Assembly (NCBI GenBank): GCA_013791705.1
Contig: VMTF01000060.1
Location: 1 to 32,419, forward strand
From: Sphingomonadales bacterium
Lineage (GTDB): Bacteria; Pseudomonadota; Alphaproteobacteria; Sphingomonadales; Sphingomonadaceae
Direction of reading: 5' to 3'
DNA: 32,419 bases
In this document: positions 1-32,419 of the stretch, piece after piece
Layout of the letters: each line of letters starts with the position of its first letter
Position numbering within the stretch: the stretch's first letter is position 1
The notes under the pieces: model-generated
What the model was told of the DNA's origin: nothing
The model's input: the letters and a program-made list of their open reading frames with translations, nothing else
Databases searched by the model: none
Made by a program: the position numbers and the translations under genes

Positions 1-73
1 GCGGGGCCCCCCCGCGGGGCGCGCCAAATGCCCGGAGGCCAACACCCCCGCCGGAACGGGCTGCAGCCCGCCC

Positions 74-100
74 GGGCCGGCGCGAGGCGCCGGCCCTTTT
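74..100 (+). terminator. Rho-independent terminator of an upstream gene
   Basis: A perfect 10-bp stem (GGGCCGGCGC at 74-83 and GCGCCGGCCC at 87-96) closes a 3-nt GAG loop and is followed by TTTT at 97-100. The T run is on the plus-strand side, so it should end a plus-strand transcript that begins outside the window. It also separates that unit from the acyl-CoA ligase that starts at 170. Bases 1-73 hold no gene I can support. Confidence 0.8.
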
Positions 101-169
101 CATTCCCGATGCACAGGGCGCGGGGGCCGCAAGCGGCCACAAGAACAGCCCGACTGGAGATTGGTGACA

Positions 170-1642
170 ATGGACGTTTCCGAAACCATCCGCGGAATTC
201 TCACGACCGAGCCCGAGCGCAATGTGATGGAATGGCAGGGCAAATGGTGGCAGCGCGGCTCGCTCGCCACCTTCGCCGGCGCGCTGGACAAGGAACTGGA
301 CCGGCTGGGCGTGACCAAGGACATGGCCGTGGCGCTGGCCGCGCGCAACCGGCCGAACCATTGCTACTCGGTCCTCACCCTGCTCGCCGGGGAACGACCG
401 ATCTCGATGCTCTATGCCTATCAGGCCGCCGAATCGCTGGCGCGCGACATCACCAACACCCGCTTCGCGGTGCTGCTGCTTGACGAGCAGGACTGGTCGG
501 AGACGATGGCCCAGGCCGCCGAGGACACCGGCACGCCGGTGATCCTGCTCGGCGCGCTGCCCGAAGACGGCTTCCGCACGATCGAACCCAAAGTGCGCGG
601 CGACCTGTCGCAAGTGCTGCGCCAGCCCAGTTGCGGGATCGAGATCCTCAGCAGCGGCACGACCGGGTTGCCCAAGCGCCTGTTCCACCCGGCCTCGGTG
701 CTGTTTCGCTCGCTGCGCGGCAACCTCGCCAAGCCCGCTGAAGAGCCCGATCTGGTATTCTGGCCGATGGGCGGGATCGGCGGAAACCTGAACCTGGCGG
801 TCGCGATGTCACGCGGGGTGCCGTTCATCCTGCTGGAAAAGTTTACCGTGGAAGCGCTGGTCGATGCGATCCGGCGGCACAAGCTGTCGTCGGTCGGGCT
901 TACCCCGACGATGGTGCGGATGCTGTATGACGCGGGCGTGATGCCCGAGGACGTGCCTTCGCTCAAGGCGATCGGCGGCGGCTCCGGTCCGCTCGATCCC
1001 GATCTGCAGGACAAGGTGGAGGAGCGGTTCGGCTTCCCGGTGATCTGGGCGATGGGCGCGACCGAGTTCTGCGGCACGATCATTTCGTGGTCGTTCGACC
1101 TGCACAAGCAATACAGCAAGACCAAGCGGGGCTCGATGGGCAAGGTGCTGCCCGGCTGCCAGGTGAAGATCGTCGATCCCGAGACCGACGAGGAACTGCC
1201 GACCGGCGAAGTGGGGCGGATGATGGTCCAGGCCGATTCGGGCGGACCGGACTGGATCCGCACCACCGACCTCGCCCGGATCGACGAGGACGGCTTCCTG
1301 TTCCACACCGGCCGGTCCGACGGCGCGATCATTCGCGGCGGATTCAAGATCGTGCCGGAGAAGGTCTGCGAGACGCTGCGGCTCCACCCCGATGTGGCCG
1401 AAGCATCGGTGGTCGGCATCGACGAGGCGCGGCTGGGGCAGGTTCCGGTCGCGGTGATCGAACCGCAGCCGGGCAAGCAGCCCACCCCGGCCGAACTGGA
1501 AAAGCACTTGCGCGGCCACCTGGCCGCACCGCAAATTCCGGTGCGGTTCTTCCTGGTCGACAAGCTGCCCTACACCGCCTCGACCAAGGTCCACGTCGCC
1601 GAAGTGCGCAAGATCGTCGCGGAGCTGATGGCGCAGGCGTGA
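170..1642 (+). CDS. Acyl-CoA synthetase (AMP-binding, ANL superfamily)
   Basis: The 490-residue protein should activate a carboxylic acid to its CoA thioester through an acyl-adenylate in the cytoplasm. The sequence shows the ATP-binding P-loop SSGTTGLPK near residue 161. It also has the GATEFCG adenine-binding segment, the TTDLARIDEDGFLFHTGRSD hinge region and the IIRGGFKI stretch that opens the mobile C-terminal domain. A late lysine in YTASTKVHV sits where the catalytic lysine of the family lies. The length is slightly short for the family (usually 500-550), mostly at the N-terminus. The ORF track starts at a TTG at 161. I prefer the ATG at 170 because GGAG lies about 10 nt before it. The gene stands alone between a terminator and a convergent SDR. 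The acid used cannot be told from sequence. Confidence 0.93.
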   Translation: MDVSETIRGILTTEPERNVMEWQGKWWQRGSLATFAGALDKELDRLGVTKDMAVALAARNRPNHCYSVLTLLAGERPISMLYAYQAAESLARDITNTRFAVLLLDEQDWSETMAQAAEDTGTPVILLGALPEDGFRTIEPKVRGDLSQVLRQPSCGIEILSSGTTGLPKRLFHPASVLFRSLRGNLAKPAEEPDLVFWPMGGIGGNLNLAVAMSRGVPFILLEKFTVEALVDAIRRHKLSSVGLTPTMVRMLYDAGVMPEDVPSLKAIGGGSGPLDPDLQDKVEERFGFPVIWAMGATEFCGTIISWSFDLHKQYSKTKRGSMGKVLPGCQVKIVDPETDEELPTGEVGRMMVQADSGGPDWIRTTDLARIDEDGFLFHTGRSDGAIIRGGFKIVPEKVCETLRLHPDVAEASVVGIDEARLGQVPVAVIEPQPGKQPTPAELEKHLRGHLAAPQIPVRFFLVDKLPYTASTKVHVAEVRKIVAELMAQA

Positions 1643-1680
1643 TGGGTTTTGATGGGACCGGTGGAGTCTTGGCTGGGTGC

Positions 1681-1702
1681 GCCCTTGGCATCCGCCAAGG
1701 GC
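1681..1702. repeat. Perfect stem-loop palindrome (REP-like or terminator-like)
   Basis: Arms GCCCTTGGC (1681-1689) and GCCAAGGGC (1694-1702) form a 9-bp stem with an ATCC loop, 38 nt after the acyl-CoA ligase stop. There is no T run, so it is not a classical terminator. Part of it recurs near 2715, which suggests a dispersed intergenic repeat. Confidence 0.6.
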
Positions 1703-1713
1703 TTGCGGCGCCG

Positions 1714-1749
<36 letters not shown>

Positions 1750-1799
1750 CTGCCGCCCGCGGGGCGGGCGGGGGGGGCGCCCCGGGCCCGGTGCCGCAA

Positions 1800-1821
1800 G
1801 GTCAAGCCGGAGGGCTTGACC
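1800..1821. terminator. Stem-loop between convergent genes
   Basis: GGTCAAGCC (1800-1808) and GGCTTGACC (1813-1821) form a perfect 9-bp stem with a GGAG loop, 7 nt beyond the stop of the minus-strand SDR. It is placed to end the SDR transcript or protect its 3' end. It lacks a T run on either side, so it is not a canonical intrinsic terminator. Confidence 0.45.
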
Positions 1822-1828
1822 GCACCAA

Positions 1829-2605
1829 TCAAAGAGTCTCCCCGCCGTCGGTGATGATCGTGCGGCCGTTGATGTACGTCCCGGCGCGCGAGCACAGGAA
1901 GATGGCGAGGCCGCCCATGTCCTCGATCGTGCCGAGCCGGCCAAGCGGGGTGTTTTCGGCCCAGGCCTGCGCCGCCTCTTCGCCCAGCGGCGCGTTCATG
2001 CGCGAGGGAAACCAGCCCGGCGAGATGCCGTTGACGGTGATGTGGTGCCGCCCCAGATCGCGCGCCAGCACACGGGTCAACTGTTCCACGCCCGCCTTGG
2101 ACGGGCCATAGGCGAAGCCATTGCCGCCGGTGACCGTCGCCGCGACCGAACTGAGGTTGATGACCCGCGCAAAATTGTCCGCAGAACCTGCGGCGCTGAG
2201 CAGGGGCAGCAATTTCTGGGTCAGGAAAAACGGCGTCTTGAGGTTGAGATCGGCCACGCGATCCCATCCGGCCTCGGTATAGTCCTCGAAATCCTGTGAC
2301 CAACTGGCGCCGGCGTTGTTGACGAGAATATCGAGCTTCGGCTCACGCGCGGCAAGGTCGGCGGCGATCCGCTCGATTTCCGACATTTTCGACAGATCCG
2401 CGGTCAGCGCGATGCATTCGCCATGCGCGCCGATTTCCGCGACGGCCGCGGCCAGCCGGTCCGGCTTGCGGCCGGCGATATAGACCTTGACCCCGTTGGC
2501 GGCAAAGGCAGTGGCGATCAATTGCCCGACACCGCTGCTGCCACCCGTGACCAGCGCCACTTTGCCGCGCACGTTGAACAGGCTGTCGATATCGATCTGC
2601 ATCAT
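1829..2605 (-). CDS. Short-chain dehydrogenase/reductase (SDR 1)
   Basis: A 258-residue classical SDR, expected to interconvert an alcohol and a ketone with NAD(P). It shows the cofactor-binding TGGSSGVGQ near residue 20, LVNNAG, the active-site serine in INLSSVAATV and the YGPSK catalytic Tyr-Lys pair. It ends in the usual NGRTIITDGG segment. The ORF track extends to 2719, but those 38 residues are not SDR-like. The double ATG at 2605/2602 has GGGAG just upstream and gives a normal N-terminus. It is the last gene of the minus-strand group that begins with the Gfo/Idh protein. The 142-nt gap to the SnoaL-like gene leaves room for its own promoter. Substrate unknown. Confidence 0.92.
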   Translation of the reverse strand: MMQIDIDSLFNVRGKVALVTGGSSGVGQLIATAFAANGVKVYIAGRKPDRLAAAVAEIGAHGECIALTADLSKMSEIERIAADLAAREPKLDILVNNAGASWSQDFEDYTEAGWDRVADLNLKTPFFLTQKLLPLLSAAGSADNFARVINLSSVAATVTGGNGFAYGPSKAGVEQLTRVLARDLGRHHITVNGISPGWFPSRMNAPLGEEAAQAWAENTPLGRLGTIEDMGGLAIFLCSRAGTYINGRTIITDGGETL

Positions 2606-2714
2606 GGCTCTCCCGGTTGCGGTGTGAACTAGGATCAGGATGCCCTGCCCGCACAACCCCGGCGGGGAATCATCGCGAATGCGTTGGGCTGGAAAGTTGT
2701 GTTGAGCGGGGTTC

Positions 2715-2740
2715 GGCATCCGCCAAAGGCTTGCGGCGCC
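2715..2740. repeat. Second copy of a 26-nt intergenic repeat
   Basis: This 26-nt stretch, beginning GGCATCCGCCAAAGGC, matches 1687-1712 with one mismatch (A for G at the 14th position). Both copies are in the same orientation and lie just outside gene ends that flank the SDR. This copy sits 7 nt past the stop of the SnoaL-like gene. The downstream hairpin arm is present but the upstream arm that completes the 1681-1702 palindrome is not. Confidence 0.65.
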
Positions 2741-2747
2741 AGCCCGA

Positions 2748-3179
2748 TTACTCCGGCACGTTCACCGTATGCGACACCTCCTCGCCGCGCTCGGCGATGC
2801 GCCAGCCGGCAGGCGTGCGGACGAACACATCAATGTACCACAAGTGATAGGACATCTGGCGAACCGATCCGTCTTCGAGCCGCAACCCCATCGGATTGGT
2901 GCAGGTCGTCCGGCCGGTCGCGCGGTCGCCGTCGAGCCGGACCTGGCTGGTCGAGATGATGTGCTGCTGATAGGCGAACGCGGGCAGGGCTTCGGCGAGG
3001 AAGCGCTTGATCTCGGGATAGCGCCCTTTGGGTCCGCCGAACACGCGGTAGTCGATCACCGCATCGGGCGTGAACACCGCATCGAGATCGTCCCAGCGGT
3101 GCTGGTCGATCGCATGGCAATAGGCAACCATCAGGTCTTCGATCTCGCGGCGGTCGGACAGTTCCTGCAGCGTCAGCAT
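2748..3179 (-). CDS. SnoaL-like / NTF2-fold protein 1
   Basis: A 143-residue cytoplasmic protein of the SnoaL-like NTF2 fold. It has the usual pattern for the family: an N-terminal helix with REIEDLMVAYCHAIDQHRW, an FTPDAVIDY strand, a central HIISTSQVRLDGDRA strand pair and the C-terminal GWRIAERGEE. This fold includes ketosteroid isomerase, scytalone dehydratase and limonene-epoxide hydrolase as well as proteins with no known activity, so the reaction is open. It starts 18 nt after the upstream uncharacterised gene and is probably co-transcribed with the sulfotransferase. A weak AAAGG lies before its ATG. Confidence 0.85.
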   Translation of the reverse strand: MLTLQELSDRREIEDLMVAYCHAIDQHRWDDLDAVFTPDAVIDYRVFGGPKGRYPEIKRFLAEALPAFAYQQHIISTSQVRLDGDRATGRTTCTNPMGLRLEDGSVRQMSYHLWYIDVFVRTPAGWRIAERGEEVSHTVNVPE

Positions 3180-3197
3180 GACTTGGGCCTTTCGCGT

Positions 3198-4187
3198 TCA
3201 GCGGCGCTCGATCCGGGTCTGCGGAATGGCCAGATCCTGCGCGTCGATCGTGCGATAGAGCAAGGCGCCGCGCCGCCGCCCGGTGGCGATGGCCGGACCG
3301 GCGAGGCCGGCGGCATCCGGCGCGAGCCGGATCGTCACCGCCCGATCCGGGCCGGTTCCGGCACCGCGATCGTCGATCCGGCCCAGCGCGGCATAGGGAG
3401 GCGGGAGCGGTTCGAGCCAGTGGGTATAAGCGGAAACCGACCACGTCGCGCAGGCCACCGCCGGGCGTTCGATCACCAGCACCTCGTCCTCGCCGAGATC
3501 GTAGTAGCCCGGATAGTAGTGCGTGCCGAGGTCGCCGAGGTAGGCGGCGGCGAGTTCCGGCGGAGGCGTGGTGAAGGCGTTGGGCGTTTCGGCCATGCGC
3601 GCGCTCCAGCGGGCGAACTGGCGCGCCATCGCGGCAACCCACCCGCCGGCCATGGCCAAATTCCTGTTCCCGGCCGGAAGCGGGAGCGCCGTGCCGTCCG
3701 CAAAAGTCAGGTGCATATCGGCGGGCCGCCGTCCGGGCGGGCGCAGCAATTCTCGCACCATCAGCAGGCGGGTGTTGCCGGTCGTCTTCAACTGGCCGTC
3801 CGGGCCGATATCGAGCGAAAAATCGCCCGTCCGGAACACGGTGTAATCTTCCAGCAGCAGCACGCCTTCCGGGGTGACCGAATAGGTGCCGACGCCCAGC
3901 CGCTCGACATCGTTGAGGCTGCCGGTGAGCCGGTAGCCGCGCCCCGGTTCGAGCGAGGCGAGCCACATCCGGTAATCGAGGAATGGCCCGCCGAGGCGCG
4001 GCCAGGCCCGCTTGAGACCGCTGCCCATGTCCTCATAGGCCAGAAATCCGTCGTGCAGCGCGGAGACGAGCAGCCGGGCCACATAGGGGCCGGCCTCTTC
4101 CGCCGCGAGCGGATCGGGCGCGGCGGCGCGCAGTTCGGCTTCGACATCGGCGAGCCCGCCGGCGAGCGCGCCCCAATCAAGCGTCAT
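3198..4187 (-). CDS. Uncharacterised protein cotranslated with sulfotransferase (possibly DUF1214-like)
   Basis: A 329-residue protein. I do not recognise it firmly. Segments such as GTYSVTPEGVLLLED, GNTRLLMVRELLRPPG and THWLEPLPPPYAALG recall the beta-rich DUF1254/DUF1214 proteins, but this is a weak resemblance from memory. There is no signal peptide or membrane segment. The ORF track runs on to 4499, but the extra part lies inside the sulfotransferase. The ATG at 4187 overlaps the last 11 nt of the sulfotransferase gene, which implies translational coupling. The partnership with the sulfotransferase is the best clue to its job. Confidence 0.8.
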   Translation of the reverse strand: MTLDWGALAGGLADVEAELRAAAPDPLAAEEAGPYVARLLVSALHDGFLAYEDMGSGLKRAWPRLGGPFLDYRMWLASLEPGRGYRLTGSLNDVERLGVGTYSVTPEGVLLLEDYTVFRTGDFSLDIGPDGQLKTTGNTRLLMVRELLRPPGRRPADMHLTFADGTALPLPAGNRNLAMAGGWVAAMARQFARWSARMAETPNAFTTPPPELAAAYLGDLGTHYYPGYYDLGEDEVLVIERPAVACATWSVSAYTHWLEPLPPPYAALGRIDDRGAGTGPDRAVTIRLAPDAAGLAGPAIATGRRRGALLYRTIDAQDLAIPQTRIERR

Positions 4188-5370
4188 GGGCGGACCTGGC
4201 CAGCCCTTGCGCCTCGCGCGGGATATCGAAGCGGCGCATATAGTCCCCGAAACGCTCGGCCACTTCATCGCCATCGAGCCCATAGTCCGCCAGCGCATAG
4301 GGGTTGCTGCCGCGCTTGCCCTTGGGGTTTTCCTGCCGCCAGCGGGTAACCGCATCGCGCACCGCATCAGGCGTATCGATCCCGAGCCCGGCATGGGCGC
4401 GCTCCATTTCGGCCATCGGCTCTTCGACCAGCCGATAGTAATCGATGTGGGCCACTTTCGCGCCATCTGGCGACGCATCGAAGCGCATGATCCCATCAAT
4501 GTGGCGCGAAATGAAGTGCAGCATTTGCGCGCCGACCACCCTGGGATCGCTGCCCTCGCTGCGCGGCGCGCGGAAGGTGTGGGTGAGCCGGCAGATCGAG
4601 GCGAGCACCTGCACCGGATCGCGGTGCGTCATCACGAAGCGCGCGTCGGGATGGGCCTCCACGATCTTGTCCAGCGCGACCACGTGGTTCGGATATTTGA
4701 GCGCCCACGGCTTTTTCGGCCCGCGCCATTGCAGCAACTGGAGCTGGCGTTTGTGCACGCGATAGGCTGCAGCAAAATCGGCGTGGTCCATCACCGTATC
4801 GAAGAACGTCGGCACGTTGAGGAAATTGTGAAAGCCGACCGCCGAGAAGGTCTGGCTGAGGAACATGTGGCATTCTTCCGACCCGGTGGGATCGGTGAGG
4901 TGCATCGCATCGAAATCTGGCACGAGATCGCGGTGGGCCTGGGTGCGCCCCACTTCCTCGGCGATGCGGCGGCGGACCGATTCGGGATCGGCGCCCGGCG
5001 GCGGCGAGGGATCGTTGGCTTCCCACGTGCGAATCAGCCGGAAGCGGGTGTCGCGATCGAACAGGTACTGGAAGTAGGTGGTGCCCGACCGCGGCAGGCC
5101 GGTCAGGAATACCGGGCGTTCGATTGGTTCGGCCAGGATTTCGGGATGTTCGGCCACCCATTTGAGCCCCTGCAGGCGGTGGGTGATATTGGTGATCAAC
5201 AGTTCGCGGGTGATCGCCACACCCGTTTCGTTCAGCCGCGCATCGCGGTTGATCCCATCGACCAGCGCATCGAGATTGCCCGCGAACAGTTCGCGTTCAC
5301 TGTCGGCAAAGCCGGCGCGGCGTTCGGCTTCGGCGTGGATGGCCGCAGCATTGAACGGCTGATTGCCCAT
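4177..5370 (-). CDS. Sulfotransferase (PAPS-dependent, Sulfotransfer_3 type)
   Basis: A 397-residue cytoplasmic sulfotransferase expected to move a sulfonate group from PAPS to a hydroxyl. The 5'-phosphosulfate loop is clear: FLTGLPRSGTTYFQ with GLPRSGTT at residues 91-98. The 3'-phosphate-binding part is seen in FVMTHRDPVQVLASI (about 245-259), with the expected Arg and Ser. The length is normal for bacterial members. The ATG at 5370 has GGGAG about 11 nt upstream. An 18-bp palindrome lies 49 nt upstream, directly after the TetR stop. The next gene overlaps its end by 11 nt. The acceptor is unknown. In a catabolic cluster the sulfate could mask, export or activate a hydroxyl. Confidence 0.93.
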   Translation of the reverse strand: MGNQPFNAAAIHAEAERRAGFADSERELFAGNLDALVDGINRDARLNETGVAITRELLITNITHRLQGLKWVAEHPEILAEPIERPVFLTGLPRSGTTYFQYLFDRDTRFRLIRTWEANDPSPPPGADPESVRRRIAEEVGRTQAHRDLVPDFDAMHLTDPTGSEECHMFLSQTFSAVGFHNFLNVPTFFDTVMDHADFAAAYRVHKRQLQLLQWRGPKKPWALKYPNHVVALDKIVEAHPDARFVMTHRDPVQVLASICRLTHTFRAPRSEGSDPRVVGAQMLHFISRHIDGIMRFDASPDGAKVAHIDYYRLVEEPMAEMERAHAGLGIDTPDAVRDAVTRWRQENPKGKRGSNPYALADYGLDGDEVAERFGDYMRRFDIPREAQGLARSAHDA

Positions 5371-5418
5371 GATTGTTTCCGCTCCCGCGATCAGGCGTCT
5401 GCTCGTGCACCGCCATCT

Positions 5419-5436
5419 TTATACATTAGTGGATAA
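5419..5436. promoter_or_regulatory. Probable TetR operator and -10 element before the sulfotransferase
   Basis: On the minus strand this reads TTATCCACTAATGTATAA. It equals its own reverse complement at 14 of 18 positions (TTAT-CA-TA-TG-ATAA), a typical size and symmetry for a TetR-family operator. It lies between the TetR stop and the sulfotransferase start and is AT-rich in a GC-rich region. A -10-like TATAAA (with one base beyond) overlaps the site. No good -35 is seen. Confidence 0.6.
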
Positions 5437-6045
5437 TCAATCTCCGACATTGAACGGAGTTGTCAAGATGCCCTTGTGCAGCATCGTTTCGAAGGTGACG
5501 GCGAAACTGTCTGCCTGGGCACGGCGCTTGGCCGGATCCTGCTCGAGCGAGACGCACAGGATCGCCGCGAACCACATCGCCAAGGTGATCGATGCCGCAT
5601 GGGTGGTCGGAATGCCCTCGCACAGCATGCCCTTCTCCGCCGCATCGCGATAAAACGCGCAGGACCGGGCGAATATCGGGTTTTCGTTCGGATCATCGCG
5701 CATCAGGCCGAGCAGGATCGACCGGACCAGTTCGGGATTGTCGACCGCCAGACCGGCCACGAAGCCATAGGGATCGGGGATTTCGCTGGTATTGCCGCTT
5801 GCCAGTTCGGCCAGTTGTTCGAACACGAAGCGCTGGGCTTCTTCCTGCAGGATCTCTTGCGTGGCGAAATGGTGATAGACCGTACGCCGGGTGGTTCCAG
5901 CATGTTCGGCGACGGCGCTGACCGTCAGCCCGAGCTGGCCGTGTTCGGACCATAACGACACCGCGCTCGACAGTAACCGCTGCCGTGTGCGTTCCCCATT
6001 TGCGCGCGTCCGCCGCCGTGTCTCGACCTTCTTTACCGCCACCAT
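5437..6045 (-). CDS. TetR-family regulator 1
   Basis: A 202-residue repressor-type protein. After a basic N-terminus (KKVETRRRTRANGERTRQRL) it has a TetR helix-turn-helix at about residues 40-60 (LTVSAVAEHAGTTRRTVYHHF). The C-terminal ligand domain is divergent, as is normal. The next gene downstream is the sulfotransferase, with a palindromic site between them, and Gfo/Idh is 87 nt upstream. It most likely controls the sulfotransferase operon and possibly Gfo/Idh and itself. The ligand is unknown, probably a CoA-linked or hydrophobic substrate of the cluster. Confidence 0.9.
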   Translation of the reverse strand: MVAVKKVETRRRTRANGERTRQRLLSSAVSLWSEHGQLGLTVSAVAEHAGTTRRTVYHHFATQEILQEEAQRFVFEQLAELASGNTSEIPDPYGFVAGLAVDNPELVRSILLGLMRDDPNENPIFARSCAFYRDAAEKGMLCEGIPTTHAASITLAMWFAAILCVSLEQDPAKRRAQADSFAVTFETMLHKGILTTPFNVGD

Positions 6046-6132
6046 CGCCCGTTCATGCCAGCACCGGTTGAAGCAGGCAAGTTTCGGGCCGGGCTTGCCA
6101 CCGGCTTTGGAAGGTTCCGCCGCACGGCCATG

Positions 6133-7203
6133 CTAGACTCGCAGGCCTTCGCGGGCGGAGCGCATCACCCGCTCGAGCAGGCGATGATTGGCCAGACCCG
6201 CGGCGAAATCCGCCGGGACCGGGGCGCCGTTGTTGATCGCCGCCGCGAGCCGGGCGTACGTCTGGGCGACGCCGATCGCATGCCAGCCGACCGCCGGATC
6301 GGCCAGAGTGCACTCCGGCGGGATCGCGAGCGGGGTCAGCGTGCCATCGGTGCCCACCTGGCTGAGCGTGAGATCGGACATCTGGATCATCGGGTTCGGA
6401 CCCGGCGCGGTAATCAGCAGGCCGCCGGTCTCCCCGCTGACCTCGAACCGCAGACCGAAGCCGCTGGCCGGGCTGCCCCGCACCACGAAACTGGCGAACG
6501 CGCCGCCTTCCAGCACGCCGCTTACCGCAAAGGCATCGGGCGCGGTGCGCGCGGTGGTGCGGCCTTCATCGACGATCGTCACTTCGGGATAGCGCGTCGC
6601 CGCGCTGGCGCTGAGTGAAGCGAACGGCCCGAGGATATCGCAGAACACGTCGATCGCGTGCCCGCCGGCGATGGTGAACCAGTTGCCGCCGCTTTCGGCC
6701 TTCTGGAGATATTCGATATCGGCCGGGACCGCGATCGGCCACACGCCGCTGATCTCCAGCGAGGCGGAAATCACCTTGCCGATCGCGCCGCCGCCGACGA
6801 GCGCCTTGAGCTGCATCAGCGCCGGCACGACGCGGGACTGCAGGCCGACCAGATTGACCACTCCGGCGGCCTTGGCGGCGGCGACCATCGCCTCGGCCTC
6901 GGCCACGTCGCGCGCCAGCGGCCATTCGCAATAGACATGCTTGCCGGCCTTCAGCGCGGCATCGACCAGGCGCTGGTGTTCGGGCACGCGCACGCAGACC
7001 ACCACGACATCGACCGCCGGATCGCTGGCGAGCGCGAACGGATCGTCATAGGCGGCCGGCGCGCCGAACTCCCTGGCCGCAACCGTGGCGGTTTCCATCC
7101 GCGACGTGGCGACCGCCGCCAGCCGGAAATCCGGCGAGGCCTGGATAGCCGGGACATGGGCGGAGGCACCCCACCGCGCTCCAATCAATCCTACTCCGAT
7201 CAT
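6133..7203 (-). CDS. Gfo/Idh/MocA-family oxidoreductase
   Basis: A 356-residue NAD(P)-dependent oxidoreductase. The Rossmann motif GVGLIG is at residues 3-8 and the VDVVVVCVRVPEHQRLVDAA segment follows. The usual catalytic EKP motif reads EWPLA, so the lysine is replaced by tryptophan. The C-terminal substrate domain contains GGNWFTIAGGHAIDVF, which carries the conserved histidine region. The ORF track starts at 7269, but the ATG at 7203 gives a normal Rossmann start and has GGGAG about 9 nt upstream. Because of the EWP variant a standard sugar dehydrogenase reaction is not assured. Confidence 0.9.
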   Translation of the reverse strand: MIGVGLIGARWGASAHVPAIQASPDFRLAAVATSRMETATVAAREFGAPAAYDDPFALASDPAVDVVVVCVRVPEHQRLVDAALKAGKHVYCEWPLARDVAEAEAMVAAAKAAGVVNLVGLQSRVVPALMQLKALVGGGAIGKVISASLEISGVWPIAVPADIEYLQKAESGGNWFTIAGGHAIDVFCDILGPFASLSASAATRYPEVTIVDEGRTTARTAPDAFAVSGVLEGGAFASFVVRGSPASGFGLRFEVSGETGGLLITAPGPNPMIQMSDLTLSQVGTDGTLTPLAIPPECTLADPAVGWHAIGVAQTYARLAAAINNGAPVPADFAAGLANHRLLERVMRSAREGLRV

Positions 7204-7260
7204 GGCCTGTTCTCCCGCAGTTATGGCACCGGACCGCGCAAGGCGGTCTGCCGCGTCCGG

Positions 7261-7289
7261 TTTATACATTTACATCTGTGTGCACATAA
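7261..7289 (-). promoter_or_regulatory. Candidate promoter / regulator half-site before Gfo/Idh
   Basis: On the minus strand a -10-like TATAAA (7261-7266) lies 17 nt after a weak -35 TTATGT (7284-7289), about 58 nt before the Gfo/Idh ATG. The 10-mer AATGTATAAA is identical to the right half of the palindrome before the sulfotransferase. It may be a half-site for the same TetR or simply a shared -10. An 8-bp palindrome TGTGCACA lies inside the spacer region. Confidence 0.4.
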
Positions 7290-7396
7290 GGGAAGCTCGG
7301 CGGCAGACTTGGCCGCGACCCCTGTTTGCGCCCGCGCGATGCCCCGCTGTTCGCGCCCGCGCCTTTCCGGGTCGCCCTGCTTGAGGAGCGCGTGCA

Positions 7397-8191
7397 ATGA
7401 CCGACCTGACCGTTGCCGACACGGCTTCCGACACCGCCGGCGCCGTGTTGCTGGAACGCCGCCCCGGAATCGGCGAGGCGGAATGGGAAACGCGGGTGGA
7501 CCTGGCCGCGTGCTACCGGCTGATCGCGCTGCACGGCTGGGACGACCTGATCGCCACGCATATTTCGGCGCGGGTGCCCGGCACGCACGATTTCCTGATC
7601 AACCGCATCGGCCTGACCTTCGAGGAAATCACCGCGTCGAACCTGGTGCGGGTCGATCTGGACGGCACCGTGACCGAAGGATCGGACGCGCGGATCAATC
7701 CGGCCGGGTTCACCATCCACAGCGCGATCCATGCGGGGCGCGGCGATGTCGGCTGCGTGATCCACTGCCACACCAGCGACGGCGTCGCGGTTTCGGCGAT
7801 GGAGGAAGGGCTGCTGCCGCTCAACCAGATCGCGATGCTTGCCTGCGGCAACATCGCCTACCACGATTACGAAGGGGTCGCGTTCAACCTGGCGGAGCGC
7901 GAACGGCTGCAGCGCGACCTGGGCGGGGCCGGGCTGATGATGCTGCGCAACCACGGCACGCTGACCGTCGGCGCTTCGGTGGGCGAGGCCTATATGCGGA
8001 TGTACACGCTGGAGCGCGCCTGCACGATTCAGGTCCGCACGCTGGCGATGGGCCGCCCGCTGCGCGCGGCCGATCCGGGCGTGATCGCGCACACCGGCGA
8101 ACTGGGCCGCGATGTCGCGAGCTATGCGGCAAGCGGCTGGCCGGCGGCGGTGCGCCGGGCCGCGCGGCTGAGCCCCGGGTTCGACCGGTAG
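7397..8191 (+). CDS. Class II aldolase/adducin-fold protein
   Basis: A 264-residue zinc-type class II aldolase/adducin-domain protein. Likely metal ligands are the two histidines of IHCHT (about 123-125) and the histidine of LRNHGTLTVG. The position that carries the catalytic glutamate in fuculose-phosphate aldolase (four residues before the His in PSSExxxH) is glycine here (NPAGFTIH). A classical aldol cleavage of sugar phosphates is therefore unlikely. Many catabolic-cluster members share this form and their role is unknown. GAGGAG lies 8 nt before the ATG. The gene is divergent from Gfo/Idh and is followed by a TetR gene 111 nt away. Confidence 0.88.
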   Translation: MTDLTVADTASDTAGAVLLERRPGIGEAEWETRVDLAACYRLIALHGWDDLIATHISARVPGTHDFLINRIGLTFEEITASNLVRVDLDGTVTEGSDARINPAGFTIHSAIHAGRGDVGCVIHCHTSDGVAVSAMEEGLLPLNQIAMLACGNIAYHDYEGVAFNLAERERLQRDLGGAGLMMLRNHGTLTVGASVGEAYMRMYTLERACTIQVRTLAMGRPLRAADPGVIAHTGELGRDVASYAASGWPAAVRRAARLSPGFDR

Positions 8192-8239
8192 CGGGCAGGA
8201 ACCGCGCAGAAACCGCGCTGTCGCAACCGGTGCCCGGCA

Positions 8240-8268
8240 TTGCCAAACCGGCCCGGCCATCACACTAT
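8240..8268 (+). promoter_or_regulatory. Candidate promoter of TetR 2
   Basis: TTGCCA (8240-8245) matches the -35 consensus at five of six positions. It is followed 17 nt later by CACTAT, a weak -10, about 34 nt before the TetR ATG. This is a pattern match only. A TTC/GGTT-rich stretch at 8285-8297 might hold an operator, but no clear palindrome is seen. Confidence 0.35.
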
Positions 8269-8302
8269 GGCGCGGTAATTTTCCAAACAGTTCGGTTCAG
8301 CC

Positions 8303-8974
8303 ATGCCGCCAGAGGCGCTTCGAAAAATTGCTTCCCCGCCCGCTCCGGCGGAGCGCGCCACGGCCGCACCCAGGCGCCGGAGCCGCAAGCACGGCGCCAT
8401 CATCGCGGCGGCCAAGGCGGTGTTCTTCGAAGACGGCTATGCCGGCGCCTCGATGGACCGGATCACCGCGCGGGCCGGAGTTTCCAAGGCGACGATCTAT
8501 GCCAACTTCCGTTCGAAGGAGGAAGTGCTGCGCGCGGTGGTCGATGAAGTCGTCGCCCCGATCAGCACGCAATACGAAAGCGCGATCAGCCGGATCGAGG
8601 ATTTCCACGAGTGGCTGCTCAAGCTTGGCCAGCACATGACGCGCAACGCGCTGCTGCCGGACGTGGTTGCGCTCGAACGGCTGGTGGTGGGCGAAGCGCT
8701 GCGCTTCCCGGAGCTGGGGGCGCTCTATACCCGGTCTGCGGTCGCACCGGCGCTCAAGCTGTTCCAGCCGCGGTTCGAAGCGGCCATTGCGGCGGGCATC
8801 CTGCGCCAGACCGATTCGCACGTCGCGCTGCTGCGCTTTGCCGAATGGTGCACCGGCAGCATGCGCCGCGAAGTGGTGATGAACCAGCGGCCCTGCCCCG
8901 ACGACGCCGAGATCGACGCCTTCGTGGCGGATGCCGTGGAAGCCTTCCTCCACGGCTATGAAGCGCGCGACTAG
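8303..8974 (+). CDS. TetR-family regulator 2
   Basis: A 223-residue TetR/AcrR-type protein. A 30-residue Arg/Pro-rich N-terminal extension precedes a clear helix-turn-helix at about residues 48-70 (ASMDRITARAGVSKATIYANF). The C-terminal half resembles the AcrR-like C-terminal domain of efflux or catabolic regulators. The gene follows the class II aldolase-fold gene on the same strand and converges on the minus-strand SDR 2. Its targets may be the aldolase-fold gene or the neighbouring SDR/CoA-transferase pair. This cannot be settled from sequence. Confidence 0.9.
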   Translation: MPPEALRKIASPPAPAERATAAPRRRSRKHGAIIAAAKAVFFEDGYAGASMDRITARAGVSKATIYANFRSKEEVLRAVVDEVVAPISTQYESAISRIEDFHEWLLKLGQHMTRNALLPDVVALERLVVGEALRFPELGALYTRSAVAPALKLFQPRFEAAIAAGILRQTDSHVALLRFAEWCTGSMRREVVMNQRPCPDDAEIDAFVADAVEAFLHGYEARD

Positions 8975-9014
8975 GGTTTTTGCCTGTCGCGCCGGTTCGG
9001 CAGCGGCAAAGACA

Positions 9015-9764
9015 TCAGCCCGCGAGCTGGCCCTGATCGACCCCGAGGCAACTGCCGTGAAGGTTGGGCGCCGCATCCGAAGCGGCGAACAGGATCATGT
9101 TGGCGATCGATTCCGGCTCGGCCATTTCCCGGAAGCCGTGATAGCGCACGATCAGGTCCATCTCCGCTCCTTCGGGCGGAACCACCACGCCGCCCGCCGT
9201 CATGGGCGTTTTCATGCCCGCCGGCGCGACCGCGTTGATCCGGACCGGCTTGTGCATGAATTCCATCGCCATCGCCTTGGTCATCCCGATCACCCCGGCC
9301 TTGCTGGCCGAATAGGGCACCATGTAGGCCTGCCCCTGGGTGCCCGCGCTCGACGCGACGTTGACGATCGCGCCGTTGCGTTCGAGCAGGTGCGGCAGCG
9401 CCGCCTGCGACAGAAAGAACAGCGCGCCGAGGTTGATGTCGATCAGCTTGTGCCAGCGCTGCGGCGTGACGTTCGCGACGTGATCCATCCAGGCGACGCC
9501 GGCGACGTTGCACAGCACATCGAGCTGGCCGAACCGCGCGACGGCCGCCGCGACGATATCGGCGCACTTGTCGAGCTGCGAAAGATCGGCGACGTGGCCG
9601 GCGGCCTTCGGCCCCAGTTCGCTGGCCACGGCCTGCACGCCTTCCTGCACGTCGACGAGGAAAACCGAGGCCCCGGCCGCGCTGAAGGCCGTGGCCGTGG
9701 CCTTGCCCAGACCCGAAGCGGCGCCGGTGACCAGCACGACCTTTCCGGTGAAATCAAGCTTCAT
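9015..9764 (-). CDS. Short-chain dehydrogenase/reductase (SDR 2)
   Basis: A 249-residue classical SDR. It has TGAASGLG (cofactor loop), LCNVAG in place of NNAG, the serine in NVASSAGTQG and YSASK. An aspartate after strand 2 (VFLVDVQE) favours NAD over NADP. The ORF track begins one codon early at TTG 9767. The ATG at 9764 follows GGAAGGG at a suitable distance. It lies 104 nt downstream of the class III CoA-transferase on the same strand and may oxidise a hydroxyacyl intermediate. Confidence 0.92.
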   Translation of the reverse strand: MKLDFTGKVVLVTGAASGLGKATATAFSAAGASVFLVDVQEGVQAVASELGPKAAGHVADLSQLDKCADIVAAAVARFGQLDVLCNVAGVAWMDHVANVTPQRWHKLIDINLGALFFLSQAALPHLLERNGAIVNVASSAGTQGQAYMVPYSASKAGVIGMTKAMAMEFMHKPVRINAVAPAGMKTPMTAGGVVVPPEGAEMDLIVRYHGFREMAEPESIANMILFAASDAAPNLHGSCLGVDQGQLAG

Positions 9765-9868
9765 CAAACGCCCTTCCCAAGGAGTGTGTTATGTTCTCTG
9801 GCGCGCGGCACCGGCCACTGCCGGTCACCGCAGCGGCCCCGCGCCACAGACGCGGGGCCGCGTGACGC

Positions 9869-11098
9869 TCAGGCGACGACGCCCTTGTTCTTGAGCTCCT
9901 CGATCCGGTCCCACTCGATGCCCATTTCCATCAGCACCAGTTCGGTGTGTTCGGACGGCTCGGGTGAGCGGGTCGTGTCGGTCGGCTCGTGATTGAACAG
10001 CACCGGCGCCGAAACCAGCTTCATCGGCTTCTGGCCTTCGCCCAGATCGACCTCGAAGAAGATGTCGTTGGCGATGATCTGCTCGTCCTGCGTAACTTCG
10101 AGCAGGTTCTGGTAGGGCGCCCATTGCCCGCGCAGGGTCTTGAAACGCTCGGTCCAGTAGGCCAGCGGCTGCGCGGCGATCGCCCGCGAAACCTCGACGC
10201 TGCCATCAACCCAGTTCGCCATCAGTCCTTCAGCGGTATTGAACCGTTCGTCCTGCATGAGCTCGGGTTTGCCGAGGTGCGTCCAGGTGTCCTCGAGATA
10301 CGGCCCCGGGGTCAGGATGGTGAGATTGAGGTGGCGGCCATCGGCGGTCTGGTAAACGCCGACGAAGGGATTGCCGCGCACGCCGCCGGAACCCGGCATC
10401 TTGGGCACGAACGGAATCTTGCCCGATTCCATCGCCATGGCGAGGCTCATGCCAAGCGCCCAGGCGCCCGACGAGAGCAGCGAAACGTCGAGTTCGACCG
10501 CTTCGCCGGTGCGTTCGCGGTGGTAGAGCGCGGCGCAGATGCCCCCGGCGATGTTGGTGCCGCCGATCGTGTCACCATAAGCTGGCCCGGGCTGGGTGAG
10601 CGGAGCCCCCAGTTCAGGCGGGGTGACTGCCAGGGACGAGCCGGCCCGCGCCCAGAACCCGGTCGAATCGAAGCCGCCCTTGGTGCGCTCGGCCCCCTTG
10701 TCGCCCAGCGCGCTGCCGCGGGCATAGATGATGTTGGGATTGACCGCCCGGATGTGCTCGAGATCGATCTTCAGCTTCTGGCGCTGATCGGGCAGGTAGT
10801 TGGTCAGGAAAACGTCGCATTCCTTGGCCATTTCATAGATCAGCGCCTGGCCTTCGGGCTTCGACACATCGATCCCGACGCTGCGCTTGCCGCGATTGGG
10901 GTGGGCCATCATCACGTTGCGGGCGGGGTCGACCGGCGCACCTTCGAGATTGATGAAACCGCGCTGCGCATCGCCGCGCACCGGATGTTCGATCTTGATC
11001 ACGTCCGCGCCCCAATCCGAGAGAATTGCGCCCGCGACCGGAACAAATGTAAACTGCGCGACCTCGAGAATGCGCACGCCCTGCATGACCTTGACCAC
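9869..11098 (-). CDS. Class III CoA-transferase (CaiB/BaiF family)
   Basis: A 409-residue family III CoA-transferase, which moves CoA between carboxylic acids without free acid release. Seen are GVRILEVAQ, DVIKIEHPVRGD, the NRGKRSVGIDVSKPEG region and an Asp in AVELDVSLLSSG (about residue 200) that fits the catalytic aspartate forming the acyl-anhydride. The ORF track adds over 270 upstream residues that are not homologous. The GTG at 11098 has GGAAGGG 6 nt upstream. The ATG at 11086 is the alternative but has poor spacing. It is divergent from the MFS exporter, and SDR 2 lies downstream. Confidence 0.92.
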   Translation of the reverse strand: MVKVMQGVRILEVAQFTFVPVAGAILSDWGADVIKIEHPVRGDAQRGFINLEGAPVDPARNVMMAHPNRGKRSVGIDVSKPEGQALIYEMAKECDVFLTNYLPDQRQKLKIDLEHIRAVNPNIIYARGSALGDKGAERTKGGFDSTGFWARAGSSLAVTPPELGAPLTQPGPAYGDTIGGTNIAGGICAALYHRERTGEAVELDVSLLSSGAWALGMSLAMAMESGKIPFVPKMPGSGGVRGNPFVGVYQTADGRHLNLTILTPGPYLEDTWTHLGKPELMQDERFNTAEGLMANWVDGSVEVSRAIAAQPLAYWTERFKTLRGQWAPYQNLLEVTQDEQIIANDIFFEVDLGEGQKPMKLVSAPVLFNHEPTDTTRSPEPSEHTELVLMEMGIEWDRIEELKNKGVVA

Positions 11099-11366
11099 GA
11101 TATACCCTTCCTTGGATCGATCCTCAGCAGCCGCACCTTGACGCCGGGGCGACCGGCCCCGGCCGCGCGCGGCCTGAATACTGCCGATAACCGCTTCCAC
11201 GCGAGGCGGCCATGGGCTTTTTTCGCGAAATCGCCGACATGATGTAATTTGCTGCAGTGCATCGTCCATCCGCAAGCAGGTGTTGCACCCGCGCCGGGAC
11301 TGTGATGAACGCAACGCAGCACCCGCAGGGGAGAGATGCCATGCGCGTGCAGGGGAGACTGGCCGA

Positions 11367-13004
11367 GTGACTACAACCGCCGATACGGCAACGAGGCCGG
11401 GCGTGAGCATCGCGGCGCCGCTGCGCACGCCGCTGTTCCGCCGGATCTGGCTGGCCAGCCTGCTGTCCAACCTCGGGTTCATGGTGCTCTCGGTCGGCGC
11501 GGCCTGGGCCATGACGGTACTCACCCCCGATGCCACGATGGTGGCGCTGGTCCAGACCGCCATGATGCTGCCGATGATGCTGCTGTCGCTGGTCGCCGGT
11601 GCGGTTGCCGACATGTATGACCGCCGCAAGGTTACCATCGCGGCGCTGTGCATGTCGCTTGCCGCCAGCGCGGGGCTGGCCCTGTGCGGGTTTTCCGGCC
11701 TCATCACGCCCTGGCTGCTGCTTGGCTTCTGCTTCCTGGTCGGCTCGGCCATGGCACTGTTCAGCCCCGCCTGGCAGGCTTCCGTGGGCGAGCAGGTTCC
11801 GCGCGAGGTGCTCGCCCAGGCGGTTGCGCTCAATTCGATCAGCTTCAACATTGCCCGCAGCTTCGGCCCGGCGCTGGGCGGGATCATCGTTTCGGTCGGC
11901 GGCGGCAGCTCCGCGTTCGCCACCACGGCGGCGTGCTACCTGCCGCTGATCGCCGTGATGGTGCTGTGGCGGCGCATCCCGGTTCCCTCGCGCCTCCCGC
12001 CCGAACGAATCGACCGCGCGATCAATGCCGGGGTGCGCTATGTGATCCATTCCCCCCAGATCCGGACCGTGTTGCTGCGCACTTTCGTGATGGGGATGGC
12101 CGGCAGCTCGGTCCATGCGCTGATGCCGCTGATCGCGCGCGACATTCTGCACGGCAACGCCAAGACCTTCGGCCTGCTGCTCGGCAGCCTCGGCATCGGC
12201 GCGATCATCGGCGCGCTGGCGATCAGCCGCATCCGGCGCCACCTGTCCGAAGAGGCGATCATTTCCTCCGCCGCCGTGCTGATGGGCGCGACCTTCGTGG
12301 TGATCGCCACGAGCGGCTCGGTCGTGCTGACCTCGTTCGCGCTGATGTGCACCGGCATGGGCTGGATGGTCGCGCTGACGCTGTTCAACGTGCTGGTGCA
12401 GACTTCCGCGCCGCGCTGGGTTTCGGGACGGCTGCTGGCCGCGTTCGGGACCGCGATCGCCGGCGGCGTGGCCATAGGAAGCTGGATGTGGGGCCAGGTG
12501 GCGCAGAACCACGGCGTCGCCAATACGATGCTGATCTCGGCCGCGGCGCTGGCCGGCACCGTGCTGTTCGCGTTCATCCTGCGGATGCCGGCGATGGCCG
12601 AGGCGGATCTGGAACCGGTGCTGCCGCAAGACCCCGAAGTGAACCTTGCGATCACCAACCGCAGCGGCCCGATCGTGATCGAACTGGTCTATCACGTCTG
12701 CGCCGACGACGCGCGCGAGTTCTATGACGCCATGCAGAAAATGCGCGCGATCCGGCACCGCAACGGCGGATTCGCGTGGTCGATCTCGCGCAATATCCGC
12801 GATCCGGAAATATGGGTCGAGCGCTATCAGTGCCCGACCTGGATCGATTACCTGCGCCAGCGATCGCGCAGCACGCCGGAGGAAATCCGCGCCCATGCCC
12901 GCGCCCGCGCCTTGCTCAAGCCCGGCACCGACGTGGAAGTGCGGCGCCTGCTGGAGCGGCCGTTCGGCTCGGTCCGCTGGAAGGAAAACGCGCTCGACGT
13001 CTAG
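11367..13004 (+). CDS. MFS transporter (MFS_3 type) with soluble C-terminal domain
   Basis: A 545-residue inner-membrane transporter. The first 400 or so residues contain the repeated hydrophobic helices of a major facilitator, beginning LFRRIWLASLLSNLGFMVLS, with a DMYDRRKV signature loop between helices 2 and 3. The last 130 residues (from VIELVYHVCADD) form a soluble domain with a ferredoxin-like look, typical of the MFS_3 (PF05977) subgroup related to EntS. The start is a GTG at 11367 with GGGGAGA 8 nt upstream; the longer ORF start at 11280 is unsupported. The epoxide hydrolase follows after 24 nt, so they are probably one operon. Export of a toxic intermediate or uptake are both possible. 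Confidence 0.92.
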   Translation: MTTTADTATRPGVSIAAPLRTPLFRRIWLASLLSNLGFMVLSVGAAWAMTVLTPDATMVALVQTAMMLPMMLLSLVAGAVADMYDRRKVTIAALCMSLAASAGLALCGFSGLITPWLLLGFCFLVGSAMALFSPAWQASVGEQVPREVLAQAVALNSISFNIARSFGPALGGIIVSVGGGSSAFATTAACYLPLIAVMVLWRRIPVPSRLPPERIDRAINAGVRYVIHSPQIRTVLLRTFVMGMAGSSVHALMPLIARDILHGNAKTFGLLLGSLGIGAIIGALAISRIRRHLSEEAIISSAAVLMGATFVVIATSGSVVLTSFALMCTGMGWMVALTLFNVLVQTSAPRWVSGRLLAAFGTAIAGGVAIGSWMWGQVAQNHGVANTMLISAAALAGTVLFAFILRMPAMAEADLEPVLPQDPEVNLAITNRSGPIVIELVYHVCADDAREFYDAMQKMRAIRHRNGGFAWSISRNIRDPEIWVERYQCPTWIDYLRQRSRSTPEEIRAHARARALLKPGTDVEVRRLLERPFGSVRWKENALDV

Positions 13005-13028
13005 CGCGGCACCGTGGAGGGAGAGAAC

Positions 13029-14156
13029 ATGACCGTCCGACCGTTCGAAGTGGCCGTGCCGCAAGCCCGGCTCGACGCGATCCGCGCCCGGGTGGAACAT
13101 GGCTGGATCGGCTATGCGCCGGACGACGACGCCGACTGGAAATACGGCACGGACGCCGCCTATCTGGAAGAATTCCGGCGCTATTGGCTGGATAGCCATG
13201 ACTGGCGCCAGGCCGAGGCGGAGCTGAACCGGTTCCCGCAATTCCTCGCCCGCGTGGACGATTGCGACGTGCATTTCTACCACGTCAAAGGTTCCGGCAC
13301 GAACCCGTTCCCGGTGATCCTGACCCATGGCTGGCCGGGCTCGGTGGTCGAATTCCTCGACGTGATCGACCGGCTGGCCAACCCCGGCAATCATGGCGGC
13401 GAGCCGGAACAGGGCCTGACGGTGGTGGTCCCCTCGCTGCCCGGCTATGGCTTTTCGTCCCGCCCGGCGCGGCCGATCGGGCCGATGCGCACCGCCGCGC
13501 TGTGGCGCAAGCTGATGACCGAGGTGCTGGGCTATTCGCGCTTCGGCGCACAAGGCGGAGACTGGGGCGCAGGGGTTTCGCTCGCGCTTGGCCGCGATCA
13601 TGCCGATGTCGTCGCGGCGATCCACCTCAACCTGATCATCGGCCTGCCGCTGCCCGGCGGCGACGCGGAGACCCAGGCGTGGCAGGCCGAGCGGGCGCAG
13701 TTCAGGTCGCGCGAATCGGCCTATGCCGACATCCATGCGACCAGGCCGCAAACGATCGCGCTGGCGCTGGCCGACAGTCCGCTCGGCTTTGCCGGCTGGG
13801 TGCTGGAAAAGTGCCGAGCCTGGTCCGATTGCCACGGCGATCTGGACCGCCGCTTCGGCAAGGACCGGCTGCTGACCAATATCATGACGTATCTGGTCAA
13901 CGACGCGGTCGGCTCCGCGATCTGGATGTATCATGGTTCCCGCGCCGAAACCCCGCCGCAGCGGCGGGTCGAAGTGCCGACCGGCTTTGCCGCCTTTCCC
14001 GCCGAACCGTTCACCCCGCCGCCGCGCCGCGCCGTGCAGGCCGCGCTCAATATCGTGCGCTGGAACGAATTGCCGGCCGGAGGGCATTTTGCCGCCTGGG
14101 AGGAGCCGGAGCTGTTTGCCGGCGAGGTCCGATCGTTCTTCGCGGAGTGGCGCTGA
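13029..14156 (+). CDS. Epoxide hydrolase (EHN domain plus alpha/beta hydrolase)
   Basis: A 375-residue epoxide hydrolase converting an epoxide to a diol. The N-terminal EHN domain begins VRPFEVAVPQARLDAIRARV and is followed by the hydrolase fold with the HGWPGS oxyanion-hole motif near residue 99. The nucleophilic aspartate lies in GGDWG near 177, and the catalytic histidine is in GGHFAAWEEPE near the C-terminus. All hallmarks of the microsomal/juvenile-hormone-type class are present. The ATG at 13029 follows GGAGGGAGAG. It is 24 nt behind the MFS gene and converges with the DUF2889 gene, 23 nt apart. Confidence 0.94.
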   Translation: MTVRPFEVAVPQARLDAIRARVEHGWIGYAPDDDADWKYGTDAAYLEEFRRYWLDSHDWRQAEAELNRFPQFLARVDDCDVHFYHVKGSGTNPFPVILTHGWPGSVVEFLDVIDRLANPGNHGGEPEQGLTVVVPSLPGYGFSSRPARPIGPMRTAALWRKLMTEVLGYSRFGAQGGDWGAGVSLALGRDHADVVAAIHLNLIIGLPLPGGDAETQAWQAERAQFRSRESAYADIHATRPQTIALALADSPLGFAGWVLEKCRAWSDCHGDLDRRFGKDRLLTNIMTYLVNDAVGSAIWMYHGSRAETPPQRRVEVPTGFAAFPAEPFTPPPRRAVQAALNIVRWNELPAGGHFAAWEEPELFAGEVRSFFAEWR

Positions 14157-14181
14157 ACGCCGGTTGCGGCCGGCGCCGTTC
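14155..14181. terminator. Imperfect hairpin between convergent genes
   Basis: GAACGCCGG (14155-14163) can pair with CCGGCG plus GTTC (14170-14181) with a 2-nt bulge. It spans the 23-nt gap between the epoxide hydrolase and the DUF2889 gene. No T run is present, so a terminator role is only suggested by position. Confidence 0.3.
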
Positions 14182-14971
14182 AGCCGGCGAGGCCGCGCTC
14201 CTGCGCGACTTGCGCGATCCGTTCCGCCAGCGGCGCCGGACCGTCGCGATAATCGCGGACATCCATCGTGCAGGCGGCCTGCGGCGAGCGTTCGGGCTGG
14301 AAGGTGAAACAGGCGCCGACCGATTGCGGGATCAGATCGGCAGTCGGCACCACATCGTAGGAAAATCCGCGCCCGCCCGAGATGAAGACGGCGCGGCGCA
14401 GCACCCGCGCCCGTTCGCGTTCGACCGGGGACAGGTCGGCCTCCCAGACCTTGAGCTTGCGCAGCGACAGGCCCTGGCGGGGACCGGGCGAAACAATTAC
14501 CGAATCGCGCAGTTCCCAGACGATCTCGCGCTGGCCGTTGCAATAGAGTTCGGCGTGCTGGGTCGGTTCGGTCTCGTCGCTGGCAAAGCACGAATAAAGC
14601 GTCGGCGCATCGTCGAGCGCGTGGGCGGCGGCGAGCAGCGTCAGATCGTGCATGTGAGTGCAGTGCGAATAGGGGCTGTCGACTTCGGCAAGGGCGGCGA
14701 GCCGGGCGCCCTTCATGCGCTGACTGAGGTGGGTCGCCGCCAGCGGGCAGGTCGACCACGGCCAGCGCAGCGCCTCCGCCCTGAAATCGGTCACGAATGT
14801 GCCGTCGTGCTCGATTTCGACAGTGAACCGATGCATGTCGTCCTCCACATCGGCGCGGACCAGGCCGGGGCGGGGATCGATCAACTGGTTGCGGCGCAGG
14901 CCGCCTTCGCCGGGCCGGATCAGCAGCGGGCGCAAGGCGTCGGACGAATTGTCGGTGCCAGTTTCTGTCAT
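14180..14971 (-). CDS. DUF2889-family protein
   Basis: A 263-residue protein of the DUF2889 type. The recognisable core is DDMHRFTVEIEHDG, then RWPWSTCPLAATHL and CTHMHDLTLLAAAHA, with conserved Cys and His residues that could bind metal or act in catalysis. The function of the family is not known to me. It has no signal peptide. Its ATG overlaps the stop of the upstream alpha/beta hydrolase by ATGA, so the two are translated together. In this setting it may act on the same substrate as the hydrolase. Confidence 0.87.
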   Translation of the reverse strand: MTETGTDNSSDALRPLLIRPGEGGLRRNQLIDPRPGLVRADVEDDMHRFTVEIEHDGTFVTDFRAEALRWPWSTCPLAATHLSQRMKGARLAALAEVDSPYSHCTHMHDLTLLAAAHALDDAPTLYSCFASDETEPTQHAELYCNGQREIVWELRDSVIVSPGPRQGLSLRKLKVWEADLSPVERERARVLRRAVFISGGRGFSYDVVPTADLIPQSVGACFTFQPERSPQAACTMDVRDYRDGPAPLAERIAQVAQERGLAG

Positions 14972-15873
14972 GCCCAGGCCTCCAGCAAAGTGCGCAGCGC
15001 GGCGACGAGGGCCAGCGGCTGATCGACCATCACATGGTGGTAGGCTTCCGGAATGGCAATGAAGGGCGTGCCGGCCGGGGCCGTGTGCCGCATCCGTTGC
15101 TCCATCGCGCCGCCGCTCAGCCACGACCGTTCGCCGCGGATCAGCGCCAGCGGCACTTTGGCCCCGGCGAGGTCCGCCCAGGAATCGCCAAGGTCGCGGG
15201 CCTCCATCAGGCGCGGATCGAACCGCCAGGCAAAGTTGCCGTCATCCTGCCGGACCACGCCGAGCCGGGCGATGTAATCGGCGACATAGATGTTTTCGCA
15301 AGGCTGCGGCGGCGACAGGCGGAACCGGTCGAGCGCGGCGGACAGGGAGGGATAGGTGCGCCCGGTGTGACGCGGCGGTTTCGCGGTCATTTCCGGGCCG
15401 GGCAAGCCGGTATCGACGACGATCGCCGCGCGCAGCCGGTCAGGGAAACGCGCCGCGAGCCCGAATACCGGCATCCCGCCGGCCGAGTGCCCGATCATCA
15501 CCGGCGGCCCCGCCAGCAGCGCGCCGCCCGCCTCGGCGGCGGCCAGGCCTTCGCGAATGTAAAGCTCGGTGGAATAGGCGGCGCGCCGGTCCGAAGCGCC
15601 CATCCCGCTGAGCGAAAACGCCACGACCCGGTAGTCGGCGGCGAACAGCGGGGCGAGGAAGCTCCACCATCCCAGATGGGCGGCATTGCCATGGAAGAAT
15701 ACCAACCCCGGCTTGCCGCGTTCGCCCCACGCGCGGCAATCGATCGCCGCACCGTCGACCGTGACGCTATAACTCTCGAACGGGACGGCCAGCGCGCGGG
15801 TGAACCATTCCGGCGCGGGCGGGGAAGCGCCTTCCAGGCCGAGCAGCGGCGGCTCCATGTTGTCTTCAATCAT
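14968..15873 (-). CDS. Alpha/beta hydrolase 1
   Basis: A hydrolase of about 301 residues. It shows the oxyanion-hole FFHGNAAHLGWW, the nucleophile elbow GHSAGG near residue 128, and a late histidine in YHHVMVDQP. It should cleave an ester, lactone or C-C bond. The start is uncertain. The ORF track begins at 16011, but the sequence becomes hydrolase-like only later. ATGs at 15885, 15873 and 15858 are all possible, and I chose 15873, which has a G-rich stretch about 12 nt upstream. It overlaps the DUF2889 gene by ATGA and is divergent from the amidohydrolase pair. Confidence 0.88.
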   Translation of the reverse strand: MIEDNMEPPLLGLEGASPPAPEWFTRALAVPFESYSVTVDGAAIDCRAWGERGKPGLVFFHGNAAHLGWWSFLAPLFAADYRVVAFSLSGMGASDRRAAYSTELYIREGLAAAEAGGALLAGPPVMIGHSAGGMPVFGLAARFPDRLRAAIVVDTGLPGPEMTAKPPRHTGRTYPSLSAALDRFRLSPPQPCENIYVADYIARLGVVRQDDGNFAWRFDPRLMEARDLGDSWADLAGAKVPLALIRGERSWLSGGAMEQRMRHTAPAGTPFIAIPEAYHHVMVDQPLALVAALRTLLEAWA

Positions 15874-16179
15874 CTTCGGCCGCATCCCCCTGCCCGGCAA
15901 CTTGACCGCGTCCCTATCCGCCCCGATCCCGGCCGCACAGGCGGGCAAGCAATGATCACGGTCGCGATATGGCGCGAATTGCGCAACGCCGGCAACGGTC
16001 CAGGGGAACAAACTCCCCGGCTCAAGTGTTGCTATTGCAAGTCGGAATCGACTGTACTGCCCGTCCGGGCACTCGACAGTTATCGTTTCTGACGCTATGT
16101 CAATTAAATCCGGGCCGGGACTCTCGCGGGGAGCGCGATCGAGTCACATGGATCCGGGCGTCGCCGAGGAGAGCCTGAG
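15874..16179. promoter_or_regulatory. 306-nt divergent control region
   Basis: No gene is seen here. For the plus-strand amidohydrolases a possible promoter is TTGCTA, 18 nt, TGTACT within 16028-16060. For the minus-strand hydrolase a consensus -35 TTGACA is found at 16098-16103, without a clear -10. Between them lies a bulged inverted repeat: ACTGT (16051-16055) and TGCCCG pair with CGGGCA and ACAGT (16076-16080), which could be an operator. All calls are by eye. Confidence 0.4.
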
Positions 16180-17379
16180 ATGAATCCCCTTCCTTACACC
16201 GTGTATGACGCGGACCATCACCTGTACGAGCCCGAAGAAGCCTTCACCCGCCACCTGCCGAAGGAATTTGCCCACGAATTCTACTTCGTGAAGAAGGGCA
16301 ACCGGACCAAGCTGGTCATCAACGGGATGCTCTCGGACTATATCCCGAACCCGACGTTCGAAGTGGTCGCCGCGCCCGGCTCGCACGAAAAGTGGTATCG
16401 CGGCACCAACACCGAAGGCCTGACCATGCGCGAGCTGTCCGGCCCGGCCCTGCGCCCGCCGCAGGAATGGCGCTCGGGCGATGGCCGCCTCGCCGTGATG
16501 GACCAGCAGGGCGTCCACGCCGCGCTGGTGTTCCCGACGCTCGCCTCGGTGATCGAGGAGCGACTCAGCGACAAGCCCAGGGCCATGGCCGCGTTGTTCC
16601 ACTCGCTCAACATGTGGACCGCCGAGGAATGGGGCTTCGCCCGTGAGAACCGCCTGTTCTCGGTGCCGATGATCAACCTGGCCGACGTCGACGCGGCGAT
16701 TGCCGAGCTGGACTTCGTGCTGAAGGCCGGCGCCCGCACGATCGGCATCCGGCCCGCGCCGGTCCCCAACGAACGCGGCCAGACCCGCTCGTTCGGCTAT
16801 CCCGAGTTCGATCCGTTCTGGGCGCGCGTCGCCGAAGCCGGAATCTTCGTGAACCTGCACGCCTCCGACTCGGGCTATGACGTGATCAACCGGATGTGGT
16901 CCGGCGGCGGCAACGAGATGATCGCGTTCGAAACCGACCCCCACAAGCAGACGCTCGACATGCTCGGCCGCGCGGTGGCCGACTCGCTTTCGGCGCTGAT
17001 CTGCCATGGCGTGTTCGCGCGCCATCCGAACCTGCGCGTCGTCTCAGTCGAGAACGGCGCAAGCTGGCTCGCACCGCTGTTCTTCCGCCTCAACCACGTG
17101 TTCGGCCAGATGCCCAAGGCCTTCGCCGAGCATCCGCTCGAAACGTTCCGCCGGCACATTTTCGTGGCCCCGTTCTACGAGGACAGCACCGAGGAGCTGA
17201 AGCAGTATATTCCGGCCAACCGGATTCTGTTCGGCAGCGACTTCCCCCACCCGGAAGGACTTGCGAATCCGCTTGACTACCTCAACGATTTCTCGACGTT
17301 CAGCGAGGGAGAGGTGAAGCAGGTGTTCCACAGCAACATGAAGGGCCTGCTTGAAGGCCTCCGCGACGAAGCAGCCTGA
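16180..17379 (+). CDS. Amidohydrolase_2 family protein A
   Basis: A 399-residue metal-dependent TIM-barrel protein of the Amidohydrolase_2 (PF04909) group, which includes ACMSD- and resorcylate-type decarboxylases and ring-opening hydrolases. The first metal-site strand is YDADHHLYEP. A central NLHASDSGY gives a further histidine, and GSDFPHPEG near residue 352 carries the catalytic or metal aspartate. GGAG lies about 9 nt before the ATG. The second copy follows after 30 nt. Whether it hydrolyses or decarboxylates cannot be told. Confidence 0.9.
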   Translation: MNPLPYTVYDADHHLYEPEEAFTRHLPKEFAHEFYFVKKGNRTKLVINGMLSDYIPNPTFEVVAAPGSHEKWYRGTNTEGLTMRELSGPALRPPQEWRSGDGRLAVMDQQGVHAALVFPTLASVIEERLSDKPRAMAALFHSLNMWTAEEWGFARENRLFSVPMINLADVDAAIAELDFVLKAGARTIGIRPAPVPNERGQTRSFGYPEFDPFWARVAEAGIFVNLHASDSGYDVINRMWSGGGNEMIAFETDPHKQTLDMLGRAVADSLSALICHGVFARHPNLRVVSVENGASWLAPLFFRLNHVFGQMPKAFAEHPLETFRRHIFVAPFYEDSTEELKQYIPANRILFGSDFPHPEGLANPLDYLNDFSTFSEGEVKQVFHSNMKGLLEGLRDEAA

Positions 17380-17409
17380 ACCATAACCCGAAAATTGAAA
17401 GGCCAGACC

Positions 17410-18741
17410 ATGAAGGCAGAAGATCTCATTATCGCCAGCGTCGACGATCATATCGTCGAGCCCCCGCACCTGTGGGACGCGCACCTCAGCGCTCAGCACA
17501 AGCATCTCGCCCCGAAAATGCTGCGTGACGAAAGCGGCGCCGATTTCTGGGTGTTCGAAGGACGCCGCGCGGCGCAGGGCGGCCTCAACGCCGTCGTCGG
17601 CCGCCCGCCCGAGGAATACGGCATGGAGCCGATCTCGCTGGACGAGATGCGCAAGGGCGTGTGGGATATCGATGCCCGCATCGACGACATGAACGTCAAC
17701 GGCATCCTCGCCTCGATCAACTTCCCCAGCATCCTCACCTTCGACGGCGGCCTGTTCCTCGGCTTCGAGAACAAGGAAAATGCCAAGATCCTGCTCTCGG
17801 CCTACAACGACTGGCACATCGACGAATGGTGCGCGAAGTATCCGGGCCGGAACATCCCCAACGCGATCGTGCCCTACTGGGATATCGACGCGACCGTTGC
17901 CGAAATCGAACGCGTCGCGAAGAAGGGCTGCCACGCGATCTCGTTCTGCGACAACCCCTCGGTCAAGGGCCTGCAGAGCATCCACGACGAATACTGGAAC
18001 CCGCTGTGGAAGGTCTGCGCCGATAACGAGGTGGCGATCAATATCCACATCGGTTCGGGCGCGCAGGCCCCGCACGCCTCGATGAAGTCGCCGATCGACG
18101 CCTGGATCACGACGATGCCGATTTCGATCGTCAATTCGGCGGCCGACTGGCTGCACCTGTCGGCACTGCAGCAGTATCCGCTGAAGATCGCCCTTTCGGA
18201 AGGTGGCATCGGCTGGATTCCGTACTTCCTCGAACGCGCCGACTTCACCAATGCGCACCACAGCGCCTGGACCCACGCCAAGACCAACTTCGGCAACAAG
18301 AAGCCGAGCGAAGTGTTCCGCGAACACTTCCTCACCTGCTTCATCGAAGACAAGTTCGGCCTCGCCAATCTCGAAGCCATCGGTGAGGACTTCGTTGCTT
18401 ACGAATGCGACTATCCGCACTCCGACACGCAGTGGCCTTACGTTCCCGAACACCTGTTCGAGACCGTGAAGCACCTGACCGACTCGCAGATCGACAAGGT
18501 CACGCACCTCAACGCGATGAAGTTCTACAACTTCGACGCCTTCGGGATGATGGGTGGACGCGAGAACTGCACGGTCAAGGCGCTGCGCGCGAAGGCCGCA
18601 CACGTTTCGACCGAACCGATGACCCAGAGCGGCGCCGCGCCGCTCAAGGCCGGCGAGCAGCCGCGCCGCGTCACCTCGGGCGACATCGTTGCGATGTTCG
18701 CCTCGGTGAACGCCAAGGACCAGGAGCGCGTCGACGCCTGA
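17410..18741 (+). CDS. Amidohydrolase_2 family protein B
   Basis: A 443-residue paralogue of protein A. It has SVDDHIVEPPHLWDAHL at the N-terminus, INIHIGSG in the middle and YECDYPHSDTQWP near residue 332. Compared with A it has a longer C-terminal tail. The ORF track starts at a TTG five codons earlier; the ATG at 17410 has AAAGG 8 nt upstream. A and B are almost certainly co-transcribed and end at a strong terminator 28 nt downstream. They may form a mixed complex or act on successive intermediates. Confidence 0.9.
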   Translation: MKAEDLIIASVDDHIVEPPHLWDAHLSAQHKHLAPKMLRDESGADFWVFEGRRAAQGGLNAVVGRPPEEYGMEPISLDEMRKGVWDIDARIDDMNVNGILASINFPSILTFDGGLFLGFENKENAKILLSAYNDWHIDEWCAKYPGRNIPNAIVPYWDIDATVAEIERVAKKGCHAISFCDNPSVKGLQSIHDEYWNPLWKVCADNEVAINIHIGSGAQAPHASMKSPIDAWITTMPISIVNSAADWLHLSALQQYPLKIALSEGGIGWIPYFLERADFTNAHHSAWTHAKTNFGNKKPSEVFREHFLTCFIEDKFGLANLEAIGEDFVAYECDYPHSDTQWPYVPEHLFETVKHLTDSQIDKVTHLNAMKFYNFDAFGMMGGRENCTVKALRAKAAHVSTEPMTQSGAAPLKAGEQPRRVTSGDIVAMFASVNAKDQERVDA

Positions 18742-18769
18742 TCCGCGTTGATAAGCTGAACAAGGAACG

Positions 18770-18799
18770 GGGGCCGCGCCGCAAGGTGCGGCCCCTTTT
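18770..18799 (+). terminator. Rho-independent terminator of the amidohydrolase operon
   Basis: An 11-bp stem with one G-U pair (arms GGGGCCGCGCC and GGTGCGGCCCC) closes a GCAA tetraloop and is followed by TTTT at 18796-18799. It lies 28 nt past the stop of amidohydrolase B and faces the convergent alpha/beta hydrolase gene. Confidence 0.9.
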
Positions 18800-18821
18800 C
18801 GTTGTGCCGATTCCAGTGCGC

Positions 18822-19670
18822 TCAGGCCGGACGGACGTTCCGCTCAAGGAACGTGAACACCGCATCGTTGAACGCGTCGTTGCGGTCGCCCGCCACCATG
18901 TGATCCGCGCCGCCGACATTGACAAACTCGGCATGGGGCGCGAGCGCGAGAAACTCGTCGACGCTCTGCTGGCTGACCACCTGGCTCAGCCCGCCGCGCA
19001 CCAGCAAGGTCGGGATGGCAAGGCGCCGGGCAGCCTCCTCCAGCCGCTGCTGGCTGTGATTGACATCGAGGCTGCGGTTGCCGTTCCGCATATCCGGATC
19101 CCAGTGCCAGCGGTAGCGGCCGTCCTCACCCAGCCGCAGGTTCTTGCGCAGTCCCTCGACGCTTTTCGGCCGGGGGCGGTGCGGCAGATAGGCGCTCACC
19201 GCATCGGCGGCCTCCTCGAGCGAGGCGAACCCGTCCGGCGCGCTGAGCATGAACGCGCCGATCTGGCTGACCCCTTGCGGCTCGATCCGGGGGGTGACGT
19301 CAACCAGGACCAGGCCATCCACCGGCGAGGCCGTGTCCGGCTCGCCGGCCACCAGCAGGCCGGTCAATCCGCCGAGCGATGCGCCGACGATCGTCACCGG
19401 CCGGCCGAGCCCGGCAATCACCGCGCGGGCATCGGCGGCGTAGTCCTCGAACGCATAGTTGCGTTCGGGCGACCAGTCGCTTTCCCCGTGGCCGCGCAAA
19501 TCGATCGAGATCGCGTGATAGCCGCGCTCGGCCGCCTTGCGCACCGCGCGGCCCCAACTGTGCCGGGTCTGGCCGCCGCCGTGCATGAACAGGACGACCG
19601 GCGCGCCGGCGTCGCCCGCGACATCGGCCATGAGCGAAAGCCCGTGCCCCGCGAATTTCTGCTGCTTCAT
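18822..19670 (-). CDS. Alpha/beta hydrolase 2
   Basis: A 282-residue hydrolase with FMHGGGQTRHSWG (oxyanion hole), DLRGHGESDW, the elbow VGASLGGLTG near residue 95 and a C-terminal GGADHMVAGD that carries the histidine. The elbow is GASLG rather than the common GHSxG, a known variant. The ATG at 19670 follows GAGAGG at 7 nt; the upstream ORF extension is unsupported. It is the last gene of the crotonase operon, 48 nt behind the enoyl-CoA hydratase, and might act as a thioesterase or C-C hydrolase on the pathway product. Confidence 0.91.
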   Translation of the reverse strand: MKQQKFAGHGLSLMADVAGDAGAPVVLFMHGGGQTRHSWGRAVRKAAERGYHAISIDLRGHGESDWSPERNYAFEDYAADARAVIAGLGRPVTIVGASLGGLTGLLVAGEPDTASPVDGLVLVDVTPRIEPQGVSQIGAFMLSAPDGFASLEEAADAVSAYLPHRPRPKSVEGLRKNLRLGEDGRYRWHWDPDMRNGNRSLDVNHSQQRLEEAARRLAIPTLLVRGGLSQVVSQQSVDEFLALAPHAEFVNVGGADHMVAGDRNDAFNDAVFTFLERNVRPA

Positions 19671-19718
19671 CCTGATCCTCTCGCCTTGTTTGCGTGGCCC
19701 CGGCACTTTCGGCCAGGT

Positions 19719-20456
19719 TCAGTGCCCGTGGCGGAACTGGTCGATCCCGGCGAGCGCCTCGGCACTGTTCGCCACGGTCATGACTCCCTGGTGTTCCCGT
19801 TCCAACCCTTGTTCGAGCGGAAGCTCGCTCCCTTCGACCACCGCGCGCAGGATCGCCCGCCGCGCCGTTTCGCTCCCTTGCGAACAGCGCTCGGCCAGCG
19901 CCACCGCCGCCGCGACCGGATCATCGGCGACCGCATTGACCAGTCCGATTGCCGCGGCTCGCTCCGCTCCGATCATCTCGCCGGTCAGGGCCAGTTCGAG
20001 CGCCCGGCCGGTGCCGATCAGGCGCGGCAGCAATTGCGTGCCGCCATAGGCCGGCATCAGCCCGTGCGTGACCTCGGGCAGCCCGAGCCGCGCGGACGGT
20101 GCGGCGGTGCGGAAAGTGCAGGCCATCGCGATTTCAAGCCCGCCGCCCAGCGCCAGCCCATTGAGCGCGGCGACGCCCACCTTGGGGAAGCGCACCAGCC
20201 GCAGCACCAGCGCGTGCATCCGCCGCACCCGCGCACCGGCATCGCCGCCGCCGCCCTCCTTGAGATCGGAACCGACGCAGAATGCCCGGCCGGTGCCGGT
20301 GAGCACATAGGCCCGCACCGCATCGTCGGCCGCAATCCGCTCGAACGCTTCTTCCAGCGCCTCGACCATCGCCTCGTTCATCGCATTGAGTACCCGCTCG
20401 CGATCGAGCCGGACCAGCGCAATGCCGCCGCCGACAGTGGTGACTTCGAGCGTCAT
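19719..20456 (-). CDS. Enoyl-CoA hydratase (crotonase family, both Glu present)
   Basis: A 245-residue crotonase. The CoA-binding and oxyanion-hole segments (FCVGSDLKEG and ALNGLALGGGLE) are present. The two catalytic glutamates of rat crotonase have matches in GGGLE and LPEVTHG, so hydration of an enoyl-CoA is plausible. The ORF track starts at 20561; the ATG at 20456 overlaps the phosphatase stop by ATGA and gives a normal N-terminus. It belongs to the 24.0-18.8 kb minus-strand operon. Confidence 0.92.
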   Translation of the reverse strand: MTLEVTTVGGGIALVRLDRERVLNAMNEAMVEALEEAFERIAADDAVRAYVLTGTGRAFCVGSDLKEGGGGDAGARVRRMHALVLRLVRFPKVGVAALNGLALGGGLEIAMACTFRTAAPSARLGLPEVTHGLMPAYGGTQLLPRLIGTGRALELALTGEMIGAERAAAIGLVNAVADDPVAAAVALAERCSQGSETARRAILRAVVEGSELPLEQGLEREHQGVMTVANSAEALAGIDQFRHGH

Positions 20457-21250
20457 GCCAGCAGCTTTGCGCGAAGCCGGTCGCGCATCGCGGCATCCAC
20501 GCCGAGCACGCTTTCGAGGTAGCCTTCCGCCGAGCCGAACCGTTCGTCCAGCGATTGCCACATCCGCTGCAGGTATTCCTCCTCCACCCGCAGCAGCGCC
20601 TGCAGCGCGGCGACCGAAATTTCCCGCCCGTAAGTCTGCTGCATCCGCGCCTGGATGCCCGGCAACCGCGCGGCGATGTTGGCGGCGGTATTGGTGAGGA
20701 GAAAATCCTCCATCAGATCATCCGCGTGAACGCCCAGCGCGCGATGGGTGAGCGCCGCGAGCACGCCGGTGCGATCCTTGCCGGCCGCGCAATGGATCAG
20801 GATCGCGCCGTCGAGGTCGTCCAGCGCGCGAAAATAGCGGCTGTAGGCGACGACCAGACGCGGATCGAACGCCATCTCGCCATAAGTCTCGACCATGAAC
20901 CGGCGCATCGCGTCATGGCTGAAATCGCTCTGCTCGAAGGCGATGACATGGGGCGCCTTGCCGCGCGTCGCCGGATTGGAATCGGGCGCATCGACGACCG
21001 TGATCGGCAGCGCACCAAGCCACGTGCTGGGCTGTTCCTGCTGTTCGGAAGGATGACGCAAATCGGCCACGACCGTGATGCCAAGCTCCCGCAACCGGTC
21101 CGCATCGCCCGCGCTGGCCCGGCCATGATGGGCTGAACGGAACAGCCGGCCGGTCTTCACCCGCCCCCCGTCCTGCGTGCGCCAGCCGCCATAATCGCGG
21201 AAATTGTTGATCTCGTCATATTCGAGAACGCGTTGCCAGGCTTCGGTCAT
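20453..21250 (-). CDS. Tyrosine-phosphatase-like protein (CX5R)
   Basis: A 265-residue cytoplasmic protein with the phosphatase signature HCAAGKDRTG at about residues 153-162, and the N-terminal NFRDYGGWRTQDGGRVKTGR typical of the Y_phosphatase3 (PF13350) group. It should hydrolyse a phosphate monoester through a cysteinyl-phosphate; the natural substrate may be a protein, a phosphoinositide-like lipid or a small metabolite. Both ends overlap neighbours by ATGA (the flavoprotein upstream and a crotonase downstream), so it is locked into a catabolic operon. That placement is odd for a signalling enzyme. Confidence 0.92.
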   Translation of the reverse strand: MTEAWQRVLEYDEINNFRDYGGWRTQDGGRVKTGRLFRSAHHGRASAGDADRLRELGITVVADLRHPSEQQEQPSTWLGALPITVVDAPDSNPATRGKAPHVIAFEQSDFSHDAMRRFMVETYGEMAFDPRLVVAYSRYFRALDDLDGAILIHCAAGKDRTGVLAALTHRALGVHADDLMEDFLLTNTAANIAARLPGIQARMQQTYGREISVAALQALLRVEEEYLQRMWQSLDERFGSAEGYLESVLGVDAAMRDRLRAKLLA

Positions 21251-22191
21251 GGTGCCTCCAGGGGGTGCCGGGCGGCGAGCGCCGCGTGATATTCCCGCGT
21301 CAGGCGGGCGACGAGTTCGCCGGCCGGCAGCACGTCGTCGATCCCCGACACGCCTTGCCCGGCCGACCAGATTTCCTTCCAGACCTTGAGCGGCCGGCCG
21401 TCGGGCGCGGTTTCCACTTTCGGATGGCGCAGATCGAGCTTGGCCGGATCGAGCCCGAAGCGCCGCAGTGATGCGGTGAGGAAGCTCGCCGGCGTCCCGC
21501 TCATTGCGGCGGTGGCGACGACATCGGTGGAGCTCGCCGCCACCATCATGGCGTGATAATCGGGCTCGGCCCGGGCTTCGCCGGTCGCGATGAAGCGCGT
21601 GCCCATATAGGCAAAATCGGCCCCGGCGGTGACCGCCGCCGCCACATCGCGCCCGTCCGAAAGACAGCCCGCCAGGATCAGCGCCCCATCGAAGCGCTTG
21701 CGCGCATCGTGAAGGAAGGCGAACGGATTGAGCCAGCCGGTGTGGCCGCCCGCGCCGCCGGTCAACAGGATGATCCCGTCGACCCCCGCCTCGGCCGCGA
21801 TCTCGACATGGCGCGGCGTAGCGGCATCGTGGAACACCAGGCCGCCATAGTCGTGCACCGCCTTCACCACCTCGCGGTCGGCGCCGAACGAGGTGATGAC
21901 GAGCGGCACCTTGTGCCGGACGGTGACCGCCAGATCATCGGCGAGGCGGGCATTGAGTTTGGCCACGATCAGGTTGACGCCATAGGCCGCGTCGCCGGTG
22001 CGGCGGGCCGCCTCGATCTCGTCCAGCCAGCTTTCGTAGAGTTCGGTGGTCCGGGCGTTGAGCGCCGGGAACGTGCCGATCGCCCCGGCCCGCGACGTTT
22101 CGATGACCAGGCGCGGGTTCGAGACGAGCAGCATCGGGGCCGCGATCACCGGCACCTTGAGGCCGGGCAGCAGGGCGGGAGGGATGGTCAT
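21247..22191 (-). CDS. Nitronate monooxygenase-like FMN oxidoreductase
   Basis: A 314-residue TIM-barrel flavoprotein of the 2-nitropropane dioxygenase/nitronate monooxygenase family. It shows PVIAAPMLLVSNPRL at the N-terminus, the conserved GGAGGHTGW and the FMN-phosphate segment GADFAYMGTRFIAT. Family members oxidise nitronates, but relatives in catabolic operons often act as enoyl reductases or have unknown roles. Its stop overlaps the phosphatase start by ATGA and it begins 7 nt after the upstream crotonase. Confidence 0.91.
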   Translation of the reverse strand: MTIPPALLPGLKVPVIAAPMLLVSNPRLVIETSRAGAIGTFPALNARTTELYESWLDEIEAARRTGDAAYGVNLIVAKLNARLADDLAVTVRHKVPLVITSFGADREVVKAVHDYGGLVFHDAATPRHVEIAAEAGVDGIILLTGGAGGHTGWLNPFAFLHDARKRFDGALILAGCLSDGRDVAAAVTAGADFAYMGTRFIATGEARAEPDYHAMMVAASSTDVVATAAMSGTPASFLTASLRRFGLDPAKLDLRHPKVETAPDGRPLKVWKEIWSAGQGVSGIDDVLPAGELVARLTREYHAALAARHPLEAP

Positions 22192-22198
22192 CGCGGCC

Positions 22199-22999
22199 TC
22201 ACGTGTTGAACCGGGGCGCGCGGCCCTCGCGGAAGGCGGCGGCCGCCTCGGCCATGTCGCCGGTATAGCCGCACAGCAACTGGGTGCGGTTCTCGATCGC
22301 GCTGGCGGTGCGGATATCGGGCGCGGACAGCGAGGCGTAGATCACGTCCTTGCTCATCCGTACCCCGAACGCGGCATTGGCGGCGATCATCCGCGCGATT
22401 TCGAACGCGGTTTCGAGCAGGGCATCGTCATCGACCAGGCGCGAGAGCAGCCCGATGCGGTCCGCCTCCTCCGCATCGAAGCGGCGCCCGGTGACCAGCA
22501 GTTCGAAGCAGCGCGACAGGCCGACCAGCCGGGGAAACAGCCAGCTCATCCCGCATTCGCCGGCGGACAGCCCGATCCGGGCATTGGCGACATGAAACGA
22601 GGCGGAGCGCGCCGCCACGCGGATATCGCTGCCCAGCGTGATCGCAAATCCGCCGCCTGCCGCCGGGCCATTGACCGCCGCGATGATCGGCTGGCGCGCG
22701 CGGATCATCTTTTCGACGATCGTGGCCAATCGCTCCTGCATATCGAGCGCTGCCGCCACCGATGCGCCGCCGCTTGCCTCCAGCTCGGCATGGCTTTCCT
22801 TGAGATCGAACCCCGAACAGAAGCCCTGGCCGGCGCCGGTCAGCACGACCGCGCGCACCGACCGGTCGTTCACCAGCCGATCGAGGATCGCGTGGAAGTC
22901 CGCGATCCATTCGGCCGTAATCGCATTGTACCGCTCGGGCCGGTTGAGCGTGATCAGCCCGATCCCGTCTTCGGGCACCGTAAATTCCACTGCCGCCAT
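22199..22999 (-). CDS. Crotonase-family protein 2 (isomerase-like active site)
   Basis: A 266-residue crotonase with LTLNRPERYNA, FCSGFDLKES and VNGPAAGGGFAITLGSD. The first hydratase glutamate is alanine (GGGFA) and the second is absent (NARIGL). An acid in GECGMSW falls where PaaG-type isomerases carry aspartate before the TW(L)LPR segment. A double-bond isomerase or a hydrolase/cleavage role is therefore more likely than plain hydration. It sits 9 nt after the quinone oxidoreductase and 7 nt before the flavoprotein gene. Confidence 0.91.
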   Translation of the reverse strand: MAAVEFTVPEDGIGLITLNRPERYNAITAEWIADFHAILDRLVNDRSVRAVVLTGAGQGFCSGFDLKESHAELEASGGASVAAALDMQERLATIVEKMIRARQPIIAAVNGPAAGGGFAITLGSDIRVAARSASFHVANARIGLSAGECGMSWLFPRLVGLSRCFELLVTGRRFDAEEADRIGLLSRLVDDDALLETAFEIARMIAANAAFGVRMSKDVIYASLSAPDIRTASAIENRTQLLCGYTGDMAEAAAAFREGRAPRFNT

Positions 23000-23008
23000 T
23001 GCCTGCTC

Positions 23009-23983
23009 CTATCCGATTTCCAGCACGACCTTGCCGATCGACCGCCCCGATGCCGCCTCGGCCATCGCGGCCCGAAACTCGGCGAAGGGGAAGGTGGTGC
23101 CGACCGGCGGATGCATCCCTTCGGCCGCCCATTTGGCGAGGGTCGCGATGTTGCGGGCGGCGGCGGCAGGCTGCTTTTCGTGAAACTGGCGAATATCGAC
23201 GCCGACCAGCGCCGCGCCCTTCAGCAGCGGCAGGTTGGCCGGGAGCCGGGGGATCGGCCCACCGGCGAAACCGATCACCAGATGCCGCCCGCCCCAGGCA
23301 AGGCTGCGAAACGCCGGTTCGAACAGATCGCCCCCGACCGGATCGAAAATGACGTCCACGCCGCGCCCGCCGGTGAGCGCCTTGAGTGGCTCGCGCCAGC
23401 CCTCCACGGAATAGTCGAGCACGTCGTCGGCGCCGATCGAGCGGGCAAATTCGCGCTTGGCGGCGCTGGATGCCCCGGCGATCACCCGCGCACCGAGCTG
23501 CTTGCCGACCTGCACCGCCGCCGTTCCGACCCCGCCGGCCGCGCCAAGCACCAGCAGCGTCTCACCCGGTTGCAAGTGGCCGCGATCCCGCAGCGCATGA
23601 AGCGCGGTGGCATGGTTGGAAGGGAAACAGGCGGCCTCGGCGAAGCTCAGTCCCTCCGGCAGCAGTGTGAGTTCGCGCGGGGCGGCGATCACCTGTTCCG
23701 CGAGCAACCCGCCGAAGCGCGAGACAATCACCCGGTCGCCCACGCGGAATTGCGTGACGCCCGCGCCGATCGCCGCCACTTCGCCGCTCGCCTCGGTTCC
23801 GGGAACGAACGGCAGCGGCGGCTTGACCTGATAGCCGCCCGAACACAGCAGCGCATCGGCATAGCCGAAGCTGGCGGCGCGCAAGCGGACCCGGACCTCG
23901 CCGGGGCCGGGTTCAGGGACCGGGCGTTCGACCGGATGATAGACTTCGGGCGGCCCGAGCTGATCGGCGCTGACTACTCGCAT
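23009..23983 (-). CDS. NADPH:quinone oxidoreductase-like MDR protein
   Basis: A 324-residue medium-chain dehydrogenase/reductase without the structural zinc cysteines. Seen are the N-terminal FVPGTEASGEVAAIGAGV segment, the nucleotide-binding LVLGAAGGVGTAAVQVGK and a C-terminal IGKVVLEIG. In such operons these proteins often reduce an enoyl-CoA or quinone with NADPH. The ORF track begins at 24196; the ATG at 23983 has GGAAGAGG a few nt upstream and starts a normal MDR sequence. It is the first structural gene of the operon, 140 nt after TetR 3. Confidence 0.92.
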   Translation of the reverse strand: MRVVSADQLGPPEVYHPVERPVPEPGPGEVRVRLRAASFGYADALLCSGGYQVKPPLPFVPGTEASGEVAAIGAGVTQFRVGDRVIVSRFGGLLAEQVIAAPRELTLLPEGLSFAEAACFPSNHATALHALRDRGHLQPGETLLVLGAAGGVGTAAVQVGKQLGARVIAGASSAAKREFARSIGADDVLDYSVEGWREPLKALTGGRGVDVIFDPVGGDLFEPAFRSLAWGGRHLVIGFAGGPIPRLPANLPLLKGAALVGVDIRQFHEKQPAAAARNIATLAKWAAEGMHPPVGTTFPFAEFRAAMAEAASGRSIGKVVLEIG

Positions 23984-24123
23984 TGTACCTCTTCCGCCAA
24001 ACCGCGCCGCATCGCGACTGTCATTAGCTGCCGTTGGTGACGGCCTTTGTTCGCTGCGCCAACTTCGCGGGCCGACGCCAGCCCATCGATCACGTGCGCG
24101 ATCTTGCGCATTGTCCGCCCTGC

Positions 24124-24774
24124 TTACCGGGGCGCCACGAATGCCGCGATCGCCCGTCCGAGCAGGTCCGCGCCCGCGACCGCTTCCGCGCCCCAATTCT
24201 CGATTGTCGCCAGCATACAGAACTGCTCGATCTGCGAGAGCATCAGAAAGGCCGCAACGCGGCGCTCCGGATCGGCCTCGCCGGCCACGGCGAACGCCGG
24301 AAAGCGCGAGCCGAGTTCGGCCAGCAAGGCGCGGCGCTGCTCACTGAGCCGCAGGTGAGTGGCCGGATCCTGCGCGATCACCAGCGCATAAAGCCCCATC
24401 GATTCGCGCCGGGCCCGGTAGGCCTTGACCATCCGCGCAAGCCAGCGCGAAAAGGCGCCCGCAAGCTCGGAATCGGTTGGCCACGGCGCACTGGCGAACA
24501 GCACGCGCTGCGCCTCCCAGTCTTCTTCCAGCAGTGCCAGGAGCAGTGGCTGCTTGCCCGGAAAATGCAGATAGACGGTTGCCCGGCTGACCCCGGCGCG
24601 CCGGGCGATTTCATTGAAGCCCGTTTCGGCGACCCCGTCCGCGAGGAAGCAGGTCCGCGCGGCCTGCACGATGCGGCGGCGCGTGAGCTGCTTCTGCTCG
24701 GCCCGCAGCGATCCGGGCGGTGCCGCATCATCGAACGGCAGATCCTTGCGATGGTTCGATGAATTTCGATTCAT
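24124..24774 (-). CDS. TetR-family regulator 3
   Basis: A 216-residue TetR protein with a helix-turn-helix at about residues 51-71 (TGFNEIARRAGVSRATVYLHF). It stands at the head of the crotonase operon and most likely controls it. The ATG at 24774 has no Shine-Dalgarno sequence upstream, and no other usable start codon follows before the DNA-binding domain. A promoter inside a long inverted repeat ends 8 nt before the ATG, which would give a nearly leaderless message. Autoregulation is therefore likely. Confidence 0.9.
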   Translation of the reverse strand: MNRNSSNHRKDLPFDDAAPPGSLRAEQKQLTRRRIVQAARTCFLADGVAETGFNEIARRAGVSRATVYLHFPGKQPLLLALLEEDWEAQRVLFASAPWPTDSELAGAFSRWLARMVKAYRARRESMGLYALVIAQDPATHLRLSEQRRALLAELGSRFPAFAVAGEADPERRVAAFLMLSQIEQFCMLATIENWGAEAVAGADLLGRAIAAFVAPR

Positions 24775-24810
24775 TGGACAATAATCTAGGCTATTGGGGG
24801 CTATTGTCCA
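24775..24810 (-). promoter_or_regulatory. Promoter embedded in a TetR-type inverted repeat
   Basis: Perfect 9-bp arms TGGACAATA (24775-24783) and TATTGTCCA (24802-24810) are separated by 18 nt. On the minus strand TGGACA serves as a near-consensus -35 and TAGATT (24783-24788) as the -10, with a 16-nt spacer. An 8-nt direct repeat GGCTATTG (24789-24796 and 24799-24806) lies inside. The layout lets a bound repressor cover both promoter elements of TetR 3. Confidence 0.7.
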
Positions 24811-24883
24811 GTCGTTCGGCAGGTATCCAACCGCTGAATGAACCGGGCAGCACCATGTCTGCTCCTGCGCCGAGTCCGCGCCA

Positions 24884-25522
24884 TCAGCTCGGCAAAACGA
24901 GATGGCCGATGATCACCCGGATCTGGGCCTGCATCAGTTCGTCGAACGGCATACCCCGCCCCATCGTCGCGTAATTCCGCCGCGTGCCGGCCAGACGTTC
25001 AACCGCCGAATAGAGCACGATCGCGTCGGACTGGGCCTGCAACTCGGTAAGTCCGGGGCGGGCCGCCTGAATGGCTGCGGCGAGCAGATGGACGATGGGC
25101 ATCGCGGTGAGCGTCCGCACATCGAGAAACCTCAGATTGCCGCGATCGGCTTCAAGATTCCGGTACAGCAGGACATGGCTGTGGCGGTCCCACACCCGAT
25201 TATATTCCTCGATGAACCTCTCCACGTGCTCCGCAATATTCTCGCGGTCGGTGAACCAGCCGGGATGCCGCGCGAGCATTTCGGAAAATTCATGGCACGC
25301 TTCCTCGCACAGCTCATAGAGCACATGTTCGACGTCATCGAAATAGACATAGAGCGTGGCCGATGCCGTCTGGGCCGCCTTGGCAATGGCCACGACGGTG
25401 AGCTGGAAGGGCGAAACTGTTTGCAACAGCTCACGCGTGGCGGCGAGCAGGCGCGCCCGGGTCTGCGCACCCTTGCGGCCCAGAATTGTTCCCGTCCTGC
25501 CATTTTCGCGTTTGGCCAGCAC
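24884..25522 (-). CDS. TetR-family regulator 4
   Basis: A 212-residue TetR protein with the DNA-binding part at about residues 40-62 (QLTVVAIAKAAQTASATLYVYF). The start is GTG at 25522 with AGGAGG 5 nt upstream, which is strong support. It lies 109 nt before TetR 3 on the same strand and is divergent from the secreted PRC-barrel-like gene. A perfect palindrome is found about 100 nt upstream. Its ligand and targets are unknown. Confidence 0.9.
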   Translation of the reverse strand: MLAKRENGRTGTILGRKGAQTRARLLAATRELLQTVSPFQLTVVAIAKAAQTASATLYVYFDDVEHVLYELCEEACHEFSEMLARHPGWFTDRENIAEHVERFIEEYNRVWDRHSHVLLYRNLEADRGNLRFLDVRTLTAMPIVHLLAAAIQAARPGLTELQAQSDAIVLYSAVERLAGTRRNYATMGRGMPFDELMQAQIRVIIGHLVLPS

Positions 25523-25623
25523 TCACGCCTCCTGCTGCTGTTGAGCGGAAATCTCCGCAAATCGTTGTCTTAACAAACAAACTTTTTTGACGCTGAACGG
25601 GGGCCGGATAGACCAGTCTGTCA

Positions 25624-25642
25624 ACTTTGTCACATACAAAGT
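25624..25642. promoter_or_regulatory. Palindromic operator between TetR 4 and the secreted protein
   Basis: ACTTTGT-CACAT-ACAAAGT is a perfect 7-bp inverted repeat with a 5-nt centre. On the minus strand a consensus -35 TTGACA (25619-25624) touches it, though no good -10 follows. It is well placed for TetR 4 to control itself and perhaps the divergent gene. Confidence 0.65.
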
Positions 25643-25775
25643 GTCGGCAATCGCCGTGAGTTCCGGATAAATAGTTTGACGACTGTTGAGACCCATGCTT
25701 GTGCTGCACCGCGATGCAGGTTCCTTCGCGTTCGCGGTAGGCGGATCTGCTCTAGGCAATTGTTGGAGATTACAT

Positions 25776-26081
25776 ATGTCGCGTCTTGCTTTCACCCTGT
25801 TCACCGCCGCCTTGCTGGCACCGGTTTCCGCCCCCGTTTTCGCTCAGGAAGCCCCCGCCGCCCCCGCCGCTGCCGCAACCAGCGAGCCGGTTACCCCCAA
25901 GTCCGGCGCCGTTCTGCGCGATGTCACCGGTCGCCGGATCGGCGCGATCGATTCGGTCCGCACTGCTGACGGTTATGTCACCGTCATCGCCGACATGAAG
26001 CTTTTGCGCGTGCCGATCGAAACCCTGCAGATGGGTGAAAAGGGCCTGATGACCACGCTCAAGAAGTCCGAACTGCGCTGA
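25776..26081 (+). CDS. Small secreted PRC-barrel-like protein
   Basis: A 101-residue protein with a clear signal peptide: MSRLAFTLFTAALLAPVSAPVFA, cut after AxA just before QEAPA. An Ala/Pro linker follows, then a small beta domain with GAVLRDVTGRRIGAIDSV and VTVIADMKLLRVPIETL, which resembles a PRC barrel. It should be periplasmic. The ATG at 25776 has GGAG 7 nt upstream, and the longer ORF start at 25686 is rejected. A strong terminator follows. The role is unknown, and it looks like housekeeping sphingomonad sequence rather than part of the catabolic pathway. Confidence 0.85.
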   Translation: MSRLAFTLFTAALLAPVSAPVFAQEAPAAPAAAATSEPVTPKSGAVLRDVTGRRIGAIDSVRTADGYVTVIADMKLLRVPIETLQMGEKGLMTTLKKSELR

Positions 26082-26127
26082 TCCGCGCCTGATCGGCCCG
26101 GACGCCAAGAGCCGGGAAGCTATCCGA

Positions 26128-26162
26128 ACGCCGGGGCCGCAATGCGCGGCTCCGGCGTTTTT
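26128..26162 (+). terminator. Rho-independent terminator of the secreted protein gene
   Basis: A 13-bp stem with one G-U pair (ACGCCGGGGCCGC at 26128-26140 and GCGGCTCCGGCGT at 26146-26158) closes an AATGC loop and is followed by five Ts. It ends 4 nt before the stop of the convergent SDR 3. Confidence 0.9.
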
Positions 26163-26165
26163 CGT

Positions 26166-26909
26166 TCAATGGGAACGAACCTCAACCAGCTCTACCCGGG
26201 CATCGCGCGGGGTCCGCAGCAGCGCCGCGAGTGCTTGCGCGGGACTCGCCGGGACCATGCCCGCTCCGGTCCAGTGGCTTGCCCCCTCGGCCGTGCAGCG
26301 CTCGATAAAGCGGGGCAGCAGGCTTTCAGGCACCGGCATCGACGCCGCGCCGTGGCTGTGCATGCGGCCAACCCGGAACAGCATCAAGCGGATGCCCTCC
26401 TCGCGCAATTCCTCGCCGATGATCCTGGTCATCGTTTCCAGCGCGGCCTTGGTCGAGGTGTAGACGCTGAAGAACGGGGTCGACTGCCGCACCGATTCCG
26501 AACTGACGTTGACGATGTCGCCGCCGGCACCGTGCGCGCGCATCCGCTTGACCGCCTCGCGCATGCAATAGACCGGGCCGCAATAATTGATGTTCACGAG
26601 CTGCTGAACCGCTTCCGGCGTCGCGTCCTCGATCCCGAACGGCCGGTATAGCGCCGCGTTGTTGACCAGGACCGAAACCGGGCCAAGCGCGCGGTCCACC
26701 GCCGCGAACCCGGCGACGACCGAATCGTTGTCGGCCACGTCAACCGATACCGCCAGCGCATCGCCGCCCAGTTCGGCCACGGCTTCATCGAGCGAAGCCT
26801 GCCCCCGGCCGAAGATCGCGACCTTGTAACCATCTGCGAGCAGGCACCGCGCCACTTCGCGCCCCAGGCCAAGGCTGCCGCCGGTAACTACGGCAATGCG
26901 GTCGGTCAT
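26166..26909 (-). CDS. Short-chain dehydrogenase/reductase (SDR 3)
   Basis: A 247-residue SDR with TGGSLGLG, LVNNAALY, the serine in NVSSESVRQ and YTSTK. The C-terminal substrate part is unlike the other four SDRs here and lacks the usual NGxxxxxDGG ending, so it forms a separate subfamily. The ATG at 26909 has GGAGAG upstream; the ORF extension to 26987 is not SDR-like. It is divergent from SnoaL-like protein 2 across 186 nt. Confidence 0.91.
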   Translation of the reverse strand: MTDRIAVVTGGSLGLGREVARCLLADGYKVAIFGRGQASLDEAVAELGGDALAVSVDVADNDSVVAGFAAVDRALGPVSVLVNNAALYRPFGIEDATPEAVQQLVNINYCGPVYCMREAVKRMRAHGAGGDIVNVSSESVRQSTPFFSVYTSTKAALETMTRIIGEELREEGIRLMLFRVGRMHSHGAASMPVPESLLPRFIERCTAEGASHWTGAGMVPASPAQALAALLRTPRDARVELVEVRSH

Positions 26910-27003
26910 CGTTTCTCTCCACATTTGCGGGTGCTTGCCGCACCCTGCGATCGGTTCTTCTGCGTAAGGCTCCCGGGCCGCAGCCACAAGCGATCACGCA
27001 GCC

Positions 27004-27024
27004 TATATTACCGGGAGCGCTTTC
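27004..27024. promoter_or_regulatory. Possible -10 and LacI-like operator
   Basis: In the SDR 3/SnoaL divergent gap, TATATT (27004-27009) resembles a -10 element. GGGAGCGCTTTC (27013-27024), with central AGCGCT, resembles a LacI-family operator. No LacI regulator is encoded in the window, and the symmetry outside the centre is poor. Confidence 0.25.
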
Positions 27025-27095
27025 CGGGAACCCCGCCATGCGACAACATGCCGGGGTGGCAACACGGGATGAGGCAGGCCGGGAGGAGGCAGGCG

Positions 27096-27515
27096 ATGGA
27101 CGACATTGAAGCGATCAAGCAGCTCAAGGGCCGCTACTTCTATTACCTCGACATGAAGGACTGGGGCGCGTGGGGAGATCTCTTCACGACGGATGCGACG
27201 CTTGACGTCAGCGGCGAATATCCGGATGCCGCCGACCCCTCGCAATATGTGATATCCGGACGCGAAGCGATCCGCACGTTCGTTGCGCAGGCGGTGGAAG
27301 GGACCGTGACCGTTCATCATGGCCACATGCCGCTCATCAGCCTGGCGGGTTCCGACCGGGCCAGCGGCATCTGGGCGATGGAGGACAACCTGTTTTTCCC
27401 CGACGGCAGCCGGATGACCGGATATGGCCACTACCGCGAGGACTACAGCCGCGCCGACGGCACATGGCGAATCGCCCGGCTCAAACTGACCCGGCTGCGC
27501 GTGCTGCACGGCTAG
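27096..27515 (+). CDS. SnoaL-like / NTF2-fold protein 2
   Basis: A 139-residue SnoaL-like protein with DIEAIKQLKGRYFYYLDMKD, a central FTTDATLDVSG and the closing YREDYSRADGTWRIARLKL. These are the usual landmarks of this NTF2-fold subgroup. The ATG at 27096 is preceded by GGAGGAGG; the longer ORF from 26925 is not supported. It is only distantly similar to SnoaL-like protein 1. It converges with SDR 4 (19-nt gap). A dehydratase, isomerase or hydrolase role is possible. Confidence 0.87.
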   Translation: MDDIEAIKQLKGRYFYYLDMKDWGAWGDLFTTDATLDVSGEYPDAADPSQYVISGREAIRTFVAQAVEGTVTVHHGHMPLISLAGSDRASGIWAMEDNLFFPDGSRMTGYGHYREDYSRADGTWRIARLKLTRLRVLHG

Positions 27516-27534
27516 GCTTGGGCCGCCCGCCCGG

Positions 27535-28350
27535 TCAGCGCATGTCCGCGCCGCCGTTCGCGCGCAGCGTTTCGCCGGTGACGAAGCCGCTCGCGTCGGC
27601 AGCGAGGAACAGGATCACGCGCGCGATGTCGATCGGTTGCCCGATCCGCCCGAGCGCGGCATTGGCGGCCCGCGCGGCGAACAGTTCCTGTTTCGCGTCC
27701 TCGATCACCGAACCGTCCTCGCGCGTGAAGCGATAGCTTACCATCGGGGTATCGATGAAGCCGGGTGCAACCGCATTGACCCGGACCCCGGCAGCGCCGA
27801 CTTCCGCCGCCAGCGTGCGGGTGAGCGCGTTCACCCCCGCCTTGGTCAGTGAATAGACCGCGAGGCCCGGAGCCGGCGATTCGGCGCCTTGCGACGAGAT
27901 GTTGATGATCGAGCCCCGCCCTTCCGGCACCATCCGGCGGGCGGCGGCGGCCGAGCCGAAGAACACGCCCTTGAGATTGATCGCGATCAGGCGGTCGAGC
28001 GTCGCCTCATCGACATCGACCAGCAGCGCCGGGGCCGCCGCCACGCCGGCGGCATTGAGCCAGACATCGATCGGCGCGATCGCCCGCGCCGCATCGGCCA
28101 GCCGCTCCACTTGCGTCCGGTCGGCGACATCGGTCGGGATCGCCATCGCCGCGCCGCCCGGTTCGGCGCCCAGTTCGGCGGCGATTTCAGCAAGCGCGGC
28201 GGCGTTGCGGTCTGCCAGCACGACCCGTGCGCCAGCCCGCGCGAACACCCGCGCCGCCTCCCGGCCGATCCCGGACGCGGCCCCGGTCACCACCGCGAGC
28301 TTGCCGGTGAGTGCATAAGCGGCGGACTGCTGATTTGTGGCCATGGTCAT
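27535..28350 (-). CDS. Short-chain dehydrogenase/reductase (SDR 4)
   Basis: A 271-residue classical SDR: TGAASGIG, an Asp after strand 2 (VVLADRN, favouring NAD), WLNAAG for NNAG, serine in NISSQGAES and YSLTK, and the ending TGETLRANGGADMR. The ATG at 28350 has GGGAG 7 nt upstream. It is divergent from the IclR gene across 155 nt, a typical regulator-target pair. Confidence 0.93.
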   Translation of the reverse strand: MTMATNQQSAAYALTGKLAVVTGAASGIGREAARVFARAGARVVLADRNAAALAEIAAELGAEPGGAAMAIPTDVADRTQVERLADAARAIAPIDVWLNAAGVAAAPALLVDVDEATLDRLIAINLKGVFFGSAAAARRMVPEGRGSIINISSQGAESPAPGLAVYSLTKAGVNALTRTLAAEVGAAGVRVNAVAPGFIDTPMVSYRFTREDGSVIEDAKQELFAARAANAALGRIGQPIDIARVILFLAADASGFVTGETLRANGGADMR

Positions 28351-28505
28351 TTCGTGCTCCCGTCATCGGCGCGTGATGCCCTTGCAGCGACGCCGCAGAT
28401 CGCTTGACCACGGCCGCCTCGCGGACTTAGGCTGACGGGTGGCAATGCCGCGCCCGGCCGGGCGCCCTGCCACCGGGGAAGAGGCATGATGGCAAGGCAT
28501 TCGTC

Positions 28506-29312
28506 GTGAGCCTGATCGCGCGCGCCGGTTCGGAGCCCGGCCATCTGGGCTTTCGCGTGCGCCTGCCGACCGACCGCCGCAATATTTCGCGCTCGGCTGC
28601 CCGCGCGCTTGATGTGCTCGAATTCTTCGGAACGGCGCGCCGGCCGCTGCGGGCGGTGGAGATCGCGCGCGAGCTTGAAATGTCGCCGTCGAGCGCGAAC
28701 CAGTTGCTCAAGACGATGGTCGATTCGGCGCACCTCGTGTTCGACGCGCGGGAGAAGACCTACCTCCCCTCGCCGCGCCTGGCGGCGTTCGGGAGCTGGA
28801 TGGGCGGCATCTATGGCGGCACCGGCCCGCTGCACGATCTGGTTGACGCGGTGCGCGCGCGCACCGGAATGGTCGTGACGATCACCACACCCAACGACCT
28901 GTCGATGCAGATCGTCGATCTGGCCGGCCCGGAAGGGCAACCGGCGCAGCGCGGCCTGCAGGTGCCGCTGTTCGGCTCGGCCACCGGCAGTGCCTATCTG
29001 GCCGGGCTCGACGATGCCGAAGTGCGCCGCCTGGCGCGGCGCGCCCGCATTCCCGATACCGACCTGCCCGCGATCCATGCGGTGCTCGACCAGATTCGCG
29101 CGGTCGGCCTGGCCGATGGCCCGAGCGGCGGTCCGGGCAACTGGTCGCTCGCGATGGTGCTGCCGCTGCTTCTGGCCGGTTTCCCCTCGGTGCTGGGGCT
29201 CGCAGGTCCCGCCGCAGACGTCCGGGCGAACATGGCCCAGTTGACCGCCGCGATGCGCGAGGCCGTTGCGGTGCATTTCAATCGCTCACGCGCTCGCGCA
29301 CGAAGTCGGTGA
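28506..29312 (+). CDS. IclR-family regulator
   Basis: A 268-residue IclR-type regulator. The winged helix-turn-helix covers about residues 28-90 (SRSAARALDVLEFF, then VEIARELEMSPSSANQLLKTM), followed by the effector domain with GSATGSAYLAGLDD. The first 27 residues form an extra N-terminal tail. The start is a GTG at 28506 with AAGG 8 nt upstream, so the exact N-terminus is less certain. It probably controls the divergent SDR 4. Its last 35 nt overlap, tail to tail, with the hydrolase gene of the opposite strand. Confidence 0.88.
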   Translation: MSLIARAGSEPGHLGFRVRLPTDRRNISRSAARALDVLEFFGTARRPLRAVEIARELEMSPSSANQLLKTMVDSAHLVFDAREKTYLPSPRLAAFGSWMGGIYGGTGPLHDLVDAVRARTGMVVTITTPNDLSMQIVDLAGPEGQPAQRGLQVPLFGSATGSAYLAGLDDAEVRRLARRARIPDTDLPAIHAVLDQIRAVGLADGPSGGPGNWSLAMVLPLLLAGFPSVLGLAGPAADVRANMAQLTAAMREAVAVHFNRSRARARSR

Positions 29313-30156
29313 CTTCGGCGAAGACTTGCTCTGCCCCCGCAAGATCCCGGCTGCGCATCACCGCGACATGCTCCATGTCCGGAATCACGCTGAGCCTGAC
29401 AGGGCGGCCAGCCTCGGTCAGCCGATCGTGAAATGCGCGGGCATCGGCCGCCAGAACCTCCCCGGCCCCGACGCACTGGTAAGTCGGCGGGATTCCCCGG
29501 ACCCGCGCAAACAACGGCGACGCCATCGGATCGCCGGCGGAATGGCCTTGCAGATATTGATCGGCTGCTTCGGCCGCTGATGCGCCGGAAAACACCGGAT
29601 CGCTCCCGGCATTTTCGGCGTAACAGGCATTCGTCACCGTCAGATCGAGCCAGGGCGAAAGGAGGATCAACCCGGTCAGCGGAATGCCGCGATTCGCGCA
29701 GATCGCGGCAAGGCCCGCCGCGAGCCCGCCGCCAGCCGAATCGCCCGAGAGAATGAGCCGCCCGACCCCCAGCGCCAGCGCGCCCTCGATGGCCGCCACG
29801 CCGTCGATAAGCCCGGCGGGAAAGGGATGCTCGGGCGCCAGGCGGTATTCCGGGCAAATCACCTCGACATCGCACGCAGCGGCAAGCGCCTCTGCGAAGG
29901 GCGCCGCATATTCCGGACTGCCGAGACGGTAGCCGCCACCATGCCAGTGCAGCACGGTCCCGCGCGCCGCGCCGCCGGGATTGAAGCGCAGCGCGCGCAC
30001 AGCCCCTGATCGGCCGTCGCCCAGGCGGCACTCGCGCTCAGGATAGGTGCCCAGCGCGGCCCGGCTTGCCGCGCGCCGCGCGGCGACGGCATCGGGCGCC
30101 GGATAGCCGGGCCGTTCCTGTGGCAGCTCACTGACCGGCAGCGGCGCTTCCCTCAC
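29278..30156 (-). CDS. HSL-family alpha/beta hydrolase 3
   Basis: A 292-residue hydrolase of the hormone-sensitive-lipase group. It has the oxyanion motif HWHGGGYRLG, the nucleophile elbow GDSAGGGLA and a C-terminal DMEHVAVM histidine. The acid position looks like GEVLAADA, with glutamate before the loop. It should hydrolyse an ester or lactone. The ORF track runs to 30444; I take the GTG at 30156, which overlaps the SDR 5 stop as GTGA. Translation is thus coupled to the SDR. It is the third gene of the LLM operon. Confidence 0.88.
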   Translation of the reverse strand: MREAPLPVSELPQERPGYPAPDAVAARRAASRAALGTYPERECRLGDGRSGAVRALRFNPGGAARGTVLHWHGGGYRLGSPEYAAPFAEALAAACDVEVICPEYRLAPEHPFPAGLIDGVAAIEGALALGVGRLILSGDSAGGGLAAGLAAICANRGIPLTGLILLSPWLDLTVTNACYAENAGSDPVFSGASAAEAADQYLQGHSAGDPMASPLFARVRGIPPTYQCVGAGEVLAADARAFHDRLTEAGRPVRLSVIPDMEHVAVMRSRDLAGAEQVFAEVTDFVRERVSD

Positions 30157-30968
30157 GGATCGAGCCCGAGCGTGCCCTGCCCCGAGACGACCGGCGGCGG
30201 ACCAAACCCGCCGGTGGCGAGGAAGCCGCCATCGACCGCCAAAGTCTGCCCGGTCACGTAGTCGGACATGTCGGACAGGAAGAAGGTTACCGCCTTGCCG
30301 ATATCCTCGACCGTGCCGCGCCGCGCCATCGGCACATAGGGCGCGATCCGCGCGCGCTCTTCTTCCGGGCTCCCCAAGGGGATGCGCGGTGTCACGATCC
30401 CGCCCGGCGCGACGCAGTTCACGCGGATGCCGTGCGGCGACCATTCGGCCGCCATCGTCTTGACCAGATGGACTACCCCGGCCTTCGCCGCGCCATAGGC
30501 GCCGTGATGCGCGGCCGAACGGATGCCGTCGATCGAGGCAATGCAGACGATCCTGCCGCTGCCGCGCGCCAGCATCCCCTTCGCCACTTCGCGGGACGTG
30601 AGAAACACGTGGCGCAGATTGCGGCTGTGATCGCGGTCCCAGGTTTCGGCGGACATCTCGGCGAGCGGCGCCCAGCCGGCCATGCCGACGATCATGACCA
30701 GCCCGTCGAGCGGCCCGAACTCCTTTTCCACTTTGGCGACGGCCGCGACGATTTGCGCCTCGTCGGTAACGTCGGCCGAAAGCGCATAGGCGGAAACGCC
30801 CTTCTGCCGCACTTCGGCGCAGACCCGTTCAGCGCGCTCCAGCTCGATATCGAGAATGGCAAGGTCCGCCCCGAGCGAGGCGAGCAGGCGCGCACTAGCC
30901 TCGCCCATGCCTTGCCCGCCGCCGGTGATGAGCACGCGTTTGCCCTTGAGGCCGAATAGTTCCTGCAT
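30153..30968 (-). CDS. Short-chain dehydrogenase/reductase (SDR 5)
   Basis: A 271-residue SDR with ITGGGQGMG, the serine in CIASIDGIRS and YGAAK. The NNAG motif is replaced by IVGMAG. After the usual TGQTLAVDGG ending there is an extra Gly/Pro-rich tail (GGFGPPPVVSGQG). The ATG at 30968 has AAGGAG 7-8 nt upstream that overlaps the stop of the LLM gene, so the two are closely coupled. It probably oxidises an alcohol to the ketone used by, or reduces a product of, the LLM monooxygenase. Confidence 0.92.
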   Translation of the reverse strand: MQELFGLKGKRVLITGGGQGMGEASARLLASLGADLAILDIELERAERVCAEVRQKGVSAYALSADVTDEAQIVAAVAKVEKEFGPLDGLVMIVGMAGWAPLAEMSAETWDRDHSRNLRHVFLTSREVAKGMLARGSGRIVCIASIDGIRSAAHHGAYGAAKAGVVHLVKTMAAEWSPHGIRVNCVAPGGIVTPRIPLGSPEEERARIAPYVPMARRGTVEDIGKAVTFFLSDMSDYVTGQTLAVDGGFLATGGFGPPPVVSGQGTLGLDP

Positions 30969-30972
30969 CCTC

Positions 30973-32199
30973 TTACTCCTTGATTTGTTCAAGTGATGCC
31001 TCAGGCGTACGCGACCACAGGCGCGCCGTCACGGACTGTTGTTCTTCCGCCTTGCGAAGCTGTTCGGCCAACCCTTCGGCCACCCGGCCCTTGCCGCGCT
31101 TTTTCAGTTCGGGAATGACGCGGGTGCCGAGCAGCTCGATCGACTTCATCACCGCTTCGTGCGGCAGGTAGCCGAAGTTCAGGTAGCACAGCACCTGATC
31201 GCCCCCGATTTCCTCGTAGCGCTCCAGCTTGCGGATGCATTCCTCCGGCGTGCCGACCACCACCATGTCCTCGCGATCGAACTCGGTGATGTCGAACTCG
31301 CCGCGCGCCTGGGCGGAAAGCAGCGGAAAGGCCTTTTCCTGCTCTTCGGGCGAGAGGTGCGCCATTTCCCACTTGAGGTGGAATTCGGCGAGGCCCTTGT
31401 ACCACCACCACATCGATTCCCACAGGCGGTTGGTCCCGAAGCTTTCGCGCGATTCGACGCAGTGGACCAGTGTGTAGGCGCCGACCTTGTTGGTGTGGAC
31501 CCCGGTCAGCGGGACGGCGTTCTGCTGCGCCTCGCGGTAGGCCGCGATCACCTTTTGCAGCGCATCGAGCGGCTGCATGATCGAGAAGCACAGCAGCCCG
31601 CAGCCGTTTTCACCGGCCATCGTTGCGCTAGACGGGGTCGCCGCCGCGATCCACGCCGGCGGGTGCGGAAACTGGTAGGGCTTGGGCGTGACCATCCGCT
31701 TGGGAAAGTCGAGATATTCCGAGTGTTCCTCGTAGTATTCCTGCTCCCACATGCCGACGACCGTGCGCGCGGCGGCCTTGAGCTTGTCCTTGCTCGCCGG
31801 GATATCGACGCCGAACGCGGCCTGCTCCATCGGGGTCGAGCGCCCCATCCCCCAGATCGCCCGTCCGCCCGACAGCAGATCGACCGTCGCGACCTTTTCG
31901 GCCACGCGCGCCGGATGGATGAACTCGTGCGGCATCAGCGCGACGCCGAAGCCGAGCTTGATGTTCTTCGTCACTTGCGAAAGCGCGCCGAGCACCACTT
32001 CGTTCGACGGCATGTGACTGCGGTTCTCGCGGAAATGGTGCTCCACGCACCACACCGCCTCGAAGCCCAACTGGTCCGCCAGGACGATCTGCGCAATGTT
32101 GTCCTTGTAGACCACGCGCTCGGCCGCGCGCTGCCCCCAGGGATGCGCACCGGCCCATGGGCGCGGCACGTCGAACTCGTAAAGGAGGCCCAGTTCCAT
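30973..32199 (-). CDS. LLM-class (luciferase-like) flavin-dependent monooxygenase
   Basis: A 408-residue TIM-barrel flavoprotein of the bacterial luciferase family. It begins MELGLLYEFDVPRPW and contains EAVWCVEHHF, VALMPHEFIHPARVAEKVAT, WGMGRSTPM and VVVGTPEECIRKL, all classic family landmarks. It uses reduced FMN (or F420 in some relatives) and oxygen. Related enzymes carry out Baeyer-Villiger oxidation, epoxidation or C-S cleavage. No flavin reductase is seen nearby. The ATG at 32199 has GGGAG 7 nt upstream. It is the first gene of an operon with SDR 5 and hydrolase 3. Confidence 0.93.
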   Translation of the reverse strand: MELGLLYEFDVPRPWAGAHPWGQRAAERVVYKDNIAQIVLADQLGFEAVWCVEHHFRENRSHMPSNEVVLGALSQVTKNIKLGFGVALMPHEFIHPARVAEKVATVDLLSGGRAIWGMGRSTPMEQAAFGVDIPASKDKLKAAARTVVGMWEQEYYEEHSEYLDFPKRMVTPKPYQFPHPPAWIAAATPSSATMAGENGCGLLCFSIMQPLDALQKVIAAYREAQQNAVPLTGVHTNKVGAYTLVHCVESRESFGTNRLWESMWWWYKGLAEFHLKWEMAHLSPEEQEKAFPLLSAQARGEFDITEFDREDMVVVGTPEECIRKLERYEEIGGDQVLCYLNFGYLPHEAVMKSIELLGTRVIPELKKRGKGRVAEGLAEQLRKAEEQQSVTARLWSRTPEASLEQIKE

Positions 32200-32335
32200 C
32201 GTTATCTCCCGGATTCTGTTCTTGGGAGGGAGCATAGGGACGAGACCGGCCGCCGCACAATGGCGACCCGCGAAATCCGTGATTACGCATGTTTGTGTGG
32301 TGCGGCGAACCCCTCCGGCCGCAGAGTCTTTGGTT

Positions 32336-32360
32336 GGGGGGGGGGGGGGGGGGGGGGGGG
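32336..32360. repeat. 25-nt G homopolymer near the window end
   Basis: A run of 25 G residues is followed by a short C run and GC-only sequence to the window end. As with 1719-1747, this looks like a read or assembly artefact in a GC-rich stretch. The 136 nt between it and the LLM gene should hold the LLM promoter, but I see no convincing one. Confidence 0.75.
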
Positions 32361-32419
32361 AGCCGGCGCCCCCCCCCAAACCCCGGCAGAGCGGCGCCCG
32401 CCCGCCGCCCGGGCGGAGC

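Follow-up and report, generated by a model that had tools for sequence, protein, structure and literature searches.

What does a PAPS-dependent sulfotransferase (ST) do among genes for degradation, when sulfonation comes at a high cost and is usually interpreted as decoration or detoxification? We approached this question in a 32,419-nt stretch of DNA (the window), whose source genome is that of a Novosphingobium bacterium. An earlier note on this DNA had placed a TetR-family regulator, the ST, a 329-residue protein (here D329) and a SnoaL_4 protein at positions 2748-6045 within a catabolic region; all four open reading frames are present there on the minus strand (Table 1), and the surroundings are catabolic as described, with acyl-CoA ligase, CoA-transferase, enoyl-CoA hydratases, amidohydrolases, epoxide hydrolase, luciferase-like monooxygenase and SDRs encoded in the window. 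The cluster runs on past this range to an SDR gene (1829-2719), possibly its fourth member, which is separated from the SnoaL gene by a gap of ~142 nt with a dispersed repeat inside it. A G/C homopolymer at 1719-1747 might conceal a misjoin. Antisense open reading frames opposite the IclR-type regulator and the alpha/beta hydrolase were rejected as genes.

Table 1 Features of the window considered in this analysis
Feature	Position	Strand	Evidence or remark
SDR oxidoreductase	1829-2719 (start probably 2605)	-	adh_short_C2 E 8.2e-56
SnoaL_4 protein, BaiE-like	2748-3179	-	PF13577 E 4.1e-32; BaiE 4l8p E 3.4e-7
D329, divergent DUF1214-like protein, 329 residues	3198-4187	-	Structural model and relatives
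ST, PAPS-dependent sulfotransferase (Sulfotransfer_3), 397 aa	4177-5370	-	PF13469 E 4.9e-31
TetR-family regulator	5437-6045	-	TetR_N E 1.3e-10; upstream of ST, co-directional
MFS_3 exporter	11280-13004		
Epoxide hydrolase (EHN + alpha/beta hydrolase)	13014-14156	+	EHN E 6.6e-32
Alpha/beta hydrolase	14968-16011	-	
SDR	27535-28350	-	adh_short_C2 E 3.2e-57
IclR-type regulator	28506-29312	+	HTH_IclR E 1.5e-11
Luciferase-like flavin monooxygenase	30973-32379	-	Bac_luciferase E 1.4e-50

An intact sulfotransferase and a divergent DUF1214-like partner

As judged from its sequence, the predicted ST is a PAPS sulfotransferase with every motif intact, as had been claimed, and an APS kinase is encoded in the same genome. 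The protein scores 109.1 bits against a Pfam cut-off of 27 (PF13469), and an alignment with 19 relatives showed invariant residues in the GLPRSGTT loop (R94, G96, T97 and T98), at K225, in the 3′-phosphate site (R250 and S258) and at the catalytic His and Glu (H157 and E166). Its nearest solved structures, 2zq5 (E 1.1e-44) and 2z6v (E 3e-43), were deposited as uncharacterized proteins and are presumably mycobacterial Stf proteins. These relatives share the Sulfotransfer_3 family, the PAPS loop, the 3′-phosphate site and the conserved His and Glu with the ST of the window, which differs from them in its obligate pairing with D329 and in belonging to a separate clade, with the STs of RL4 and G198, in a tree made here (support 100/100).

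D329 had been called unrecognised, which holds insofar as the protein itself has no Pfam or NCBIfam match and the PF06742 profile found zero matches in the whole genome, but it is recognisable through relatives and structure. Among its relatives at ~19-32% identity, some score above the Pfam cut-off for DUF1214 (PF06742); one of these is the L037 protein of G073, which was matched as a homologue of D329 at E 1.8e-20. The structure prediction that the note had suggested gave an AF2 model (pLDDT 90.2, pTM 0.86) for which Foldseek returned 6ANS of Burkholderia cenocepacia as the top match (TMq 0.85, E 1.1e-25), followed by VPA0735 of Vibrio parahaemolyticus (E 6.6e-9), both of them DUF1214 proteins. 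On this model, D329 has the DUF1214 fold. Compared with the family at large, it belongs to a divergent, mainly Novosphingobium subfamily in which Y35, R38, Y85, R96, R140, R145, N203, Y224, E259 and R312 are invariant, and which has lost many of the main family's conserved residues (N250, Q252, N255, D262, N297 and H304), a loss that suggests D329 may bind rather than catalyse. The fold has solved structures, and we know of no DUF1214 protein with a known activity; a literature search found no link between DUF1214 and STs, with DUF1214 mentioned only in work on another subject, and the viral contigs searched held zero D329 relatives.

ST and D329 are inherited together

ST and D329 are a co-inherited two-gene module. 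The ST gene lies directly upstream of a D329-subfamily gene in all 13 other Novosphingobium carriers, the pair is also complete in G198, and the probability of the observed pairing by chance is ~1e-28 under a simple density model. The two genes overlap by 11 nt in the window and by 4 nt in several of these relatives, and are probably translationally coupled. Within Novosphingobium the pair is patchy (14/196 genomes), and in RL4 it is located on a megaplasmid (NZ_CP141945) among glycoside hydrolases. The pair of G198 is surrounded by DNA-repair genes; the neighbours in both cases are unrelated to it.

To describe the wider DUF1214-like family, 83 loci were sampled without selection by ST, and adjacency was defined as an ST within 400 bp. 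An adjacent ST was found in 54 of these loci, spread over Pseudomonadota, Myxococcota and Bacteroidota and recurrently accompanied by SDRs, and roughly one in three DUF1214-like genes had none nearby. On a plasmid of Tsukamurella tyrosinosolvens (plasmid 22), DUF1214-like, SDR and ST genes are consecutive; cysD/N/C/Q sulfate-activation genes adjoin the DUF1214-like/ST pair in six loci, including one of Paraburkholderia sprentiae, which suggests that PAPS flux matters there. The window shares with these triads the adjacency of DUF1214-like and ST genes on one strand, and differs in its reversed order (ST first) and in the separate subfamilies of both partners. An SDR directly follows D329 in 2 of the 13 relatives (L169 and L181); that of the window comes after SnoaL and the repeat-bearing gap. 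A single origin of all D329-linked STs was ruled out: mapped onto the ST tree, the D329 label has to change 13 times, indicating that the partnership formed or dissolved repeatedly. Near ST-less DUF1214 genes, an alkyl-sulfatase gene was seen in L084 and L099, too few cases to use.

Two rival readings bear on this distribution. If D329 acted before ST, making or presenting the hydroxyl acceptor for a later sulfation, the precedence of the DUF1214 gene in 50 of the 54 adjacent pairs of the wider family and the occurrence of DUF1214 genes without a nearby ST would be accounted for; gene order, however, tells reaction order poorly, ST comes first in the subfamily of the window, and we regard this order of events as rather improbable. 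A housekeeping or envelope role, with a membrane lipid, carotenoid, sterol-like lipid or glycan as the target of ST and with catabolic neighbours by accident, would fit the glycoside hydrolases around the RL4 pair and the DUF1214-ST-SDR triads of Myxococcota and Bacteroidota, whose neighbourhoods are not shown to be catabolic. Such a role is quite improbable for a pair that is patchy and in RL4 megaplasmid-borne, and that recurs with EHN-type epoxide hydrolases, P450s, luciferase-like enzymes and SDRs.

SnoaL is a local addition and TetR is not conserved

The earlier note had further treated SnoaL as part of a three-gene unit with ST and D329, and as a candidate lyase. The co-occurrence search it proposed supported ST-D329 and failed for the third gene: of the 195 other Novosphingobium genomes, 42 have an orthologue of SnoaL, and none of these is among the 13 that carry ST-D329 (0/13). 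It instead tracks the main DUF1214 subfamily (29/48 vs 13/147 genomes, p 2e-12), and of 31 Sphingomonadaceae loci with other DUF1214 genes, 10 have a SnoaL gene no more than 400 bp away. SnoaL is thus a local addition and no conserved part of the module, and its absence from the other ST-D329 genomes makes it unlikely to be a dedicated lyase. Its sequence relative, the bile-acid 7-alpha-dehydratase BaiE (also SnoaL_4), has what we take to be the catalytic residues Tyr30, His83 and Asp106; the first two are kept in the alignment as Y20 and H73, and the third is replaced by N95, leaving the BaiE set incomplete, and the genomic setting also differs.

Control by TetR from a likely operator fared no better. 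Neither the TetR-ST gap nor the region upstream of TetR holds an inverted repeat of at least 8 bp, and the best near-palindromes were no better than those in shuffled sequences (p ~0.4 and 0.98). Relatives do not keep a TetR gene next to ST-D329, which leaves control of the operon by TetR without comparative support, and we can only infer a regulatory link from TetR to ST. That TetR, ST, D329 and SnoaL evolved as one unit with SnoaL as the sulfate-removing lyase would agree with their order and short spacing in the window, with the BaiE-like residues that SnoaL retains and with its kin near other DUF1214 genes; given the distributions of SnoaL and TetR, we consider it very improbable.

A putative two-step module in ring-compound breakdown

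Homologues of several proteins encoded in the window stand near ST-D329 in relatives. An EHN-type homologue (40-42% identical) divergently adjoins the pair in 5 of 13 Novosphingobium loci, while only 2 EHN genes occur in this genome, and L176 and L180 hold homologues of the luciferase-like monooxygenase (77% and 81% identical) and of the IclR-type regulator (59% and 55%), with a 50% identical homologue of SDR 27535-28350 in L180 also. Judging from these relatives, the epoxide hydrolase and the luciferase-like monooxygenase of the window would be pathway partners of ST-D329. Among 109 neighbouring proteins in Novosphingobium, 11 are SDRs, 5 EHN-type enzymes, 4 P450s and 3 luciferase-like enzymes, and only 2 belong to MFS.

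These counts bear on masking, by which ST would sulfate a toxic or hydrophobic alcohol for export or solubility and D329 would be a carrier or binding protein of the sulfate ester and no lyase. Alcohols are commonly detoxified by sulfation, the window encodes an MFS_3 exporter, and the residues missing from D329 would suit a binding protein. Exporters do not recur beside ST-D329, however, the MFS_3 gene has no counterpart in related loci, and masking needs no strictly coupled partner; we therefore hold it to be unlikely and less favoured than two-step processing.

The joining of ST to one partner, often near ring-oxidising genes, suggests sulfation of an intermediate during ring-compound breakdown. 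We tentatively propose, with a confidence somewhat short of even, that ST-D329 works as a module of two steps: a hydroxylated intermediate of an oxidative pathway, probably alicyclic or terpenoid, is sulfonated first, and the sulfate ester is then processed. The luciferase-like monooxygenase or a P450, followed by the epoxide hydrolase, would yield a hydrophobic alicyclic or terpenoid-like intermediate, the hydroxyl of which ST would sulfonate. The sulfated product would then be acted on by D329 in the cytosol; the simplest reaction would be loss of sulfate, by elimination or by substitution at carbon, which would turn the alcohol into an alkene, a ketone or an inverted alcohol suitable for an SDR. 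Speaking against this proposal are the residues lost from D329, the pairs that lie among unrelated genes, the DUF1214-like genes that lack a nearby ST and the lack of a DUF1214 activity known to us.

Sulfate may here serve as a leaving group, for which the sulfotransferase-thioesterase pair of CurM and olefin synthase is the precedent; if so, the candidate lyase is the obligate partner D329 rather than SnoaL. The likeness to CurM would lie in the proposed chemistry alone, hydroxyl sulfonation followed by elimination. The enzymes of the window stand by themselves in a catabolic region, and a CurM-type pair as such is not present: PKS and thioesterase genes were not found in the window, and CurM is absent from the PDB matches of ST at E up to 0.1. 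More doubtful is the generalization that DUF1214-like proteins are sulfate-eliminating or -displacing enzymes partnering PAPS sulfotransferases, with bacteria of at least four phyla activating unreactive alcohols by sulfonation while degrading alicyclic, terpenoid or steroid-like compounds. An ST locked to one partner fold and, in this genus, surrounded by epoxide hydrolases, P450s and flavin monooxygenases would suggest that sulfation is a working step of bacterial catabolism; PAPS-supply genes beside the pair in some lineages would point the same way, and the pairing gives DUF1214 a testable role.

The mycobacterial cholesterol region Rv3529c-Rv3531c, with its KstR motif in the promoter of Rv3531c (PMC1995591), was considered as the same triad. 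The idea was dropped after examination of the closest stand-in that could be tested, a Mycolicibacterium plasmid (L159) with ST, SDR and hypothetical genes in a run, the third protein of which has no Pfam match and no detectable DUF1214-like relation (hhalign probability 0.1% against a DUF1214-like profile).

A paralogous ST of the Novosphingobium genome (contig C284) has an alkyl-sulfatase-family gene (PF14863) directly before it and SDR, Zn-ADH and SDR genes after it. By analogy, this layout may be a parallel "sulfate on, sulfate off" arrangement, and we counted it in favour of the two-step reading of ST-D329.

Conservation of the sulfotransferase gene pair

The earlier note had proposed that a TetR regulator, a PAPS sulfotransferase (ST), a 329-residue protein (D329) and a SnoaL-like protein form one unit. 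All four genes were confirmed as real, and an SDR gene follows them. In all 13 other Novosphingobium members, ST lies directly 5′ of D329 (ST identity about 50-72%; the L170 copy is split over two frames close to a contig end); an overlap of 4 nt is common among related loci, and the pair is also present in G198, a genome of the same family. Chance estimates for this pairing used a simple gene-density model that ignores phylogeny. A SnoaL orthologue occurs in 42/195 other Novosphingobium genomes, yet in 0/13 of those with ST-D329; it accompanies the main DUF1214 subfamily instead (29/48 vs 13/147; Fisher p 2e-12, indicative because related genomes are not independent). Thus the proposed three-gene co-occurrence held for ST and D329 but not for SnoaL; TetR is not conserved beside the pair in relatives, and no support was found for its “likely operator”. 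Taken together, these comparisons make ST-D329 the stable unit, with SnoaL a local addition.

Coordinates of features in the window and in compared loci
Feature	Location	Positions	Strand
Acyl-CoA ligase	window	161-1642	
GCATCCGCCAARGGCTTGCGGCRCC repeat	window	1688-1712	+
G/C homopolymer	window	1719-1747	
SDR	window	1829-2719	-
GCATCCGCCAARGGCTTGCGGCRCC repeat	window	2716-2740	+
SnoaL	window	2748-3179	-
D329	window	3198-4187	-
ST	window	4177-5370	-
TetR	window	5437-6045	-
EHN-type epoxide hydrolase	window	13014-14156	+
Amidohydrolase	window	17395-18741	
Far-end SDR	window	27535-28350	-
IclR	window	28506-29312	+
Luciferase-like monooxygenase	window	30973-32379	-
G/C homopolymer	window	32336-32360	
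DUF1214 neighbourhood	plasmid pNL2 (L147)	1-13899	
DUF1214-ST clusters with own cysD/cysN/cysC or cysQ	plasmids of Tsukamurella and Paraburkholderia (L150; L151)	4061-11063; 7962-14478	
ST/PF14863 with SDR + Zn-ADH	contig C284 (L057)	9878-12417	
ST/PF14863 with SDR + Zn-ADH	Sphingobium sp. RAC03 (L160)	8676-11101	
ST with flanking genes	contig C46 (L056)	2061-5507	
Type I polyketide synthase	Planktothrix agardhii (L158)	3596-11128	

Identity of the two proteins

D329, previously called unrecognised, indeed gave no match in Pfam and NCBIfam searches, but relatives in other Sphingomonadaceae pass PF06742. Structure prediction, which the earlier note had suggested, yielded a DUF1214 fold (AlphaFold, 72 aligned relatives, pLDDT 90.2) matching 6ANS (Burkholderia cenocepacia) first and then VPA0735 structures; a sequence profile of the family also retrieved 6ANS (E 2.4e-158). 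Within Novosphingobium, the D329 subfamily is distinct (14/196 genomes, window genome counted), lacking many residues conserved in the main DUF1214 family and retaining Y35, R38, Y85, R145, N203, Y224, E259 and R312. One relative is carried by a plasmid of Novosphingobium sp. RL4 (1,820,724 bases).

ST belongs to Sulfotransfer_3 (nearest PDB entries 2zq5 and 2z6v), and its PAPS loop, K225, R250/S258 and H157/E166 are invariant across the 19 relatives compared, from which activity is expected; the window genome also encodes an APS kinase. The STs of the window, RL4 and G198 form one clade (support 100/100). At the end of a Planktothrix agardhii polyketide synthase sits a domain from this sulfotransferase family (29% identity, E 8e-57).

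From a genome-collection scan with a DUF1214-like alignment, the best 80 loci (L067-L146) out of about 500 relatives were retained; most belong to Pseudomonadota, Myxococcota and Bacteroidota. Among these best 80, an ST lies within 400 bp of 54/83 DUF1214-like genes and within 5 kb of 61/83, and SDR genes are frequent. A Tsukamurella plasmid carrying DUF1214-ST extends the association to Actinomycetota, and cysD, cysN/C or cysQ adjoin the pair in six loci, which supports a genuine demand for PAPS. According to the ST tree, the association was gained or lost several times. The Novosphingobium aromaticivorans plasmid pNL2 carries a DUF1214 gene in the vicinity of cysQ, FadD3, and genes for a steroid Delta-isomerase and an extradiol dioxygenase; these neighbours are a hint that the main DUF1214 subfamily serves steroid-like catabolism.

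Genomic setting and proposed mechanism

The setting of ST-D329 is oxidative, epoxide- or diol-forming. An EHN-type epoxide hydrolase gene diverges from ST, about 80-580 bp away, in 5/13 Novosphingobium loci, and one of only two EHN genes in the window genome sits 7.6 kb from the pair. Homologues of genes at the window's far end also lie near ST-D329 in two loci: L176 has the luciferase-like monooxygenase (77%) and IclR (59%), and L180 has both (81% and 55%, respectively) together with the SDR (50%). Pfam counts over 109 neighbours gave SDR 11, EHN 5, P450 4, luciferase-like 3 and MFS 2, with no recurrent exporter. The RL4 and G198 loci deviate, having mostly unrelated neighbours, although in G198 a P450 follows D329.

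We propose that ST would sulfonate a hydroxyl generated by a monooxygenase or epoxide hydrolase, and that D329 would then process the sulfate ester. That the sulfate acts as a leaving group, as the earlier note had suggested, seems rather unlikely; if it does, D329 is a better candidate lyase than SnoaL, the enzyme first put forward. The window SnoaL is BaiE-like, with Asn in place of the catalytic Asp106 of BaiE. The literature searched contained no experimental work on these proteins.

Coupling an ST to another enzyme that acts on carbon or sulfate looks habitual in this organism. On contig C284 of the window genome, a further ST has an alkyl-sulfatase-family gene (PF14863) before it and SDR and Zn-ADH genes after it; in Sphingobium sp. 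RAC03, too, an ST adjoins a PF14863 gene with SDR and Zn-ADH genes. ST and the PF14863 gene make a candidate sulfate-on, sulfate-off pair that perhaps inverts an alcohol. STs on contigs C46 and C9 adjoin epimerase/dehydratase-type genes. The C46 ST is flanked by an NAD-dependent epimerase and an amidohydrolase, the latter 50% identical to the window's amidohydrolase.

Assembly of the window

The window is one entire contig (C186) in an assembly of 3.09 Mb. Of its two G/C homopolymers (about 25-29 bp each), one sits right next to a dispersed repeat and the other is close to the contig end; they are possibly assembly artefacts or a misjoin, so the linkage of the acyl-CoA ligase to the remaining genes needs checking. 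The intergenic repeat, GCATCCGCCAARGGCTTGCGGCRCC, occurs at 15 genomic sites and is a portion of a ~66 bp unit arrayed in tandem on contig C138. Its two window copies bracket the SDR gene that follows SnoaL, and the 13 copies on other contigs each lie near a contig end, so repeat arrays probably break the assembly.

Follow-up and report, generated by a model that had tools for sequence, protein, structure and literature searches.

The operon around the phosphatase gene

The window, i.e. the whole stretch of 32,419 nucleotides from a Sphingomonadales bacterium that we analysed, carries the genes listed in Table 1. Six of them follow one another on the reverse strand in the order ADH-ECH2-NMO-PTP-ECH1-ABH2, with successive gaps of 9, 7, -4, -4 and 12 bp, and we infer that they are co-transcribed. 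The operon thus extends on both sides beyond the three genes NMO-PTP-ECH1. A strong hairpin terminator closes it, and two amidohydrolase genes (AMH1 and AMH2) on the far side of this hairpin are convergent to it.

Table 1. Positions in the window of the operon genes and of the neighboring features
Feature	Position	Strand	Remarks
AMH1 + AMH2, two amidohydrolase-2 proteins, convergent to operon	16180..18741	+	PF04909
Hairpin terminator between convergent operons	18769..18796		12-bp stem, 10 GC pairs, TTTT tail
ABH2, alpha/beta hydrolase, last gene of operon	18822..19706	-	PF00561 E 8e-24
ECH1, crotonase	19719..20456	-	PF00378 E 2e-45
PTP, HCxxGKDR-type phosphatase (PF13350 Y_phosphatase3)	20453..21250	-	265 aa, ORF intact
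P-loop codons HCAAGKDRTG	20765..20794	-	residues 153-162; Cys154, Lys158, Asp159, Arg160
NMO, nitronate-monooxygenase-family (2-nitropropane-dioxygenase) flavoprotein	21247..22191	-	PF03060 E 3e-29
ECH2, second crotonase	22199..22999	-	PF00378 E 2e-48
ADH, quinone-oxidoreductase-type MDR dehydrogenase, first gene of operon	23009..23986	-	PF00107/PF13602/PF08240; also TIGR02824 PIG3, below cut-off

A first, sequence-only reading of this DNA had described a CX5R protein bound by ATGA overlaps at both ends to crotonase and flavoprotein genes. This is what we found: the stop of NMO overlaps the start of PTP (ATGA, 21247-21250), the stop of PTP overlaps the start of ECH1 (ATGA, 20453-20456), and the three products match PF03060, PF13350 and PF00378. 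The ORF list lets ECH1 begin with a GTG at 20561; its true start is the ATG at 20456. The same reading spoke of beta-oxidation genes; the label is loose, as neither an acyl-CoA dehydrogenase nor a thiolase was recognised among the operon genes. We took 39 stretches from related genomes as controls; in these, a gap of -4 separates 28 of 212 same-strand neighbor pairs (13%) and occurs at both ends in 3 of 133 same-strand triples. Taken alone, the double ATGA overlap exceeds chance only weakly.

The rest of the window is also catabolic in character; the genes noted there (at 3198-4187, 4177-5370, 14180-14974, 27096-27515 and 30973-32100, among others) include a sulfotransferase, a weak DUF2889 match, SnoaL, a luciferase-like monooxygenase, a CoA transferase and an epoxide hydrolase. 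The source bacterium probably degrades complex carbon compounds.

Family and fold of the phosphatase

The product of PTP is a predicted cytosolic cysteine phosphatase of the HCxxGKDR/PF13350 PtpB-like family. It matches the Pfam profile PF13350 from position 2 to 239 of 240 (E 6e-64, 216.7 bits against a cut-off of 22.2), and it is the only PF13350 protein of the source genome. Its P-loop, HCAAGKDRTG, carries the signature HCXXGKDR[TA]G which defines the "atypical lipid phosphatases" (PMC3091653), and the residues H153, C154, A156, G157, K158, D159, R160, T161 and G162 are invariant in 26 relatives. No signal peptide is evident when the N-terminus is judged by eye. The AlphaFold (AF2) model has a pLDDT of 92.4. 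Searched with Foldseek, it retrieves the C. difficile PTP 8dhj (E 1e-16) and M. tuberculosis PtpB 2oz5 (E 7e-15, TMq 0.77), while PTPs outside this type reach a TMq of at most 0.39.

With MptpB/PtpB (Rv0153c) and with the enzymes of Listeria and Leishmania (PMC3091653) PTP has in common the PF13350 domain, the exact P-loop and the catalytic Cys, Lys, Asp and Arg; the fold agrees with that of PtpB (TM 0.70-0.77), but the identity in the structural alignment is about 29-31%. Unlike this group, the window protein, known here from its sequence and its model, belongs to a sphingomonad catabolic operon. The solved structure nearest to it in both sequence and fold is that of the C. difficile PTP (8dhi/8dhj), a Firmicute enzyme with about 28% identity. 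Pho16B, a PTP-phytase from a soil metagenome which dephosphorylates many small molecules (PMC6409689), also has the PF13350 domain, the signature HCXXGKDR[TA]G and an environmental origin; it differs in being secreted (it has a signal peptide) and in its size, 38 kDa.

Conservation of the operon

We looked for the flavoprotein-phosphatase-crotonase order in related genomes, as the sequence-only reading had proposed, and it is not unique: it recurs in Sphingobium wenxiniae (loci L112/L032; the ORFs of all relatives' loci were predicted by a simple codon-usage script). There the order is ADH-ECH2(truncated)-CMD-NMO-PTP-ECH1, convergent with AMH2-AMH1, and both PTP junctions are again -4. The protein identities with the window are 70% for ADH, 77% for NMO, 56% for PTP, 68% for ECH1, 84% for AMH1 and 79% for AMH2, and the two PTPs form one clade in the tree. 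The shared order of ADH, NMO, PTP and ECH1 together with the two -4 junctions is, in our reading of the two sequences, better evidence than the overlaps themselves. Unlike the window, S. wenxiniae has no ABH2, and it has genes for an APH kinase, TauD and GntR upstream in the same direction. Its ECH2 is cut to about 100 aa and is followed by an overlapping PcaC/CMD-like gene (L112:10158-10870); the window has no CMD.

The operon is rare. Our search covered three partly overlapping samples, with 401 genomes from the family, 196 from the genus and 94 from the genus to which S. wenxiniae belongs (about 690 genomes). It gave close copies of NMO (at least 72% identity) in just two genomes besides that of the window, hence 3 copies in total. 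The other copy is in a congeneric genome, G030 (locus L119), which keeps ADH, NMO (9450-10385) and ECH1 (10460-11197); PTP is absent. Between NMO and ECH1 one finds instead a 21-codon ORF (10398-10463) which overlaps ECH1 by ATGA and ends in PEWIRERLLT and a stop, resembling the C-terminus of PTP (LIREKLLS and a stop in S. wenxiniae). An equally good match to the PTP end occurs in 16 of the 11,016 ATGA-ending peptides of the compared loci (p ~0.0015), and some of these 16 may themselves be genuine PTP ends. The small ORF looks like a relic of the last codons of PTP, which would have been deleted there. A truncated CMD relic also lies upstream of NMO in G030, and the simplest reading of the three loci is an ancestral operon that included PTP and was pruned piece by piece. 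PTP is therefore not obligatory when NMO and ECH1 are present.

When the genes of the window are compared pairwise with those of S. wenxiniae, PTP has a dN/dS of 0.33 and its operon partners have values of 0.10-0.24. This means that PTP is still constrained by purifying selection, though it is the loosest of the set. We also considered the Brevundimonas/Caulobacterales PTPs (42-49% identical) as a guide to the window operon; their neighbors are different and themselves conserved, and they were uninformative. A locus of this Brevundimonas type in a record titled Pseudanabaena biceps (L042) groups with Caulobacterales and is probably assembly contamination.

Genomic contexts of the relatives

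The linkage to small-molecule kinases was tested because relatives of PTP on plasmids of S. macrogoltabida (L239) and N. resinovorum (L240) had been found beside "phosphotransferase family" genes. Of 79 accessory PF13350 genes, 17 have an APH or EcKL gene at a distance of up to 6 kb; of 79 control points taken about 40-80 kb away from the PTP genes, 5 do (p=0.005). For APH alone, the counts are 14/79 and 5/79 (p=0.024). With the limit set at 3 kb, the excess is weak (p 0.03-0.2, depending on the threshold). The p value is approximate, because part of the set (40 PTP and 39 control regions) had been seen earlier with fewer kinase queries, which then gave 5 versus 1, because the EcKL model was added after we had seen the loci L033 and L165, the second of which belongs to the test set, and because near-copies do not count as independent cases. 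PTPs with a linked kinase are dispersed over several lineages of the tree; some of them are near-copies of each other, and 62 of the 79 accessory PTPs have no kinase nearby. In 201 genomes the strong APH homologues are mostly away from PTPs, and by eye only one strong kinase of the L254 type lies near a PTP in the genome sample. Hence, the linkage is partial.

Both of the closest relatives of the window PTP are associated with a kinase. In S. wenxiniae, the APH gene (L112, 14646-15773) stands in the same run of genes as PTP, and in a Betaproteobacteria MAG of the same clade (L033) an EcKL gene lies 1.2 kb downstream of PTP. We found no kinase gene in the 32-kb window, so that any partner kinase would need to be encoded at another site; the source genome has 9 PF01636 matches.

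Among the other kinase-associated relatives are compact operons of a DUF7064-type gene, a small protein, APH and PTP (L254:5992-9494 and L153:5995-9465), a locus where APH and PTP stand together (L165), and Sphingobium WTD-1, with a "phosphotransferase family" gene 11.5 kb from the PTP relative. A set of DUF7064/DUF7065-type, 160-aa uncharacterised, APH and PF13350 proteins recurs in L254, L153 and L239:1-4753, in an order that varies among sphingomonads. Two further operons combine a MaoC hydratase, PTP and a quinone oxidoreductase, one with -4 overlaps at both PTP ends (L183:5063-7241) and one with short gaps (L186:4974-7280), and both are divergent from APH-SDR-SDR genes. They are analogues of the window operon in content, with a non-homologous hydratase.

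A general linkage of PF13350 genes to acyl-CoA genes was rejected: within the same family, 9 of the 40 accessory PF13350 genes have such a gene at a distance of up to 4 kb, against 12 of 39 control points. Since PTP was lost in G030 and this linkage does not hold for the family at large, the description of PTP as "locked" into its operon was too strong. Contexts in the family are very varied (trxB, M20 peptidase, alpha/beta hydrolase, ECH). Relatives of about 40% identity are often beside a trxB-like gene (Pyr_redox domains in 18 of the 56 neighbors scanned), an annotated plasmid relative (L150) occurs with an acyl-CoA dehydrogenase, and on plasmid RPME01 of M. petroleiphilum PM1 (L241:1367-4792) the phosphatase gene directly follows those of a Rieske oxygenase and a VanB-type reductase. 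A 399-aa neighbor of PTP in many congeneric genomes, taken by eye for an acyl-CoA dehydrogenase, is a peptidase M20 according to Pfam. Actinobacterial PTPs lie within RpiR-regulated ABC-transporter operons (L246:7932-9693 and L247:7935-8705), in the first case adjoining a phosphodiesterase; these loci probably serve to take up a phosphodiester or a phosphate sugar and to dephosphorylate it. Adjacent PF13350 genes also occur, as a tandem pair with a spacing of 3 bp in one congeneric genome (L133) and in G482, G530, G452, G464 and G476.

Proposed role and alternatives

Our tentative preference, which we would not put higher than a leading candidate, is that PTP is an accessory phosphatase acting on a phosphorylated small metabolite of the pathway. 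It would be translated together with the other genes of this rare catabolic operon of sphingomonads, as an accessory member. A small-molecule kinase of the APH/EcKL type, encoded outside the window if it exists, would phosphorylate an alcohol or acyl intermediate, and PTP would strip the phosphate from this small intermediate, or from a dead-end product, by the usual steps involving a Cys-phosphoenzyme and an Asp acid/base. The family, the fold, the intact catalytic residues, the order in S. wenxiniae, the dN/dS of PTP and the kinase enrichment speak for this role, and so do the kinases of S. wenxiniae and L033, the MaoC-PTP-quinone oxidoreductase and ABC-transporter operons of other relatives, and the broad small-molecule activity of Pho16B. 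Against it stand the window without a kinase, the many accessory PTPs which have none, the near-copies among the positives, the strong APH homologues that are mostly away from PTPs, the weak signal at 3 kb, and G030, which keeps ADH, NMO and ECH1 without PTP.

The main rival, which we consider somewhat unlikely, is that PTP is a promiscuous or housekeeping phosphatase with no dedicated step in the pathway, a passenger whose ATGA overlaps reflect ordinary gene packing. Overlaps of -4 are indeed ordinary, the contexts of PF13350 genes are very varied with no enrichment of acyl-CoA genes, and PTP is both the fastest-evolving gene of the operon and the one deleted in G030 while NMO and ECH1 were retained. 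A mere passenger is however harder to reconcile with an order and junctions kept between two genera at a dS of about 1, with intact catalytic residues and with the enrichment of PF13350 genes beside kinases.

The PtpB fold and P-loop, as well as the public records, which annotate relatives as tyrosine-protein phosphatases, would also suit a regulator, i.e. a tyrosine/serine phosphatase setting the phosphorylation state of the operon enzymes or of a sensor. We regard this as improbable: the neighborhood of PTP showed no recognisable gene for a protein kinase, and the relatives are found in operons for transport or catabolism, together with small-molecule kinases or with a phosphodiesterase. The sequence-only reading had left the choice between a metabolic and a regulatory role; the metabolic one is better supported, by the kinases of the relatives and by their phosphodiesterase/ABC operons, and the regulation of pathway enzymes is unsupported.

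More speculatively, PTP might be a lyase, the fold being used to expel phosphate from a tertiary or gamma-phosphoester made by a kinase and to leave an alkene (ATP-dependent dehydration). Such chemistry is known for 25-hydroxysteroids and for 4-hydroxyacyl-CoA (PMC8449060, PMC12440821, PMC11342911). In the steroid route the 25-hydroxysteroid kinase belongs to the phosphotransferases; the enzyme after it, 25-phosphosteroid lyase, had no assigned gene in 2021 (PMC8449060) and was still called putative in 2024 (PMC11061730); ACAD10/11 follow the same logic on 4-hydroxyacyl-CoA (PMC12440821, PMC11342911). In both routes a kinase of the phosphotransferase family activates an alcohol toward acyl-CoA breakdown, but no PTP-fold enzyme is assigned to either in the literature cited here, and the likeness to the window is one of logic alone. 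PF13350 genes do occur with APH kinases and hydratases. We nevertheless judge a lyase very unlikely, as the elimination from 4-phosphoacyl-CoA is known to be carried out by an acyl-CoA dehydrogenase and not by a PTP, no gene close to that of the steroid kinase was reported as a candidate for the lyase (PMC8449060), the P-loop is of the hydrolytic phosphatase type, and the window has no kinase. Equally unlikely is the broader proposal that PF13350 proteins of catabolic operons might be the second half of an ATP-dependent dehydration or activation, APH/EcKL phosphorylating a recalcitrant alcohol or hydroxyacyl-CoA and PTP, as lyase or phosphatase, expelling the phosphate. If it were true, PF13350 would be a candidate family for gene-less steps such as 25-phosphosteroid lyase.

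Significance for the family

The characterised HCxxGKDR phosphatases have been discussed mostly as virulence factors. Judging from the window, the operon of S. wenxiniae and the kinase-phosphatase clusters that recur elsewhere, many of the environmental members may well act in metabolism, on small molecules. In M. tuberculosis, ptpB presumably adjoins fadE2, which we left out of the evidence. Either role, metabolic or regulatory, had first been called unusual, and this was overstated: the genes listed as required for growth of M. tuberculosis on cholesterol include that of the best known PF13350 protein, Rv0153c (PMC6429209, PMC10598944), which gives a link of the family to lipid catabolism a precedent. 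Returning to the role of metabolite phosphatase, we note finally that it offers a direct target for assays and a possible reason why ptpB is listed as required on cholesterol.
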